Shown here: in pieces, positions 1-64,000 of the stretch
Numbering within the stretch: position 1 is the first letter of the stretch
Layout of the letters: the number at the start of each line of letters is the position of its first letter
Origin: Luteolibacter luteus
Lineage (GTDB): Bacteria > Verrucomicrobiota > Verrucomicrobiia > Verrucomicrobiales > Akkermansiaceae
Reading direction: 5' to 3'
DNA length: 64,000 nt
Assembly: GCF_012913485.1 (NCBI RefSeq)
Contig: NZ_CP051774.1
Location: forward strand, 3,906,001-3,970,000
The notes under the pieces: generated by a model
Told to the model about the DNA's origin: nothing
Seen by the model: only the letters and a program-made list of their open reading frames with translations
Databases searched by the model: none
Program-made: the position numbers and the translations under genes

Positions 1-132
1 GGAATGGGTGGCGACGGACGCGGTGACGATTCCTCGTCCAAAGACCTTCCCCGGAGCCGATAAGGTCAGCGTTGTTCCGAAACCGGCCGAGTAGAACGAC
101 AGCTTGCTGCGATTGTCCGCATCATCGGCTGG
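1..132 (-). other. Open frame running off the left edge, unassigned
   Basis: This minus-strand frame is open for 44 codons from a stop at 133-135 to the window edge, with no start codon. The translation contains LTLSAPGKVFG, which loosely resembles the D-x-S/A-APG segment of subtilases, but no catalytic Ser or His motif is visible. It may be a gene remnant or chance. Between it and the next gene (133-191) nothing is recognised. Confidence 0.15.
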
Positions 133-191
133 CTAGCTTTCCGGAAGCGTATCACCGGAGCTAGTCCAGCCGCGCAGGCAGGCCGTAGCCT

Positions 192-1727
192 CTAATTGAA
201 AAGCTTCCGGTCGAGGCTGCGATATTGGATGGCCTCAAGCACGTCGTCCGGCCTGACGATGTCGCTTCCGCCGAGGTCCGCGATGGTGCGTGCCACTTTC
301 AGAATGCGGTCGTGGGCCCGGGCGGAGAAGTTCATCTGCTCCATCGCATGCTCCATGTAGCCGGCCCCTGTACTGTCGAGCTTGCAATGGTCGCGGACTA
401 GGCGCGGCGACATGACGGAGTTGGTAGCGCCTCCCTTGCCCTTGAAGCGGCGTTGCTGGATTGCGCGCGCCTCGCTGACCCGTTCCCGGATGACCGAGGA
501 AGGAGTGCCGCCGGTGCTTTCGGAGGCGAGGTCCTTGTACTCGACCAAGGGGACATCCACGTGGAGATCGATGCGGTCCAACAACGGGCCACTAATGCGC
601 TGCCGGTAGGACTCGATCTGGCGGCTACTACAGCGGCAGGCCCGGCGGAGGTCTCCGTAGAAACCACAAGGACAAGGATTCAGGGCGCAAACCAGGACGA
701 AGCGAGCCGGGAAGGTAAGAGACCCCGCGGCGCGAGAGATGGTTACCGTCCCGTCTTCCAAGGGCTGGCGCATGACCTCCAGGGTGCTGCGGCGAAACTC
801 GGGAAGTTCATCGAGGAAGAGGACCCCGTTGTGAGCGAGAGAGACTTCGCCGGGACCCGGATTGGTTCCGCCCCCGAGCAGGCCGGCGTCCGAGATCGTG
901 TGGTGGGGAGAGCGGAAGGGACGCGTGGAAAGCATTGCGCGCTTCGGGTCGAGCATGCCGGTGATCGAGTGGATCTTGGTGGTCTCGATCGCTTCGTCTT
1001 CGCTCATGTCGGGCATGATGGTGGCCATGCGCTTCGCGAGCATGGACTTGCCGGTGCCGGGCGGGCCGACCATCAGGAGATTGTGATTTCCAGCCGCAGC
1101 GATCTCCAGTGCCCGCTTCACATGGTGCTGGCCTTTCACTTCGTCGAAGTCCACCTCGTAGCGGCGGTGTGCTTCGAAGAAGGCGCGGCGGTTCAGGGTA
1201 AAAGGTGCGATCTCTTCTTCCCCGCGTAGGAATTTCCAAGCCTGATAGAGCGAGCGGATGGCGAAGACCTGGATGCCTTCCACGATAGCGGCCTCCGCGG
1301 CGTTTGCTTCAGGCACGAGGACTCGCAAGCGCCCGCGAATTTTGGCCTCCAGCGCGATGGCGAGGACGCCTTTTACCGGACGCACTTCCCCATCGAGCGC
1401 GAGCTCACCCACGATGCAGCAGTCGTCAGCCGGGAGGATCACGTCTTCGCTCGCGGATGCCATGGCCAGCGCGATCGGTAGGTCAAAGGAAGGTCCTTCC
1501 TTCTTCAGATCGGCGGGCGCGAGGTTGACCGTCTTGATGCCCTCGGCCAATCGCAGGGCGGACACGCTAATAGCGGAGATGACTCGTTGGGACGATTCTC
1601 TCACCGCGGCATCCGGGAGGCCGACGATGATCACTTGCGGCTTCTCCGCGCCGCGGACGTTGACCTCGACTTCGACCTCTTGGGCATCGACGCCCCGGAG
1701 AGCCGCGGAAAAAAGACGGGTAATCAT
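192..1727 (-). CDS. comM: YifB/ComM-family Mg-chelatase-like AAA+ ATPase
   Basis: The 511-residue product matches the ComM/YifB family. ComM is a hexameric helicase that promotes branch migration during integration of transformed DNA. An N-terminal S5-fold/ChlI-like domain ([10 protein letters not shown] near residue 35) is followed by a magnesium-chelatase-type AAA domain. That domain has Walker A GPPGTGKS near residue 220 and Walker [11 protein letters not shown] near residue 300. A cysteine-rich [10 protein letters not shown] segment and the C-terminal chelatase domain follow. The frame is open upstream, but family members begin with M-I-T/A-R-x-x-S-A-A-L-x-G, so I place the start at 1727 ([14 protein letters not shown]). 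It is divergent from the FecR gene across about 235 bases. Confidence 0.93.
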
Positions 1728-1962
1728 GCGAACACCTAAAGCCTGCGACAGCTGACCCCCAACTGGCAAGCGGGAATCGACTTTCAGCTTGTTTGCTAGA
1801 CCGAAGATAGATATGTGCGCAGGCGTGGCGCAATTTCCCGGGTGCTGTGGAGTCCCGGCACCCCGTTTGCGTTGCTGCCCTCCTTTTCCTCTCGCTTTCC
1901 CCTTGTGGGTCTCTTGAGGCCTGCCTGCTGTTTGTCCCTGTCCCCTCCAGCCTCCCGACAGC

Positions 1963-4900
1963 ATGAGATATCGTGTCGTTTTCCTATCGGCCTTCGGGGC
2001 CGCGGTGGGAACCGTGTGCGGCCAGAACGCACAGGTGCTCGAGATCGAGAATATCGTTCAAGCCTCCAAGGGGGCTCATGGAGCGTGGACGGCTGCGGCG
2101 AAGGATCAATCGCTGGCGGTTGGCGATCGCGTCCGGACGCGCCAGCGCAGCCGAGCGACCTTGAAGCTAACCGATCTTTATACGATGCGGTTGGAGCAGT
2201 TCACCACAGTGGAGATCGCGCCCGGTCTTTTTCAAGAGACCAAGCCGCGGCTGGATGTCGGTAGTGGTGCGGCCTTTATCTTCAGCCGTGAAAAGGGTGG
2301 GGAGATTGATATCAAAACCCCGGCGGCGAATGGTGCGATGCGTGGCACCCAGCTTTATGTCCATGTCGCGGCGAATGGGACCTCCCGTTTCCATGTGCTG
2401 GAAGGCGAGGTCGAACTTGCCAATCCCCAAGGCAAACTGGTGCTTGCTGCAGGGGAAGCGGGGGAGGCTGCGCCGGGTCTCGCGCCAAGGCGTACCGCGA
2501 TGATCATGGCGAATAACCTGCTTCAGTGGGCGCTTTATTATCCGGCGGTGCTCGATCCGAGCGAACTCGGCATGACGGCAGGCGAGCAGCAGGCGGTGGC
2601 AAAATCGCTGGCTGCCTATCGCGAAGGTGATCTCCTTGCGGCCTTGGAGCGCTATCCCAGCCGGGAACCGCAAGGCAGCGGCGGCCGGCTTTACCAAGCT
2701 GCAGTTTTGCTGGCTGTAGGGCGTCTCGATGAAGCGGAGAGGTGCCTCAAAGGCGTGCCTGTGGATCATTCTGGCCGACGCGCCTTGGAGCGTATGATTT
2801 CGGCGGTGAAATTTCGGGAGGGGGAGCCTTGGCCGGACGATCGCCTCCAAACCACCGGTGAAGCGATGGCCGAGAGCTACTACCGCCAGTCACGCTCGGA
2901 CCTGAAAGGGGCTCGCGATGCTGCGACCATCGCGACGCGGTTGGCTCCAGAGAACGGATATGCGTGGACGCGTCTCGCGGAACTCGAATTCTCCTTCGGT
3001 CGTACCAAGGAGTCACGTGCAGCGCTTGCTTCCGGCCTTCAATTCACGCCGAGCAATGCCCGGGCCCATGCCCTGCGCGGCTATGTGCTCAGTGCCGACA
3101 ATGACATCGGGGAGGCGGAGAAAGCCTTTCAAGAAGCGGTGCGTCTGGACGGCGCACTGGGATCGGCATGGCTCGGCCTTGGCCTGACAAAAACGCGGCG
3201 TGGTGATCTTGCGGGTGGTCGGGCAGACATGCAAACCGCCTCGACGGTCGAGCCCACAGGTTCGATCTATCACAGCTATCTGGGAAAGGCGCTGAGCATG
3301 GAGGGGAGAAAGGAGGAGGCGCGCAAGGATCTCGATCTCGCTCGCTCGCTGGACCCGAGGGATCCCACGCCGTGGCTTTACTCGGCGCTGGAACTCCAGC
3401 AGCAGAACCGTCCGAACGAGGCGATCGATGATCTGAATCAATCGATCCTGCTTAATGACAACCGCAGGGTTTACCGTTCGCAGCTTTTGCTCGACCAAGA
3501 CCGCGCGGTGCGCAGCGCGAACATGGCACGCATCTATCAGAACGCGGGGATGCAGGATGTAGCGGTGCGCGAGGCCACGCGTGCGGTGGAGAACGATTAC
3601 ACGAATGCCTCCGCCCATCTTTTTCTCGCGAACTCCTTCGATGCCCTGCGCGATCCGGATCGCATCACCTTGCGCTACGAGACGCCGTGGTTCAACGAAC
3701 TGTTGCTGGCCTACCTGCTTGCGCCGGTAGGTGGCGGCCAGCTCTCCCAGTTTGTCTCGCAGCAGGAATTTTCCAAGATGCTGGAGTCAGACGGTCTGGG
3801 CGGGAGCCTTTTGAGTGAAATCCGTAGCGATGGCGAGACCCGCACCGTGGCTTCATTCTTCGGAACCGCGGGGGACTTCAGCTTCGGTCTTGATGCCGTC
3901 TATCGAGACAACAATGGCGGTGACCGTTTCAACAATGATGCTACGCGGAAGGAGATTTACGGCCAGCTGAAGTGGCAGCCGACGCCGGATGATATCTTCT
4001 ATTTCCTCGGCAAGTGGCAGGATCAGGACGGCGGGGATAATTTCGATACCTATAGCAATCTTCCCGTGGAGCCCCACCTCGACTTCGAGGAAACTCAGGA
4101 GCCCGGGATGCTGCTGGGCGGCTGGAATCACCGCTGGGCTCCGGGCGTGCATACGCTTTTTCTTGGCGGTCATCTCAGTGCCGAGCAGGTGCTCGTCAAT
4201 CCGTCCTCGACGCAGTTGCTGGTGCAGCGGGATGCCGACGGACTTCGGCCGGGCTTTATTGAGAACGTGAATGGCGTGGACCAGTTCACCGACCCGAACC
4301 TGCAGAATGCCGATCCGCCTGCGGTGGGGCTGGGGCCGGACGGGGAGTCGCTGATCTACTCGGGCGATCTGCTGCGAGCAATCCAGCCTTATCTCGGCAG
4401 GGGGGCAGTGCTGGATGTGAGCGGCGCACCCTTCGCGTTCTACTCGCGGCGGAATTTCGAAATCGATAGCGCCGAGATCCAGCAGATCTATCAGACCGAC
4501 CGCAACCTCCTGATCGCCGGAGCCCGCTGGCAATCCGGCGAATTTGAGACCGACACGCGATTGGTGGCGCAGCGGCCGAACTTCAACGGTGGCTTCGAGA
4601 CGCCCGCAGTCCAACAGCACTCGGTGGTGGATTTCGACCGCCTGAGTTTCTACGGCTACGACTACTGGCGCGTTCTGCCGAACCTGACCCTCATCGGTGG
4701 TGCCTCTTGGGATCACATCGAGCATCCGGACAACTTCCGCAATCCGCCCGTGAACAACCTGCAGCGGGACGACGAGGAGTTCTCCGGAAAATTCGGCTTT
4801 ACCTACACGCCCACGCGCTGGGCCACTTTCCGCGGGATGTACGCGGGCGGGCTCGGTGGCGTCAGCTTCGATGAAAGCGTTCGCCTTGAACCGGTGCAAC

Positions 4901-5607
4901 TCGCGGGTTTCAACCAAGCTTATCGCACCGTGATCTCCGAATCGATCACCGGGTCGGTGGAGGCTCCATACTATGACATCTGGGGGCTGAGCGCGGAGGG
5001 CAGCATCCCGACGCGAACTTACTGGGGCGCTTCGGTGAATGTGATTCAACAGGAGGTGGACCGAACCCGCGGGATCTTCACCGGTTACGATGCGGGGGTC
5101 TTTCCGTCCACACCCGCTTACTTTGCCGATAGCATGGCGGAGCATCTTGAATACGAGGAGCGCTCCCTGAGCCTCACGCTGAACCAGCTGATCGCGGACC
5201 AATTTTCAGTGGGTGCGGGTTTCCGGGTGACCCGTTCGGAGCTGGATGCCGCCCTGCCGGAATTGCCCGCATCGATCGCGCCATTCGCCCGCATGGAAGA
5301 CCGGGCCACGCTTTACGAAGTGTTGCTGAGCGCGAACTGGAATTCGCCGACCGGTCTCTTTGCCCGCCTTGAAGCGAATTACTTTTCGCAGGACCTCGAA
5401 GACGCTCCCTCACGGCCCTATCGCTCCGGCGATGCCTTCTGGCAATTCAACGCGCTGGCCGGATACCGTTTCTATGACAACCAGTGTGAGATCAGTGCGG
5501 GCGTGCTAAACATTGGCGACACCGATTACCGACTGAGCGCGCTCAATCCGCGGCAGGAAATTGTACGGGATCGCACAGCAGTGGTCCGCTGCCGCTTCAC
5601 CTTCTAA
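1963..5607 (+). CDS. FecR-domain, TPR and beta-barrel outer-membrane protein
   Basis: This 1214-residue exported protein begins with a signal peptide ([20 protein letters not shown]). A FecR-like domain lies at roughly residues 25-170 ([17 protein letters not shown], then MRGTQLYV and VLEGEVEL). TPR helices follow at about 215-590, with repeated A-W-x-R-L-A-E-L-E and A-x-x-D-L-x-x-A-x-x-L-D-P patterns. The last 580 residues are rich in alternating aromatic/polar strands and end in AVVRCRFTF, as expected for an outer-membrane barrel. FecR domains usually sense envelope signals and TPRs bind proteins. The CHASE2 cyclase gene starts 13 bases downstream, so the two are probably one transcript. 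The ligand and the barrel's role are unknown. Confidence 0.82.
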
Positions 5608-5620
5608 GAGCTGTGCGCCA

Positions 5621-7699
5621 ATGCCGCCTACTATGACTCCGCCCACGGGCTCATCAGGCAGCACGGAGCGCCGCGTGCGGCTGCTTGCCGCGTTGGTAGG
5701 GATCGTGCTCGCGATCTCCGCAGGCTACCTCGGTCTGCTTCAGCCCGGCGGGCCGGTGAGGACCTTGAGCTATGATTTGCCCTTCATTGCTGGCCATCGT
5801 TCGGGTGCAGGAGCGGACGTGAGGATCGTTTACATCGACGACCTCGACGGACGTTTTATCGATCGCCGCTCGCAGGCCAAGCTGCTTGATATTCTGAACC
5901 GTGCCGGGGTAAGGGCCGCCGTCTACGACCTCATCTTTGATCGGCCTTCGGAAGATCCTGCGGTGGATCGCGAGTTTGCAGCGGCGATGCTGCGCTTCCG
6001 CGGTATCGATGAAGCAGGAGAAGAGGTGGCGGGAGCGACGCGGCGCCAAGTCTTTCTGGCTTGCGGGCGAAACAGCGTCAGCCAGACCGGTGCGAACATC
6101 GAGCAATTGGTCGTCCCCACGGATGAGCTGCTGGCTGCTGCCGATGACTTCGGATTGGTGGCCCTGGTCCATGATCGGAAGTTCACGGTCCGCGAGCTGA
6201 CCGCGGGGACCCGGGATGAGCCGTCGATGACTTGGAAAGCGGCTGTCGCGCTAGGTGCACCATTGGAAGAGGAAACCCGCCTCAACGAGCGCTGGATCAA
6301 CTATGCGGGGCCGCCGCCCGATCCGGGAAATCCGGCGTCGCATCCGGCGATTCCTTCCTACAATGCCTCTGATCTCCTCAATGGTGATGTTCCGGTTGAT
6401 CTCGCCGGCAAGGTCGTGGTGATCGGTGCCAAGCCTGGGATCGTGGGGGCAGCTCTTGGCATCGATCTTTTCAACACACCTTTCCATCGCTTCGACCGGG
6501 ACCGCCTAGCCCTGACCAGCGGGGTGGAGGTGCAGGCGACCATTCTCTCAAATCTCAAGGAGCGGAACTGGCTCAATCGTGCGGATAAGGCTTTTGATGA
6601 CAGGTTGGTGATCCTGGCGGGAATCTTCGCGGGCGCGGGGTTTACGCGGTTGCGCCCCCTGCCGGGGATCCTTGCCGGACTCCTTGGCATCCTTCTGCTC
6701 GGGGTTCTCGGAACCGTGATGGTACACTACAAGGAGATCTGGTTCCTATGGAGCGTGCCGGCGTTCCTTCAAATCCCCGTGGCGGTGGTTTGGGGCGGTT
6801 TCTCTCACTTTTATGTGGAGCGTTTCTTTCGTGTGAAGCTGAGCGAGGAGCAGCGCCAGCTCCGGGAGGCCTTCGCCAAATATGTCTCACCGCAGATGCT
6901 CGATCGCCTGACCGCAGAGGGCTTCCGCATGAAGGTCGGCGGAGAAAAAATTCACGGAGCGATGATGTTCACCGATCTCGAGAATTTCACCAACATGTGT
7001 GAACGGGTAGGGGATCCGGAGAAGATCGTAGCGACGCTGAACGATTACTTCGAGCGGACCACCTGCCATATCTTTGATGACGATGGCGTGGTGATCAAAT
7101 TTATCGGCGACGCGATCTTTGCGGCGTGGGGTGCGCCCTTGCCAGAGCCTCAGTCCGCGCTGAAGGCGGCGCGCGCCGCATGGAAATTGGGACATAGCGC
7201 GAAGCTGGTGATCGACGGAGTGGAGCTCCAAACCCGTATCGGCGTGCACTACGGAGAAGTGGTGGCTGGCAACATCGGCAGCGTGAAACGCGTGGACTAC
7301 ACGATGATCGGTGATGCCGTGAATTTGGCATCCCGCTTGGAGTCCCTGAACAAGACCCTCGGCACGAACACACTAATCAGTGAGGAGGTGCGCCAGCAGA
7401 TCGATAAGGAATTCCGCACCCGCTTAGTGGGTCGCTTGAAGGTAAAGGGGCGCAAAGAAATCACCGTCGTTCATGAATTGCTGGGGCCGCAGGAGGGCAG
7501 GCCGGAGCCGGAGTGGCTTGGGATCTATGGGAAGGCGCTTGAGTTGCTTCATGCGAACGACCCGGAGCAGGCCGAGGAGCTTTTTCGTTGCGTTGAAAGG
7601 GCCAAGGGTGCTCCGGACGGACCATCGGCTTTCTATCTCAAGCGCCTGGCCGATGGGGATCGGGTTACCGACGGGGTGGTGGAGATGACAGAAAAGTAG
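5621..7699 (+). CDS. CHASE2-domain class III adenylyl cyclase
   Basis: The 692-residue membrane protein has an N-terminal helix, an extracytoplasmic CHASE2 sensor (about residues 40-330, with VRIVYIDD and VVIGAKPG), three transmembrane helices near 335-410, and a class III nucleotide cyclase domain. Cyclase landmarks are the linker KYVSPQMLDRL, the metal-binding FTDLENFTN (Asp452) and FIGDAIFAAWG (Asp497), and YTMIGDAVNLASRLE. Lys493 and Thr561 are the purine-selecting pair typical of adenylyl rather than guanylyl cyclases, so cAMP is the likely product. The frame extends upstream into the preceding gene; ATG 5621, just after that gene's stop, is preferred. It probably reads a periplasmic signal with the upstream FecR protein, and several cNMP-binding proteins lie downstream. 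Confidence 0.92.
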   Translation: MPPTMTPPTGSSGSTERRVRLLAALVGIVLAISAGYLGLLQPGGPVRTLSYDLPFIAGHRSGAGADVRIVYIDDLDGRFIDRRSQAKLLDILNRAGVRAAVYDLIFDRPSEDPAVDREFAAAMLRFRGIDEAGEEVAGATRRQVFLACGRNSVSQTGANIEQLVVPTDELLAAADDFGLVALVHDRKFTVRELTAGTRDEPSMTWKAAVALGAPLEEETRLNERWINYAGPPPDPGNPASHPAIPSYNASDLLNGDVPVDLAGKVVVIGAKPGIVGAALGIDLFNTPFHRFDRDRLALTSGVEVQATILSNLKERNWLNRADKAFDDRLVILAGIFAGAGFTRLRPLPGILAGLLGILLLGVLGTVMVHYKEIWFLWSVPAFLQIPVAVVWGGFSHFYVERFFRVKLSEEQRQLREAFAKYVSPQMLDRLTAEGFRMKVGGEKIHGAMMFTDLENFTNMCERVGDPEKIVATLNDYFERTTCHIFDDDGVVIKFIGDAIFAAWGAPLPEPQSALKAARAAWKLGHSAKLVIDGVELQTRIGVHYGEVVAGNIGSVKRVDYTMIGDAVNLASRLESLNKTLGTNTLISEEVRQQIDKEFRTRLVGRLKVKGRKEITVVHELLGPQEGRPEPEWLGIYGKALELLHANDPEQAEELFRCVERAKGAPDGPSAFYLKRLADGDRVTDGVVEMTEK

Positions 7700-7750
7700 A
7701 GGTGCAAAATGCAGCCGAGTTAGGGTGTGGTGCTGTTTTGGGCTTGTAAG

Positions 7751-7760
7751 ACGACGTCGT
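7751..7760. promoter_or_regulatory. 10-base perfect palindrome in the intergenic region
   Basis: ACGACGTCGT reads identically on both strands and lies in the 223-base gap between the cyclase and the next gene. It could be an operator half of unknown specificity. Nothing else is recognised in this gap apart from a short GCCGGTAT duplication near 7860. Confidence 0.2.
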
Positions 7761-7922
7761 TTCGGAAGAGTCAGCTAGTTCGTATTGACGGGAAAGCTGT
7801 CGATACCCCACCCCGGCTACGCCCTGCTGAATCACCCCCCCCTTACCTGCAGTTGCCTGCCGGTATGCCGGTATCATTCCCGCCCATCGCCCCGGGGCGC
7901 GGAGAACCTTCAGCCCCCTCCC

Positions 7923-9032
7923 ATGCGCTCCTCCAAAGTTGCTGCGCTTGCGCTTGCCCTGCTTGCCACGGGTTTGTGTGGGGTATTGCTTTGGAAGCGA
8001 GGTCCGCGCGAGGTGACTGCCCCGGCGGAAGCAGCGAGCCGGGAGATCGCGGAGATTTCTGAAATCGCTTCGGCGGAGGATCCCATTGCTCCTCTTTTGG
8101 AGTCGCTCGGCGAAGAACCCTCGGATGAGGAGGTGCACCGCTCTTTGAGCGAACTTCGTCTGGCGCTTTCTTCAATGCCCGAGGAAGAAGCCATCGCGAG
8201 AATTCGCGACTTTCTTGATCGTGGGGACGACCGGAAGACCGGGCTCGCTTTTGAGATCGCCCGAGGAGGCAAGCTAAGCGGCTGGCCAAGCCTTCGTACT
8301 TTCCTGCTGGATACCTTGTTGGAAATCGATCCGGCCGCTGCCGCCGCGGTTAGCCGCGAGATTCTTTCGAAGCCGACCAATGCCGACGAGTGGGCTCTCG
8401 CCTTGCGCAATGTTGCGAAAGGTGAGGAAAGGGAAGACCGCGCTTTCTTACTGGGGAAAACCCAGGAGCTCATCGGCAACCCGGCGTGGCAGCAGAAGCC
8501 TTCGATCGGATATCTGAATGCTTTTGACGTGCTGGTGCACATAGAGGCCACGGAGAGCACGCCGCTGCTTTCCAATTTCATCCAGATGAAAGACCGCAAG
8601 GATCTGGCTCACGCCGGCTTTCTGACGCTGGATCGCTTGGTGCAGCGGCAACCGGGGAGCGAGTTGCCCCGGCTTTTGGCGGACCGCGAGCTGCAGCGCA
8701 GCCGTCCTGAGATGGTGGCCCAGCAATTTGCCCGCGCCGATCTCCGCGACCCGGAGCAAAGGAAGCTGGTGAAGGACTGGCTGCTCGACCCGGCACGAAC
8801 CGCCACGGAGCTGAGCGCCTTCGCCGGCGTCTATCCGAACAACAACCGCTTCGTCTCGAACAACCTGCTGACCAATGAACTCGCGCCCTCGGGGCCCGAG
8901 TTGGCGGTACATGACCGCGATGCCTTGGCGGTGGTTTCGGGGTGGGTGGCCGATCCGGCCTTTGCGCCGGTGAAGGATCATCTTCAAGCCATGATTCTCC
9001 GCCTTGATGAATTTGTGGGTGGCCGCAAATGA
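7923..9032 (+). CDS. Membrane-anchored helical protein of unknown function
   Basis: The 369-residue product starts with a basic stretch and a hydrophobic helix (VAALALALLATGLCGVLLW), giving a single-pass anchor or signal, and the rest is predominantly alpha-helical. The helices resemble the irregular HEAT-like proteins common in Verrucomicrobia, but no family is recognised. The open frame reaches further upstream; ATG 7923 was chosen because it begins the signal-like helix. It lies 223 bases after the cyclase gene and 27 bases before the giant repeat-protein gene. Confidence 0.7.
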   Translation: MRSSKVAALALALLATGLCGVLLWKRGPREVTAPAEAASREIAEISEIASAEDPIAPLLESLGEEPSDEEVHRSLSELRLALSSMPEEEAIARIRDFLDRGDDRKTGLAFEIARGGKLSGWPSLRTFLLDTLLEIDPAAAAAVSREILSKPTNADEWALALRNVAKGEEREDRAFLLGKTQELIGNPAWQQKPSIGYLNAFDVLVHIEATESTPLLSNFIQMKDRKDLAHAGFLTLDRLVQRQPGSELPRLLADRELQRSRPEMVAQQFARADLRDPEQRKLVKDWLLDPARTATELSAFAGVYPNNNRFVSNNLLTNELAPSGPELAVHDRDALAVVSGWVADPAFAPVKDHLQAMILRLDEFVGGRK

Positions 9033-9059
9033 GAAGTCTCCGCCCTCCCGATAAGAGCC

Positions 9060-12000
9060 ATGCTTCCCTCCCGCATTGCCCTCCTTGAAAGGATCCTGAG
9101 CCAGACCTTCCTGCTCTTCGCTTTTCTGTTGCCTGCCACTGCGGCAGATCCGATGCGATTCACGTGGACCGATGCCGTCTCTGGAAATTGGAGCGACACG
9201 ACGAAGTGGACCGATGACCAAGCAAGCGGAAGTGGGCCCGTAACCGGTGGCCTCGCAGGCTACGTGCTCGAGTTCGAGGAGGCTGGGCGCTACACCGCGA
9301 CGCAGGATCTCGGTGCAGGCTTTCTCATAAGCGAGCTTCGTTTCGGGGGCTCCGAGGTGACTCTTGCCGGGAATGGCATCCGATTGATCGCGAACGGAGC
9401 GAGTTCTCCGGAGATCCAGCAGGATGGAACAGCGGACGTGACGATCAACACGCCGGTAATGCTGCTGGCGGACTTGAACTGCGGCGGTATCGGTTCCGGG
9501 AAGGTAACCTTGGGCGGCGGGGTTTCCGGGAATGCCGGTTTGACGAAGTCGGGCTCCGGAATTCTTGCGGTGACGGGGACGGCTTCTTATTCCGGCAATA
9601 CCACTGTGGAAGGCGGCACCTTGAAGCTTTCCCAGTCGAATACGGCGAACGATGCCAGCACGGTGACCATTGGTGCTGGAGCCGTACTTGATCTGAATTT
9701 TTCCGGCCAAGACACGGTGCTGTCGCTGGTGCTCGGCGGCATCCCACAGGCGAATGGTGTCTATCATGCAGCCAACAGCGGCGGAGCTATCAGCGGTACA
9801 GGTTCGATCCGCGTCTTCACGCCACCACCCCCGCAGCCTTCGTCGAATGCCAACCTCTCAGCTCTTAACGTCAGCGGTGCGACCCTTTCGCCTGCTTTCA
9901 ACTCCTTGATCGGCACCTATTCGACGACGGTTCCGAATGCGGTTTCGGGAATTACGGTGATGGCGACTGCGGCCCATTCCGGAGCGGCGGTGAAGGTCGG
10001 GGGCAATCAAGTCAGTTCCGGTGTTGCGAGTCCCGTGATTCCCCTGAGCGTGGGAAACAATCTCATCACGACATTGGTCACTGCCCAAGACGGTGTGACC
10101 ACCCGGATCTATACGATCTCGATCAACCGTGCGGCGCCCGTCGCCGTGGCAACCGCCCCGGCTCTGGTCATTAGTTCGGCTCGTGCGACCTTGAATGGGA
10201 CGGTGAATCCGAACGGCGTGGCGACGGTTTATTTCGAATACGGTCCGACTGCTGCCTACGGGAGCAGGACACCGGAACGAGACGTCGCAGGGACCGGCGG
10301 GCGGCCCTTTGCGGCCAGCCTCGGCGGCTTGAAGGGTGCCACCATCTACCACTTCCGCGCCGTGGTGATCGGCGCAGGTGGAACGCAGTTCGGCAATGGG
10401 CTGAGCTTCGCCACGCCACCGGAGCCGCCGGTTGCTGCGACCGGCACGCCCACGAACGTGACCGCTTCCACGGCAACTCTGGTAGGTGGACTGAACCCGA
10501 ACGGTGTAAAGGCATCCGCCTACTTCGAATACGGCCTGACTTCAGTCTATGGCCAAGCCACCGCGGTGCAGAACATCCCGGCGGGTGCTGCCACCGTGAA
10601 CGTGCAGGCGCCGAACATTTCGCTGATCTCCGGTGCGACCTATCACTATCGCCTGGTAGCAAGCAATGCGGCCGGCACCGCCTTGGGCGAGGATGTCGTC
10701 TTTACAGTGCAGCCTGGGGGCGGAGGCGGGAGTGGAGCGCCGACCGCTGCACCGGCAGTGCATACCGGGAATGCGGTGGGCGTGGGAACGGAGTCCGCGA
10801 TTCTCCAGGGTAGTGCGAATCCCAACGAGGGAACGACATTGGTGCAATTTGAGTACGGTCTCACCGCAGCCTACGGACAGACCTCCGTCTTGCAAGGTAT
10901 CGGAAATGGCAACGGCGCCGCTGCAGTGGCAGCGACGGTGTCGGATCTCCTGCCCGGAACCACGTATCACTATCGCGTCACCGCCTCGAACAACCTTGGC
11001 AAGAGCCTTGGCGCAGATGCCACCTTCACCACCGGCTTTCCCCCGCCGACCGCGGTAACCGGAAACTCGACCGTACTAACGACCACCAGCGTCAAGCTCG
11101 ATGGTAGCATCCGTGCGCGCGGTGCAACGGCCGAAGCATGGATCGACTACGGCACGGATGGCGTTACCTTCAATAGCGTCCGCGCAGTGCCCGCCAATGT
11201 CTCCGGAGACCTAAACACGGAAGTCAGCGCGGAGGTGCCGGAGCTAGCCCAAGGTGTCACCTACTATTTCCGTGTGCGGGCGGTCGGTCCGCAGGGCCAA
11301 GCCATGGGCGAGGTGAAGGGTTTCGATGTCGCATCGCTTTCCGGATTAATCCGGCAATTCCCACCGGGTGTGACGGCTGCGAATCGTCAAGGTTCAGTGA
11401 GCATTACGCTCGGTCCGGCGGCTATTGGGAGCGGCTGGCGCTTTGCAGGAGAGCAGTTCTGGAGGGAGTCCGGGGTTCCGGCGACGGGGTTGACGGCTGG
11501 CGATCGCGTTATCGAATTCCGCCCGGTGCCCGGCTATTTGAAGCCTGCCAACGAAACGGTCGCGGTGGCGAGTATCGCCGCGCCAGTGGCTCTGTTCCGA
11601 AGCTATGCTCCTTCCGCGGAGGCTGGAACTGGTGCTCTCACCGTTTTCCTCAAGCCGCAGGATTTAACCGAAGGTATCGCGCCGGCGCGTTGGAAGTTCT
11701 TTGGCGAAGGAGATGCGGAGTGGAAGGAAAGTGGAACCACGGTCAATGGCCTCGCACCGGGAAACTACGTGATCCTTAGTAAACAGGTGGAAGGCCGGAG
11801 CACCCCGCATCCGGTAACCGCCGTGGTGGCCCATGGACAGACGACTTCCCTCACCATTATCTACTATATCAAGGAGGGTCCGGTGGGCGTGCCGCCAGAC
11901 CTGCTTGCCTTCGAGGAGGTGTCCGGCGATGAGGCGTTGCCAAACGCCTACGTGGGTCAGATCCGCACGAACTCCGGATCAGGAAGCGGCTTTGTAGTGC

Positions 12001-15000
12001 GCCCGCGTGTGGTGGTCACTGCGGGCCACGTTCTCTTCAACGATGGGACGCTGTCTGCCGCTACGGGTGCGCAGTGGCTGTTCCAGCATGACCGGCAGGC
12101 GCATGATCCGGTGCCGCAGACGCCCAGGGGGTTTTTCCTCATGACCGGATATGCGGCGCAACGCGCGGAGGACAATTCACCCGGTATTTCGACCCCTGCT
12201 TCGCAGAACTTGGATGCGGGGACCTTGTTTTTCGTCCAGGAGGCGGGCCGGGGAGGGTTCAGCGGCTATTTAGCGAGTGATACCTCTTCGAACGAGTTCC
12301 TGCTGTCCAGCGCGTTGAAAACCGTGGCTGGTTATCCGATCGACGGCATCGGCGACAATGGTATCGACCGAATGCACGCCACGCCGCCCGCGGCGGTGAA
12401 TTTCACGAAGTCATTCGAGCGAACTTACATTACCCCGGATGTGCGGGCGAGCGCCGGAGCGTCGGGAGGGCCGCTTTGTGTGCTGAATGAGAATGGCGGG
12501 TACTATCCTGCCGCGATTTACCTCGGTGGCACCAATCAGACGGTGGTGCGGGCGTTGGATAGTGACGTGGTCACGATGATCGGTTTCTCCGAGGCCAGTT
12601 CTGGGGCTGCGGCAGGTGCCACCGGTGGCAGCCTCTCGAATACTCAATCGGGTGAATACGATAGTGAAACCCATGGAGCCCTCCGCGTGATCATTGAACC
12701 TGCGGCCGCGCGTGCTGCAGGCGCGGGCTGGCGTTTGGATAGCGCCTCTTCCTATGTGTTCTCGGGCGATACTTCGGGCGATCTGGAGCCGGGAGCTGTG
12801 AGCATCAGCTTTCCCACCGTGCAGGGCTTTGTGCCGCCAGCTCCACAGGCGGCGACAGTGACGGCGGGGACGATCAAAACGGTGACCTTTACCTATGAGG
12901 AGACAGTTGATGGTCCCGTCATCACTTCCGCGACAGCGGTGACGGGAGTGCGTGGCGAGGGGTTCTCCTATCAGATTAGCGCGGACCATTCGCCCCTCCT
13001 TTACTCGCTTCGCGGCTTGCTGCCGGACGGATTGGAGTTCCATCCCCAGACTGGGATCATCTCCGGCATTCCTCAGGAAGCCGGGATCTTTCCCGTGACG
13101 GTCGGAGCTAGCAATTCCGGTGGAGCAGGAACTCGCGAATTGGTGCTGACCTTTGTGCCGGTGGTGGCGGACCAAGCTTTCACAGCACCCTATCTGGTAG
13201 CGATGAACTATCAGGTGGAATCCAGCGAAACCGGTGATGCGGGTTCGAGTTGGGCCGCCAGCGGTCTTCCGGCGGGTGTTTCCATTCATCCATCCAGTGG
13301 TATCGTCAGCGGCACTGCCACAGAACCCGGCGTCTATGAAGCCGAGGTCTCCACTGCCGTCCGAGGGGCCACGGGCAGCGGCACGCTGACGCTAACGGTG
13401 ACCGGGACTGCACCTCGGATCACACAACAGCCCGCGGCGACGCGGAGTATCCAGTATGGCACGAGTGCGGCACTCGTGGTGGAGGCAACGGGTCTTCCGG
13501 ATCCAAGCTATCAATGGTATCGGGGACAGAGCGGAGATACGAGCCATCCCGTGGAGGGTGCCACCTCCCCGCTTTTCACCACGCCGCCCCTGACGGCCAA
13601 TACCAGTTATTGGGTGCGTGCCCACAGCATTAGCGGCTCGGCGGATAGCACGACATCCAGCATCAACATCCTTCCCTCGGCAAATGCGAACCTGATTGGC
13701 CTGGTCACCAGTGAGGGCCCGATCGAACCCTTCAGTTCCACGGTCACCGCCTACGCAATCAATGTCCCGAATGAGGTCTCCGCGATACTGGTGACACCGC
13801 AGGTGGAAGTTACCCAGTCGACGGTGAAGGTGAAAAATGTGGTCGTTCCGACGGATGCCGCCAGCGATCCCATTGCCCTCGGCCTGGGCGCAAATGTGAT
13901 CAATGTCGATGTGATCTCCGGCGACGGCAGCGTCACCAAACGCTATGTCCTTTCCGTGAATCGTTCGCAAACCCCTGTTCTTGTGACGGGAACCGCCACA
14001 GGCGTGCGCGACATGAATGCGACCCTGCGCGGCATGGCGACGCCGAACGGGATGGGCACCGTGTTTTTTCAGTATAGCACTACGACCGACTTCGGGAATG
14101 CCACCGCGGGTGATGTGATTTCAGGCAACCTTCCACTTGCGATCGAAGAGCCCGTGACCGGTCTTCGTGCCAGGACCACCTATCACTATCGCATCGGCAT
14201 CACCACCGGTGCGGGCACGAGCTTCGCCTCTTATAGCGCTTTCACTACCAGCTCGGCCCCTCCTGTCGTGGCTACCGGCCAAGCGAGCGATATAGAGGCG
14301 ACCAAGGTGAAACTGATCGGCGGGGTTAATACGAACGGGACGACGACCTCCGTCCACTTCGAGTGGGGCGAGACCACTGCTTATGGCAATACCACACCGG
14401 TGCAGGTGGTGCCAGGTGGGGCGTCGGTGGTCGATATCTCATACATGCTTCAGGGACTGACGCCTGATACCATCTATCACTACCGGCTTGTCGGAAACAG
14501 CACGGCAGGGACGACGTTTGGCGAGGATGTCGTGTTCATTGCCAATCAGGCGACGGGTGGTTCGGGGATTCCGACGGCCATCCCGGCAGCAACCACCGGT
14601 GGTTCGCAGGATGTCACCGGTACTTCGGTAGCTCTCCAAGGCGTCGCAAATCCGAAGGGAGGGACTACCTTTGTCCGCTTTGAATACGGGCTGACCCCCT
14701 CCTACGGGCACTCAACCCAAGCTCGGGGAATTGGCAGCGGTACGGATCCCTCGATCGTAGTGGCCCAAGCGACGGGATTGCTTCCCGGGAGGACCTATCA
14801 TTATCGCCTGGTGGCGACGAACAGTTCGGGAACCGGGCGTGGGGAAGACCGGACTTTCGCGACCTCGCCGATGGGTCCGCTCGCGACTACCTTGGGGGCT
14901 ACTGCCCTGAGTTCGACCAGCGTTCGCTTGTTCGGCACCGCAAATGCCAATGGGGCTTTGGCGCAGGTATTCTTCGAATATGGTACCGATGGCGTGAGTT

Positions 15001-17147
15001 TCCCGAATCGTATCGCCATCACGGGCGGCTCCGTGAATGGCGAGGTTGAACTCCCCGTGCAGGTTGATCTCGCGGATCTCGAACCTGATAAAATCTACCA
15101 TTTCCGAACCTTCGCGGTCCGGCCTGATAACTTCACAATCTTTTCGAGAGGAGAGGTGAAGAGCTTCCGGAGCGACAATCTGGCCGGCCTGCTGCAGAAG
15201 TTCCCGCGCGAGCTCGATGTGGGCGAACGTCAGGGCCAGTTGCAGGTGAATTTGGCCCCAGCCGGGATGGGGGCTTGGCGCTTGGCTGGCGAGATCCAAT
15301 GGCGTGCTTCCGGAAGCATGGCGACCGGCCTGACAACGGGAGACCGCGAGATCGAGTTCCTGCCGGTGCTGGGCTATCATCAGCCGGGCCGGGAATTGGT
15401 CGGTGTCGTTAGCGGATCTCCGACGTTGGTGCTCAATCGCGAATATTTCGTCTCTCCCACACCGCCTGACAGCAGCATCAAAGTAAACCTCATCCCGGTG
15501 AATCGCTCCGGTCCGGAGGTGCCGCTTTCGGATCGTATCCAGTGGCGTCTCTTCGGCTACGATGACCTGCCATGGCGGGAGTCCGGGGAGACCGCGAGCG
15601 GCTTGATGCCGGGCAGCTACCTGATCGAGTTCAAGGCGGCGCTGGATCTCGATGCTCCTCCTCCATGCACCCTTGTCCTTGGCCCGGGAGAATCGAAGGT
15701 CGTCTCCTTTGCCTATGACCCCGACTTGGATTCCGGAGCCAGCTCGATCCGGGTGCTGCCTTACGACACGGTGTCTACCCGTCGCAACCAGCCCTACGCG
15801 TACGTTGGCCAGATCCGGAATGACACCGGTTCGCACAGCGGCTTCGCGGTGAAGACGCGCGTCGTGGCGACCGTCGCGCAGAGCGTTTTCGATGAGTTCA
15901 CGCTGGCCCAGATCCCCGGCGTCCAGTGGCTCTTCCAGCAGGACCGCGCGGTCCACGAGCCGAAGCCTCAAACTCCGCGCGGCTTTTATGTCTTCGATGG
16001 CTACGCGGCGCAGCGAGAGCAGGACGATACGCCCGGCTTCCCCTCACTCGCGGCGCAGGAGATGAATGTCGCAGCCCTTTACTTTCTCGAAGACGCCGGG
16101 CGGGGTGGTTACTCCGGGTTCCTTGCCACGGATGAAGCGACCCAACCGTTGGCGACTGCGACCTCGCTTAAGACCTTGGTCGGCTATCCGGTCCGCGGGG
16201 GCGGTTCGATCTCGAATCATGGGCGAATGCAGGCCTCCCGAACTCTCACGGATGCCTTCGTGCCGGTGACGGATGTGATCTTTGGTTCAAGCACGATCAT
16301 GGGCCTCCATGGCATGGATGGTGGACCGCTGTGCATCCAAACCAATGGTGGCAATTACTTCCCGGCGGGCATCTATGTGGGTGGCAGCAATTCCCAGAAT
16401 CATGTCCGGGCGATCGATGGAGAGGTGATCGATCTCTTCAACCGTGCCGAGTTGACCGCGAATACAGGGAACAACAACAATACGGGCGGCATTTCCCAGA
16501 CCAGCTATACGGCTGTCTCCGCCAGTTCCACGAGAGGAGCGCTGAGCGTGATCATCGAGCCCGCGGAAGCTCGCCTCGCCGGTGCGCTTTGGAAGCTCGG
16601 CGGCGATTCGAGCTTCGTGGTTTCCGGCGCACGGAAGAACAACATGATGCCGGGCCAATACGTCCTGCAGTTGAAAACCATCCCGGGTTTTCGATCTCCG
16701 GTTCAGCAGTCTACCAACGTGCTGGCGAACAACCTAACCACGGTCACATTCACGTACCTGCCCGAACTTTCTCCCCTCTTCAACTGGCGTCAGCTTCATT
16801 TCGCGACGACCGCGAATACAGGCGATGCGGCCGATGGCTCCGATCCGGATGGCGATGGCATTCTAAATCTGGACGAATATATCGCCGGTACGGATCCTCT
16901 CAATCGGTCCGATGCTTTCTTTGTCTCTGGATCGGAGCGTGAGGGTAATACCTTCTTGCTGACCGTGCCGGTCAAAGCCGGCCGCCTCTACATCCTCCAA
17001 AGGAGCACGAATCTACCCACCGCCGATTGGACGGATGTGGTCACGGCAGGCCCCTTTGCACTTGGCGGCACTAGGACCCTTGTCGATCCGGCGGCCACTT
17101 CTTCTTCAGGTATCTATCGGGTCAAAGTCGAACTTTTGGGGCCATGA
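9060..17147 (+). CDS. Giant secreted repeat protein with duplicated trypsin-like modules
   Basis: The 2695-residue product has a signal peptide and then an autotransporter-associated repeat (SGSGILAVTGTASYSGNTTV region, residues 60-250). Two long modules follow. Each has a cadherin-like beta-sandwich (ANLSALNVSG near 265; ANLIGLV near 1545) and several fibronectin-like repeats marked N-P/A-N-G-x-x-x-x-x-F-x-Y-G and T-x-Y-H-Y-R. Each then has a PEGA-like segment and a trypsin-like domain. In the first trypsin-like domain His990 (VTAGHVLF), Asp1052 (NLDAGTLFF) and Ser1135 (GASGGPL) form a plausible triad. In the second (residues 2235-2465) the aligned positions are Gln2274, Asn2336 and Asp2420. 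Putative Ig domains lie between the modules (residues 1300-1540). The C-terminus carries a calcium-binding DPDGDGILNLDEY motif. It is probably a surface or secreted protein that binds or cleaves a matrix; the substrate is unknown. Confidence 0.85.
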   Translation: MLPSRIALLERILSQTFLLFAFLLPATAADPMRFTWTDAVSGNWSDTTKWTDDQASGSGPVTGGLAGYVLEFEEAGRYTATQDLGAGFLISELRFGGSEVTLAGNGIRLIANGASSPEIQQDGTADVTINTPVMLLADLNCGGIGSGKVTLGGGVSGNAGLTKSGSGILAVTGTASYSGNTTVEGGTLKLSQSNTANDASTVTIGAGAVLDLNFSGQDTVLSLVLGGIPQANGVYHAANSGGAISGTGSIRVFTPPPPQPSSNANLSALNVSGATLSPAFNSLIGTYSTTVPNAVSGITVMATAAHSGAAVKVGGNQVSSGVASPVIPLSVGNNLITTLVTAQDGVTTRIYTISINRAAPVAVATAPALVISSARATLNGTVNPNGVATVYFEYGPTAAYGSRTPERDVAGTGGRPFAASLGGLKGATIYHFRAVVIGAGGTQFGNGLSFATPPEPPVAATGTPTNVTASTATLVGGLNPNGVKASAYFEYGLTSVYGQATAVQNIPAGAATVNVQAPNISLISGATYHYRLVASNAAGTALGEDVVFTVQPGGGGGSGAPTAAPAVHTGNAVGVGTESAILQGSANPNEGTTLVQFEYGLTAAYGQTSVLQGIGNGNGAAAVAATVSDLLPGTTYHYRVTASNNLGKSLGADATFTTGFPPPTAVTGNSTVLTTTSVKLDGSIRARGATAEAWIDYGTDGVTFNSVRAVPANVSGDLNTEVSAEVPELAQGVTYYFRVRAVGPQGQAMGEVKGFDVASLSGLIRQFPPGVTAANRQGSVSITLGPAAIGSGWRFAGEQFWRESGVPATGLTAGDRVIEFRPVPGYLKPANETVAVASIAAPVALFRSYAPSAEAGTGALTVFLKPQDLTEGIAPARWKFFGEGDAEWKESGTTVNGLAPGNYVILSKQVEGRSTPHPVTAVVAHGQTTSLTIIYYIKEGPVGVPPDLLAFEEVSGDEALPNAYVGQIRTNSGSGSGFVVRPRVVVTAGHVLFNDGTLSAATGAQWLFQHDRQAHDPVPQTPRGFFLMTGYAAQRAEDNSPGISTPASQNLDAGTLFFVQEAGRGGFSGYLASDTSSNEFLLSSALKTVAGYPIDGIGDNGIDRMHATPPAAVNFTKSFERTYITPDVRASAGASGGPLCVLNENGGYYPAAIYLGGTNQTVVRALDSDVVTMIGFSEASSGAAAGATGGSLSNTQSGEYDSETHGALRVIIEPAAARAAGAGWRLDSASSYVFSGDTSGDLEPGAVSISFPTVQGFVPPAPQAATVTAGTIKTVTFTYEETVDGPVITSATAVTGVRGEGFSYQISADHSPLLYSLRGLLPDGLEFHPQTGIISGIPQEAGIFPVTVGASNSGGAGTRELVLTFVPVVADQAFTAPYLVAMNYQVESSETGDAGSSWAASGLPAGVSIHPSSGIVSGTATEPGVYEAEVSTAVRGATGSGTLTLTVTGTAPRITQQPAATRSIQYGTSAALVVEATGLPDPSYQWYRGQSGDTSHPVEGATSPLFTTPPLTANTSYWVRAHSISGSADSTTSSINILPSANANLIGLVTSEGPIEPFSSTVTAYAINVPNEVSAILVTPQVEVTQSTVKVKNVVVPTDAASDPIALGLGANVINVDVISGDGSVTKRYVLSVNRSQTPVLVTGTATGVRDMNATLRGMATPNGMGTVFFQYSTTTDFGNATAGDVISGNLPLAIEEPVTGLRARTTYHYRIGITTGAGTSFASYSAFTTSSAPPVVATGQASDIEATKVKLIGGVNTNGTTTSVHFEWGETTAYGNTTPVQVVPGGASVVDISYMLQGLTPDTIYHYRLVGNSTAGTTFGEDVVFIANQATGGSGIPTAIPAATTGGSQDVTGTSVALQGVANPKGGTTFVRFEYGLTPSYGHSTQARGIGSGTDPSIVVAQATGLLPGRTYHYRLVATNSSGTGRGEDRTFATSPMGPLATTLGATALSSTSVRLFGTANANGALAQVFFEYGTDGVSFPNRIAITGGSVNGEVELPVQVDLADLEPDKIYHFRTFAVRPDNFTIFSRGEVKSFRSDNLAGLLQKFPRELDVGERQGQLQVNLAPAGMGAWRLAGEIQWRASGSMATGLTTGDREIEFLPVLGYHQPGRELVGVVSGSPTLVLNREYFVSPTPPDSSIKVNLIPVNRSGPEVPLSDRIQWRLFGYDDLPWRESGETASGLMPGSYLIEFKAALDLDAPPPCTLVLGPGESKVVSFAYDPDLDSGASSIRVLPYDTVSTRRNQPYAYVGQIRNDTGSHSGFAVKTRVVATVAQSVFDEFTLAQIPGVQWLFQQDRAVHEPKPQTPRGFYVFDGYAAQREQDDTPGFPSLAAQEMNVAALYFLEDAGRGGYSGFLATDEATQPLATATSLKTLVGYPVRGGGSISNHGRMQASRTLTDAFVPVTDVIFGSSTIMGLHGMDGGPLCIQTNGGNYFPAGIYVGGSNSQNHVRAIDGEVIDLFNRAELTANTGNNNNTGGISQTSYTAVSASSTRGALSVIIEPAEARLAGALWKLGGDSSFVVSGARKNNMMPGQYVLQLKTIPGFRSPVQQSTNVLANNLTTVTFTYLPELSPLFNWRQLHFATTANTGDAADGSDPDGDGILNLDEYIAGTDPLNRSDAFFVSGSEREGNTFLLTVPVKAGRLYILQRSTNLPTADWTDVVTAGPFALGGTRTLVDPAATSSSGIYRVKVELLGP

Positions 17148-17232
17148 CGAAGTTTTCCGGGCGACTCCCGCTCTTTTTGTGTCCTCCGTGGCAATCGGGT
17201 ATCTGACCTGCTCTTGGGATGTGCCCCTCCGC

Positions 17233-19047
17233 ATGAAGTCGCCTATTTCCCAAATCCTCAAAAGTCTCCACGAACGGTACGCCTCTTTCCGGGAGGGGAA
17301 TGTCGCCGACTACATTCCGGAGCTCTCGAAAGCCAACCCTGATTGGTTCGGCATCTGCATCGCCACGCGCGACGGGCACCTCTATGAGGTCGGGGACACG
17401 AGGCAGAAATTCACCATCCAATCGATCTCCAAGGCGCTCACCTATGGTCTGGCCTTGGAAGACCGGGGAGAGGAACACGTGCTTTCCCGGATCGGTGTCG
17501 AGCCTTCGGGGGACGCCTTCAATGCGATCAGCCTCAAGCCTGGCACCGGGACGCCATTCAACCCGATGATCAATGCGGGAGCCATCGCGACTTGCGGGCA
17601 GATTCTGGAGAGTGACGGGGAGAGCAGGATCCAGCGGATCACCCGTTACCTTTCTCGCTGTGCAGGTGGCCAGCTTGAGATCGACGAGGAAATCTATCGT
17701 TCGGAAAGCATGACCGGGCACCGCAACCGGGCAATCGGCTGGATGTTGAGGAACTTCGATATCATCGAGGAGGAACCTCGCGATATTCTCGAGACCTATT
17801 TCCAGCAGTGCTCGCTACGGGTTACTTGCGCCGATCTTGCGGTGATGGGAGCCACGCTTGCGAATCGCGGTTTCAATCCCATTACCGGCGAACGTGCGAT
17901 CGCGCATGAGTATGTGGACAATGTGCTCGGCGTGATGGCGAGCTGCGGGATGTACGATTGGTCGGGTGAATGGATCTATCGTGTCGGCTTGCCCGCAAAG
18001 AGTGGGGTAGGCGGTGGCATCCTTGCGGTGCTGCCGGGACAATTGGGTATCGGGGTTTTCTCCCCTCCCTTGGATAGCCAAGGGAACAGCGCCCGCGGGA
18101 TCCGGGTTTGCATGGACCTGGCCCGTGAGCTTTCACTGCACATGTTCAATCCTAGTGCCGTACCTCAGCCTGCGGTACGGCGAAGTTACAATGCGGCCCA
18201 GGTAAATTCGCGGAGACGGCTACCATCCTCCACCTTCCGCGAACTGCGGCGCTACGGAGACCGCATTCGTGTGATGGAGCTTCAGGGGCCGCTTCTTTTT
18301 TCGACGATCGAGCCGGTGGTGCGCGAGCTCGTGAAGCAGGTCGCTTATTGCGATCACATCATCTTGAACTTCAGCTACGTGTTCTCCATCGATCTGGTTT
18401 CCCTGAGGATGCTCCACAGTTTATGGCTGCAATGCTCGGCCGAAGGCGTGGGGCTGCTTTGCTGCCATACCGGACGCTTCACCAAGGCTCTGGTCTCCGC
18501 AGGGCTGGACGAGGACTCGCTTTTCTTCAGCGAGGACGCGGCGCTCGAATCCTGCGAGAATGCGGTGCTGGCCCGCGTGAAGCCTGGCTATTCGCCCGAG
18601 GCGGAACTGGTTTCGCTGAATGCCTGCCAGCTTTTCGGCAAATGCGATCACGAAGAGCTGGCCTTCCTCGATGCCAACTTGGAATCGAGACACTATGCCC
18701 CGGGAGAGAACATCATCCAAGCTGGCGGTGATGCAGACGAGCTATTCGTGCTCATGGCGGGCAGCGTCGAAGTTCGCCTCCAACTCGGCGAGAAGCGTTA
18801 CCAGCGTCTTGATGTGTTCTCTGCGGGCATGAGCTTCGGGGAGTTGGCTTTCCTCGACGGATCGCCACGCTCCGCAGACGTGGTAGCGATGGCACAGGTG
18901 GAGTGCCGGGTCATTCCACGAGCGCTCTTCGAGGAGATCGGTGCCAGCCGACCCCTGCTGAAGGCGAAGATCCTCACTGAGATCTCGCTCCAGCTTTGTG
19001 ACCGGTTAAGACAAGCTAACATCGAGATCTCCGCGTTGCGAAATTGA
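17233..19047 (+). CDS. glsA: Glutaminase fused to STAS and cyclic-nucleotide-binding domains
   Basis: The 604-residue product combines three domains. Residues 1-300 are a serine-dependent beta-lactamase-fold glutaminase, which converts L-glutamine to glutamate plus ammonia. It shows the S64-x-x-K67 motif within QSISKAL, NPMINAGAI, GHRNRAIGWML, CGMYDWSGEW and AKSGVGGGI. Residues about 335-440 form a STAS domain (ELQGPLLFSTIEPVV, then HIILNFSYVFSIDLVSLRML). Residues about 455-590 form a cyclic-nucleotide-binding domain (GSVEVRLQ and SFGELAFLDGSPRSADVVA). ATG 17233 is chosen because the glutaminase fold begins there; the frame is open upstream into the preceding gene. The C-terminal domains suggest allosteric control by cAMP or by a partner. 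It is followed by three genes for further cyclic-nucleotide-binding domains. Confidence 0.93.
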   Translation: MKSPISQILKSLHERYASFREGNVADYIPELSKANPDWFGICIATRDGHLYEVGDTRQKFTIQSISKALTYGLALEDRGEEHVLSRIGVEPSGDAFNAISLKPGTGTPFNPMINAGAIATCGQILESDGESRIQRITRYLSRCAGGQLEIDEEIYRSESMTGHRNRAIGWMLRNFDIIEEEPRDILETYFQQCSLRVTCADLAVMGATLANRGFNPITGERAIAHEYVDNVLGVMASCGMYDWSGEWIYRVGLPAKSGVGGGILAVLPGQLGIGVFSPPLDSQGNSARGIRVCMDLARELSLHMFNPSAVPQPAVRRSYNAAQVNSRRRLPSSTFRELRRYGDRIRVMELQGPLLFSTIEPVVRELVKQVAYCDHIILNFSYVFSIDLVSLRMLHSLWLQCSAEGVGLLCCHTGRFTKALVSAGLDEDSLFFSEDAALESCENAVLARVKPGYSPEAELVSLNACQLFGKCDHEELAFLDANLESRHYAPGENIIQAGGDADELFVLMAGSVEVRLQLGEKRYQRLDVFSAGMSFGELAFLDGSPRSADVVAMAQVECRVIPRALFEEIGASRPLLKAKILTEISLQLCDRLRQANIEISALRN

Positions 19048-19114
19048 TCCAGCCTGCATGTGATTTCCTGCTAGCCCTTCGCACATCGGCCAGTCATTCT
19101 GTAGTCGAATCGCC

Positions 19115-19609
19115 ATGAGTTCTTCTTCCCCTCTCCCCGAACTACCTGCGATCGGCTTCCTGGCTGACGTCGATGCCTCCCACCGGGAATTCCTAGCCTC
19201 CTTCGGTTCCTTTGTCCGCCCGCAGAATGGCGAGGCATTGATCGAGGAAGGTAGTGCCCAGGAGAACCTTTACCTGATCATCTCCGGCATGCTGCATGTC
19301 ATCTCGGCAGCGGGAGGCCGGAACCTGTTGGTGGCCACTCTCGGAGCGGGGGATTCTTTGGGGGAAGTGAATATCTTTGATCCGGCGACTGCCAGTGCCT
19401 CCGTGGTAGCGCGAAGCGAGTGTCTGATCTGGAGCATCTCCGCTTCCGAGCTTGAGGGTTTCTTCGAAAGTGACCCGGTGGCGGGTGTGGCTTTCATGCG
19501 CGGCCTGCTTCGGCTCGTCGGCCACCGCATCCGGGCCATGAATGCGAAGCTCGCCGATTCCGAGGCTGAGAAGTCGGCTCTGCAAAGCTTCTGGAAACCC
19601 CACGCGTGA
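19115..19609 (+). CDS. Single-domain cyclic-nucleotide-binding protein
   Basis: The 164-residue protein is essentially one cyclic-nucleotide-binding (CAP_ED) beta-roll, with EEGSAQENLYLIISG and a phosphate-cassette-like SLGEVNIFDPATASASVVA, followed by C-terminal helices. No helix-turn-helix follows, so it is not a complete Crp/Fnr transcription factor. The cassette lacks the Arg that usually contacts the cyclic phosphate, so it may not bind cAMP. Its stop overlaps the next gene's GTG start by four bases, showing translational coupling. Confidence 0.82.
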   Translation: MSSSSPLPELPAIGFLADVDASHREFLASFGSFVRPQNGEALIEEGSAQENLYLIISGMLHVISAAGGRNLLVATLGAGDSLGEVNIFDPATASASVVARSECLIWSISASELEGFFESDPVAGVAFMRGLLRLVGHRIRAMNAKLADSEAEKSALQSFWKPHA

Positions 19610-19965
19610 GCTTCATTCTCCAGCAGCAAGGTCCCTTCGGCTTGTTTTTTGCCTTCGCCATCGCTCACTCGCTGGCCGACTTCCCCCTGCAGGGCGATTA
19701 TCTGGCGCGGGTCAAGCAACGTCGGAATGCGTCCACCATGTTCGAATGGGTGGCTGCCCTCACGGCGCACTCGCTCATCCACGCGGGTGCGGTCTGGATC
19801 GTATCGGGAAGCATGATGTTCGGATTCATTGAACTGGTGCTTCACTGGTTGGTCGACTTGGGCAAGGGCGAGGGTAAATACGGCTATGCCACCGACCAGA
19901 CGCTGCATCTCTCCTGCAAGGCGGTTTATGTGGTGTTGATGGCCCTGGGGATTACGCTTTCTTGA
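19606..19965 (+). CDS. DUF3307-like small membrane protein
   Basis: The 119-residue protein contains about four hydrophobic helices and the pattern HSLADFPLQGDYLA, then TAHSLIHAG and LVLHWLVDLGK. His/Asp residues sit within helices, as in DUF3307 family members. The function of the family is unknown. The start is GTG 19606, overlapping the stop of the upstream cNMP gene as GTGA. The product is probably made together with the flanking cyclic-nucleotide-binding proteins. Confidence 0.7.
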   Translation: MSFILQQQGPFGLFFAFAIAHSLADFPLQGDYLARVKQRRNASTMFEWVAALTAHSLIHAGAVWIVSGSMMFGFIELVLHWLVDLGKGEGKYGYATDQTLHLSCKAVYVVLMALGITLS

Positions 19966-19981
19966 GAAGATTTGAGCTTCT

Positions 19982-19999
19982 CGGGACCAAGTGGTCCCG
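19982..19999 (+). other. Short hairpin between coupled genes
   Basis: CGGGACC and GGTCCCG pair perfectly around an AAGT loop, 16 bases after the preceding stop and 34 bases before ATG 20034. There is no T tract. It may tune translation or mRNA stability, and it supports starting the next gene downstream of it. Confidence 0.4.
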
Positions 20000-20033
20000 G
20001 GTCTGCTTGCAAATGGATGGAGGTGCATCGGAC

Positions 20034-20483
20034 ATGAATCCCTTTCTCCAAACCGTTGCGGAGTACCCGGGCCGCGAGTTTGTCGCGGGAGATTTCATTC
20101 TTCGACAGGGTGACGCCTGCACGGAACTGCATGTCCTGCTTGAGGGAGACGTGGAAGTGATACGGGATGATGTACGCGTGGCGAAGATCTCTGAATCCGG
20201 ATCGGTCTTTGGGGAGATGTCGCTGCTTCTCGGCGGCCCTTGCACGGCGAGTGTGCGGGCCCTCGGTCCGGTACGGGTCGCTTCGATCCTCCGTCCAAGG
20301 GAGTTCCTCGCCTCCTCGGCAGATGCCAGCTTGCACATCGCCGAGTTGCTGGCTCACCGGATCGATGCGCTTAACCGTTATCTCGTCGATGTGAAGCACC
20401 AGTATGAGGGGCACGATCACCTCGGCATGGTGGATGCGGTGCTGGATGCCTTGATGCACCGGCCCCGCAAGAAAAAGGCGTGA
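20034..20483 (+). CDS. Single-domain cyclic-nucleotide-binding protein
   Basis: The 149-residue product is a cyclic-nucleotide-binding domain (DFILRQGDACTELHVLLEG, VFGEMSLLLGGPCTASVRA) with a helical tail ending in a basic RPRKKKA. The frame is open back to TTG 19962, which would overlap the previous stop. ATG 20034 has a GGAGG ten bases upstream and lies beyond a hairpin, so it is preferred; ATG 20013 is another option. The cassette keeps the FGE core but has Cys-Thr where the Arg-Ser of cAMP binders normally sits. No DNA-binding domain is present. Confidence 0.83.
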   Translation: MNPFLQTVAEYPGREFVAGDFILRQGDACTELHVLLEGDVEVIRDDVRVAKISESGSVFGEMSLLLGGPCTASVRALGPVRVASILRPREFLASSADASLHIAELLAHRIDALNRYLVDVKHQYEGHDHLGMVDAVLDALMHRPRKKKA

Positions 20484-20499
20484 AAGCCGGTGACGGAGC

Positions 20500-21219
20500 T
20501 TAACATGTGAGAGGCCGTTGCTCCACTCCGTCCGAGGAGATCCAGCTTACTTCCTGTTTCTCCCAATCGAAGCGGAGGGCGGTAGGGGACGGGCCGATCT
20601 GGCGGCCGGGATTAAAGGCCCATGTTTCTCCAAGGCGGTCGATCCACGCCCCCTTCGAATAGAACGGTGCATTGTGGATATGGCCGGATAGGACCATGTG
20701 GGGCGAGAATCGCTTGATCCAGGCGGTCAGGGTTTCATCGCCTGCAAAGCTTTTGCCCGTCCAGCTTAGAGGTCCTTCCGGTGCGGCGTGGTATACCCAA
20801 ATCCAAGGGGTACCTGGCGGTGGAACAGCTGCGATGAGTTGTTTCTCCACTTCAGCACGGGAGACCGGTCCATCCCACCAGGGGCAAATCGTGATGCGCA
20901 TCCCTCCCATATCGATGGATTCGCCATCGATGTGCAGGCGCTCCGTCTGGACGTCTCCCAGCCAACGCGCCCTCGACTCTCCGCTCGCATCGCGGTGATC
21001 GCCATCATGATTGCCAGAGCTCACGATCACGCGTGTAAGTTCCCGCAGGCGACGCAGGTATTTTTCGATCACGACGATCTGGATATCGATCTCAAGTGAT
21101 CCGGCAAGATCGAGAAGGTCACCGCCGATGATGAGGGCGTCGCATTCTGCGGCATTGGCGGCGAGCCAATCAAACTGCTTCAAGGTGTAGTGCAGGTCGG
21201 CGACAAAGAGCAGCTTCAT
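20500..21219 (-). CDS. Calcineurin-like metallophosphoesterase
   Basis: The 239-residue cytoplasmic protein carries the ordered metal ligands of the calcineurin-like phosphoesterase fold: DLH near residue 8, GGDLLDL near 32, GNHDGD near 70, a His in WVYHAAP, and GHIHNAPF near 180. The organisation resembles Icc/YkuE-like phosphoesterases. A role in cyclic nucleotide hydrolysis is possible given the neighbours but is not shown by sequence. ATG 21219 is preferred over TTG 21231, because MKLLFVADLHY is the typical first strand. It converges with the cNMP gene at 20483. Confidence 0.85.
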   Translation of the reverse strand: MKLLFVADLHYTLKQFDWLAANAAECDALIIGGDLLDLAGSLEIDIQIVVIEKYLRRLRELTRVIVSSGNHDGDHRDASGESRARWLGDVQTERLHIDGESIDMGGMRITICPWWDGPVSRAEVEKQLIAAVPPPGTPWIWVYHAAPEGPLSWTGKSFAGDETLTAWIKRFSPHMVLSGHIHNAPFYSKGAWIDRLGETWAFNPGRQIGPSPTALRFDWEKQEVSWISSDGVEQRPLTC

Positions 21220-21259
21220 CGGTGGGGGCAAGATAGCTTGGAGGAGTTTGGTGCGAGAT

Positions 21260-22972
21260 TCAAGGAATCACCTCGCGATGTTGGCTCAATCGTGTCAGCT
21301 GCTCCGCCCGCTTCTCGCCGGCGAGTTTGTTGTCGATGGCGCCCAATACTTCGAGGAGGTCGCCTGCTTCGAGCAGGCGCGGGGTGATGACGTAGCTTGC
21401 GCCTTCGGCATAAAGGGCCTCGGCATCAGCCAGCTTCTCGGCGTGAACGATGATTTCGGCCTCCGGGTTCAAGGCGCGCAGCTGCGCGAGCATCCTGCGA
21501 TTGCTGGCACCGCGCAGGATCCCATCCGGCAGGGTGCAGATGATGACTTGTGCGCGATCGATCCCGGTGTGCTCCAAAACCTCGGGACGACTGACATCGC
21601 CATACACCACCGAGACGCCGCGTTCGCGCAGCTTGGCTGCGGTTTCGGGATTGAAATCCACGACCCTGAGCTGTGAGAGCAGCGCTGGATGACCGCGGGT
21701 GATTTCCTCGAGCAGGGAACTCGCGGTCCATGAGAAGCCGAGCAGGAAGATCCGTGCTGTCTCTTCCCGCTCGTCCACCTCATGAGTCGCTGCAGGAAGA
21801 TCCGGGAAGCCGACCTTCCGGAGCAGCGGCGAGATGCGGCGCAGGATTGTTTCGCTTCCGGTGATGGCATAGGTCGAGAGCACTGCGAGGAATGCGAAGG
21901 AGAAGGCCGTGATGCTTATTGTCTTGTCCGAGACATCTCCCGAGGCCTTGCCGATTGCGAGAAGCACCAGTGAAAGCTCGCTCAGCTGGCTCAGATTGAG
22001 GGCTGGCAATAAGCTCATGCGTTGTCCCAGCCCGGAGCGGAAGAGGGTGGGGAAGACCGTGATGAGGCGAGTCATGATCAGCACGGAACTGAAGACCAGC
22101 ATCCACAAGATATACTCCCAGGTCGGCAGTGGAATGATCATCCCGAGAGAGACGAAGAAGAGGGTGACGAAAAAATCCCGGATGCTCGTGATCCTTGCAA
22201 CCACATCGAGTGTGTAGGGGAAGGTTGAAACCATCACGCCTGCCAGCAGCGCTCCCATTTCACGAGAGAGTCCGAGGTAGCCGGCGAGCCCGGCCATCGC
22301 GAAACACCAGGCAAGTGCTCCGACGAGTACCAGCTCCGGGCGGCGTGCGACCATTTTGAAGATCGGAGGCAAGAGGAAGCGCCCCGAAAAATAAGCGGCA
22401 CCCACCAGTTGCAGGACGCGGATGACCGCCATCGCCAAGGGGGCGATCGCGGGATCTTTCAGGTTCGGTTGGATGGCGAGGAAAAGGATCACTCCCACAT
22501 CCTGAAGCACGAGAATTCCCATCGTGATTCGTCCCGCCAAAGTTTCCAGCTCACGTTTGTCGTGCAGCAGTTTTACGATGATCACCGTGCTGCTCATCGC
22601 GACTGCCACCGCGAGATAGATTGCTTCCAAGCTGCTTGCAGCAGGGCCGACGTAGCGGAAGATCATCCAGCCTAGCGCGACACTGCCGCATATTTGAACC
22701 AGCGCGGTGATCATGATCGCCCTGCCGGAGCCGAGCATCTTCTTCAGGTCCATCTCCAGCCCGATCATGAACAAGAGCAGCACCAGCCCGATCTCGGACA
22801 TGGTCCGGATAGAGTCGGGAGAGGTGATGAACTTGAAACCGTTCGGTCCGATGGCAAAGCCGGCCACCAGATAGGCGATCAACAGCGGCTGCCGTATAAG
22901 CTGGCAGAGGACGCCGACCACCCATGCCGCAATAATGCACCAGGCGATGTCCGTGACGATGGCATGATCCAC
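21260..22972 (-). CDS. KefB-like CPA2 cation:proton antiporter with RCK domain
   Basis: The 570-residue integral membrane protein has about 12 hydrophobic helices of the Na+/H+ exchanger (CPA2) fold (GFAIGPNGFKFI, LLLFMIGLEMDL, GILVLQDVGVI). It ends in an RCK/TrkA-N-like regulatory domain (residues 405-560; VVDFNPETAAKL, VVYGDVSRPEVL). It probably exchanges K+ or Na+ for protons. The RCK N-terminus reads RIFLLGFSWTASS, lacking the usual GxGxxG nucleotide-binding glycines, so NAD(H) binding may be altered. The start is GTG 22972, with GCGAGG just upstream. A cNMP-domain gene is divergent from it. Confidence 0.92.
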   Translation of the reverse strand: MDHAIVTDIAWCIIAAWVVGVLCQLIRQPLLIAYLVAGFAIGPNGFKFITSPDSIRTMSEIGLVLLLFMIGLEMDLKKMLGSGRAIMITALVQICGSVALGWMIFRYVGPAASSLEAIYLAVAVAMSSTVIIVKLLHDKRELETLAGRITMGILVLQDVGVILFLAIQPNLKDPAIAPLAMAVIRVLQLVGAAYFSGRFLLPPIFKMVARRPELVLVGALAWCFAMAGLAGYLGLSREMGALLAGVMVSTFPYTLDVVARITSIRDFFVTLFFVSLGMIIPLPTWEYILWMLVFSSVLIMTRLITVFPTLFRSGLGQRMSLLPALNLSQLSELSLVLLAIGKASGDVSDKTISITAFSFAFLAVLSTYAITGSETILRRISPLLRKVGFPDLPAATHEVDEREETARIFLLGFSWTASSLLEEITRGHPALLSQLRVVDFNPETAAKLRERGVSVVYGDVSRPEVLEHTGIDRAQVIICTLPDGILRGASNRRMLAQLRALNPEAEIIVHAEKLADAEALYAEGASYVITPRLLEAGDLLEVLGAIDNKLAGEKRAEQLTRLSQHREVIP

Positions 22973-23115
22973 GGCCTCGCACCCTACGAGGTGCTACCAC
23001 GGGCGTCGATGCAGGAGTCATGACGATGTGTCGGATCTGTCACTTTGGGTCCTTCGCTTGCCAAGTAACCCATCTGCTTGATAAAGAGAGAGTCAATCCA
23101 GTCTCTCGATCCCCC

Positions 23116-23475
23116 ATGAAACTTCCCAATATCTTTACCGATTCGTCCAAGATCCGGTCCTTTGAGGCTGGTGAAACGATCTTCAAAGCCGGCGATCCGG
23201 GAACTGAGATGTTCATCGTTCATGAGGGCGAAGTGGACATCACGATCCATGGGAAGGTCGTGGAGACCGTGAACGAGGACCATTTCTTCGGAGAGCTTGC
23301 CCTGATCGATGAAGCTCCTCGCTCTGCCGATGCGGTGGCCCGCACCGCTTGCAAGCTGGTGCCTCTCAATCAACGTGAGTTTACCTTCCTCGTGGATGAG
23401 ATTCCTTTCTTCGCCCTCCGGGTGATGAAGGTTTTGGCCGATCGGCTTCGCAAGGCCGACAAGGTGAACTTCTGA
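23116..23475 (+). CDS. Minimal cyclic-nucleotide-binding domain protein
   Basis: The 119-residue protein is a bare cyclic-nucleotide-binding domain: AGDPGTEMFIVHEGEVDI, then the phosphate cassette FFGELALIDEAPRSADAVA with the Gly-Glu and Arg-Ser that bind cyclic phosphate. This is the most canonical cassette of the four in this region. The frame extends upstream to 23020, but ATG 23116 gives the normal domain boundary. It diverges from the antiporter gene, suggesting shared control or partnership. Confidence 0.87.
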   Translation: MKLPNIFTDSSKIRSFEAGETIFKAGDPGTEMFIVHEGEVDITIHGKVVETVNEDHFFGELALIDEAPRSADAVARTACKLVPLNQREFTFLVDEIPFFALRVMKVLADRLRKADKVNF

Positions 23476-23488
23476 GTCCATCCCCGGT

Positions 23489-23869
23489 TCAACGGAGATA
23501 GGGCCATCCCGATTGAAGGAACCACAAGGCGATCCCGGACAAGCTCAGGATCACCCGTAACGGTCCTTTCCCCCAATAGGCTGCGATGAAGGCTCCTCCC
23601 AAGGCCGGGAGGGAACCAAAGAACCCTACGATCAGGAGTATCGGGATGTCTTCGAGGGAGACTGTCGTTGTTTTTGCGATGGCATGGCCGCTCCCTGAAG
23701 GAGCGGCCGCCTTGTCCATGGCTTCGACGTTTAGCAGCAGGATGAAAAGTTGAAGCAGGAAGAGCCCGGCTGAGATCCAGATCCAGCCGTAGTCTTGCCT
23801 GGCGCCTTGGTGAGGAAGGGGCGGAGGAAGTGCCCCGGCTCCCGGTCCAAGGTTTCGGGTTTGATCCAT
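23489..23869 (-). CDS. Small proline-rich membrane protein, unknown
   Basis: The 126-residue product has a Pro/Gly-rich N-terminus followed by three hydrophobic segments (WIWISAGLFLLQLFILLLNV, ILLIVGFFGSLPALGGAFIA, VILSLSGIALWFLQ). No family is recognised. ATG 23869 has GGAG three bases upstream; ATG 23887 is an alternative. It converges on the end of the cNMP gene 13 bases away. Confidence 0.55.
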   Translation of the reverse strand: MDQTRNLGPGAGALPPPLPHQGARQDYGWIWISAGLFLLQLFILLLNVEAMDKAAAPSGSGHAIAKTTTVSLEDIPILLIVGFFGSLPALGGAFIAAYWGKGPLRVILSLSGIALWFLQSGWPYLR

Positions 23870-23990
23870 GGTCTCCAAGCTAGCCATGTTTCATGCTGGG
23901 GGTCGAGCAGGGATCTTCACCGTCGGCTTGGGAGATGGCCCTGACTTTCAGGTTGTCGTTCATCTTGTGGGTCCCTATCCCGGTGCCCTC

Positions 23991-25565
23991 ATGTTTCGCA
24001 CCCTGATCTTCTCAGCCAGCCTGATTTCCGCCTCGGTCGCGCAGAACTTTGTCAATCCGATCGCGGAGGGTGCGGATCCATGTGTGATCCGTCATGATGA
24101 CAAGTATATCTGGTGCCAATCCGCCGGTAACCGTGGCGTAGCCTTGTGGGTTTCGGATCGTCTGACCTCGCTCGGCACCCCGCATGTGGTGTGGCAGGCA
24201 CCGGAGAATGGCCCTTACTCGAAGGAAGTCTGGGCACCGGAGCTCCAGTTTATCGACGGCAAGTTCTACATCTACGTGGCTGCGTCTGACGGGAAGAATG
24301 CGAACCACTTGGCCTATGCTCTGGAATCCGAAGGCTCCGACCCGCTGGGGCCCTACAAGCTTCACGGCCCCTTTGCCACCGGTGAAGGCAGCGATGGCAA
24401 ATCGCCGAACATCTGGGCCATCGACATGATGGTCTTCAAGAATGACGGCAAGCTCTACGCCGTCTGGTCTGGCTGGGACAAGCCGGGCAGCGATAACCAA
24501 TACCTTTACATCGCGCCGATGAAGTCCCCGGTCGAGCTTTCCGGGCCACGCGTTCTTCTTTCGAAGAACGATACCTATCTCTGGGAACGCACCGAGGAAC
24601 GCGAAGGCTCGCGCGGTCTGGCGGAGGGTCCGCAAATCTTGCAGCATGAAGGCCGGACCTTCCTCATTTATTCCACGGCCGCCTCCTGGCTTCCGACCTA
24701 CAAGCTTGGCCTGATGGAGTTGACTGGCGAGGATCCACTCGATCCTACCTCGTGGAAGAAGCATGATCAGCCTGTTTTCCGCGGCACGGAAAAGACCTTC
24801 GGCGTTGGTCATGGAGGCTTCGTGCAGAGCCCAGATGGCAAGGAGTGGTGGAATGTCTATCACGCCAAGCGCGATCGCGGAGGCAACTGGCTGCGCTCAA
24901 TTTTCGTCCAGCCCTTCACCTTTAGGGACGGTGTCCCTGACTTCGGTCAACCGGTGGATCCCGGTACGTCTTTGCCGCTTCCTTCCGGTGAGAAGATCCT
25001 TTCGTCTTCGCTTCCGCTCGCGGTTTCTTTCCGAAACTCGAGGGATCTCGACGCATTCTCTTACTATGGGCACCAGCAGTTCCTCGCGATCACGGACAAG
25101 GGCGTCGAACTCGGCACCGCTCCCGCAGAGCCTGTGAACGCTTACCGGGCTGGCGAGAAGCTGGTGTTGGATGGAGGGGAGTTCACGGACTTCAGTGTCG
25201 ATACCGAGATCAGCTTCCTGAAAGGGGATCGCGATGCGGGGCTCCTGTTTCGCGTTACTGATCCGTCAGTCGGCTTCGATGCCCAGCGCGGCTACTTCGC
25301 GGGAATTATTCCCGGCAACAAGACCGTGGTGCTCGGCAAGACCGACGGAAAGAACTGGAAGGAGATTTCCCGTGCACCACTGACCAGCGATGTGAGCAGT
25401 GGCGTGAAGCTCGCGGTGACCGCGAAAGGCAAAGAGATCACCGTGTCCCTGGACGGGAAAAAGGTCCTTAGCGCGGAGGACGATACCTACGCGAAAGGTT
25501 CCGTCGGGCTGCGTGTGGTTGATACCCACGCGCGCTTTGAGAATCTGAACATCACCGGGAACTAG
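23991..25565 (+). CDS. Secreted GH43-type glycoside hydrolase with C-terminal beta-sandwich
   Basis: The 524-residue exported protein has a signal peptide (MFRTLIFSASLISASVAQ). A five-bladed propeller typical of glycoside hydrolase family 43 follows: ADPCVIRHDDKYIW with Asp29 as likely general base, SKEVWAPELQFIDGKFYIY, DMMVFKNDGKLYAVW, and LAEGPQIL with the likely acid Glu. About residues 395-520 form a laminin-G/LamG-like sandwich (GLLFRVTDP, GSVGLRVVDTHARF). The family cleaves arabinan, xylan or related plant and algal polysaccharides. The exact substrate cannot be read from sequence. The frame is open upstream; ATG 23991 starts the signal peptide. Confidence 0.9.
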   Translation: MFRTLIFSASLISASVAQNFVNPIAEGADPCVIRHDDKYIWCQSAGNRGVALWVSDRLTSLGTPHVVWQAPENGPYSKEVWAPELQFIDGKFYIYVAASDGKNANHLAYALESEGSDPLGPYKLHGPFATGEGSDGKSPNIWAIDMMVFKNDGKLYAVWSGWDKPGSDNQYLYIAPMKSPVELSGPRVLLSKNDTYLWERTEEREGSRGLAEGPQILQHEGRTFLIYSTAASWLPTYKLGLMELTGEDPLDPTSWKKHDQPVFRGTEKTFGVGHGGFVQSPDGKEWWNVYHAKRDRGGNWLRSIFVQPFTFRDGVPDFGQPVDPGTSLPLPSGEKILSSSLPLAVSFRNSRDLDAFSYYGHQQFLAITDKGVELGTAPAEPVNAYRAGEKLVLDGGEFTDFSVDTEISFLKGDRDAGLLFRVTDPSVGFDAQRGYFAGIIPGNKTVVLGKTDGKNWKEISRAPLTSDVSSGVKLAVTAKGKEITVSLDGKKVLSAEDDTYAKGSVGLRVVDTHARFENLNITGN

Positions 25566-25585
25566 GAAGTTCGCCCGATGATGGG

Positions 25586-25618
25586 CCGCGCCGGAAACGT
25601 TCGGGTTTCCGGTCGCGG
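25586..25618. terminator. Hairpin between convergent genes
   Basis: CCGCG-CCGGAAAC pairs with GTTTCCGG-CGCGG (one bulged T) around GTTCGG. It lies between the ends of the GH43 gene and the minus-strand lipoprotein gene. No long T tract follows, so it is probably a shared weak terminator or an mRNA-end stabiliser. Confidence 0.5.
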
Positions 25619-25632
25619 TTTGGGAGGCGGTA

Positions 25633-25863
25633 CTAGCGGGTCGCGTCCTTCACGTCTTCTTTGATTTCCTTGCCTGCGTCCTTGATCTCGTCGCCGACAT
25701 CCTTGGCGGCATCCTTCACGTCTTCCGTAGCATCTTTGATTCCTTCGTTCGGGCGGCGATCGAGCGCGTCGTCGATCTTCTCCTTCACTTCCGGGGTTTC
25801 GTGGCGTTCGCAGGCCGGGATCAAGGCGAGCGCTGCAGCGGCAAAGAGGTAGTTCAGTTTCAT
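25633..25863 (-). CDS. Small lipoprotein with amphipathic Lys/Asp repeats
   Basis: The 76-residue product begins with a lipoprotein signal (MKLNYLFAAAALALIPAC, lipobox IPAC). Its mature part consists of about 10-residue amphipathic repeats of the type D-A-x-K-D-V-x-D-x-I-K. Such tails occur in small entericidin-like or YtxH-like envelope stress proteins. The function is unknown. The longer frame to 25935 lacks a signal peptide at its start. Confidence 0.72.
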   Translation of the reverse strand: MKLNYLFAAAALALIPACERHETPEVKEKIDDALDRRPNEGIKDATEDVKDAAKDVGDEIKDAGKEIKEDVKDATR

Positions 25864-25981
25864 GGTCTTCAGGGAGCCGGGGGTTGTTAGAGCGGCTTTC
25901 CCAGCGGTCGCACCGATCCGCCGTTCGTCAACCAAGAGAATCAGCGAAAGAGCCGTGCATTTTTGCGGCTGTGGCAGGGCT

Positions 25982-27253
25982 TCAGATCTTCTCGCGAGAC
26001 TTCACGATCTTCCAAACCGGCGAGTCCAAAAGGTAAGGTGGTGAATTGTCGCCGCGGGGCGCGGCAGGAAAGATGTAGTCGGTACGGAAAAGCGGCACCA
26101 CCGGGGCACCGGTCCGCGACTTGGGGTACTCCGCGCCGATTTCTTCGATAAGAAGCGCCGCGGCAAAGAGGCTTCCTTGGCCTTCGGCAATCAGAATATC
26201 GATCGGATACTCGTGCCCTTCTTCGACTTCGAAGGCAGGGCCTGCGGCCATGCCACCCAGATTCCGATTCCAGTCGACCGTACTGGGGTAGGTGTAGAGC
26301 GCACGTTTCGGAATCTGATAGAGCGCTTGGTTTTCTGGGGCCGCCAGCATCACCGGCGCGCCTGGGCTCAAGGTGCCCGTGGGTTCAAGGTAGCCGTGGT
26401 CGAAAACATTCATCTTGTTGAAGCGCACCGCCAGCACGTCGTCTCCGGCACCGACGAAGCGGAACCTGCCCGATTTCGGCGCGATCACGGTACCGCGATA
26501 GACGAGCATCCAGTAAGGGTGGGGATCGACCGCTTGCCGGAAGGCCCGCGGTGCCACGGTTGCCGGGAGGACGGGGAGATAAAGATAGGGAAGGTAGAGG
26601 CGGGTGTCCGCCTTCAGGTAGTCTGAGAGAAGTTCTTCATTCCACCCTTGATTCACGAACCGGACGGCAAGCCGGTGATAGTCCTCGTAGCGGGTATTCT
26701 TGATGCTCCCGTCGCTACTACGGTTGAGGTTGTAGAAGGTTCCCGTCAGGGCGCTTTGATTCGGGTCGATCATCCCGAAGGGATTCCGTGCTCCGCTGCC
26801 GAAGCCCTTGCCTACTCCGGTACCGCTGCCGAAGCCTTTGCCACGGCCGTCTCCAAGGCCACCGCCGACCCCCTCGCCGCCCAAACCGCCGCTGCGAGTG
26901 ATGGCATCGAGTTGCAAGGGTGACTTCAAGGGCGAGGCCTCGAAGGGTTCGGAAGACGGTATCAGGCTATCCACGTCCTTCGCCGTGATCCGCGCCATGC
27001 GCTGGGTGGCGAAATTCATGTGCTGCGTCCGCATGTTCCGCTCCAGCAGCGCGGGATCGCCGCCGCCGCCTCCGGTGGGCATGAAGTCGACTTTCTTCTG
27101 AAGCTGCTTTTCCGGAATCGTGCGGAAGACCCAGAAGAAGGCGGCGATCAGCAGGACGACATGGAATGCCAGCGATGCCGAAAGGGATGATCCACCGAGC
27201 TTCCGCCATGTGGCCCGGAAGCTTCCCTGATCGCGATTGGGAGGATGATTCAT
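25982..27253 (-). CDS. Membrane-anchored PA14-like protein with Gly-rich linker
   Basis: The 423-residue product has one N-terminal transmembrane helix (SASLAFHVVLLIAAFFWVF), then an extracytoplasmic region with a glycine-rich linker near residues 120-165 (GGEGVGGGLGDGRGKGFG). The C-terminal half resembles a PA14 domain (YRGTVIAPKSGRFRFVGAGDD, LAVRFN, FEVEEGHEYPIDILIAEG). PA14 modules usually bind carbohydrate or protect enzymes. ATG 27253 is preferred because upstream residues have no homology. It is probably an envelope protein; the role is unknown. Confidence 0.68.
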   Translation of the reverse strand: MNHPPNRDQGSFRATWRKLGGSSLSASLAFHVVLLIAAFFWVFRTIPEKQLQKKVDFMPTGGGGGDPALLERNMRTQHMNFATQRMARITAKDVDSLIPSSEPFEASPLKSPLQLDAITRSGGLGGEGVGGGLGDGRGKGFGSGTGVGKGFGSGARNPFGMIDPNQSALTGTFYNLNRSSDGSIKNTRYEDYHRLAVRFVNQGWNEELLSDYLKADTRLYLPYLYLPVLPATVAPRAFRQAVDPHPYWMLVYRGTVIAPKSGRFRFVGAGDDVLAVRFNKMNVFDHGYLEPTGTLSPGAPVMLAAPENQALYQIPKRALYTYPSTVDWNRNLGGMAAGPAFEVEEGHEYPIDILIAEGQGSLFAAALLIEEIGAEYPKSRTGAPVVPLFRTDYIFPAAPRGDNSPPYLLDSPVWKIVKSREKI

Positions 27254-27362
27254 CAGCGGAGGACGGATGAAACGCGCTCTCACATAGATGAATCGGGGCA
27301 GGAGTTAACAGTGAAAAAGCAGTGAAGATCTTTTTTTGGCTCTTTTGGGGAATTTCGAGCCG

Positions 27363-27398
27363 AAAAAAGGGAAGGCGATGATGAGTCGCCTTCCCTTT
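27363..27398 (-). terminator. Rho-independent terminator after metG
   Basis: A 13-base perfect stem (AAAGGGAAGGCGA with TCGCCTTCCCTTT, loop TGATGAG) lies 26 bases after the metG stop. On the minus strand the stem runs into a tract of T residues (six A on the plus strand at 27363-27368). Confidence 0.85.
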
Positions 27399-27424
27399 CC
27401 TTCAGTTTGAATTGATCGCCCGGT

Positions 27425-28984
27425 TCAGGCTTCCTCCACCACGATCTTCGGGAAGACGGGCTTCGGCTTGCCGGTTTCGTGGCCTTCCGGAACGAGGCCC
27501 CACTTGAGGTCGTCGAATTTAAGCTGGAGCAATTCGTCCATCCGGAGCTGCGAGGCAATGCGCGAAGCGGGTTCGGGCAGCACCGGGGAGATGAGCACGG
27601 CGCAGTGAGCGAGGCTCTCCACGAGGTGGTAGAGCACCGAATCGAGGCGGGATTTGTTGGCCGGGTCCTTGGCCAGTTCCCAAGGCTTGTTCCGCTCGGC
27701 GTAGGCATTGCAGACCGTGACGTGACGGTTGATCGCCTTCAGTGCTTCGGCGACGTCGAAGCCGTCCATCGCGGCGCGATAGTCCTCAATCACCGTAAGC
27801 AGTGAGGCACGGAGGCTCAGGTCGTCGTCGTTGGTCTCCGCGCCGGTGACCACCTTGCCGCCGCCAAAGCGTGCGGTCATGTTGAGGGCACGGTTGCAGA
27901 GGTTGCCGAGTTCGTTCGCCATCTCCTGGTTGTAGAGCATCACTAGGCGATCGAGATCAAAGTCCGCGTCCTTGCCAGTGGTGATATCCCGCACGAGATA
28001 GTAGCGGAGCGCGTCGACGCCGAATTTGTCGGCGAGTTCGTCGGGATCGACGACATTGCCGAGAGACTTCGACATCTTCTCGCCCTTCATGTTCCACCAG
28101 CCGTGGACCAGGATTTTCGGCATCTCCTCATCAGCGAAGCCCATGGCGTGAAGCATGCAGGGCCAGTAGATGCCGTGGGCGGGGACGAGGATGTCCTTGC
28201 CGATGACGTGGGCGGCGCAGGGCCAGAGCTTTTCGAAAGAGGGGAGATCGCTGCCTTCCTTCGCTTTGTAGCCGGCGAAGGAGATGTAGTTGATCAAGGC
28301 GTCGAACCACACATAGGTCACGAAGTCGGTATCGAAGGGAAACTCGATGCCCCAGCGCAGGCGCTCCTTCGGGCGGGAAATGCAGAGATCGAGCTCGCCC
28401 GAGTTGGCCAGCGCGCCGACCAGTTCGTTGCGGCGGAAGCCTGGAATCACGAAGTCCGGATTCTTCTCCACGTAGTTCTTCAGCCACTCCGCGTGGGCAC
28501 TGAGGCGGAAGTACCAGTTTTCCTCCTCGATCTCCACGACCTCGCCCCACTCGGATCCGAACTCGCCGGCCTCATTGCGATCGCGATCGGTCAGGAACTG
28601 CTCCTGGCGCACCGAGTAGAAGCCCTTGTAGGCCTTCTTGTAGAGTTCGCCGCGGTCCTTCAGGTCGGTGAGGATCGCCTGGACACAAGCCTTGTGGCGG
28701 TCGTCGGTGGTGGCGGCCCAGCCATCGTACTGGAGGCCGAGTTTTTTCCAGAGGTTGAGGAAGAGCTTGGTCTTCTTCGCCGCGAAGGTGGCGGGATTGA
28801 TCCCTTCCTTTTCAGCCGTCTGCTGGACTTTCTGGCCGTGCTGGTCCACGCCGGTCAGGAAATAGACCTCCTCGCCCTTCAGCCGCTGGTAACGGGCGAT
28901 CACGTCGGCGAGCACCTTCTCGTAGGCGTGGCCGATGTGTGGCGCGCCGTTGGTGTAGTCGATGGCGGTGGTGATGAAAAACAT
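27425..28984 (-). CDS. metG: Methionyl-tRNA synthetase (short form)
   Basis: The 519-residue class I synthetase charges tRNA-Met with methionine. Visible are the HIGH motif within APHIGHAYEK (near residue 15), WFDALINY, KMSKSLGN near residue 300, and an anticodon-binding helical domain. The C-terminal tRNA-binding (EMAP-like) extension is absent, so this is the short MetG form, and CxxC zinc pairs are not visible in the connective peptide. ATG 28984 begins MFFITTAIDYTNG, as in other MetG proteins; the frame extending to 29155 is not coding. The TPR and SurA-like genes lie upstream on the same strand. Confidence 0.96.
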   Translation of the reverse strand: MFFITTAIDYTNGAPHIGHAYEKVLADVIARYQRLKGEEVYFLTGVDQHGQKVQQTAEKEGINPATFAAKKTKLFLNLWKKLGLQYDGWAATTDDRHKACVQAILTDLKDRGELYKKAYKGFYSVRQEQFLTDRDRNEAGEFGSEWGEVVEIEEENWYFRLSAHAEWLKNYVEKNPDFVIPGFRRNELVGALANSGELDLCISRPKERLRWGIEFPFDTDFVTYVWFDALINYISFAGYKAKEGSDLPSFEKLWPCAAHVIGKDILVPAHGIYWPCMLHAMGFADEEMPKILVHGWWNMKGEKMSKSLGNVVDPDELADKFGVDALRYYLVRDITTGKDADFDLDRLVMLYNQEMANELGNLCNRALNMTARFGGGKVVTGAETNDDDLSLRASLLTVIEDYRAAMDGFDVAEALKAINRHVTVCNAYAERNKPWELAKDPANKSRLDSVLYHLVESLAHCAVLISPVLPEPASRIASQLRMDELLQLKFDDLKWGLVPEGHETGKPKPVFPKIVVEEA

Positions 28985-29063
28985 GGATGGAGAATGACTA
29001 ATGCAGGATTTCCGAATGACGAACGAAGTCAGGCAAGAACCGCGTCCGGGCGGGTAATTTCTA

Positions 29064-29405
29064 TCAGGTGTCCCGGACCACCTTGCCACCCAAGGAGAGA
29101 ATCCGGGCATTGCCCTTGGCGAACTCCGCCTCGGCGATCTGGCCGTCCCGGACATACATCTGGGACAAGCCGGTCCAAGCGAGCAGGTCGTTCGGTCTGA
29201 GGGTGGTGGCTTGCAGGCCGCAGCCGATGGCCTCCTTGATCTGGCCGAGCTTCAGCAGGCACATGCCCAAGGCATGCCAGCCATCGAAAAAGTCGGGGTC
29301 AAGGGCGACGCACTTCCGGTAAAGGGCGGCTGCCTCCTCCAGTTCCCCGAGGGCGAGGCAGCCGTTGGCGTCGTCGAAAAAATCGTCCCGTTCGGAGTCC
29401 GGCAT
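29064..29405 (-). CDS. Small TPR protein
   Basis: The 113-residue cytoplasmic protein consists of about three tetratricopeptide repeats (NGCLALGELEEAAALYRKC, WHALGMCLLKLGQIKEAI, WTGLSQMYVRDGQIAEAEF). TPRs act as protein-binding scaffolds; the partner is unknown. ATG 29405 lies 27 bases after the stop of the upstream chaperone gene, consistent with an operon running to metG. Confidence 0.78.
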   Translation of the reverse strand: MPDSERDDFFDDANGCLALGELEEAAALYRKCVALDPDFFDGWHALGMCLLKLGQIKEAIGCGLQATTLRPNDLLAWTGLSQMYVRDGQIAEAEFAKGNARILSLGGKVVRDT

Positions 29406-29431
29406 CGGATCGCGGGCCTCCGCAGAGGCGA

Positions 29432-31087
29432 TTACTTGGTGAGCATTTCCACCTTGGCGGATTCGAGCCTGGCCTTCAGCCAAGAGTCGAAAGCGGCGTT
29501 TTGGAGGCTACGTCCCGACATGGTCACGGCCTGATTGACGCGCTCGGCGCGGGCCGGGTCCTTCACGATCTCGCGCTTCTCGACGAAGACGAAGAGGGCG
29601 GTTTCCGGCTTCTTGTCATCAGGAAGGAACTTTGGATCGGCTAGGGAGCCGGGTGCCACGGTGGAAGCGGCTTGGAAGAGAGTGGCGACGTCGGCTTCGC
29701 CTTCGAGCTTATCGGTGGCCTTGAAAGGGCCGTGGGCCTTAGGCTCGAGGCCCACTTCCTTGGCAACGTCAGCGAAGCTCTTGCCGGCACCGAGTGCCTC
29801 GCGGATCTTGGCGGCCTTTTCTCCGGCGTCTTTCTTCAGGGCTTCGCCAGCATGTTCGGCGATGTAATCCTTGGTGAAGTCTTCCTTGGCTTCCTCGAAG
29901 GTCTTGGTGCGTGCTTCTTCCTCCTCGTCGAGGCGGGCGATCAGCCAAGCGCCGTCGTTAAGCGGCAGGGCTTCCGAGCAGCGGGCGAGCAAGTCCTTGC
30001 TCATGTCGAGTTGGAAGAGGAAGTCAGCGGCGGCGCGGGCGGCACCGGTGGTGGAGCGGAGATTGACGGAAAGAGCCGGGGGCACGGCGGAACGCGGGAA
30101 GAACTCGGTGGTGACCAGTTCCCAGTTGTTGTCCTTCGCCAGCTTATCGAAGTCCTTGCCTTCGCTGTTCTGGAGATCGGCGAGGAAGGCATCCACGGCG
30201 TCGGCGAGTTCGTTGTCCACCGTGCGCTTTTGCTCGGCGAGGGCGGCATCTTCAGCTGCCTTTTTGTCGGCGGCTTCCTTCTCGGCCTTCTTCTTGTCCT
30301 CTTCCGTCAGCGCGTCGGGAAGCTTCGGCTCCTCCTTCTTCGCTTCCGGGTAGGTCGGCTTGGCGATGAAGTAGGTCACCTTGATCTTCCGTTCGGTCTG
30401 ATAGGCATCCTTCTTGGTTTCCCAAGCGGTCTTGAGCTCGTCGTCGGTCGGCTTGAGATTTTCCTGGAAGGAGGAAAGAGCGATGCGGGCGAGCTGGATG
30501 GTCACCTGCTGGTCACGACTGGCCACGGATTCCAGTGCAGACTGACGGTCGCTGCTAAGGCCGCCGCCGATCACCGAAGCCAGCTTCTCGGTCGCGATGC
30601 TATCGCGTACCAACTCGAAGAGATCCTTTTCGGTCATGCCGTAGTGTCCGATGCCTTCGGTGGCGATCGTGTTGTATTTGGCCTGATCGAAGGTGCCATC
30701 CTGGCCCTGAAAGACCGGCATAGCCTTCAGGGCCGCGGTGACTTCAGCGTCGCCGGGGTGGATGCCGAATTCCTCGCAGCCTTGTTCCACCAGCAGGCGG
30801 TTCACGAAGAGCTGCTTAGCCGCTTCTTCTTGGTTAGGGTTGCCGAGGGCACCCATGGTGACCAGATACGGATAGAGTCCCAAGCCGCCGCCGAGCTGGA
30901 GGGAAGCTTCACCCTTCTTCCGGAATTCGCTCACGCTGTAGGCATTTCCGTCGACCGAGATGTAGGCGGGGTCATTCGTGCCGCGGCCCCCGAAGGTTCC
31001 ATGATCGCCGAAGAAGGCCAAACCGACGAAAAGCAGCGCGATCACGAAGATGATCATGCCGGTGTACTTGCGAAGATGTTCGATCAT
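29432..31087 (-). CDS. SurA/PpiD-like membrane-anchored periplasmic chaperone
   Basis: The 551-residue product has a short cytoplasmic N-terminus, one transmembrane helix (MIIFVIALLFVGLAFFG) and a SurA-N-like helical domain (NRLLVEQGCEEFGIHPGD, MPVFQGQDGTFDQAKYN). This is the layout of PpiD, which helps fold secreted proteins. A lysine/glutamate-rich coiled segment (residues 235-300) is inserted. The parvulin isomerase signature is hard to find, so the protein may be a chaperone without isomerase activity. The 600-base gene-free region upstream should hold its promoter. Confidence 0.82.
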   Translation of the reverse strand: MIEHLRKYTGMIIFVIALLFVGLAFFGDHGTFGGRGTNDPAYISVDGNAYSVSEFRKKGEASLQLGGGLGLYPYLVTMGALGNPNQEEAAKQLFVNRLLVEQGCEEFGIHPGDAEVTAALKAMPVFQGQDGTFDQAKYNTIATEGIGHYGMTEKDLFELVRDSIATEKLASVIGGGLSSDRQSALESVASRDQQVTIQLARIALSSFQENLKPTDDELKTAWETKKDAYQTERKIKVTYFIAKPTYPEAKKEEPKLPDALTEEDKKKAEKEAADKKAAEDAALAEQKRTVDNELADAVDAFLADLQNSEGKDFDKLAKDNNWELVTTEFFPRSAVPPALSVNLRSTTGAARAAADFLFQLDMSKDLLARCSEALPLNDGAWLIARLDEEEEARTKTFEEAKEDFTKDYIAEHAGEALKKDAGEKAAKIREALGAGKSFADVAKEVGLEPKAHGPFKATDKLEGEADVATLFQAASTVAPGSLADPKFLPDDKKPETALFVFVEKREIVKDPARAERVNQAVTMSGRSLQNAAFDSWLKARLESAKVEMLTK

Positions 31088-31289
31088 GGACGCTAGGGAG
31101 TTGCCCCTTGGGGCGCGGAAGTAAAGGGAGCCGACCTCATGGCATCAACCCTTATTCGCGGCCTGAAAGCCAATGGAGGTGGGGACTTTCTCCGGGATAT
31201 CGGAGGGCGTGCGGAGTCCGGAGTAGCCGGACGGGGCAATCGCCTTTCCCCGCGGCCCATTTTCAGGGGACGTCCAGCCTCGGTCCGTC

Positions 31290-31329
31290 CGCCTGTTATC
31301 GCCTGATAAAACAGGAAAATTAACAGGCG
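31290..31329. repeat. Nested inverted repeat, possible operator
   Basis: CGCCTGTTA (31290-31298) and TAACAGGCG (31321-31329) are perfect 9-base inverted arms. Inside, CCTG and CAGG at 31302-31314 form a further inverted pair, so CCTG-T/A-T-A-like half sites recur about every 11 bases. This could be a repressor operator for the divergent ppiD-like gene, or a hairpin. Confidence 0.4.
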
Positions 31330-31440
31330 CTCCGAGGGGCAAGGGCGGGAGCCAAGAAGCCGGTAAGAAAAGGAACTGCACGACCGGGATTTACCACAGT
31401 GCGAGCTTTCGGGAACCTTGTCCAATGGTCCCCTCCGGGC

Positions 31441-31478
31441 AAAAAAGAGCCGCCGGGGAGCACCCACTCCCCGACGGC
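31441..31478 (-). terminator. Rho-independent terminator with no obvious upstream gene
   Basis: GCCG-CGGGGAG pairs with CTCCCCG-CGGC (11 pairs, one mismatch, loop CACCCA). On the minus strand this is followed by T6. No minus-strand protein gene precedes it, so it either ends a small RNA or blocks leftward read-through into the chaperone gene. Confidence 0.7.
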
Positions 31479-31600
31479 CAAGTTCGTCAACCCACACCGT
31501 TCTCGTCAGACGATGGCGGCACAAGCTGACAACTGCTGTTCACCCTTACATGAAAACTGCACTTGCGCGCGGTTTTCAGTGTTTCAGACAGGTGCGTATG
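31441..31600 (-). ncRNA. Candidate structured small RNA
   Basis: Read on the minus strand, the segment contains a hairpin closed by a GCAA loop (31551-31578), several small pairings such as TCGTC-T-GACGA near 31510, and a strong terminator ending in T6. No tmRNA, RNase P, SRP or 6S consensus is recognised. The 5' end is a guess. The evidence is structural only. Confidence 0.3.
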
Positions 31601-31689
31601 GGGTGCGTTCAAATGTTTCTGTGTTTTTTTCGTCGCCCCGATGGAAAGCGGTCTTGCCGGGGAGGGAAGGGGGGCGTTTGGCTCGCGGG

Positions 31690-33021
31690 GTGACAGGACA
31701 CGAGATCCGCGACGCCCTCCTCGCCGCCGGGGTGATGCCCAGCCGCCAACTGGGGCAGAATTTCCTCTGCGACCCGAACATGGCGCGCTGGATTACCGAC
31801 CAACTCGATGCCGGGCCGGACGACGCCATCGTCGAAGTGGGTCCCGGCACCGGCGCTTTGACTGAACATTTGGTCGGGAAAGTCCGGAAAATCGTGCTGG
31901 TGGAGTTCGATTCCCGGCTGGCTGCCTGGCTCAAGCAGCGCTTCGCCGAGGAGCCTTCGGTGGAGGTCCACCATGCCGATGGCGCGAAATTCGATGTCCG
32001 CCAGATCTACAAGCACCGGCCGGTGAAGTTCCTCGGGAACCTTCCCTATTCTTCCGGCGGGGCGATCCTCCGGAATTTCCTGTCCCGCCCGAATCCGTTC
32101 GAGCGTGCCGTGGTGATGCTTCAGAAAGAAGTGATCGAGCGACTGGCGGCGGTCCCGCGGACGAAGGACTACGGGGTGCTGACCCTCCGGGTGCAGAGCG
32201 AGTGGCAGGTCAAACCGCTGCGCACCGTGCCGCCTGAGGCCTTCCACCCCAGACCCCAGATCGACTCCTCGGTGGCGCTGCTGCTGCCGCGCGGAAAGGA
32301 GCTTCCGGCGTTTGATGCCCGTCGGTTCGACGAATTGATCCGGCGGGGCTTCGCCCAGCGCCGCAAGCAGATGGGCAAGCAGATGCCGGAGAGTCCGCCT
32401 TGGGAAAAGGTGGCCGCGGAGATCGGGGCTTCCCTGACCACCCGTGCCGAGGAATTGACGTTGGGCCAATGGATCGAACTCGCCCGTCACTATGATGATC
32501 ATCCGCTGCGCGATGTGGCACAGCGTGGCGATGAGATTTTCGACGTGGTGAACGAGGCGGACGAGGTCACCGGCCAAGCCACCCGCCGCGATGTGCATGC
32601 GCAAAGCCTCCTGCACCGGGCGGTCCACGTTTTCGTGGTGAACCGTCATGGCGAGCTGCTGCTCCAGAAGCGTTCCCGCTTCAAGGATGTCCACCCCTCG
32701 GTCTGGGATTCCAGCGTGGCCGGGCATCTCGATTCCGGAGAAGGCTACGAGTCCGCGGCGGTTCGGGAACTGGAAGAGGAGATGGGCATCACCGGCGTAT
32801 CGGTACAGGAGATCGGGCGGATCTCGCCTTGTGAAGCGACCGGGTGGGAACACGTGGTGCTCTATCTCACCCGCTGGGACGGATCGCCCCGCTTTCCTTG
32901 CTCGGAAGTGGAGGCTGCCCTCTGGATGAGGCCGGATGAGTTGGGGGCTTGGATTGCTGCCCGGCCGGAGGATTTTGCCGCGGGATTCCTAGAGTGCTGG
33001 AAACTCGCGCGGGGGATTTGA
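31690..33021 (+). CDS. rsmA: RsmA/KsgA 16S rRNA dimethyltransferase fused to a Nudix hydrolase
   Basis: The 443-residue product has an N-terminal RsmA domain (residues 1-265). RsmA dimethylates two adjacent adenines near the 3' end of 16S rRNA using S-adenosylmethionine. Motifs are LGQNFL, VEVGPGTGALTEHL, the catalytic NLPYSSG, and ERAVVMLQKEV. A Nudix domain follows (residues 280-440; EIFDVVNEADEV) with an intact Nudix box, GHLDSGEG then RELEEEMGI, resembling the YfcD/IDI-like branch. The start is taken as GTG 31690, since the TGHEIRDALL lead-in matches the family; TTG 31678 is possible. The fused Nudix substrate is unknown. Confidence 0.9.
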   Translation: MTGHEIRDALLAAGVMPSRQLGQNFLCDPNMARWITDQLDAGPDDAIVEVGPGTGALTEHLVGKVRKIVLVEFDSRLAAWLKQRFAEEPSVEVHHADGAKFDVRQIYKHRPVKFLGNLPYSSGGAILRNFLSRPNPFERAVVMLQKEVIERLAAVPRTKDYGVLTLRVQSEWQVKPLRTVPPEAFHPRPQIDSSVALLLPRGKELPAFDARRFDELIRRGFAQRRKQMGKQMPESPPWEKVAAEIGASLTTRAEELTLGQWIELARHYDDHPLRDVAQRGDEIFDVVNEADEVTGQATRRDVHAQSLLHRAVHVFVVNRHGELLLQKRSRFKDVHPSVWDSSVAGHLDSGEGYESAAVRELEEEMGITGVSVQEIGRISPCEATGWEHVVLYLTRWDGSPRFPCSEVEAALWMRPDELGAWIAARPEDFAAGFLECWKLARGI

Positions 33022-33181
33022 AGGCAGGGAGAGGCAAGATGGAGATAGATATTTAACATTCCTTAAACATGTTGAATATCAGGTTGTAATGGAGAATTAG
33101 CTTGTAAGAGTTCCGGAAAAGTTCTATTTCCACGACGACTCCCCGCAAGCACTCCCCAGAAACACCCATCTGTGCTGTCCC

Positions 33182-33625
33182 ATGAACCTTGCGTGCCCTA
33201 CACGTTCCCGGGCGGAGCTTTGCTCACGTCACCCTCGTTTCCGCGGGTTGTTTCCGGCGATGACGTTGCTGGAGATGACCCTCGTGATCATGATCATGCT
33301 TAGCCTGATCGGCATTCTCGTGCTTGGAGCCAACACGTGGAAGAAGGGCTCGGATCGCGCCTTGTGCATCATGAACTTGCAAGCAGTTCAGAAGGGGGTG
33401 CGGAGTTTCTCGAATCTCAACGGCTATGAGCCGGGCAATGTGGTGGCGGGCTTGGAGAGCAAGATCATCGGGGCGGGTTGCTTCGTGGAGTCGATGCCGG
33501 TTTGCCCCGCGGAGGGAACCTACACTTCCAGCGGCGATCTGATTCCTGCGCCGGGAGCGCTCTATTTCAGTTGTTCGCTGGCCGACGAGGGCGAGCATCA
33601 GCCGATGGACCTTGAGGATTGGTGA
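33182..33625 (+). CDS. Type IV pilin-like (pseudopilin) protein
   Basis: The 147-residue product has a basic leader followed by a prepilin-type segment, AMTLLEMTLVIMIMLSLIGI, with the conserved Glu at +5 of the mature helix. The residue before the likely cleavage site is Ala rather than the usual Gly. The globular part holds Cys residues that could form disulfides (CIMNLQAVQ, CFVESMPVCPAE). It is probably a minor pilin or type II secretion pseudopilin, or a verrucomicrobial stand-alone DUF1559-like relative. The 160 AT-rich bases upstream (33022-33181) probably hold its promoter. Confidence 0.75.
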   Translation: MNLACPTRSRAELCSRHPRFRGLFPAMTLLEMTLVIMIMLSLIGILVLGANTWKKGSDRALCIMNLQAVQKGVRSFSNLNGYEPGNVVAGLESKIIGAGCFVESMPVCPAEGTYTSSGDLIPAPGALYFSCSLADEGEHQPMDLEDW

Positions 33626-33646
33626 AATCCGGGGATTTCCCGGATT
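33626..33646 (+). terminator. Hairpin after the pseudopilin gene
   Basis: AATCCGGG pairs perfectly with CCCGGATT around GATTT, directly after the stop codon. It lacks a T tract, so it may be an attenuating hairpin between the pseudopilin and the TonB-like operon. Confidence 0.4.
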
Positions 33647-33687
33647 GCAGGGTTGCACGATCCGGGTGAAGCTCGCGCCCGGATTCG

Positions 33688-34923
33688 ATGACGGCTGCAG
33701 GTCATAACTCCCGAGAACAGGCCCGTCTTTGGCTGGCGGCCTTTCTTGTGTCTGCCGCGCTGAATGTGCTGATCATCCTGGCCTTTGCCCTCGATGCCTT
33801 GGCCAACATCGAGCTTCTTTCCCGCCAGCGTAGCGAGGAGCAAGCCCGCGTGCCGAAGCCCCGGGAGACGGTGGCGATGATCGTTCCGGAGATCGTCGCG
33901 GCACCGGTTCCTCAGGCGGCGGCACCTGTGGCCGCCCCGGAACCGAAGCCGCCGGCCGAGCAGCCAAGTTTCGCCCGCACCACGCTGGACCAAGAGGCTG
34001 AGCGTCCTGAAAATCCCGCCTTCATCGGTGAGCGGAATACCCGTGCCACCAGTGATCTGCCGCCGGAAGCGACTGCCGAGGCGAACATGCCGAGCCAAGA
34101 CGGCAAGGAGGCAGAAGAGGACGGGAGATACGAAACCACCGTGAGCCAGTACCAAGATGGGAATCTGGCCCACGACAACATTGCGCGTCCGCCCTCGCCC
34201 GAGGATCCGCTCGACATGGCCGTGGGCCCCGACTCGCCGGAACCGATGCGGACGGAGGCGGCCAAGGCCCAGCCCCCAGCCCCTCCGCCGGTCCCGCCTA
34301 AGAAAGATATCGTGGAAGGGCCTTTTCCGGTGGAGCGGGAGGTGAAGGCCGATGCCCCTCAGGAAACGGCGAAGGCGATCGATCCCGAGCAGCCACCTCG
34401 CGAGGAGCCGGATCCTGTGAAGGAGGCCGACAAGGATCTGCCGAAGGATGCCGAGGAAAAGCGGACCATGGCGGACAAGGATCGTCCCGGCCAAGACCGG
34501 CCGCCGACCCGCCCGCAAACCACGAAGGTTCCGGAGGAGCCCGGATTCCGCGGCTACCAATACAAGCACCGCATCCACGGGTCCATCAGCAGCCAGGGAA
34601 GATCCGCGCTGGATGTGGAAGATAGCGCGCTGGGGAGGTATCACGCCTTGCTGAGCCGGGCGGTGGAGCAGGAGTGGCAGCGGAATTGCAATCGCAACCG
34701 CGACTACATTACCCCGGGCCAAATCCTCGTGCGCTTCGTGCTCGAGTCGAACGGCAAGGTACGCTCGGTCAATTTCGTCGAGTCCTTCGGGGTTGGAAAC
34801 ATCCAGAAGGGCTTCACCTCGGAGAGCATCCGCTCCGCCTCCATTCCTCCCTTTCCTGCCGATCTGAAGAAGGAGCTCGGGAACGAGCCTCTCGAAGTCA
34901 CCTATAGTTTCTCTTTCCACTGA
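33688..34923 (+). CDS. TonB-like energy-transducing protein
   Basis: The 411-residue product has an N-terminal transmembrane helix (WLAAFLVSAALNVLIILAFAL), a long Pro/Glu/Lys-rich periplasmic region (residues 65-285) and a C-terminal domain. That domain has the pattern ILVRFVLESNGKVRSVNFVE, then SIRSASIPPFP, typical of TonB/TolA C-termini. It probably spans the periplasm and transmits energy from the ExbB-ExbD motor encoded immediately downstream to an outer-membrane receptor. Five bases separate it from exbB. TolA-like function is an alternative. Confidence 0.82.
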   Translation: MTAAGHNSREQARLWLAAFLVSAALNVLIILAFALDALANIELLSRQRSEEQARVPKPRETVAMIVPEIVAAPVPQAAAPVAAPEPKPPAEQPSFARTTLDQEAERPENPAFIGERNTRATSDLPPEATAEANMPSQDGKEAEEDGRYETTVSQYQDGNLAHDNIARPPSPEDPLDMAVGPDSPEPMRTEAAKAQPPAPPPVPPKKDIVEGPFPVEREVKADAPQETAKAIDPEQPPREEPDPVKEADKDLPKDAEEKRTMADKDRPGQDRPPTRPQTTKVPEEPGFRGYQYKHRIHGSISSQGRSALDVEDSALGRYHALLSRAVEQEWQRNCNRNRDYITPGQILVRFVLESNGKVRSVNFVESFGVGNIQKGFTSESIRSASIPPFPADLKKELGNEPLEVTYSFSFH

Positions 34924-34928
34924 GACCC

Positions 34929-35627
34929 ATGCCAGACCCGTCTTCCGTCCCGCTCCTTGCCATCAATTTCCAAGCGATCCGCGATTTCTTCCACGACGGT
35001 GGCATCTTCATGTATGCGCTGGCGCTCACGTCCTTCGTGGCGCTGGCGGCCATTGTTTTCAAGGTGCTGTCCCTGCGCCGGGAGGCGGTGATTCCCGCCC
35101 AGCTCGAGCGCGATCTGGACCAGCTGGGGCAGCGCGCCGCCAATGGCCAGGCGGAAGGCCTGATCTCCCGCTTCGGGGAAGGTAGCACGCTGGCCCGTCT
35201 GTGCGGCGTGGCCGTGGAGCACCGCGGCAAATCCCGGGCCGATATCACCGAGGCGGTGCAGGCTTCAGCGAAGGACGAGATCGTCCAGCTCAACTCCGGG
35301 ATGACGATTCTGGACACGGTGATCACCGTGGCTCCGCTCTTCGGCCTGCTGGGCACGGCGAGCGGTCTGGTGGTGATTTTCCAAGGGCTCGGTGAGACGA
35401 CCGATCATGATATCGTGGCGCGAGGAATCGCCCGCGCCTTGGACAATACGATCGTCGGCCTCGCCATCGCAGTGCCGGCTGTGGTGGCTCACGGGTGGTT
35501 TAGCCGGAGGATCGAGGTCCTGACCTCCCGCCTCGAAATGCTCTTGGCGAAGGTGGCCCGCACCCTGGAAGGAGCTCCGGTTCCCGCCTCCCAGCCGAAT
35601 CTTCCCCGAGTGCCTGAGAAGCCATGA
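34929..35627 (+). CDS. exbB: ExbB/TolQ/MotA-family proton channel
   Basis: The 232-residue inner-membrane protein has three hydrophobic helices (GIFMYALALTSFVALAAIVF; LDTVITVAPLFGLLGTASGL; AIAVPAVVAHGWFSRR). It carries the family core APLFGLLGTASGLV with ARGIARALDNTIVGLAIAVPAV. It forms the stator with ExbD that uses the proton gradient. ATGA overlap couples it to exbD. Confidence 0.92.
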   Translation: MPDPSSVPLLAINFQAIRDFFHDGGIFMYALALTSFVALAAIVFKVLSLRREAVIPAQLERDLDQLGQRAANGQAEGLISRFGEGSTLARLCGVAVEHRGKSRADITEAVQASAKDEIVQLNSGMTILDTVITVAPLFGLLGTASGLVVIFQGLGETTDHDIVARGIARALDNTIVGLAIAVPAVVAHGWFSRRIEVLTSRLEMLLAKVARTLEGAPVPASQPNLPRVPEKP

Positions 35628-36064
35628 AATTCGACCGTCCCGTCCGCCGCTCCCGAGGGATCATGGTCATGCCGATGATCGACATCCTCTTCGTGGTGCT
35701 GATCTTTTTCATCGTCACCTCTACCAAGAAGCAAAAGCGCGATATCCTGCGGATCGAGCTTCCCACCGTGAAGGAAATCCCCACGGAGGGGGTCGTCGCT
35801 TCCAGTTCGAAGCTCTCGGTGGACAAATCCGGCAACGTTTCGCTCGATTCGGTGCTGGTGGCGGACATGGCCCTGCTCGATGCGTATCTGAAGGCCTATG
35901 TGAAGGAGAACCCGGGCCGGAAGCTGGAGCTGGAGGCGGACAAGGAGCTGCCTCTGGAGAAGCTACTTACGGTATGGGACGCATTGACCCGCGCGGGTAT
36001 CCCCATTAGGGACGTGCCCGCCCGCATCCGCCTGCCGCAGGAAGCGGGCAGTATTTCCCGATGA
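35624..36064 (+). CDS. exbD: ExbD/TolR-family protein
   Basis: The 146-residue product has a basic N-terminus, one transmembrane helix with the conserved Asp in MIDILFVVLIFFIVTS, and a periplasmic domain ending in the TolR/ExbD fold (LEADKELPLEKLLTVWDAL). It is the ExbB partner. Four-base ATGA overlaps join it both to exbB upstream and to the deformylase gene downstream. Confidence 0.92.
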   Translation: MKFDRPVRRSRGIMVMPMIDILFVVLIFFIVTSTKKQKRDILRIELPTVKEIPTEGVVASSSKLSVDKSGNVSLDSVLVADMALLDAYLKAYVKENPGRKLELEADKELPLEKLLTVWDALTRAGIPIRDVPARIRLPQEAGSISR

Positions 36065-36609
36065 TCCTCGAAATCGTTCAATACGGTAATCCCGTCCTCC
36101 GCGAGCGCTGCAAACGCGTCGAACAGGTGGATGAGTCCATCCGCATTCTTGCCGCCGACATGCTGGAGACGATGTACGATGCCAATGGCGTCGGGCTCGC
36201 CGCGCCGCAGGTAGGCGTGGCCATCCGTCTGGCAGTGGTGGATGTGGCCCATGATCCCGAGTGCATCTCTTTCCTGAAGGTGAATGGCGAGGATGCGCCG
36301 CTGGCCTCGATCATGCCGCTGACCTTCATCAATCCCGAGCTGGAGTTCACTGGTCCGAAGGAGCGCGACACGGAAGGTTGCCTGAGCATCCATGATGTCC
36401 GGGCGGAAGTCAGCCGACCGAGCTCGCTCAAGGCGACCCTGCCGCAACTCGACGGCTCGGTGCTGGTGATCGAGACCGATGGACTTCTGGCCCGTGCGAT
36501 CCAGCACGAGACGGATCATCTGAACGGCGTGCTTTTCACCGACCGGGTTTCTCCCGCCACGAAGATCAGCCTGCGCCGCAAGCTCCGGAGGCTGGTGGAA
36601 GAAGGGTGA
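36061..36609 (+). CDS. def: Peptide deformylase
   Basis: The 182-residue metalloenzyme removes the N-formyl group from new proteins. All three signatures are present: GVGLAAPQVG near residue 43, EGCLSI near 105 with the metal-binding Cys, and HETDHL near 148 with the metal His pair and the catalytic Glu. Its coupling by ATGA to exbD indicates transcription with the ExbB/ExbD operon. Confidence 0.96.
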   Translation: MILEIVQYGNPVLRERCKRVEQVDESIRILAADMLETMYDANGVGLAAPQVGVAIRLAVVDVAHDPECISFLKVNGEDAPLASIMPLTFINPELEFTGPKERDTEGCLSIHDVRAEVSRPSSLKATLPQLDGSVLVIETDGLLARAIQHETDHLNGVLFTDRVSPATKISLRRKLRRLVEEG

Positions 36610-36686
36610 CGAATCCGTCCCTGCTGGCGATATGGAGTTGCTGGCAGGGCCTTTATGAGGCGTTATGGGGATACCTTAAACTCCCG

Positions 36687-37208
36687 ATGAAACGTCTCTT
36701 CCTGACCCTCCTCGCTGCTCTCATCCCTGCATTCGCATTTGCGGATGAGGCTTCCGCCACCATGAAGCAGGAGGCCGAGAAATGTGCGAAGGCCCTTTTG
36801 GTCCCCGACTACGATGCCTTCATCGTCTTCTCCCACAAGCGGATCGTCGACGGGATGGGGGGCAAGGAGAAGATGACCGCCACCCTCAAGCAGGGCATGG
36901 AGCAAATGAAGGCTCAGGGTGTCGCCATTGAAAAGGTGACCGTTGGCGAGCCTGGCAAGGTGGAGAAGATCGATGGTTGGATGGTGGGGTTGATCCCTCA
37001 GACCTTGCTGATGAAGGTTCCCGGCGGAACGCTGGAGCAGGAATCCCATCTGCTGGGTATTTCCGAAGATGAGGGCAAAAAGTGGGTGTTTGTGGATGCC
37101 GCCGGGATCCCGAAGGCCCAACTGGAGCAGATTTTTCCGGAGATCGCGGGGAAGATTGAGGTCCCCGCGCGCAAGAAGCCGGTGATGAAGAAGGACGAGG
37201 GTTCCTAA
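36687..37208 (+). CDS. Exported small protein, unknown
   Basis: The 173-residue product starts with a clear signal peptide (MKRLFLTLLAALIPAFAFA). The mature part is an alpha/beta domain beginning with helices (MKQEAEKCAKALLVPDYDAF) and resembling the SnoaL/DUF4440-like pattern of small ligand-binding folds. It has a basic tail (ARKKPVMKKDEG). The family is not firmly recognised. The frame reaches upstream to 36606, but ATG 36687 starts the signal peptide. Confidence 0.7.
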   Translation: MKRLFLTLLAALIPAFAFADEASATMKQEAEKCAKALLVPDYDAFIVFSHKRIVDGMGGKEKMTATLKQGMEQMKAQGVAIEKVTVGEPGKVEKIDGWMVGLIPQTLLMKVPGGTLEQESHLLGISEDEGKKWVFVDAAGIPKAQLEQIFPEIAGKIEVPARKKPVMKKDEGS

Positions 37209-37265
37209 CGCCGTCTTCAGAGCGGCCTTCTTGACCTTTCAGGCGATTTTTCGGAGGGCTTGGGC

Positions 37266-37772
37266 ATGTCCAATGATGACTTCATTGCCGACCCGCAGCT
37301 CCAACAGGTGGCGGAACAAGCCGCGGAAGGATGCGTGGCGTTCCTGAAGCAGAAATTCGAGAAGTCGCTCGATTACTCGGACAAGTCGGTGGAAGACATC
37401 GAGGCGGTGCTCACCTTGCTCCATGCGAGCATGGCGACGGAGAAGCCGAGCCAGGATGACATCGAGGAGTTTGCGATGATTTTCGGCAGCTACCTCGGAG
37501 AGACGTATCGCCGCAATCATGGTGGCCAATGGGGACTCGCGAGCGGAATGCCTGCGCTGGCAATAGGCTCCGGCTACACCGGCTATCCGTGGAGCAGGGT
37601 CTTCAAGCGCCTGACGAACGGGGAGGAGGACGAGGTGTGCGGATGGTACGACCATATGATCCAGTACGGCGCTTCGGGAGATACGGTGCCAAGGGTGGTG
37701 CCAGCTCCGCAAGCGGCAGCTCCGCCGCCTCCCTCCAAGAAGAAGAACCCCTTTGATTTCTTCGGGGGCTGA
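37266..37772 (+). CDS. Hypothetical protein with acidic helical body
   Basis: The 168-residue soluble protein is helical and acidic (VEDIEAVLTLLHASMA, IEEFAMIFGSYLGETYRR). A low-complexity tail, APQAAAPPPPSKKKNPFDFF, follows. The GSYLGETYRRNHGG pattern resembles DUF3806-like proteins, though weakly. ATG 37266 is preferred over TTG 37260. Confidence 0.65.
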   Translation: MSNDDFIADPQLQQVAEQAAEGCVAFLKQKFEKSLDYSDKSVEDIEAVLTLLHASMATEKPSQDDIEEFAMIFGSYLGETYRRNHGGQWGLASGMPALAIGSGYTGYPWSRVFKRLTNGEEDEVCGWYDHMIQYGASGDTVPRVVPAPQAAAPPPPSKKKNPFDFFGG

Positions 37773-37872
37773 AAGTGGAGATGCCGCTCGATGGGGTTCG
37801 AAGAATCGCTTGGAATACTGCCAAGGGATCCCACCGCCAGCCGTCTTCTTCCAAACTGTCACTTCTCAAACG

Positions 37873-38208
37873 ATGCCTGCCTACGCTGCTGCACACCTTC
37901 GCTCCGTCCAGATGGGCGAGGAGATCATCGATTATCTCCGCCGCATTGATGAGACGCTCCCTCCATTCAAGGGACGCTTCCTGAGTCATGGCAAGACGCC
38001 GGAGGTCATCGAAGGGGAGTGGCCGGGACATCTGGTGCTGATCGAGTTTCCGGACATGGAAATGGCCCGCGGTTGGTATCATTCGCCTGCCTATCAAGCG
38101 ATCTTGCCGTTGCGGACGAAGAACTCCGAGGGCAGCGCCATTCTTCTGGAAGGAGTTGGCCCGGAATACCGCGCTGCGGATTTCCTGAAATCGATCGGTT
38201 TGGCCTGA
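37873..38208 (+). CDS. DUF1330 family protein
   Basis: The 111-residue protein matches the DUF1330 dimeric ferredoxin-like fold: YLRRIDETLPPFKGRFLSHG, then WPGHLVLIEFPDMEMARGWY and SPAYQAILPLRTKNSEGSAI. The biochemical role is unknown. ATG 37873 gives the normal N-terminus; upstream coding is unlikely. A 200-base gap with no recognised feature follows (38209-38408). Confidence 0.85.
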   Translation: MPAYAAAHLRSVQMGEEIIDYLRRIDETLPPFKGRFLSHGKTPEVIEGEWPGHLVLIEFPDMEMARGWYHSPAYQAILPLRTKNSEGSAILLEGVGPEYRAADFLKSIGLA

Positions 38209-38408
38209 CCCTGTTTTCCGATCCGGGCGATGGTGTGTCCCGGAGTTCCGCGGGATTCGATTGAGATTCAGGGGGATCGTGAGGCCGGATTTCGGCGGGA
38301 ATGCCTTCGTTCCCAGCGCTACACGCGATTTGGGGGCTCGACTTTCCGCATTCGTGAAGTTAATCACGTGTCGGATTTTCCCAACCCCTCTAACAAAAGT
38401 TTGACTCC

Positions 38409-39242
38409 ATGAACAGCAGCCGCGGCATTTTCGAACCCCAGGAAGGCTTTGCACCTGCCCCTCCCGCCAAAAGTCCCTTCGCCGTGGCCGATGAAGGAGC
38501 TGCGTCCAGCCCCTTTGCGGTGGTTTCCGAGCCGGAGTCTCCTTTCGCCTCCCTGCGCGAAGACAATCCGCCCCGTCTTGCTGCGGATCCGAACCGCCCG
38601 GTGAAGCTTCCCGAGCGTCGTCCGGCGGCCGGTGAAATGCCTTCGTCCGAGGCTCGTTCTCCTTTCGCTCCGGAAGCGGGTGGGGCTTCCCCATTCGAGG
38701 CACCGGCAGCAGCCACCTCTCCCTTTGCTGCGGCGTCCTCGCCTTCCGCTCCGGCGTCCTCGCCCTTTGCCTTTGCCCAATCCGAGCCACCGCCGATTCC
38801 CCAAGCCGTCCCGGCGGTAGTGCCTGCTGCTGCGGCACACGCTCCGGCACCAGCGCCGACGCCGGTGGTCGCACCGATTTCTGCCGAACCGGAGTCCTAC
38901 GAGTCGGATTCCCGCTCGATCCGCCAGCTTGAGCTGCGCGCGATCTTCGGCGTGGATCGCGAACTGAGTGCTGACGAGATCCTCCAGCGTGCGCGTGCCC
39001 TTCCCGGCATCCGCCACGTGGCCCGGGTGGCCGCGCAGGACAGCGGCACGATCGATGCGCTGAAGCGTGTTGTCGCCGGACTTGGCTTCGGTGCCGGACA
39101 GGTGAAGCTTTACTGTGGCTCGGTGCCGATCGAGTTCATCCGCGAGAGCAACGTGCTCTTGGCGGTCCAGAATGACGGCACCTTCGCTCCCGGTGTCCGT
39201 GAGACGCTGATGATCGTGGCCCGCGAACTGGGCAGGCTCTGA
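38409..39242 (+). CDS. SPF-repeat protein with roadblock-like C-terminal domain
   Basis: Residues 1-155 of this 277-residue protein are disordered and Pro/Ala/Ser-rich. They contain seven SPF(A/E) motifs, at residues 22, 34, 44, 84, 94, 104 and 118. Residues about 158-277 form an alpha/beta domain (LSADEILQRARALPGIRHVA, FIRESNVLLAVQND). Its strand-helix order and the adjacent G-protein-like gene suggest a roadblock/MglB-like module; this is inference. The repeats may bind a partner or a membrane cue. It lies 25 bases before the G-protein-like gene. Confidence 0.72.
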   Translation: MNSSRGIFEPQEGFAPAPPAKSPFAVADEGAASSPFAVVSEPESPFASLREDNPPRLAADPNRPVKLPERRPAAGEMPSSEARSPFAPEAGGASPFEAPAAATSPFAAASSPSAPASSPFAFAQSEPPPIPQAVPAVVPAAAAHAPAPAPTPVVAPISAEPESYESDSRSIRQLELRAIFGVDRELSADEILQRARALPGIRHVARVAAQDSGTIDALKRVVAGLGFGAGQVKLYCGSVPIEFIRESNVLLAVQNDGTFAPGVRETLMIVARELGRL

Positions 39243-39267
39243 TTTCCACGCTTGCGCCGCACTCCGC

Positions 39268-39849
39268 ATGACGGTGGAGCAAGATGGACGTCAGGTATCG
39301 GTAAAGGTCGCCCTGACCGGGGCGGCCGATACCGGGAAGCTGGCCATCCTGCGGGCGATTGCCGCCCGCCGTGGATCGGCCACCGTGCGCGAGCATCCCG
39401 TGGGCTCGATCCGGGTGCAGCGAGTGGAGTGGACGGAGCCGCACACCTTGCCGGACGGGCGCTTTTTGAATGTCGCCGTTCACTCCCTAAGCGGGGACGT
39501 GGAGTACAATGCCGCGGAGGAGTTGCTACTGCGCTCCGTGGCCGGAATCATCTTCGTGGTGGATGTGGATCCGGCGAAGTTCCAAGCGACGTGGGATAGT
39601 CTCTTGAGGCTTTCGGATAACACGAAGCGGAACGGCTACGATCTGCATTCGGTGGGATTGGCGATTCAGTACCATCGTGCGGACTTGCATCCGGATGTGG
39701 ATCCGCAGCGGCTGGATCAACGGCTTGGAGTGCCCCCGGGGATCGTGCCGCGCTTCGTTTCGTCGAGCCGCACGCCGGATGCGGAAGGGCTCGCGTTTGA
39801 TTCGGTGCTTGAGCAGATCAAGCAGAGGCTGGGGAAGAAGGAAGAGTGA
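39268..39849 (+). CDS. Degenerate MglA-like small G protein
   Basis: The 193-residue protein has the core fold of MglA-type small GTPases. VKVALTGAADTGKLAILRAI takes the P-loop position, RFLNVAVHSLSGDVEYNAAE the switch position, and IIFVVDVDPAKFQATWDSL is present. The base-binding position reads IQYHRADL where MglA proteins have QYNKRDL. The P-loop reads G18-x4-G23-K24-L25 with Leu replacing Ser/Thr, and the NKxD-like motif is HRAD. GTP binding or hydrolysis may be weakened or lost. It is probably the partner of the upstream SPF-repeat protein. Confidence 0.7.
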   Translation: MTVEQDGRQVSVKVALTGAADTGKLAILRAIAARRGSATVREHPVGSIRVQRVEWTEPHTLPDGRFLNVAVHSLSGDVEYNAAEELLLRSVAGIIFVVDVDPAKFQATWDSLLRLSDNTKRNGYDLHSVGLAIQYHRADLHPDVDPQRLDQRLGVPPGIVPRFVSSSRTPDAEGLAFDSVLEQIKQRLGKKEE

Positions 39850-40285
39850 GATCCTTTTTTGGGGATTCGGAAATGAGAGAGGATTGCTTGGAAGGCTTGG
39901 AGTTCGATTGGTTTGCTGCGGATTCTGGCGGAAAGCTGGCAGTGTTCTCAACTGGAGGATATGGGCCTGTCCCCGCGGAGGCCTTTGAGAGTGTCGAGTT
40001 GCAGGACTCGATCTCTCTCTTGATCAAGGAGGCCATGGGGTATTTTCCCGATGCGGATTTTCTGATCTCCTCCAAGGCTTGTCCGTTTTACCTATTCGAT
40101 TGGAGGTCCCAAGAGAGGTGTGCTACGTCTTGGCGCGAGCGCCTGAGAGTGGGGACGCAATTGGGATCGATGCGATTCCTAGGCACTTGCTCCATGCGGT
40201 GACTCGGGTGGATCTTCATTTCCGAGAGAGTCAGAAGATTCATCCCGCGGATCTGCCCATCGATATTACACGCACAGGGGCGTAG
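39846..40285 (+). pseudogene. Frameshifted small acidic protein gene
   Basis: The frame from GTG 39846 (or ATG 39873) encodes a protein with DWFAADSGGKLAVFSTGGYG. It runs to CPFYLFDW at 40103 and then loses sense. A second frame from 40103 continues EVPREVCYVLARAPESG to the stop at 40285. Adding one G after 40103 joins them as FDWEVPREV, so one G appears missing. The joined product would be about 145 residues and resembles small SMI1-like or immunity-like proteins only vaguely. It is a true pseudogene, a slippage site or a sequencing error. Confidence 0.7.
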
Positions 40286-40298
40286 GATCGGCCTTTAT

Positions 40299-40925
40299 TC
40301 ACCGTCCCACCAGCAGCTTCCTACTACTCCAAACGTAGTTGGCGCCTGAGATGAGGGTAAGTGCCACGGCGGCCCAGAGGGAGATTTGCATCAGCCAGCT
40401 TCCAGGAGTCGCGAGGGTTTTGAGGAGGCCTCCGAGTGCTCCGGGATTGGCCATGGAAGCGAAGGTCAGCCAGACGAGACCGGTGATGCAGAAGGTGAGC
40501 TGGAAGGTGGTCTTCCATTTGCCCAGGTTGTCCGCGGCGAGGACTTGTCCCGCTTCCACTGCGATCTGTCGCAATCCTGTCACAAGGAACTCGCGGGCGA
40601 TGATCACACAGGTAACCCAGACGGGTGCGTGGTAGCCAGTCACAGGCTGGGCGGAAAAATACACGAAGGCCGCGCACACGAGGATCTTGTCCGCGAGGGG
40701 ATCGAGCAGTTTTCCAAGTGGAGTGACGAGCCCGAGCTTCCGGGCGAGATAGCCGTCCAGCCAGTCGGTTGCCGCTGCTACTGAGAAAGTAACGAGTGCG
40801 ATAGCGAAGCCGGTGGTGGTCGGAAAACCCACCGCAATGACGAAAATCGCCGTCAGGATCAGGCGGGAGACGGTAATCGCATTGGGGAGATTCACGGCGC
40901 GAATGTGGGGAATGCATGGCATCAT
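40299..40925 (-). CDS. pgsA: CDP-diacylglycerol-glycerol-3-phosphate phosphatidyltransferase
   Basis: The 208-residue inner-membrane enzyme makes phosphatidylglycerophosphate from CDP-diacylglycerol, the first step to phosphatidylglycerol. The CDP-alcohol phosphotransferase signature is intact: DWLDGYLARKLG, then PLGKLLDPLADK (D-G-x2-A-R-x8-G-x3-D-x3-D), followed by hydrophobic helices. ATG 40925 (MMPCIPHIRAVNLPNAIT) fits the family; the frame is open further upstream. It is divergent from the 6-phosphogluconate dehydrogenase gene, with 70 bases between starts. Confidence 0.93.
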   Translation of the reverse strand: MMPCIPHIRAVNLPNAITVSRLILTAIFVIAVGFPTTTGFAIALVTFSVAAATDWLDGYLARKLGLVTPLGKLLDPLADKILVCAAFVYFSAQPVTGYHAPVWVTCVIIAREFLVTGLRQIAVEAGQVLAADNLGKWKTTFQLTFCITGLVWLTFASMANPGALGGLLKTLATPGSWLMQISLWAAVALTLISGANYVWSSRKLLVGR

Positions 40926-40995
40926 GGCAACAAGGGGTTGCACCGATGGCGTGACTTCCTTACACCCCCGCCGTTTCCCGAACCGTTTCAAGATC

Positions 40996-42414
40996 ATGAG
41001 TAACAGCGATTTCGGCCTCATCGGCCTGGCCGTCATGGGCCAGAACCTCGTCCTCAACGTGGAATCCCGCGGATTCCAGGTGTCCGTTTACAACCGCACC
41101 ACCTCTGTCACCGAGGAGTTCGTGTCTGCTCATCCCGACAAGAAGCTGGTCGGTGCAAAGAGCCTCGAGGAGTTTGTCCAATCCCTTGCCGCTCCACGCA
41201 AGGTCATGATCATGGTGAAGGCCGGTGGTCCGGTGGATGCCGTGATCGAGCAACTCATCCCGCTTCTCGACAAGGGCGACATCATCATCGACGGCGGCAA
41301 CTCGCTCTACACGGACACCGAGCGCCGCGACAAGTGGCTCGGCGATCTTGGCTTCCGCTTCATCGGTGCCGGCGTGTCCGGTGGTGAAGAAGGCGCGCGC
41401 AAGGGTCCTTCGATCATGCCGGGCGGCCCTGCTTCCACCTGGGATGTGATGAAGCCGATCTTTGAAAGCATCGCCGCCAAGGTGGACGGTGAGCCCTGTG
41501 TGACGCACATCGGCCCGGGCGGTGCCGGTCACTATGTGAAGATGATTCACAATGGCATCGAGTACGGCGACATGCAGTTGATCTGCGAAGCCTACAATAT
41601 CTTCAAGGCCGCTGGCTTCGATGCCGAGGAACTCGCCGAAGTCTTCACCGAGTGGAATGAAGGTGACCTCGAGAGCTACCTCATCCAGATCACCTCGAAG
41701 ATCTTCGCCCAGCAGGATCCGGAAACCGGCAAGGCACTCGTGGACTACATCCTCGACACTGCCGGCCAGAAGGGCACCGGCAAGTGGACGATCATGAACG
41801 CGGTGGAAAACGCCGTGGTGATCTCCACCATCAATGCCGCGGTGGAGGCCCGCATCCTTTCCTCGATGAAGGACAAGCGCGTCGAAGCCAGCAAGGTTCT
41901 GGAAGGGCCGAAGCCGAAGATCGACGAAAAGAAGAAGAAGCTGGTGAAGAAGGTGCACGACGCGCTCTTCGCTTCGAAGATCATCTCCTACGCGCAGGGC
42001 CTCGACCTGATCGCAACCATGGGCAAGGAGAAGAACTGGGGTCTCGACCTCGGCAAGATCGCCGCCATCTGGCGTGGCGGTTGCATCATCCGCGCGCGTT
42101 TCCTGAACGACATCACGGATGCCTACCGCAAGAATCCGGAGCTGAGCAACCTGATGCTGGCCCCATACTTCACGGATCTGCTCAACGAGTTCCAGGAAAA
42201 CTGGCGTGAAGTGGTGTCGATCGCGACGCTTGCCGGTATCCCGGTGCCCGCTTTCTCGGCATCGCTTGGTTACTACGATAGTTATCGTAGCGCCGTGCTG
42301 CCAGCGAACCTGCTGCAGGCCCAGCGCGACTTCTTCGGTGCCCACACCTACGAACGCACCGACAAGCCGCGCGGCGAGTTCTTCCACACCGAGTGGCCGG
42401 AAGTCATCGGCTAA
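40996..42414 (+). CDS. gnd: 6-phosphogluconate dehydrogenase, decarboxylating
   Basis: The 472-residue enzyme converts 6-phosphogluconate to ribulose-5-phosphate plus CO2 with NADP+, in the oxidative pentose phosphate pathway. Features are the dinucleotide motif GLAVMGQNL near residue 10, GVSGGEEGARKGPSIMPGG near 128, HNGIEYGDMQL with the catalytic region near 185, and GQKGTGKWT near 258. ATG 40996 begins MSNSDFGLIGLAVMG. Two strong hairpins follow the stop. Confidence 0.97.
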   Translation: MSNSDFGLIGLAVMGQNLVLNVESRGFQVSVYNRTTSVTEEFVSAHPDKKLVGAKSLEEFVQSLAAPRKVMIMVKAGGPVDAVIEQLIPLLDKGDIIIDGGNSLYTDTERRDKWLGDLGFRFIGAGVSGGEEGARKGPSIMPGGPASTWDVMKPIFESIAAKVDGEPCVTHIGPGGAGHYVKMIHNGIEYGDMQLICEAYNIFKAAGFDAEELAEVFTEWNEGDLESYLIQITSKIFAQQDPETGKALVDYILDTAGQKGTGKWTIMNAVENAVVISTINAAVEARILSSMKDKRVEASKVLEGPKPKIDEKKKKLVKKVHDALFASKIISYAQGLDLIATMGKEKNWGLDLGKIAAIWRGGCIIRARFLNDITDAYRKNPELSNLMLAPYFTDLLNEFQENWREVVSIATLAGIPVPAFSASLGYYDSYRSAVLPANLLQAQRDFFGAHTYERTDKPRGEFFHTEWPEVIG

Positions 42415-42422
42415 GCGGTGGT

Positions 42423-42442
42423 CCGCACGGTCCGCCGTGCGG
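42423..42442 (+). other. Stable hairpin with UCCG loop
   Basis: CCGCACGG and CCGTGCGG pair perfectly around TCCG, a very stable UNCG-type tetraloop, 8 bases after the gnd stop. It precedes the true terminator and may protect the mRNA end. Confidence 0.55.
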
Positions 42443-42459
42443 TTCTACGAATCAACAAA

Positions 42460-42490
42460 ACGGCCGGGAGCAATCCCGGCCGTTTTTGTT
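42460..42490. terminator. Bidirectional rho-independent terminator
   Basis: ACGGCCGGGA and TCCCGGCCGT pair perfectly around GCAA. The plus strand continues TTTTGTTTTT and the minus strand has an A/T tract (AACAAAA on plus). It ends gnd and can also end the convergent PEP-CTERM gene. Confidence 0.9.
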
Positions 42491-42512
42491 TTTGGAAGGG
42501 TTGCCGCCGATC

Positions 42513-43205
42513 TCAGTGGCGGCGCCTGCGCAAGAGGCAACTCATCATTCCCAATCCGGCCAAGCCCAGGGATGCGGGCTCGGGGATCAGGCGCACTTGC
42601 ATCAGGTTGATCTGGGCGCTTCCACCGCCTGGCACGCCCTCCACGAGGGACGAAGGGTCGATGGTGATCGTCTGGTTGCCGGAAGCATCGGCGACAAAGG
42701 TTCCGATGATGTAGCTGCCCACTCCCGTGCCATCCGCAGGGTAGTAGACATTCGGGGAGACATCGCCGTCCCCGCTCAGGTTCGCCCAGCGCGTCTGCCC
42801 GATGTTGCGGGGATCGGAGATCCAGATCTGGACGAGGTAGGACTGCCCTGCGGTCATGCCGCCCCAGGAAACGGAGCGGCTTTCGTCGCTATACACGTAG
42901 CGACCGTACGAAAGCAGGGTGTTGTAGTTCGAGTCGGCCGTGTTCTGACCGCCGAAGTAGCCGCCGCCATCGTCGAGAGTATTGTTCAGGCCGGGCAGGT
43001 CGGAAAAGCCCTGGAAGCTCACGCCATTCACCGGGAAATTCGGGGCATCGGCATGGTTCGGTGCCCATGAGCCGACATAGGTGCCCTGTGTCGAGACATC
43101 GGATGCGCCGGTGATCGCAGAGGGTGTTTGCCAGGTGATGGTTGCGGCAGGCAAGAGAGGGGCGAGCAGGCCGCTCGCGGCGGCCGCCAGGAGGATTTTT
43201 TTCAT
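42513..43205 (-). CDS. PEP-CTERM sorting-domain exported protein
   Basis: The 230-residue product has a signal peptide (MKKILLAAAASGLLAPLLPAA), a beta-rich extracellular domain (SYGRYVYSDESRSVSWGGM, YLVQIWISDPRN) and a C-terminal PEP-CTERM tail. The tail comprises the PEP motif in IPEPASLGLAGLG, a hydrophobic stretch and the basic RRRRH. The tail directs processing by an exosortase. The ligand or function of the body is unknown; it resembles other verrucomicrobial PEP-CTERM surface proteins. It lies downstream of the Wadjet operon on the same strand, but 101 bases away. Confidence 0.85.
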   Translation of the reverse strand: MKKILLAAAASGLLAPLLPAATITWQTPSAITGASDVSTQGTYVGSWAPNHADAPNFPVNGVSFQGFSDLPGLNNTLDDGGGYFGGQNTADSNYNTLLSYGRYVYSDESRSVSWGGMTAGQSYLVQIWISDPRNIGQTRWANLSGDGDVSPNVYYPADGTGVGSYIIGTFVADASGNQTITIDPSSLVEGVPGGGSAQINLMQVRLIPEPASLGLAGLGMMSCLLRRRRH

Positions 43206-43270
43206 GGGGAGCGGGTTTGGGGCGTGATGCCTGCATGGCACCAGCCTCCCGATCATCCCCGGATCCGGCA

Positions 43271-43316
43271 GCGACAGTCAGTCGCATCTTGGGGTGACAG
43301 TCCCGTCACCTTTTTT
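43271..43316 (+). terminator. Plus-strand terminator-like hairpin at the end of the Wadjet operon
   Basis: GGTGAC and GTCACC pair around AGTCCC and are followed by T6 at 43311-43316 on the plus strand. A second small hairpin GCGAC/GTCGC lies at 43271-43285. The T tract overlaps the last codons (Glu-Lys-Arg) of the minus-strand membrane protein gene, so it may be incidental, or it may block antisense transcription into the operon. Confidence 0.4.
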
Positions 43317-43620
43317 CCTGGCTCGCCATCCGCAGCGGGATGGTGATGAGCCAGACCAAGCAGGCAAAGGCCAGAAGCAGCAGGAGAGCTGGGAGCCATT
43401 GGTAGAAGGCCCGCTCCCACAGGGGAGACGAGGTCGACCAGGTCCATCGGGGTTTCAGCTCGCCGAGGATGAAAGAGGAGCATCCCAGAATGAGCGTGCC
43501 GGCCAAACTGAAAGCGATTTCAGTTAAGAACCCGCGGAAGCGATCCTGATCTTCCGGGGCAATCGGGAGCTGCTCTCCTTGTGGAGGCACTTCCCATTCT
43601 TCCGGTTCACCATCACTCAT
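43306..43620 (-). CDS. Small two-helix membrane protein overlapping jetD
   Basis: The 104-residue protein has an acidic N-terminus and two hydrophobic helices (LTEIAFSLAGTLILGCSSFI; WLPALLLLLAFACLVWLI). No family is recognised. Its ATG 43620 overlaps the jetD stop (8 bases shared), so it is probably translated from the Wadjet transcript. Wadjet loci usually have four genes, so this is either an accessory component or an unrelated gene that was captured. Confidence 0.7.
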   Translation of the reverse strand: MSDGEPEEWEVPPQGEQLPIAPEDQDRFRGFLTEIAFSLAGTLILGCSSFILGELKPRWTWSTSSPLWERAFYQWLPALLLLLAFACLVWLITIPLRMASQEKR

Positions 43621-44887
43621 CAGGGATCATGCAATCACAAGCGAGGGGCGGGAGGCAATCGTGTTCCTGTCGGCGGTAGAAAGGCCAGCAAGGAAGTTCC
43701 GGTCTGCCGAGCGACTCTTGTTCGAAGTCCCCCTTGTCCCCGGTGGTAGCGATCTCTTCCAAGTGTGGCCGGACATCCGCGAGCATCGGATCGCCAAGCA
43801 AGCGGGGAAGAATCGAGCGATCATAGTCGCTCAGATCCAGCGGGTGGTTCCGAAGTCTCCGCTTCATCAGGAACGGTGTCACCTCCCTGCCGGTGGCTCT
43901 CCGCAGCCTTGAAAGAATGTGGAAGCCTGCCGGATCGGTATCGCCGAAATGAAATACGGGTAACTCGGCCGGGAGGAGTTTGAAGAGGCGGATGAGCCCG
44001 CGGCTGGGGAATGCACAGGCTGCGATCAAGGTTTCGCGGTCCTCGTTGAGCGAGGCGATCCGGCGAAGCGTGGTCTTGGAGTTCTCCACGGTGAGCACCC
44101 TTTTGGCTGGAGTGGTCACCTTGACCGCGCGGTCGAGATCCGAGGTGAGATGGAAGACCCCGTGCAGACCTTCGACTGTCGCTTGGCTTCCATCTTCGAA
44201 GTGCAGCGTGAGTTCGCCTGCGAGCTCGACCTTTCCGCCAGGACCTTGGAAGCCGAACATGCCGAGGGTCATCGGGCTGCCGAACATCGCGGTGAGGCAC
44301 GCTTCCAAGGGGCGTTGGGCCTTCTCCAATTCCTTCGACTCGAAACCCAGTGCCACGCTTCCTTCACGGATGAGGGTGTCGCTTTGCCAAGTCCTGGAGG
44401 TGATTTCCTCCACATTGCGGAGTAGCTCCGAAACCAGATCCGGGTGTCTCCACAGGAGAGGTCGTGCGTTGCGCCCTTCGCTGAAATCCTTGGCGATGGA
44501 GAGCAGCCACGCCGACCAAACTTCAGGATACTTGGGGTGGGTGCGGGACAGGAAGAAATGGACGGCGCGTAGACTAGTCTGCCGCAAGAGTTCAGGATGG
44601 GGGCTTTCGAAGAGCGCTCGCAGCCACGGCTCCGAGCCCAGAGGAAGCTCGATCCGTTCGATCAGGTAGCGGCGATAGCTATGGCGCTTGAGAAGGACGA
44701 TTCCTTCTCGCTCCAGCTTCTCTGCCTCCCGCCCTGCGGTCGCGATGTCTTCTGCTGACCGGACGCCTGCCGTGAAGAGCAGGTCATCCCAGTACCGGGT
44801 GTAGGCTTTGGTCCGGGAGCCGAGCTTCTTGCCGCGGGCGGCGAACCACTGGCGGTGAAGCTCGGCAAGCCAGACGGGGTGCTTCAT
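43613..44887 (-). CDS. jetD: Wadjet nuclease subunit JetD
   Basis: The 424-residue product matches JetD (DUF3322/DUF2220; MksG/EptD). JetD is the Toprim nuclease that cuts plasmid DNA after loop extrusion. An N-terminal helical domain that docks on the SMC complex is followed by a winged-helix-like region. The Toprim core has the catalytic Glu268 in LTVENSKT and the metal-binding Asp316/Asp318 in FGDTDPAGF. ATG 44887 gives MKHPVWLAELHRQW; ATGA overlaps the jetC stop by four bases. All expected active-site residues appear intact. Confidence 0.93.
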   Translation of the reverse strand: MKHPVWLAELHRQWFAARGKKLGSRTKAYTRYWDDLLFTAGVRSAEDIATAGREAEKLEREGIVLLKRHSYRRYLIERIELPLGSEPWLRALFESPHPELLRQTSLRAVHFFLSRTHPKYPEVWSAWLLSIAKDFSEGRNARPLLWRHPDLVSELLRNVEEITSRTWQSDTLIREGSVALGFESKELEKAQRPLEACLTAMFGSPMTLGMFGFQGPGGKVELAGELTLHFEDGSQATVEGLHGVFHLTSDLDRAVKVTTPAKRVLTVENSKTTLRRIASLNEDRETLIAACAFPSRGLIRLFKLLPAELPVFHFGDTDPAGFHILSRLRRATGREVTPFLMKRRLRNHPLDLSDYDRSILPRLLGDPMLADVRPHLEEIATTGDKGDFEQESLGRPELPCWPFYRRQEHDCLPPLACDCMIPDE

Positions 44888-47800
44888 GAGAGCGCTTCGA
44901 TCAGGCGCTTGCGGTCGACCCTGGCGCACCAGTTGCGGATGCCGGTGACGTTGCCGGTTTTCTCCTCGTAAGTCCGCTCGACGCGGGCCTGAACGACGGT
45001 CTGCGCGTGCTGGATCATCGTGGGCAGGCGGTCTTCCGGGAAGGCCATGACGAGTTGGAGGCCGAAGTTCCGCGCGAGGGCGAGACAGGCATCGATGCGG
45101 TCACCGGAGAGCTTCGAGAAGGCTTCATCCATCACGACGAGGCCGAGGTTCCGGCGCAGGTCTTTCCGGCCAAGGTCATAGACGCGCTGGAAGGCGGCGA
45201 GCATCGCGACGAAGAAGGGTGCCTGGTTTTCGCCGCCGCTCTGTTTCTTCGCGCTCTTGTTGAGGGAGATCGCGGAGCCTTCGCCCTTGCCTGCGGGCGT
45301 GGCCTGGATGTCCCAGTGGTGATAGTAGCGGTAATCGAGCGCTTTCTGGTGGCGCGGGTCTTCCGCGTTCTCGATCGCCAGCATCAATGCCTGTTTCGCT
45401 TTCTCGATGTCTTCCTTGCCGCCTGCGGCGAAGAGTTCGAGGGAGGGATTCAGGCCCTTGTCCACCAGCGTCCAGATGGCGCTGTGGGTGCGGTCGGCGC
45501 GCATGGAGAGTTGATAGCGCATGCCGCCGATGACGTGGTCCATGGCCTTGTTCAGCTCCTTCTTGGTGCGCTCGGCTTCATCGAGCTTCTCCTTGAGAAC
45601 ATCGAGCACCTGGTGCTGGAGGCGATCTTCCCACTGGCGCTGGGCGTCCTCGGCTTCCACGCGGTAGCGCTCGAGCTCGTGCTCTTCCAGCTCGCGGCGG
45701 CGGTTGTCGTAGCGGGTGTTCTCGTCGTCGGCAGGATCGAAGAACTCGGCCGTGTCCGGATGCTTCTCCGCAAGGGCTCGGCGTTCGATGTCCCGGTGAT
45801 CTCGTGCTTTCTCCGAATCGCTGCGGCGGGTGCGGGCGACCTCGCCCACGGCCTCGATGCGCTGCGACCACTTGGCAAACTGTTCGAGAACCGACTCGAT
45901 GTTGCTGGCGATCTCCGTATCGCGGATGTGTGAAACCTTCTCGCGGCTGATCCGACGCTCCTGAAGTGCTGTTTCTTCCTCCTCGGTGGCGCTGGCGATG
46001 GCGTCGAGTTGCTCGCGCTCCTGCTGCTCGAACTTCGAGAGGGAACCTGCCAACCGGCCGATGCGTTCGATCACGCCTTGGAAGGTCTTGTCGAGCACTC
46101 GCAGCTTTTCGACCGTCGCCTCGCGCTCGGGAGTGGCGAGCAGACGGATGGTTTCATCGAGCTGCTGCGACTCTTTCTTGAGTCGTGGCAAGTCGCGCAG
46201 GCCGGAAGTGCCCGCAGGCGGATCGGCTTGATCGAGATTCCACTGCTTGCCGCGATGAAGCCACATCTTCCAATCGTCCCGGGAACGGTTGAGCTTCGTG
46301 AGCTCCTCGCCCACGACTTCGAGTTCTTCTTCGCGGAGCGTTCTCAGGCGGCGGAGTCCTTCCTCGCCGATCGTGAATTCTTTCGATGGTGTGAGGTGGA
46401 GACGGAGCGGTGGGTCTTTCAGCCAACCGTCCTTGGAGAGCGCGCGCGGGTGCTTGTCGAGTTGCTTGGCTTTGTCGACCGCCACGAGATCCCCATAAAG
46501 CTGTTCCAGGTAAGCCTTCGCGGTGCCGTGGCTGGTTTCGAAGAACTCGGCGACACTGCCTTTCTTCGCCTTGCCCGCAGAAACCTCGGATGGATCGACG
46601 AGTGGCTCATCGATGTGGCCCAGCCGCTGGGCTTGGTCCCATGCGGCGGTGAAATCTTCCGGCAGCACGGCTTGGCGGTTCGGGCCAAGCAGGGTTTCCA
46701 AGAGCGGCCACCACGGTTCGGCTTCGGGCTTCACCTCGATCACCCGACCGAGTGCCACTGCCTTCTGTCCGCGTGAGCGCAGCGCATCCAACAGTGGCGA
46801 TGCGGCGGTGCTGCCCTTGTGCACGAGGTCATCGATCTCGCGCTTCAGGCGGGATTCACGGGCTTCCAGTTCCTTGATGCGTTCCTCGATCGGGCGCAGC
46901 TGGTCGTCACCCTCGCTGGCGAGTTCGTGATAGATCCGCGCCATCCGCGTGGCCGCATCGAGTGCGGGTGCTTCGTCGGCTCCCTGCATTTCCTTCAGCC
47001 AGCTGGCGGCACGGTCCGGTTCCTCGATGCCGAGTTCCCCTGCGTGCTTCAGCCACTGCTTCCAGTGCTGGGTGCGGTCGTGAAGATATTGCCGAGCGGT
47101 CTTCGATGCCTCGCGGAGCTGTTCGATCTCCTTCTGCACTTCATCGAAGCGCGAGCGATTCTGCGCGAGGTGGGCGATCTGCGAGTCATTGCCCGCGACG
47201 AGACGGACCGAGGCAAGCTGTTGTTCGAGGTCATTCCTCTCGGTGATGGCGGCGTCGTGATCCGCGCGCTGCTCCTCGTTCTGCTGGCGGAGTTGCTCGA
47301 TCTTCGCTCGTCGTGCTTCGAGAGCCTCCTTCTTTTCCTCGTGGACCAGCGCATCCCGCAAGTGGCCGAAGAGGGCGGCCTCGCGCTTGGTCTCAAGGTA
47401 GGTGGCGTGCTGCTCGCAGATGCGCACCAAACGCTGGTGCTGGTCGTGCATCGTATCGAGCCGGTCTTTCGCGCGACGGTGGGCATCCACGCTGGCGCGC
47501 ACCGCCTTGACATCGGGGAGGCCGGGCTCCAGCAGGTATTCGCGGATGAACTTCTCGAAGCTCTCGACCGGCTGGAAGGCCATCGAGTTCGGGAGCGTCT
47601 TGTTCATCTGGACGCGGTCGAAGCCGAGGTGGTTTCGCGAGGCCATCTCCTCCAGATAGGTCGCCTGACGATCCCAGACATCGCCCTCCAGATCGCGCTT
47701 CACGTGGACGCGGAACTCATCCTCGGAGAGGAAGGAGAGGCCGTCATCCAGCAACTGCGGGGCAAGGAAATCGTCCTTCTGAAGGCGGCCGGGCACACAG

Positions 47801-48201
47801 AACCAGAGTGTGCGAGGCTTTGCTGTGGGGCCTTCGTATTCGATGCGGGCACCCCATGTTTCGTGGCGTGGCTCGGAGCCATCCGAACCGGCAGGCCAGA
47901 CGAACTCGAGCGCGGCCAAGGTCACGCCGCTGGGGCGCAGGAAGCGCTCCTGGCCGTCCTTGCCGACCGTATTGGTGTCGCAAAGGCAGTATCCACGCAG
48001 CGTGCGTCCGCTGCCTGCACCGGCAGCAGCCTTGTTGAAGCGGCTCAGCGATTCGCCGAGCATCACGAACTGCAGCAGGTCGAGGAGGGCGCTCTTTCCC
48101 GAGCCATTGGCACCGGTGATAAGCGTCAGGCCGGAGACATCGATGAAGTCCCGGTAACCGTACCAATTGATGGCGATGATGCGGCTGAGGTGAACGCGCA
48201 T
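44884..48201 (-). CDS. jetC: Wadjet SMC ATPase JetC (MukB/MksB-like)
   Basis: The 1105-residue SMC-like ATPase contains Walker A GANGSGKS at residues 30-37, long charged coiled-coil arms (about 210-480 and 640-930) flanking a hinge region, the signature QSGGENQ near 987, and Walker B LVVMDEAF at 1021-1028. Wadjet JetC dimers extrude DNA loops and sense small circular DNA. ATG 48201 is chosen; the frame extends three codons upstream to a TTG. Its stop overlaps jetD by four bases. Confidence 0.95.
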   Translation of the reverse strand: MRVHLSRIIAINWYGYRDFIDVSGLTLITGANGSGKSALLDLLQFVMLGESLSRFNKAAAGAGSGRTLRGYCLCDTNTVGKDGQERFLRPSGVTLAALEFVWPAGSDGSEPRHETWGARIEYEGPTAKPRTLWFCVPGRLQKDDFLAPQLLDDGLSFLSEDEFRVHVKRDLEGDVWDRQATYLEEMASRNHLGFDRVQMNKTLPNSMAFQPVESFEKFIREYLLEPGLPDVKAVRASVDAHRRAKDRLDTMHDQHQRLVRICEQHATYLETKREAALFGHLRDALVHEEKKEALEARRAKIEQLRQQNEEQRADHDAAITERNDLEQQLASVRLVAGNDSQIAHLAQNRSRFDEVQKEIEQLREASKTARQYLHDRTQHWKQWLKHAGELGIEEPDRAASWLKEMQGADEAPALDAATRMARIYHELASEGDDQLRPIEERIKELEARESRLKREIDDLVHKGSTAASPLLDALRSRGQKAVALGRVIEVKPEAEPWWPLLETLLGPNRQAVLPEDFTAAWDQAQRLGHIDEPLVDPSEVSAGKAKKGSVAEFFETSHGTAKAYLEQLYGDLVAVDKAKQLDKHPRALSKDGWLKDPPLRLHLTPSKEFTIGEEGLRRLRTLREEELEVVGEELTKLNRSRDDWKMWLHRGKQWNLDQADPPAGTSGLRDLPRLKKESQQLDETIRLLATPEREATVEKLRVLDKTFQGVIERIGRLAGSLSKFEQQEREQLDAIASATEEEETALQERRISREKVSHIRDTEIASNIESVLEQFAKWSQRIEAVGEVARTRRSDSEKARDHRDIERRALAEKHPDTAEFFDPADDENTRYDNRRRELEEHELERYRVEAEDAQRQWEDRLQHQVLDVLKEKLDEAERTKKELNKAMDHVIGGMRYQLSMRADRTHSAIWTLVDKGLNPSLELFAAGGKEDIEKAKQALMLAIENAEDPRHQKALDYRYYHHWDIQATPAGKGEGSAISLNKSAKKQSGGENQAPFFVAMLAAFQRVYDLGRKDLRRNLGLVVMDEAFSKLSGDRIDACLALARNFGLQLVMAFPEDRLPTMIQHAQTVVQARVERTYEEKTGNVTGIRNWCARVDRKRLIEALS

Positions 48202-48216
48202 GGATAACAAAATGGC

Positions 48217-48846
48217 TTAAGCGGGAGTCTCGGCGGGGGCGGGCTGATAAAGCGCGACGCGGGCGTTCCAAGCTTCGATGGAATCGAAAGGGATCGTCCG
48301 CGCGAGGCTGGGCAGGATCTCGATCAGCATTTCGCCTACCGGCGCATTCGGATCGGTCTTATGCGTGCGGATCAGGCGATGCCGCTTCATGCGTGCCAGC
48401 AATTGCTCGAGGTGAGTCTTTTCAGGCGGCTCGATGTTCTCGAAGGTTGCCTTAAAGCGCTGCCAGAGGTCGTCGACGGTGATGACCACCGCTTGGGCGG
48501 CCTGGGTGTTCCGGTGGTCATCCCAGGTGCGCCAGAGTACGAGAAGGAGAAGCGTCTCGTCCTTCGTGAACTGTGCAAGCAGGAGGCAGGCTTCCGGGCG
48601 TGGGCGTGCCTGAAGCAGGTAGAAATCGTCATCCACGATGAGCTCCAGGCCGAGTGGTGCGAGGTAATCCGTGATGTGATTCTGGTAATGATCCCGCGCG
48701 AGGAGGAACAGGTCCCTGCCGCTGCCCTCCGTGCCAAGCAAGGTGCCCCGGCTCAAGAGCTCGGCGAGGATCTCGCGCATCGGTGCCCGGTCGGAATCGG
48801 GAACATCCGGCCAGAAGCGTGGCCAATGGGGATCGTGATCGTTCAT
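48217..48846 (-). CDS. jetB: Wadjet subunit JetB (MukE/MksE-like)
   Basis: The 209-residue protein matches JetB (DUF4194), the MukE-like winged-helix protein that links JetA to the SMC heads. Visible features are helical segments REILAELLSRGTLLGTE, TWDDHRNTQAAQAVVITVDD and HLEQLLARMKRHRLIRTH. ATG 48846 overlaps the jetA stop as ATGA. Fifteen bases separate its stop from jetC. Confidence 0.92.
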   Translation of the reverse strand: MNDHDPHWPRFWPDVPDSDRAPMREILAELLSRGTLLGTEGSGRDLFLLARDHYQNHITDYLAPLGLELIVDDDFYLLQARPRPEACLLLAQFTKDETLLLLVLWRTWDDHRNTQAAQAVVITVDDLWQRFKATFENIEPPEKTHLEQLLARMKRHRLIRTHKTDPNAPVGEMLIEILPSLARTIPFDSIEAWNARVALYQPAPAETPA

Positions 48847-50321
48847 GCTTGGCGGGTGATGGTGAAGCGCTCGATGTTCCAGCCGCACTGTTCGTCCTGA
48901 GGGATCGTGTCCGGCTCCATGCCTTGTTCACGGCGCGGGCCATCCACGGTCCAACGCACCACGCGGCCATCTGCCATGGTAGCGTGGTCATAGGCGGCGG
49001 TGGCGAGGAGATCGAGGAGATCATCGATCGACGCTGATTCGACAGTGTCCGTTCCTGCCACAGCGGCGACCTCATCCATGAGCCGGGCAACCAGACGGGC
49101 TGCCCGCTGCGGTGTGAGCGCCAGACGCTGGCGTTCGCGAAGGGCTGCGAGGGTGTCTTCCTCGTCATCCGCCGCATCGTCATCAAGATCGAAGGAGAGA
49201 TCGGCGGCAGCGCGAAGGCGGCGGACCCGTGCCAAGGACTCGACGCCGTAGAAGCAGCGCATCTCCGGAACCAAGGGTGCGAAATCAGGTGCTGCATCCC
49301 GCATTGAGCCGAGCTTCGCGCCCATGTGAGCCGCATTGATCGCATCGCAATACGACTTCACGATTTCAGGACGGCGGCCGCGCAGCTCGGTTTGGTAATT
49401 GTAGCGCTGCTGGGAAAGGCGGTTGAAGCCTGCCATGCGGGCATCGATGGCATCGGCGACGAGGCGGATCGATGCGAGGCGCCGCTCGAGATCGCGCAAC
49501 GCCCTTTCGGCCCGCAGGTAGGACTCCTCGGATGACCAGCCGTAGTGGGTGGAAAGCCCCTCGGCCAGACGCTCCTTCACCATTGGCTGGTCGCGCAGGT
49601 CGGCCACCTTGGTGCGGGCTGCTTGCAGGCGAGGTAGCAGGCCGTTTCTACGAAGGGCATCGTAGCAGACCATGTGCTGGCCCGAGCCGAACTCCGCATA
49701 GAGCAAGCGCAGCGTCTCCGCGGGAGATTCACTGGCCCGCTGGCGCTGGTCGAAGACCGAGATCAGCTTTTCGACGCCATGAAGCTGGATCACCGCGTTC
49801 TCGAGCCGGCTGTTCAAGTCGGTCACCGTCGCGCGGAGCTCATCCGGCGTGCGGGTGCGAGGTTCGAGCGACTCGGGGCGCTCCAAGGTTTCGCAGACGC
49901 CGCGCACGGTATCCGCGAAGGTGGTGAGCTCCGCGATTTCATCTTCCGCCAGCTCGCGCAGCAGGCGCAGCAGCGGACGGAGTCCGGGCGAAACGAGGGC
50001 CCAGCGTTCGTGCAGGCCAAGCTGCTGGTCTTCGAGCCAGCCGGCATCGCAGAGGCGATTGAAAATCTGTCCCGCCTTTTGTCGCGCATCCCTCAGGGAG
50101 CCGCCTTCGTCATCGGCGAGCTGGATGTCGGGATGCGAGGAGAGGGTGTCGCGGACGAGGGCAACGGCCTCCGCTTGCTGGATCCGGCCCGCATCGCCAG
50201 CGGCATCTGCGATCTGGTCCGCGCAGTCGATATAGAGCGCCGCCGAGGGCCGCGAAAGCGGCCGGAAGAAGTCCCGCGAGACGGAACCAAGGAGACGGTG
50301 GCTGAGTGAATCGAGCGGCAT
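48843..50321 (-). CDS. jetA: Wadjet kleisin subunit JetA (MukF/MksF-like)
   Basis: The 492-residue protein matches JetA (DUF3375), the kleisin of type I Wadjet. It has N-terminal winged-helix segments (AVALVRDTLSSHPDIQLADD, FNRLCDAGWLEDQQLGLHER), a helical middle (residues 150-330) and a C-terminal head-binding part. It is the first gene of the operon. ATG 50321 is chosen because the frame beyond it is not conserved-looking. The length is normal for JetA. Confidence 0.93.
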   Translation of the reverse strand: MPLDSLSHRLLGSVSRDFFRPLSRPSAALYIDCADQIADAAGDAGRIQQAEAVALVRDTLSSHPDIQLADDEGGSLRDARQKAGQIFNRLCDAGWLEDQQLGLHERWALVSPGLRPLLRLLRELAEDEIAELTTFADTVRGVCETLERPESLEPRTRTPDELRATVTDLNSRLENAVIQLHGVEKLISVFDQRQRASESPAETLRLLYAEFGSGQHMVCYDALRRNGLLPRLQAARTKVADLRDQPMVKERLAEGLSTHYGWSSEESYLRAERALRDLERRLASIRLVADAIDARMAGFNRLSQQRYNYQTELRGRRPEIVKSYCDAINAAHMGAKLGSMRDAAPDFAPLVPEMRCFYGVESLARVRRLRAAADLSFDLDDDAADDEEDTLAALRERQRLALTPQRAARLVARLMDEVAAVAGTDTVESASIDDLLDLLATAAYDHATMADGRVVRWTVDGPRREQGMEPDTIPQDEQCGWNIERFTITRQA

Positions 50322-50398
50322 GCGGCAGGGCGGGGGGCGGTAGCCTAGCCCTCCCGTGCCGCGTGCCAAGTCTTCAAGAGTTCGATCCGCGGTTGAGG

Positions 50399-50416
50399 GG
50401 AAATGTGCTTATTTCC
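50399..50416. promoter_or_regulatory. Inverted repeat upstream of jetA
   Basis: GGAAAT and ATTTCC are inverted around GTGCTT, 78-95 bases upstream of the jetA start, in an AT-richer stretch. It is a candidate operator or promoter-proximal element of the Wadjet operon. Confidence 0.35.
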
Positions 50417-50461
50417 AATAGTTTGCAGATCTGGCTAACTGCCGCTGCCCAATCGGGCCCT

Positions 50462-50488
50462 CTCCTGCCACGCCGAAAGTGGCAGGAG
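50462..50488 (-). terminator. Strong hairpin after the ThuA-like gene
   Basis: CTCCTGCCAC and GTGGCAGGAG pair perfectly around GCCGAAA, 22 bases after the ThuA-like stop. There is no T tract on the minus strand, so it may need a protein factor or only stabilise the mRNA end. It separates that gene from the Wadjet operon. Confidence 0.55.
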
Positions 50489-50509
50489 CGTAATCGGGGC
50501 CGAGGAGGA

Positions 50510-51436
50510 CTACTTTTTGTCCAGATTCGCCTTCATTTCATCTTCCGTCGGGGTTTTCGACGCCACTCCCTTGGCCGGAACCTCGACATTGGCGATCCAC
50601 GCGATGGCGTTCAACACGATGCCGCGGTGGTCGTCATGCTGCCAGTTCTTGTGGAAATGCCCTCCGGTGAAGCCGAAGGCGCGGCCCTTGCCGAACTCCG
50701 GAGTGCGCTCGTAGGCCCACATCACGTGCTGGGGTTCCTTGCGCTCCAGCACTGCGGCACGAACTTCCGGATTCCCCTCATGGGCACCGTCCGGACGACT
50801 GAGGGAGTCCTTCGGCGGCAGGTCGGTGAGGATGGGGGTTACGCCCTTCATCTTGTCTTGGAAACGCATGTGGTAGTACCACTCGTCCCGGATCTTGAAG
50901 TTATCGATACCGCGGCTGATCTCGTGCTTGGCGGGCTTGAAATTTCCATCCCAGTGCGGGTTCACGGACCAATCGGTCTCGAAGTAGCCGCCGATCAGGT
51001 CGAGGAAGGTCTGGCCGCCTTCGCCCTTGGGCACTTCCACAGCATAATGGATACAGCCGATGCCGGCGCCCGTGTTCGCGATTTCCTTCAGCTTGGCGAG
51101 ATGCTGCATGGCCGGGTGACCCCCGCCGCCATCCGCATACATCACCACTGCGGCCGCTCCATCGAAGACGCTCTCGTCCTGCGGCCAGCCATCGGTGACG
51201 ACCACGGCCTCCACTGGCAGGCCGCTCTTGTTGATCTGGTCAGCCAGCAGCATGCAGCCGGCGCGGTGCTCATGCTCACCCGGGCCATGGCTGGCGCGAC
51301 CGGCCACGAAAACGATCTTCTTCTTTGCCGTTTCGCCAGCCTTGGCGGGCTCGCCGGGGCTTTGGGTCATGAAGGCGATGGAGGCGGCTCCTGCGCAGGC
51401 AAGCGCCAGGACCAGGGAACGAGAGGTTTTTTGCAT
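50510..51436 (-). CDS. Exported ThuA-like domain protein
   Basis: The 308-residue product has a signal peptide (LVLALACAGAASIAFM) and a ThuA-like class I glutamine-amidotransferase fold (KIVFVAGRASHGPGEHEH, GAGIGCIHYAVEVP, WYYHMRF, GRAFGFTGGHFHKNW). ThuA-like proteins are linked to trehalose or sugar metabolism, and many secreted Planctomycetes/Verrucomicrobia homologues accompany glycoside degradation; the reaction is unclear. ATG 51436 starts the signal peptide. Confidence 0.85.
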   Translation of the reverse strand: MQKTSRSLVLALACAGAASIAFMTQSPGEPAKAGETAKKKIVFVAGRASHGPGEHEHRAGCMLLADQINKSGLPVEAVVVTDGWPQDESVFDGAAAVVMYADGGGGHPAMQHLAKLKEIANTGAGIGCIHYAVEVPKGEGGQTFLDLIGGYFETDWSVNPHWDGNFKPAKHEISRGIDNFKIRDEWYYHMRFQDKMKGVTPILTDLPPKDSLSRPDGAHEGNPEVRAAVLERKEPQHVMWAYERTPEFGKGRAFGFTGGHFHKNWQHDDHRGIVLNAIAWIANVEVPAKGVASKTPTEDEMKANLDKK

Positions 51437-51494
51437 ATCGTGAATATCGGTCGGCTCATCGATACACGGCCAAGCGGCTCCGGATTTCAAGGTT

Positions 51495-52004
51495 TCACTC
51501 GGTAGGCATGCCCGCTTCCTTCCAAGTCGCGTAGCCGCCTTCGAGAATCGAGATATCGTGGCCGCGCGCGACCAGCTTCTCCGCCACGGCCCGGGCGTCC
51601 GGGCAGGCGAGGTCGGTGCAATAGATCACCACGGTTTTTCCGGAGGTCTTTGCCTCGCGGATCTGGGGTTCGTGGTCGGAAAGGTGTTTTTCGAAGTCGC
51701 CCCGCGGCCAAGAGATGGCACCCGGGATCTTGCCGAAGGCAGAGACAAAGCCGGGGCGGGCGTCAAAAACGAGAACGCTGCCGGATTGCTGCTTCGGGAA
51801 GAAGGTTTCGAGCGGCATAACCGTCAGCTTGCCGGTTTTCGGGGCGGGAGCGGAAGCCGGAGTGGTTGGCTTTGCAGCCACTGCCGCCGCAGGTTTGGGC
51901 TTATTGGGCGGAGCGGGAGTGCTGGGGGGAACGGGGGAGATCTGTTCCTGGCAGGAGCAGATCAAGAGACCGCAGGATGCGGCGAGGAATATGGTAGGCC
52001 TCAC
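51495..52004 (-). CDS. Rhodanese-domain lipoprotein
   Basis: The 169-residue product has a lipoprotein signal ending in LLICSC, then a Pro/Ala-rich linker and a rhodanese domain (VLVFDARPGFVSAFGKIPGA, VVIYCTDLACPDARAVAEKL). The likely sulfur-carrying Cys is in YCTDLAC. Rhodaneses transfer sulfane sulfur or bind small ligands. The start is GTG 52004, because the upstream frame (to TTG 52067) lacks a better signal. Confidence 0.75.
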   Translation of the reverse strand: MRPTIFLAASCGLLICSCQEQISPVPPSTPAPPNKPKPAAAVAAKPTTPASAPAPKTGKLTVMPLETFFPKQQSGSVLVFDARPGFVSAFGKIPGAISWPRGDFEKHLSDHEPQIREAKTSGKTVVIYCTDLACPDARAVAEKLVARGHDISILEGGYATWKEAGMPTE

Positions 52005-52065
52005 GAGTGGAGTTTCAGCGTGAGAGGGCCGGATGCGCAAAAGGAATGTCTGGTCCGGATGGAGC

Positions 52066-52098
52066 AAAAAAAGCCGGACGGTTTCCCGTCCGGCTTTT
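52066..52098 (-). terminator. Rho-independent terminator after groEL
   Basis: A 13-pair stem (AAAAGCCGGACGG with CCGTCCGGCTTTT, loop TTTC on plus) lies 42 bases after the groEL stop. The minus strand runs into a T7 tract (A at 52066-52072). Confidence 0.9.
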
Positions 52099-52140
52099 GA
52101 ATTTGGCTGAAGCTATCTGCGGCGTGGGCCGCGGGGCTTC

Positions 52141-54088
<1,948 letters not shown>

Positions 54089-54193
54089 GTGGTATGGTTG
54101 GTTTGGTTTGCGTTGTTGGTTGAGAAACCGTGCTTCCTTGGGAGAGCGCGGAAAGTTGTTTCTGGATCTCGAAGCCGGGGAAACGGATTCGAA

Positions 54194-54203
54194 GAGACGT
54201 CTC
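54194..54203. promoter_or_regulatory. Palindrome upstream of groES
   Basis: GAGACGTCTC is a perfect 10-base palindrome 106-115 bases upstream of groES. The usual CIRCE element was not found. An approximate promoter (TTGACC on the minus strand at about 54209-54214, with no good -10) is nearby. Otherwise nothing is recognised in 54089-54293. Confidence 0.3.
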
Positions 54204-54293
54204 AAATGAAGGTCAAATTTCTGATCGAGACGCCGGATGGTGAAATTTCTGGATTTGTAAGTGGCGGGATTCCGTTGGCTGCGAATCCAACCC

Positions 54294-54797
54294 TTAGAAC
54301 GAAGTGATCCGTTGGTATGACTTCGCGTTCTGCATGGTAATTTCCACCAGCTCTGCAAGGGAGCGGATGGAGGTCTCCGTGGCGATTTTCTGGAAGTGCG
54401 GCCCGAGCAAGCCGAACACCTGCATCTCGATGATGTCGTCCAAGTCCACCTTTTCGCCTTCCGCGATCGCGTCCCGGATCTCTTCGCACAACGCAAGGCG
54501 CTGGCTGGAGAATTTGGCCCGGAGTGCCGACTTGGCGACGGACACCAGCCGGCGGGCTTCGGTCACGGCTTCCCGGAGCGGAATGCCAGGTCCGCCGTAG
54601 AGCGATTGGTCAACGATGCGCTGGGCGATCCAAGGAGTCTCGTCGGGGAAAACGACGAGATACTCCCGGACCATGGAATTGCCCTGATAGCCTTCACCTT
54701 CGTGCTGGCAGGCTCCGATCAGGAGGGCGTGGCCACCGAGGTGGTCGATCCATCCCGTGCGGAAGCATACGGCTGCCGAATCATTGAGGTCGCTCAT
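54294..54797 (-). CDS. Hypothetical protein between dnaK and groES
   Basis: The 167-residue protein is soluble, mixed alpha/beta at its N-terminus ([31 protein letters not shown]) and helical towards the C-terminus ([39 protein letters not shown]). No family is recognised. It lies 51 bases after dnaK on the same strand and may belong to the chaperone operon. Confidence 0.72.
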
Positions 54798-54848
54798 GGT
54801 TGTCGTGGCGCGGGGTGAAGGCTGAAGCGGCTAGATGAAACGGCGCGT

Positions 54849-56831
<1,983 letters not shown>

Positions 56832-56853
56832 CTAATTCTATGCCCCGCCTTTC

Positions 56854-56868
56854 GCATCCCATGTGCCA
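56854..56868 (-). promoter_or_regulatory. Sigma-54-like promoter match upstream of dnaK
   Basis: TGGCAC-ATGGG-ATGC on the minus strand matches the -24/-12 pattern TGGCAC-N5-TTGC except one base. A TAGAAT -10-like hexamer lies at 56835-56840, without a matching -35. Either could start dnaK transcription; both are weak. Confidence 0.25.
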
Positions 56869-56955
56869 GTGGTCGGGAAAGTGCCTTGTTCATCTGAAAA
56901 TGAACACGATACGGCTTTGTCATGCGCCTCCCGGTGCCGAGTGGCGGGCTGTGAT

Positions 56956-57014
56956 TGCGACAAAACGTCGCGACTGGCTGCGACAGCTTGGCGCCACTTT
57001 GTCGCAGTGCGACA
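56956..57014. repeat. Cluster of TGCGACA motifs upstream of dnaK
   Basis: TGCGACA occurs at 56956, 56979 and 57008 on the plus strand, and inverted (TGTCGCA) at 57000. A related GTCGCGAC palindrome lies at 56967. Spacings are 8-23 bases. The cluster sits about 170-230 bases upstream of the dnaK start and could be a multi-site operator. Confidence 0.45.
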
Positions 57015-57031
57015 TGGCCCCGAGAGCCATC

Positions 57032-57658
57032 TTATCTGCTGGTGGCTAGCCGGATTCCCAGCCCGACGAAAAGCGCTCCGGCAGCGCGATTCAGCATTTC
57101 GGAGACCGTAGAGCTTCCCCGGAGACGGTCTCCGATCAAGGACGCGAACCACACCAGACAGAGACACCAGACCGTGCCGACCGCGATAAAGGAGAAGCCC
57201 AGAGCCACAAAGGCGGCGAATTTGTTCGGGCTATCGGCCGCGATGAACTGGGGCACGAAAGCGAGGTAGAATAGAGCGACCTTCGGATTGAGAAGATTTG
57301 TAAGGAAACCCTGCCGGTAAATCGCGTGAAAACTGGAGCTGGAAAAGGTCTCCGGGATTGCCGCCTTCGAGTTCTTGCTAAAGAGCATCCGGATCCCGAG
57401 GTAAACCAGATAGGCTGCACCGGCCAACTTTACGAAAAGGAAAGCCGAGGCGGAGGCTGCCAAAACCGCGGAGAGGCCGAAGGCTGCGGCAAAGGTATGA
57501 ACGACCGCGCCGGTGGCGATCCCGAGCAGGGAAGCCAAGCCGGCGCCGCGGCCTTGGGCGATGCTTCTCCCTAGAATGTAGAGGGTATCCGGTCCCGGAG
57601 TCAGGGTCAGGACGATGCAGGCCCCGATGAAGACCCCGAAGTCGTGAATGCCGAACAT
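57032..57658 (-). CDS. LysE/RhtB-family amino-acid exporter
   Basis: The 208-residue inner-membrane protein has six hydrophobic helices and the family motif LTPGPDTLYILGRS near residue 25, with GFLTNLLNPKVALFYLAFVP in the second half. RhtB-type exporters remove amino acids or homoserine lactones. ATG 57658 starts MFGIHDFGVFIGACI. The substrate is unknown. Confidence 0.9.
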   Translation of the reverse strand: MFGIHDFGVFIGACIVLTLTPGPDTLYILGRSIAQGRGAGLASLLGIATGAVVHTFAAAFGLSAVLAASASAFLFVKLAGAAYLVYLGIRMLFSKNSKAAIPETFSSSSFHAIYRQGFLTNLLNPKVALFYLAFVPQFIAADSPNKFAAFVALGFSFIAVGTVWCLCLVWFASLIGDRLRGSSTVSEMLNRAAGALFVGLGIRLATSR

Positions 57659-57778
57659 GCTTCGTTCATAAGCGGCTCCTATTCCGGCGTCCAAGCCGAT
57701 CCGCTGGAATTCGTAAATCCCGGAGACGCCGAAACGATCGCCCCACGGGAGCGACCGCTGGATTTCGGATTTTTCGGA

Positions 57779-57988
57779 TCAGGAGGGATATTCTCCGTCG
57801 TCGCGGAAGCGGTTCATCAGGGCTTCGATTCCGTCGTCCTCGAGGGGATCAATCGTGAAGGACCAAGTGGCGACTGAGAGAATTCTCTGAGAGATCCACC
57901 GATACATGTCGGGGTTTCCGTATCCGGATTCCCGATAGAGCTGCAGTGCAGCCAGAATGGTGGCAATTTCGGCTCTCTCGAACTTCAT
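57779..57988 (-). CDS. Small hypothetical protein
   Basis: The 69-residue protein is helical and acidic (ATILAALQLYRESGYGN, GIEALMNRFRDDGEY). No family is recognised. The following 201 bases (57989-58189) hold only small hairpins (ATTGCA/TGCAAT around TCG at 58126-58140; CTCAT/ATGAG at 58081-58095) and no gene. Confidence 0.55.
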   Translation of the reverse strand: MKFERAEIATILAALQLYRESGYGNPDMYRWISQRILSVATWSFTIDPLEDDGIEALMNRFRDDGEYPS

Positions 57989-58189
57989 TCGTTAGGGCGA
58001 TACATCAGTTTGGTTAGGGTCTCGGAGCTTTGGGGCTCCCTCCCTTCTCTACCTGATTTCGTGCCCAAGCGGCGCTTTGACTCATTTCCAATGAGATAGG
58101 ATCGGCTGACAGCGGCTGATTAGCCATTGCATCGTGCAATACTTGCAGGATTTCGCGTAGCTCCGTGCATTTTGCTACGAGGGTGCTTC

Positions 58190-60487
58190 CTAACGGGCTG
58201 TATCAACCGTGGGAATCGCTACGGCACCAGTCGCAGGCCAAGAAAGAGTGGCCGAGCCGGAGCCTCGGGGGATGGTCTTGTTGCCCGCTTTGAAGACGTA
58301 TGTGGAATTGAAGCTCGGCAGGGGAACGAAGTAGCCGTCGCTGCTGAATCCGGACTGGTTGTCGACCACCTGCGACATCGTGCCGCCATCCGGAAGGACG
58401 TATTTGTAGGTCGCCTTGTACATCCCACCGGCATCGAGGTGGAAATTGAAGAAGGTGCCATCGCCGCGCATCTCCCCGGTATTGGTGATGAGGTGTCCGT
58501 CCGGCACCTGCTGGGTCGCCATGTCATAGGACTTCATGTTGGAGCCCCCGCTATAGGTGAGTGTTACTCCTTCCATCGGGCTATAGACGCCGGAGGCGCT
58601 GAGGGTGCCGCTGCAATCGGCGATGCACCAGAATTTGACGTTCGAGTAGGAGACGGGGTCTTCAGGGTAGATGCGCTCGCCATGGATATCGCCGCGGAAC
58701 TTCACGGTCAGATCCATCTTCTCGGTCAGGCTTCCGGCGTCGGTGTAGACCCAGGTGAAAGGAACCGTCCACTGGGTGATCGGCACTTCATTGCTCTTCG
58801 AGTTGTAGCCGCGATTGACCGTCACCTGGACATTGCCGACCGGTGCAGGGTTCGGAACACGGACATAGATCCGGCCAAGGCCCTCCCACTTGAGCACCTG
58901 TTGCAATTGCCCGCCCCACATGACGTTCCTCTTCCCTTCGCCGGGATCATCGCCGAAGTCGCCCTCGAGCCAAAGAGTGCTGAATCGCTCGCTTGGCGTT
59001 CCACCCAGGCCTTGATTGAGGATGCGGAGGATCGTCGGCTTCAGGATGTGAGAGGGATTCGTGGCATGGTGCTTCCAGATCAGCGTCGCGTTGGGTCGCG
59101 TCTGGCCGGGATACTTCGGGCTAGGATCGAAATCGTACTTTTTCCGCCACATCCACGTCTGGACGATTGGCTGGGAAAAGGAGCGCTCCTTTACCGTGGA
59201 GACGGGTGTCTCTTCGTTCGTGCCCAGCATGCGGTCGAAGATCTTCCGGCAGGGCTCACCGCTCAGCTTGCCCGATTCCCAGTCCCAGCTCGCGTAGGAT
59301 CCGGCACCGGCGGCGATGAAGGCCTTGGCGAGATCTTCATTCGAACCGTAGCAGGCATCGATCACGACCAGGGAGTTCGCCGCGAAGTGCATGTGTTGCC
59401 TCACGAAATCACTGGTGATCGTGTAGTAGGGCACGGTCTGGTTGAGATCTGCTGCCAAGAGGACCTGTCGGCTATCGCGCAGCTCCTTGTAATCTCCCTT
59501 GCTAAGCGCTTCGCTCGCGTATTGGCGGGTGACCAGTGCCACGGACTCGGTGCCATTCTCTTTTTTGAACGAGCAGCCGTGAACCTGCCAGAAGAGCACT
59601 CCGAGGGGATTCGATGAGGTCGACCAGCTTTTGACGGTGGCGACGGTGGTGCCGCTGAGGGTTCTCACGTCGTAACCTGCCGACGTGAGCCAACCGCCGA
59701 TGGTCGGTGCTGAATCCGGGAAGATCGCTTCCAGCGAATGCGCGGTGACGGCGTGCTTGCTGGCAGGGATGCCGAGTCCCGAGTTGTTGAGGGAAGTGAT
59801 CTGGTTGCTTTGTTTGGCCGGGATTTCCAGAGGCGCGGTAGCCCGCTGTTCTGGAAGGAGCTGAGTGTCGTAGGTGCCTGCCGGAGCGATTTGGGGAGTC
59901 AGGGCTACGGAGCCACGTTGGGGATTCAGCAGGATGCAGATGTCGCCATCGGTGAATCGGATCGAGATATTGTCCGCGGGCATCGAGACCACGGCCTCGG
60001 CCACGAGAGGGTTGGCATTCGCCCAAGCGATCAGCTGGGCTTGGGACTCGGCGCGCGGGAGCGTGGCCCATTCTCGCATCTTCACGGCGGCATCGCGAAG
60101 GAAGTCGATCTTCACTTGTTCGCCGATGCCGCTTTCGTAACTCACGGTGAAAAGCGAGGGGTCATTCAGTTCTGCTGCAGGGACCGTGGTCTCCGGGCCG
60201 GTTCTCGCTCGAACGATTTGCTTGGGGGCGTAATTCGCCGGCAGTCGGAACGTGACTTCGGCCGCGCGGCCATCAATGGCTCCCGCAACCAAAGGTCGCC
60301 ATGATGCGGGTGGCCCGGGAACCAGGGATTCCAACAAGGCATGCCGCGAGCCCGCGGGCACATCCACTTCCAAGGTGAATCTCCCTTGGTTGTCGAAACG
60401 GGGAGGCTGGTTCTGGAGAAGAACTTCAGCTGCCGGTGCCAAGGCCGCCAAAGCCAGCACAGCAAGAGACAACGCGATTCTTTTCAT
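58190..60487 (-). CDS. Secreted caspase-like (clan CD) protein
   Basis: The 765-residue exported protein has a signal peptide (MKRIALSLAVLALAALAPAA) and a central caspase/gingipain-like fold. GVLFWQVHGCS carries His303 and LVVIDACYGSN carries Cys379, the usual H-G and D-A-C dyad. AGAGSYASWDWESG follows, as in such proteases. The C-terminal third is beta-rich (VRVPNPAPVGNVQVTV). It may cleave extracellular proteins; the cleavage preference is unknown. ATG 60487 starts the signal peptide. Confidence 0.7.
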   Translation of the reverse strand: MKRIALSLAVLALAALAPAAEVLLQNQPPRFDNQGRFTLEVDVPAGSRHALLESLVPGPPASWRPLVAGAIDGRAAEVTFRLPANYAPKQIVRARTGPETTVPAAELNDPSLFTVSYESGIGEQVKIDFLRDAAVKMREWATLPRAESQAQLIAWANANPLVAEAVVSMPADNISIRFTDGDICILLNPQRGSVALTPQIAPAGTYDTQLLPEQRATAPLEIPAKQSNQITSLNNSGLGIPASKHAVTAHSLEAIFPDSAPTIGGWLTSAGYDVRTLSGTTVATVKSWSTSSNPLGVLFWQVHGCSFKKENGTESVALVTRQYASEALSKGDYKELRDSRQVLLAADLNQTVPYYTITSDFVRQHMHFAANSLVVIDACYGSNEDLAKAFIAAGAGSYASWDWESGKLSGEPCRKIFDRMLGTNEETPVSTVKERSFSQPIVQTWMWRKKYDFDPSPKYPGQTRPNATLIWKHHATNPSHILKPTILRILNQGLGGTPSERFSTLWLEGDFGDDPGEGKRNVMWGGQLQQVLKWEGLGRIYVRVPNPAPVGNVQVTVNRGYNSKSNEVPITQWTVPFTWVYTDAGSLTEKMDLTVKFRGDIHGERIYPEDPVSYSNVKFWCIADCSGTLSASGVYSPMEGVTLTYSGGSNMKSYDMATQQVPDGHLITNTGEMRGDGTFFNFHLDAGGMYKATYKYVLPDGGTMSQVVDNQSGFSSDGYFVPLPSFNSTYVFKAGNKTIPRGSGSATLSWPATGAVAIPTVDTAR

Positions 60488-60651
60488 GGCAGTAGGGAGG
60501 GGATTCCTCTGAACGAGGAGTCGCTACCTAGCCGAAGGGAACCGTAAGGGTAAATGGATCGAAGGTGGTAACGGGACCTGTTGAGCGGCGACGGCCTGTT
60601 GCATCTTGCTTGGAATCAGCGCGCGTCGTAGTTCTATCCAAGATTCCCGAG

Positions 60652-61050
60652 ATGAGACTTCTCCTTTTTTCCCTCGTGTCGCTTCCGCTTGTGTCCTGCA
60701 TCGTGCCACGCAAGCTCACTGTCGTGGATGCGCCCTATCCGGAGCGCCCGACGATCCGCAGTGTCCGGGCCGAGGGCGATACGCTTCGCGTCACCGTGAA
60801 GCAGGGTACGCCGGGGGCTTGGATCGCGGGAGTGAAGGCGGAGACGATCCAAGGGGATGTCTATCTTCATACGGTTCACATCAGCAGTGCGGTGCATGCG
60901 ACGGAGTTCCCGGTGGATCTGTCCGGGAAGAAGTTTCCGGATGATTGGAGGAAGCGGCTCTACTGGATGGTCGGAGACTCGATCAGCAGTCCGGTGAATC
61001 CTCTCATCGTGCCCTCGCGGGAAATCCGGCGGAGCAAGATCGAGCTATAG
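60652..61050 (+). CDS. Small lipoprotein, unknown
   Basis: The 132-residue product has a lipoprotein signal (LLLFSLVSLPLVSC) and a compact beta-rich mature part (TLRVTVKQGTPGAWIAGVKA, VYLHTVHISSA). No family is recognised. ATG 60652 starts the signal. It is divergent from the caspase-like gene. Confidence 0.65.
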   Translation: MRLLLFSLVSLPLVSCIVPRKLTVVDAPYPERPTIRSVRAEGDTLRVTVKQGTPGAWIAGVKAETIQGDVYLHTVHISSAVHATEFPVDLSGKKFPDDWRKRLYWMVGDSISSPVNPLIVPSREIRRSKIEL

Positions 61051-61064
61051 ATGGTGAGGGTGCC

Positions 61065-61856
61065 TCAATTCACGCGCAGCATCTCGCGGCGGACGATCGA
61101 AGGGAAGAGCCGGTTTGCGAAGAACTTGAGCCGTAGTTGCCATGGGGCGACGATTTCCTCGCGGCCTGCGGCCACGCCATCCAAGATGGCTTCCGCGACT
61201 TGCTGAGGGCTGAGGATAGGGACTGAGGTCTGGGCGACGGGGACGCGTTCCTCGCTGCCGGGATTGTTTTTCCAGTAGTCGCTGGAGACTTTGGCGAAGG
61301 TGGCCATGGCGGCGTGGACGCCGGTGCCGGTGGTTTCCGCGCGCACGGCTTCGAAGAGGCCGCGGACTGCCCAACGTGCCGCGGTGTAGGCAGCGGCACC
61401 GGGCCATGCAAGCTGGGAGGCTGCAGAATTCACGAAGAGGCAGAGGCCGCTGTGGCGCTGGAACATCGCGGGAAGGAAGGCGCGCGTCATGTACAAGGCG
61501 GCGAGATAAGGGGCCTCCATCATGGCCGCGGCCTCTTCCGGGCTGGTCTCCACCAAGGGCTTCCAGCGGCCCGCGCCAGCATTGTTGATGAGTACGTCGG
61601 GAGTCTGGATTTCATTGGCGAGGAGGGCCACTTGTTCCGCATCGCTGACATCGCACAGATGCGTGGTGGCAGTGCCTCCGTGGCGGCGGATTCCCTCGGC
61701 GACGGCTTCCAGCTTGTCGGCGGAGCGAGCGACGAGGATGAGTTCGGCACCGCGCTTCGCGGCAGCTTCGGCGATCGCAGCACCGATGCCGCTCGAGGCT
61801 CCGGTGATCAGGACGCGCTGTCCGGACCAGTTCATTCCTTTCGATTGCGGTTTCAT
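61065..61856 (-). CDS. Short-chain dehydrogenase/reductase with Lys-to-Arg active site
   Basis: The 263-residue SDR has the cofactor motif TGASSGIG at residues 18-25, NNAG at 91-94, Ser144 and Tyr157 of the catalytic set. The usual YxxxK reads Y157-T-A-A-R161, with Arg replacing the Lys. The C-terminal helix is hydrophobic and basic (RLKFFANRLFPSIV), like membrane-associated SDRs. ATG 61856 is preferred. It lies downstream of the Old Yellow Enzyme gene on the same strand. Confidence 0.88.
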   Translation of the reverse strand: MKPQSKGMNWSGQRVLITGASSGIGAAIAEAAAKRGAELILVARSADKLEAVAEGIRRHGGTATTHLCDVSDAEQVALLANEIQTPDVLINNAGAGRWKPLVETSPEEAAAMMEAPYLAALYMTRAFLPAMFQRHSGLCLFVNSAASQLAWPGAAAYTAARWAVRGLFEAVRAETTGTGVHAAMATFAKVSSDYWKNNPGSEERVPVAQTSVPILSPQQVAEAILDGVAAGREEIVAPWQLRLKFFANRLFPSIVRREMLRVN

Positions 61857-61864
61857 GGGAGGAT

Positions 61865-62965
61865 TCAGTTGAAGTGATAGCGGGAGAGCCAATGGGCATA
61901 GGAAGGCGGAAGCACAGCAGAGGGGTTCTGCACGCCCAACTCCCGAGCGGCCATGAAAGGCCAGTGGGGATTGGCCAGCATCGGTCGGCCGATCATCACG
62001 AGGTCGGCCGCGCCTTCTTGCAGCATCTCTTCGGCCAAGGCCGGGGTATTGATGTTCCAAGTGGTGGAGCCGGGCAGACCTGATTCCTCGAGCACACGCT
62101 TGGAGATCTGGCGCAGTTGACCCGGTCCCCAAGGGATCTTTGCCCCGGGAGTCGAGAAGCCCATGCTGACATCGAGGAAATCAAGGCCGAGTTTCTTGAA
62201 GCGCTTTGCCAAGGCGATGGATTCCGCGACCGTTTCTTCATCCTGATCATCGAACTCGATCACGCCGAGCCGAGCTGCAAGCGGCAGATGCGCGGGCCAG
62301 ACGGCACGAACGGCTTCGAGTGTCTCAAGAAGGAAGCGGGCACGATTTTCCATGCTGCCGCCATAATCATCCGTGCGCTGATTTGACCATCGCGAGAGGA
62401 AGTTCTGTGCGAGATAGCCGTGCGCGAAGTGGAGCATGAGGAACTCGAAGCCTGCGTCGCGGGCACGCTTCGCGGCCGCCACGAAGTCCTCCTTCACGCG
62501 CTCGATGTCCGCACGGGTCATCTCATGCGGCACGCGGGAAAGGCCGTCGCCATAGGAGACCGGGCTAGGGGCGATCGTCTCCCAGGCTCTGGGATCCGCT
62601 GCGGGGATGTGGTCATCACCTTCCCATGGCAGGTTGGCAGAAGCCTTCCGTCCGGCGTGTCCAATCTGGATGCCTGGGACCGCACCACCTGCCTTGATGC
62701 CATCGACAATCGGCTTGAGCGCCGCAGCGTGGGCGTCGCTCCAGAGTCCGAGGCAGGCGGGGGTGATGCGTCCTTCCGGGCTCACTGCGGTGGCCTCGAC
62801 AACGACGAGGCCGGCACCGCCGCGGGCGAGCGAGAGGTAGTGGGCCGGATGCCAATCGGTTGGGAGACCATCGATCGCCTGATATTGGCACATCGGGGAG
62901 ACGGCGATGCGGTTGCGCAGAGTGAGGCGACCGAAGGACAAGGGTGTGAAGAGTTTCGGTGTCAT
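61865..62965 (-). CDS. Old Yellow Enzyme (YqjM-like) flavin oxidoreductase
   Basis: The 366-residue FMN enzyme reduces activated alkenes with NADPH. It shows the YqjM-type SPMCQYQA with its Cys, GIQIGHAGRKA, and FAHGYLAQNFLSRWSNQRTD with NGR-like residues. DLVMIGRPMLANPHWP near the C-terminus binds the flavin phosphate. ATG 62965. The next gene, an SDR, starts eight bases after its stop. Confidence 0.94.
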   Translation of the reverse strand: MTPKLFTPLSFGRLTLRNRIAVSPMCQYQAIDGLPTDWHPAHYLSLARGGAGLVVVEATAVSPEGRITPACLGLWSDAHAAALKPIVDGIKAGGAVPGIQIGHAGRKASANLPWEGDDHIPAADPRAWETIAPSPVSYGDGLSRVPHEMTRADIERVKEDFVAAAKRARDAGFEFLMLHFAHGYLAQNFLSRWSNQRTDDYGGSMENRARFLLETLEAVRAVWPAHLPLAARLGVIEFDDQDEETVAESIALAKRFKKLGLDFLDVSMGFSTPGAKIPWGPGQLRQISKRVLEESGLPGSTTWNINTPALAEEMLQEGAADLVMIGRPMLANPHWPFMAARELGVQNPSAVLPPSYAHWLSRYHFN

Positions 62966-63006
62966 GGGTCCTAGGAGGGGTTAGACGGTTTGTTCTCCGG
63001 AAAAGT

Positions 63007-63804
63007 TCAGCGGGCGATCAGCCAATCCTTCACGGCGACGGAGAAGTCCGCGACGTCGATGGGGTGGCGGCTGGTGATGAGATTGCCATCCACGACGACC
63101 GCTTGCTCGAGCACTTGCCCTCCGGCATTGGTGAGATCGCTCTGGATGTTCCAGTATCCGGTGAGCTTCTTGCCCTTCAGAATGTCCGCGGAGGCAAGCA
63201 CGAGCGGAGCATGACAGATGGCAGCGATGAGCCTTCCGGACTTGTTGAACTCTTGGACGAAGCGGATCACGTCCTTGTCGTAGCGGAGGTTGTCGGGATT
63301 CCACGCTCCTCCGGGGATGAAGACGGCATCGTATTCGCTCACCTTGATCTGGTCAGCGGTGCGGTCCACTTTCACCCAGCCCACGGGATTGAGATACTGG
63401 ATGGCCATGATGTGATCCTTTGCCATTTCAGGAGTGCTGAGGCCGTATCGGGCCGGGGCCGGATTGAACTTCGGGGCGACGATGTCGACTTGGGCGCCGA
63501 GGGCCTTGAGATACCAAACAGGGCCGGTGAGCTCGATTTCCTCGAAGCCGTCCGCCGCGAGAACGGCGATGCGCTTTCCCTTGAGGGCGCTGCTGTCCTT
63601 CACCGGGGTGAAAAAGAAGGCCTTGAGTGCTTCATTCCCCGGGGCGTTGAGCAACTGGGAAACCGGCATCGATGAAACGGCCGATCGGGTGGAGAGCTGG
63701 TTGATGACTTCCAATTCGTGGGTGCTGTTGCTCTGGGCGGCTGCGGGGGATGCGGTGAAGAGGCTGAGCGTGGCGAGGGCGAGGAGTTGATTTGTGATTT
63801 TCAT
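63007..63804 (-). CDS. Exported DJ-1/PfpI-family protein
   Basis: The 265-residue product has a signal peptide (MKITNQLLALATLSLFTASPAAA) and a DJ-1/PfpI domain (residues 75-262). This has DGFEEIELTG, PGGAWNPDNLR and the nucleophile elbow AAICHAPLVLA with its reactive Cys. NLITSRHP is also present. Members act as glyoxalases, hydrolases or stress chaperones; an exported version is less usual. ATG 63804. It diverges from the LysR gene at the window end. Confidence 0.9.
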   Translation of the reverse strand: MKITNQLLALATLSLFTASPAAAQSNSTHELEVINQLSTRSAVSSMPVSQLLNAPGNEALKAFFFTPVKDSSALKGKRIAVLAADGFEEIELTGPVWYLKALGAQVDIVAPKFNPAPARYGLSTPEMAKDHIMAIQYLNPVGWVKVDRTADQIKVSEYDAVFIPGGAWNPDNLRYDKDVIRFVQEFNKSGRLIAAICHAPLVLASADILKGKKLTGYWNIQSDLTNAGGQVLEQAVVVDGNLITSRHPIDVADFSVAVKDWLIAR

Positions 63805-63836
63805 GAGTCAGTTGGCTCGTTGTTTTTTGTTCGGAT

Positions 63837-63854
63837 TGAATCTCTGAGGATTCA
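63837..63854. promoter_or_regulatory. Inverted repeat in the DJ-1/LysR intergenic region
   Basis: TGAATC and GATTCA are inverted around TCTGAG, 33-50 bases upstream of the DJ-1 gene. A LysR regulator usually binds such a dyad between itself and its divergent target, so this is a candidate operator. Confidence 0.45.
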
Positions 63855-63942
63855 TCACGGAGCGAGACTGCCATGTGAGCGCTTATCGCGGAAATTGAAT
63901 GATTCTATTGTGGTTAGCGTATTTTTAGATAAGCATCCCCCG

Positions 63943-64000
63943 ATGGAACTTCGCCACCTCCGCGCCTTTGAAGCCGTAGCCGAAGAGCTGAACTTCAGCC
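63943..64000 (+). CDS. LysR-family transcriptional regulator, 5' partial
   Basis: The last 58 bases encode MELRHLRAFEAVAEELNFS, the typical first helix of a LysR-type helix-turn-helix domain. The gene continues beyond the window. It is divergent from the DJ-1 gene, so that gene may be its target. Confidence 0.85.
   Translation, partial: MELRHLRAFEAVAEELNFS

What the first reader, a model, noticed from the sequence alone, without database searches (positions are those of the whole stretch)
43613..50321. Complete type I Wadjet (JetABCD) plasmid-defence operon
Four overlapping minus-strand genes encode a kleisin (JetA), a MukE-like protein (JetB), an SMC ATPase (JetC) and a Toprim nuclease (JetD), in the canonical order. 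Key residues appear intact: Walker A at JetC residues 30-37, QSGGE at 987, Walker B at 1021-1028, and JetD Glu268, Asp316 and Asp318. Wadjet is an established system (also called MksBEFG or EptABCD); its presence in this background implies active restriction of small circular DNA.
Basis: partly seen in the sequence, partly recalled or inferred. Interest (0 to 1): 0.85.

Follow-up and report, generated by a model that had tools for sequence, protein, structure and literature searches.

The report
Complete type I Wadjet anti-plasmid operon
This is an apparently intact four-gene bacterial machine of a known kind (Wadjet) that should reel in and cut small circular DNA; what is unusual is that close relatives repeatedly lose, and at least once exchanged, the cutting part while keeping the rest.

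Summary
Four minus-strand genes at 43613-50321 encode JetA (492 aa), JetB (209), JetC (1105) and JetD (424); the quoted residues sit where stated. Type I PADLOC models match all four best, Pfam agrees, a JetC family profile finds solved JetC chains nearly end to end, and the JetD model aligns with solved JetD and MksG. It is a new member of a known kind; 'active restriction' is inferred, not shown.

The relatives are the interesting part. (1) JetD dN exceeds JetC dN in 16 of 16 disjoint pairs. (2) JetD is often missing: 28 of 110 JetC-bearing genomes of the order sample have no JetD match (19 of 86 among the more complete), a JetC tree needs about 18-19 changes, and three locus pairs show jetD absent beside full-length jetABC. 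(3) JetD was exchanged at least once. (4) Six genomes without Smc or ScpA matches carry JetABC and no JetD match, two of them incomplete. The window genome has Smc, ScpA and an intact JetD.

The parts
48843..50321 (-). jetA (mksF/eptA-like kleisin), 492 aa, ATG at 50321
   Evidence: Pfam PF18982 JetA 44.7 bits against a cut-off of 26.2; PADLOC JetA1 41.6 bits; 83-84% identical to JetA of three congeners
48217..48846 (-). jetB (KITE / MukE-like), 209 aa, ATG at 48846 overlapping the jetA stop; the ORF listing gives an upstream GTG at 48888
   Evidence: Pfam DUF4194 77.5 bits; PADLOC JetB1 57.9 bits; family profile finds solved JetB 8dk1_E at E 0.0033
44884..48201 (-). jetC (SMC ATPase), 1105 aa, ATG at 48201 (ORF listing gives a TTG at 48210)
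   Evidence: PADLOC JetC1 435 bits; family profile A2 finds solved JetC 9qxt/8as8/8dk2 at E 1e-27 to 1e-31
48091..48114 (-). JetC Walker A, GANGSGKS, residues 30-37
45229..45243 (-). JetC ABC signature QSGGE, residues 987-991
45118..45141 (-). JetC Walker B LVVMDEAF, residues 1021-1028
43613..44887 (-). jetD (Toprim nuclease), 424 aa, ATG at 44887 overlapping the jetC stop; residues 405-424 are modelled with low confidence, and the stretch after the conserved WPF (21 residues) is longer than in any of the 18 other aligned JetD that have a WPF
   Evidence: Pfam JetD_C 44.4 bits; PADLOC JetD1 79.2 bits; model pLDDT 86.3; VIA-align Z 13.5 over 331 residues to 7til JetD and Z 13.0 over 321 residues to 8b7f MksG; tail lengths
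44084..44086 (-). JetD E268, predicted metal-binding Toprim glutamate
   Evidence: invariant
43934..43942 (-). JetD D316-T-D318 of the Toprim domain
   Evidence: D316 and D318 invariant
43715..43723 (-). JetD E389-Q390-E391; two conserved glutamates of JetD, matched to MksG E349 and E351, have been proposed as nucleophiles (equating them with E389/E391 is my inference)
   Evidence: invariant in 25 of 25 rows; proposal seen in passages of PMC10123090

Best explanation
The locus is a complete type I Wadjet (JetABCD/MksBEFG) operon on the chromosome of a bacterium whose relatives are Verrucomicrobiales. Most likely JetA (kleisin), JetB (KITE) and JetC (SMC ATPase) form a dimer of loop-extruding motors. 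On small closed circles extrusion runs to completion, the two motors meet, and the Toprim nuclease JetD is activated and cuts; linear DNA and the chromosome escape. Shown here: gene content, order, domain make-up, catalytic motifs, JetD fold, and separate Smc and ScpA genes. Inferred from published work on type I systems: loop extrusion, activation and plasmid exclusion. The comparison also suggests that JetABC is useful without JetD, and that JetD is a fast-evolving, easily lost, at least once exchanged effector on a better-conserved SMC chassis.
For: Domain and type I profile matches. Motifs. Solved JetC chains recovered by profile. JetD model aligned over residues 4-404 to solved P. aeruginosa JetD and 3-414 to C. 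glutamicum MksG, with Topo VI-A and Spo11 as Foldseek's best. Invariant catalytic residues. JetD matches in 30 of 97 genomes, the window's included. Only one JetC match in the genome; Smc and ScpA lie elsewhere. Mechanism from PMC10586767, section 4 read.
Against: No functional data exist. The JetA and JetB matches are modest, and JetA finds no solved JetA chain by sequence. The window JetB shows no IFDR motif, the JetD contact that PMC10586767 cites from cross-linking of a type I complex. 28 of 110 JetC-bearing genomes of the order sample have no JetD match, so plasmid cutting may not be the only thing selected.
Confidence: 0.88

Rival explanations
1. A chromosome-organising MksBEF-like condensin in which JetD is accessory or vestigial: JetABC folds the host chromosome, and the nuclease is a dispensable add-on under weak selection.
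For: Against three congeners JetA, JetB and JetC change little (dN 0.09-0.12; Smc 0.05-0.06; JetD 0.41-0.43). G007, with JetABC 83-85% identical to the window's, has no JetD match. JetC dN/dS is 0.02, 0.05, 0.06 and 0.11 in four pairs whose members show no adjacent JetD (L126/L131, L106/L108, L127/L158, L135/L136; L108 ends 2.1 kb after jetC). Six genomes with no Smc or ScpA match carry JetABC without a JetD match.
Against: In the window JetD is full length with every catalytic residue, and Smc and ScpA are present. JetABC is not always as slow as Smc: against G012 (no JetD) and G006 (JetD elsewhere) JetABC dN is 0.21-0.28 where Smc dN is 0.07, at similar dS. A fifth pair, L121/L168, has JetC dN/dS 0.15, and L168 jetC is split. 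The four Smc-less genomes placed on the tree belong to a separate JetC clade. Loss of a defence effector is also expected under plain cost-of-immunity selection.
Confidence: 0.2
2. A decayed or silent Wadjet: genes intact in sequence but not expressed or not restricting.
For: No sigma-70-like promoter found in 43100-50700 (0 found, 0.8 expected by chance), which says little in this phylum. JetD carries a longer C-terminal tail than the relatives aligned.
Against: All four frames are open, catalytic residues are invariant, and JetA, JetB and JetC keep low dN/dS against congeners.
Confidence: 0.08
3. Type II or III Wadjet rather than type I.
For: A weak JetC2 match (50 bits) and a weak JetD2 match (17 bits).
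Against: All best PADLOC matches are JetA1, JetB1, JetC1, JetD1; JetC1 at 435 bits against JetC2 at 50. The JetC profile prefers 8as8/8dk2 JetC (E 1e-27 to 1e-31; that these are type I is from PMC10586767 and recall) to the 1371-residue 9qe0 JetC (E 1.6e-5).
Confidence: 0.03

Closest known systems
Type I Wadjet JetABCD of E. coli GF4-3 and P. aeruginosa PA14
   Same: Four genes in the same order, kleisin/KITE/SMC/Toprim subunits, nearly full-length JetC profile match, JetD fold over nearly the whole chain
   Different: Sequence is remote: single-sequence searches find no solved Jet protein; no IFDR motif in JetB
MksBEFG of Corynebacterium glutamicum
   Same: JetD aligns with MksG 8b7f over model residues 3-414, Z 13.0, rmsd 17.3; Toprim acidic residues kept
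   Different: Remote sequence; native function untested here
MukBEF / MksBEF condensins without nuclease
   Same: Same three kinds of SMC-complex subunit; relatives of the window with no JetD match are in this state
   Different: The window has an intact JetD and also has Smc and ScpA

Membership tests
Type I Wadjet | four genes jetA-B-C-D in one operon, same strand | tested here: met
   overlapping frames or a gap of 15 bases, in this order; co-transcription not tested
Type I Wadjet | JetA kleisin of the type I group | tested here: met
   PF18982 JetA 44.7 bits; PADLOC JetA1 models only
Type I Wadjet | JetB KITE (DUF4194) | tested here: met
   DUF4194 77.5 bits, MksE 28.4 bits; JetB1
Type I Wadjet | JetC SMC ATPase with Walker A, signature, Walker B | tested here: met
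Type I Wadjet | JetD with Toprim acidic residues and a two-domain fold | tested here: met
   JetD_C match; invariant E268, D316, D318; fold match to 7til and 8b7f
Type I Wadjet | type I and not II/III subunit models match best | tested here: met
Type I Wadjet | cuts or excludes small closed-circular DNA | not testable with these tools
   needs expression and plasmid assays
MukBEF/MksBEF condensin | no JetD/MksG nuclease with the operon | tested here: not met
   intact jetD follows jetC
MukBEF/MksBEF condensin | organises the chromosome | not testable with these tools
   Smc and ScpA matches are both present in this genome, so JetABC is not its only SMC complex

The most novel reading that the evidence does not exclude
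In Verrucomicrobiales, type I JetABC is a dual-use SMC complex rather than a dedicated defence. It is kept under purifying selection whether or not a nuclease is attached. JetD is a fast-evolving effector that is lost again and again, sometimes kept at a distant locus, and at least once exchanged between lineages. In one clade the disarmed JetABC has become the only detectable condensin after loss of Smc-ScpAB, a repeat of the route proposed for MukBEF.
Probability: 0.35. Interest if true: 0.75.

Novelty: new member of a known kind. Interest (0 to 1): 0.45.

Why it matters
The operon adds a complete type I Wadjet on a single-contig genome of this group and predicts difficulty in keeping small plasmids in this strain. 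[quoted passage not shown]). The relatives found here offer matched armed and disarmed pairs, down to a locus pair 92-95% alike over most of 17 kb except for jetD. That makes what JetABC does without its nuclease directly testable.

Tried and rejected
Fifth gene: the small membrane-like ORF at 43306-43620 overlaps the jetD end by 8 bases and looked like an accessory. Its homologues in G015, G007 and G009 lie on contigs other than those holding the jet genes, and no family matched, so I treat it as a host gene.

Effector swap: I suspected other effectors in place of JetD in JetD-less operons. The ORFs after jetC that I could read in 15 loci looked to me like housekeeping genes or noise (its output was cut, so L056 was seen in part and L057 hardly at all). 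No alternative effector was identified; I ran no family search on these ORFs (one search covers only the neighbourhoods of two unlinked JetD copies).

JetB N-terminal motif as JetD contact: the conserved WPxFW stretch occurs with and without JetD and is absent from a JetD-bearing group, so it does not track JetD.

Mobile carriage: no JetC in PLSDB plasmids at E 1e-20, no JetD in INPHARED phages at E 0.001, none confirmed in viral contigs. Foldseek alone did not list JetD or MksG among the 50 rows shown; the second look did.

Fast evolution against exchange of JetD: at fourfold sites in conserved columns, uncorrected for multiple tests, JetD is more diverged than JetABC in 11 of 19 pairs (p<0.05), not different in 7 and less diverged in 1. 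Neither process alone fits all pairs.

Smc loss as the reason for keeping JetABC: not general, because the listed genomes of genus g3 have neither Smc nor JetC, and 104 of 110 JetC-bearing genomes have an Smc match (read by eye).
Full report
WHAT IS THERE. Four minus-strand genes lie at 43613-50321. With ATG starts at 50321, 48846, 48201 and 44887 they encode 492, 209, 1105 and 424 residues. jetA/jetB overlap by an ATGA, as do jetC/jetD; jetB and jetC are 15 bases apart. The GC content here, 61-64%, lies within the window's range of 57-64%.

WHAT IT IS. Pfam: JetA PF18982 44.7 bits; JetB DUF4194 77.5 bits and MksE 28.4; JetC SbcC_Walker_B 62.3 and AAA_29 51.4; JetD JetD_C 44.4. PADLOC: the best matches are the type I models for all four, JetC1 at 435 bits. 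NCBIfam gives nothing over its cut-offs. Single-sequence searches of solved structures find no Jet protein. A profile of 15 related JetC proteins finds solved JetC chains 9qxt, 8as8 and 8dk2 at E 1e-27 to 1e-31, the first two over positions 5-1090; a JetB profile finds 8dk1_E at E 0.0033; a JetA profile finds none. JetD was modelled from 25 aligned sequences: mean pLDDT 86.3, pTM 0.66. Foldseek's best are Topo VI-A and Spo11. VIA-align gives 7til JetD Z 13.5, rmsd 9.3, 331 residues, and 8b7f MksG Z 13.0, rmsd 17.3, 321 residues; Topo VI-A scores higher (Z 16.8) but covers only part of the model. The large rmsd would fit a hinge between two domains (inference). E268, D316, D318 and E389-Q390-E391 are invariant in 17 of 17 and 25 of 25 JetD proteins. 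In MksG, E236 and D279 are needed for cutting, and for JetD two conserved glutamates, matched to MksG E349 and E351, were proposed as nucleophiles (PMC10123090, passages seen); equating them with E389 and E391 is my inference.

HOW IT MOST LIKELY WORKS. By analogy with studied type I systems, JetABC extrudes DNA loops, completes extrusion only on small circles and then triggers JetD (PMC10586767, section 4 read). Nothing here tests this. The host genome is one 6.41-Mb contig with a single JetC match, and with Smc and ScpA elsewhere, so JetABC is not its only SMC complex.

RELATIVES. In 97 genomes, the window's included, JetD is matched in 30 and JetC in 43 (different thresholds). In a sample of 386 genomes of the order, JetC profile A2 (E 1e-60) matches 110 and JetD profile A3 (E 1e-10) matches 82; all 82 are among the 110, leaving 28 with JetC and no JetD match (recount). 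Among genomes at least 90% complete and at most 5% contaminated the figures are 86 and 67 of 268, so 19 lack a JetD match. Some of the 28 are fragmentary, with JetC at a contig end, and a distant JetD could be missed. Pfam JetD_C was sought in 13 JetD-less genomes (12 of the 28 plus G018) and found in none, while the window genome rang; of 14 control genomes only C. glutamicum rang. Of 114 fetched loci with JetC, 75 have a JetD match (some broken or partial), 32 have at least 2.5 kb after jetC and no JetD match, and 7 are cut short; a few genomes occur twice, once unnamed and once named. Four of the 32 (L051, L062, L064, L065) have a JetD elsewhere in their genomes.

JETD IS LOST REPEATEDLY. 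On a JetC tree of 93 rows (66 with and 27 without adjacent JetD; 10 of the 75 and 5 of the 32 left out as duplicates, partial or broken, and the window added) the state needs 19 changes, at least 18 on well-supported branches. Shuffled labels need 23.7 on average, and 8 to 11 of 500 shuffles are as low, so the label is only weakly clustered (FastTree, with warnings about long branches). Changes count gains as well as losses. The window's own group shows it: G007 has JetABC 83-85% identical to the window's and sits among JetD-bearing congeners. At the same locus G007 has 88 bases where G011 has 1317 holding jetD. L110 and L134 align at 92-95% for most of 17 kb, except that jetD is missing from L134, which keeps about 33 bases resembling the jetD start, now with an in-frame stop, so there it is a loss. 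L058 has 25 bases where L044 has 2123 that include jetD. Some of these are metagenome assemblies, so single cases may be assembly errors.

JETD EVOLVES FAST. Window against G009, G011 and G015: dN 0.05-0.06 for Smc, 0.09-0.12 for JetA, JetB and JetC, 0.41-0.43 for JetD. In 16 disjoint pairs drawn from 47 loci with JetC dS under 1.1, JetD dN exceeds JetC dN in 16 of 16, 2.3 to 19 times. JetD dN/dS stays at 0.13-0.29, so this may be weak constraint rather than positive selection. Fourfold sites suggest that several pairs also hold JetD copies older than their JetABC, though not all. In one group the JetD tree rejects the JetABC grouping of G016, G010 and G050 (AU p 8.6e-6, group chosen after seeing identities). 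The window's JetD groups with those of its congeners, so for it fast change may be enough. Against a simple picture of a slow chassis: JetABC of G012 and G006 differ from the window's by dN 0.21-0.28 where Smc differs by 0.07, at similar dS.

DISARMED JETABC AND SMC. Among the 110 JetC-bearing genomes, six have no Smc match at E 1e-30: G030, G046, G054, G337, G341 and G219 (read by eye; 68 non-matching genomes are not listed there). G219 has ScpA and is 87% complete in 1230 contigs, so its Smc is probably missing from the assembly. The other five have no ScpA match and no JetD match. G018, from the first set, has JetC but no Smc, ScpA or JetD match; its JetC runs to a contig end. G018 is 72% and G341 82% complete; the other four are 93-96%. 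Four of these six (G018, G030, G046, G054) were on the JetC tree and form a separate clade with G063, which has Smc and ScpA. JetABC may have replaced Smc-ScpAB there; it is not needed for Smc loss, since the listed genomes of genus g3 have neither Smc nor JetC.

SPREAD. Nitrosospira sp. Nsp11 carries JetA, B, C and D 78, 86, 75 and 55% identical to the window's, on a 632-kb contig, with flanking genes that read as proteobacterial to me (no family search). The tree places it beside the window's group: likely transfer between phyla.

WHAT IS KNOWN. A 2025 Cell paper states that MukBEF, like several other Wadjet-group members, lacks MksG/JetD (PMC7617805, passages seen), so JetD-less operons are known. 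A gut-bacteria study found no homologue of known condensins in Akkermansia muciniphila (PMC10197239, passages seen). A Clostridium paper deals with a native Wadjet (PMC12287153, passages seen). I found no report of Smc replacement by JetABC in Verrucomicrobia, of JetD rate acceleration, or of repeated JetD loss among close relatives, in searches of the open library only; most of those hits were seen only as listings, and supplements were not read.

VERDICT. The locus is a new member of a known kind. The comparison raises interest to 0.45.

Noticed in passing
window 43306-43620 (-): ORF of 104 aa with hydrophobic stretches, overlapping the jetD end by 8 bases; homologues in three congeners are on contigs other than those holding the jet genes, no family match.
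   Followed up: partly
window 40813-42414; L036, L048/L120, L106, L108, L170: 6-phosphogluconate dehydrogenase (gnd) lies close to jet operons in the window and in several relatives, on either side of the operon; more often than I would expect by chance, not tested.
   Followed up: partly
L042 about 4901-8311 (-) (G003): JetD whose C-terminal part runs on into unrelated sequence and lacks the EQE end, beside JetA, JetB and JetC of normal length.
   Followed up: partly
L093 5186-12559: Nitrosospira sp. Nsp11 holds a close relative of the window operon, next to an ORF that looks to me like a recombinase fragment.
   Followed up: partly
L115, L124, L130, L132, L141, L150: Metagenome bins titled Akkermansia muciniphila carry JetC, while the listed rows of genus g3 have none; that g3 is Akkermansia is my guess, and the titles may be wrong.
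   Followed up: no
window 5561-7699 (+) and 17035-19047 (+): CHASE2 adenylate/guanylate cyclase, and about 9 kb on a glutaminase with STAS and cyclic-nucleotide-binding domains: possible cyclic-nucleotide control of glutaminase.
   Followed up: no
window 9060-17147 (+): 2695-aa protein with cadherin-like, Ig-like and fn3 domains.
   Followed up: no
window 20500-21231 (-): Calcineurin-like phosphoesterase matching PADLOC candidate PDC-S10 at 42 bits; probably a general metallophosphatase.
   Followed up: no
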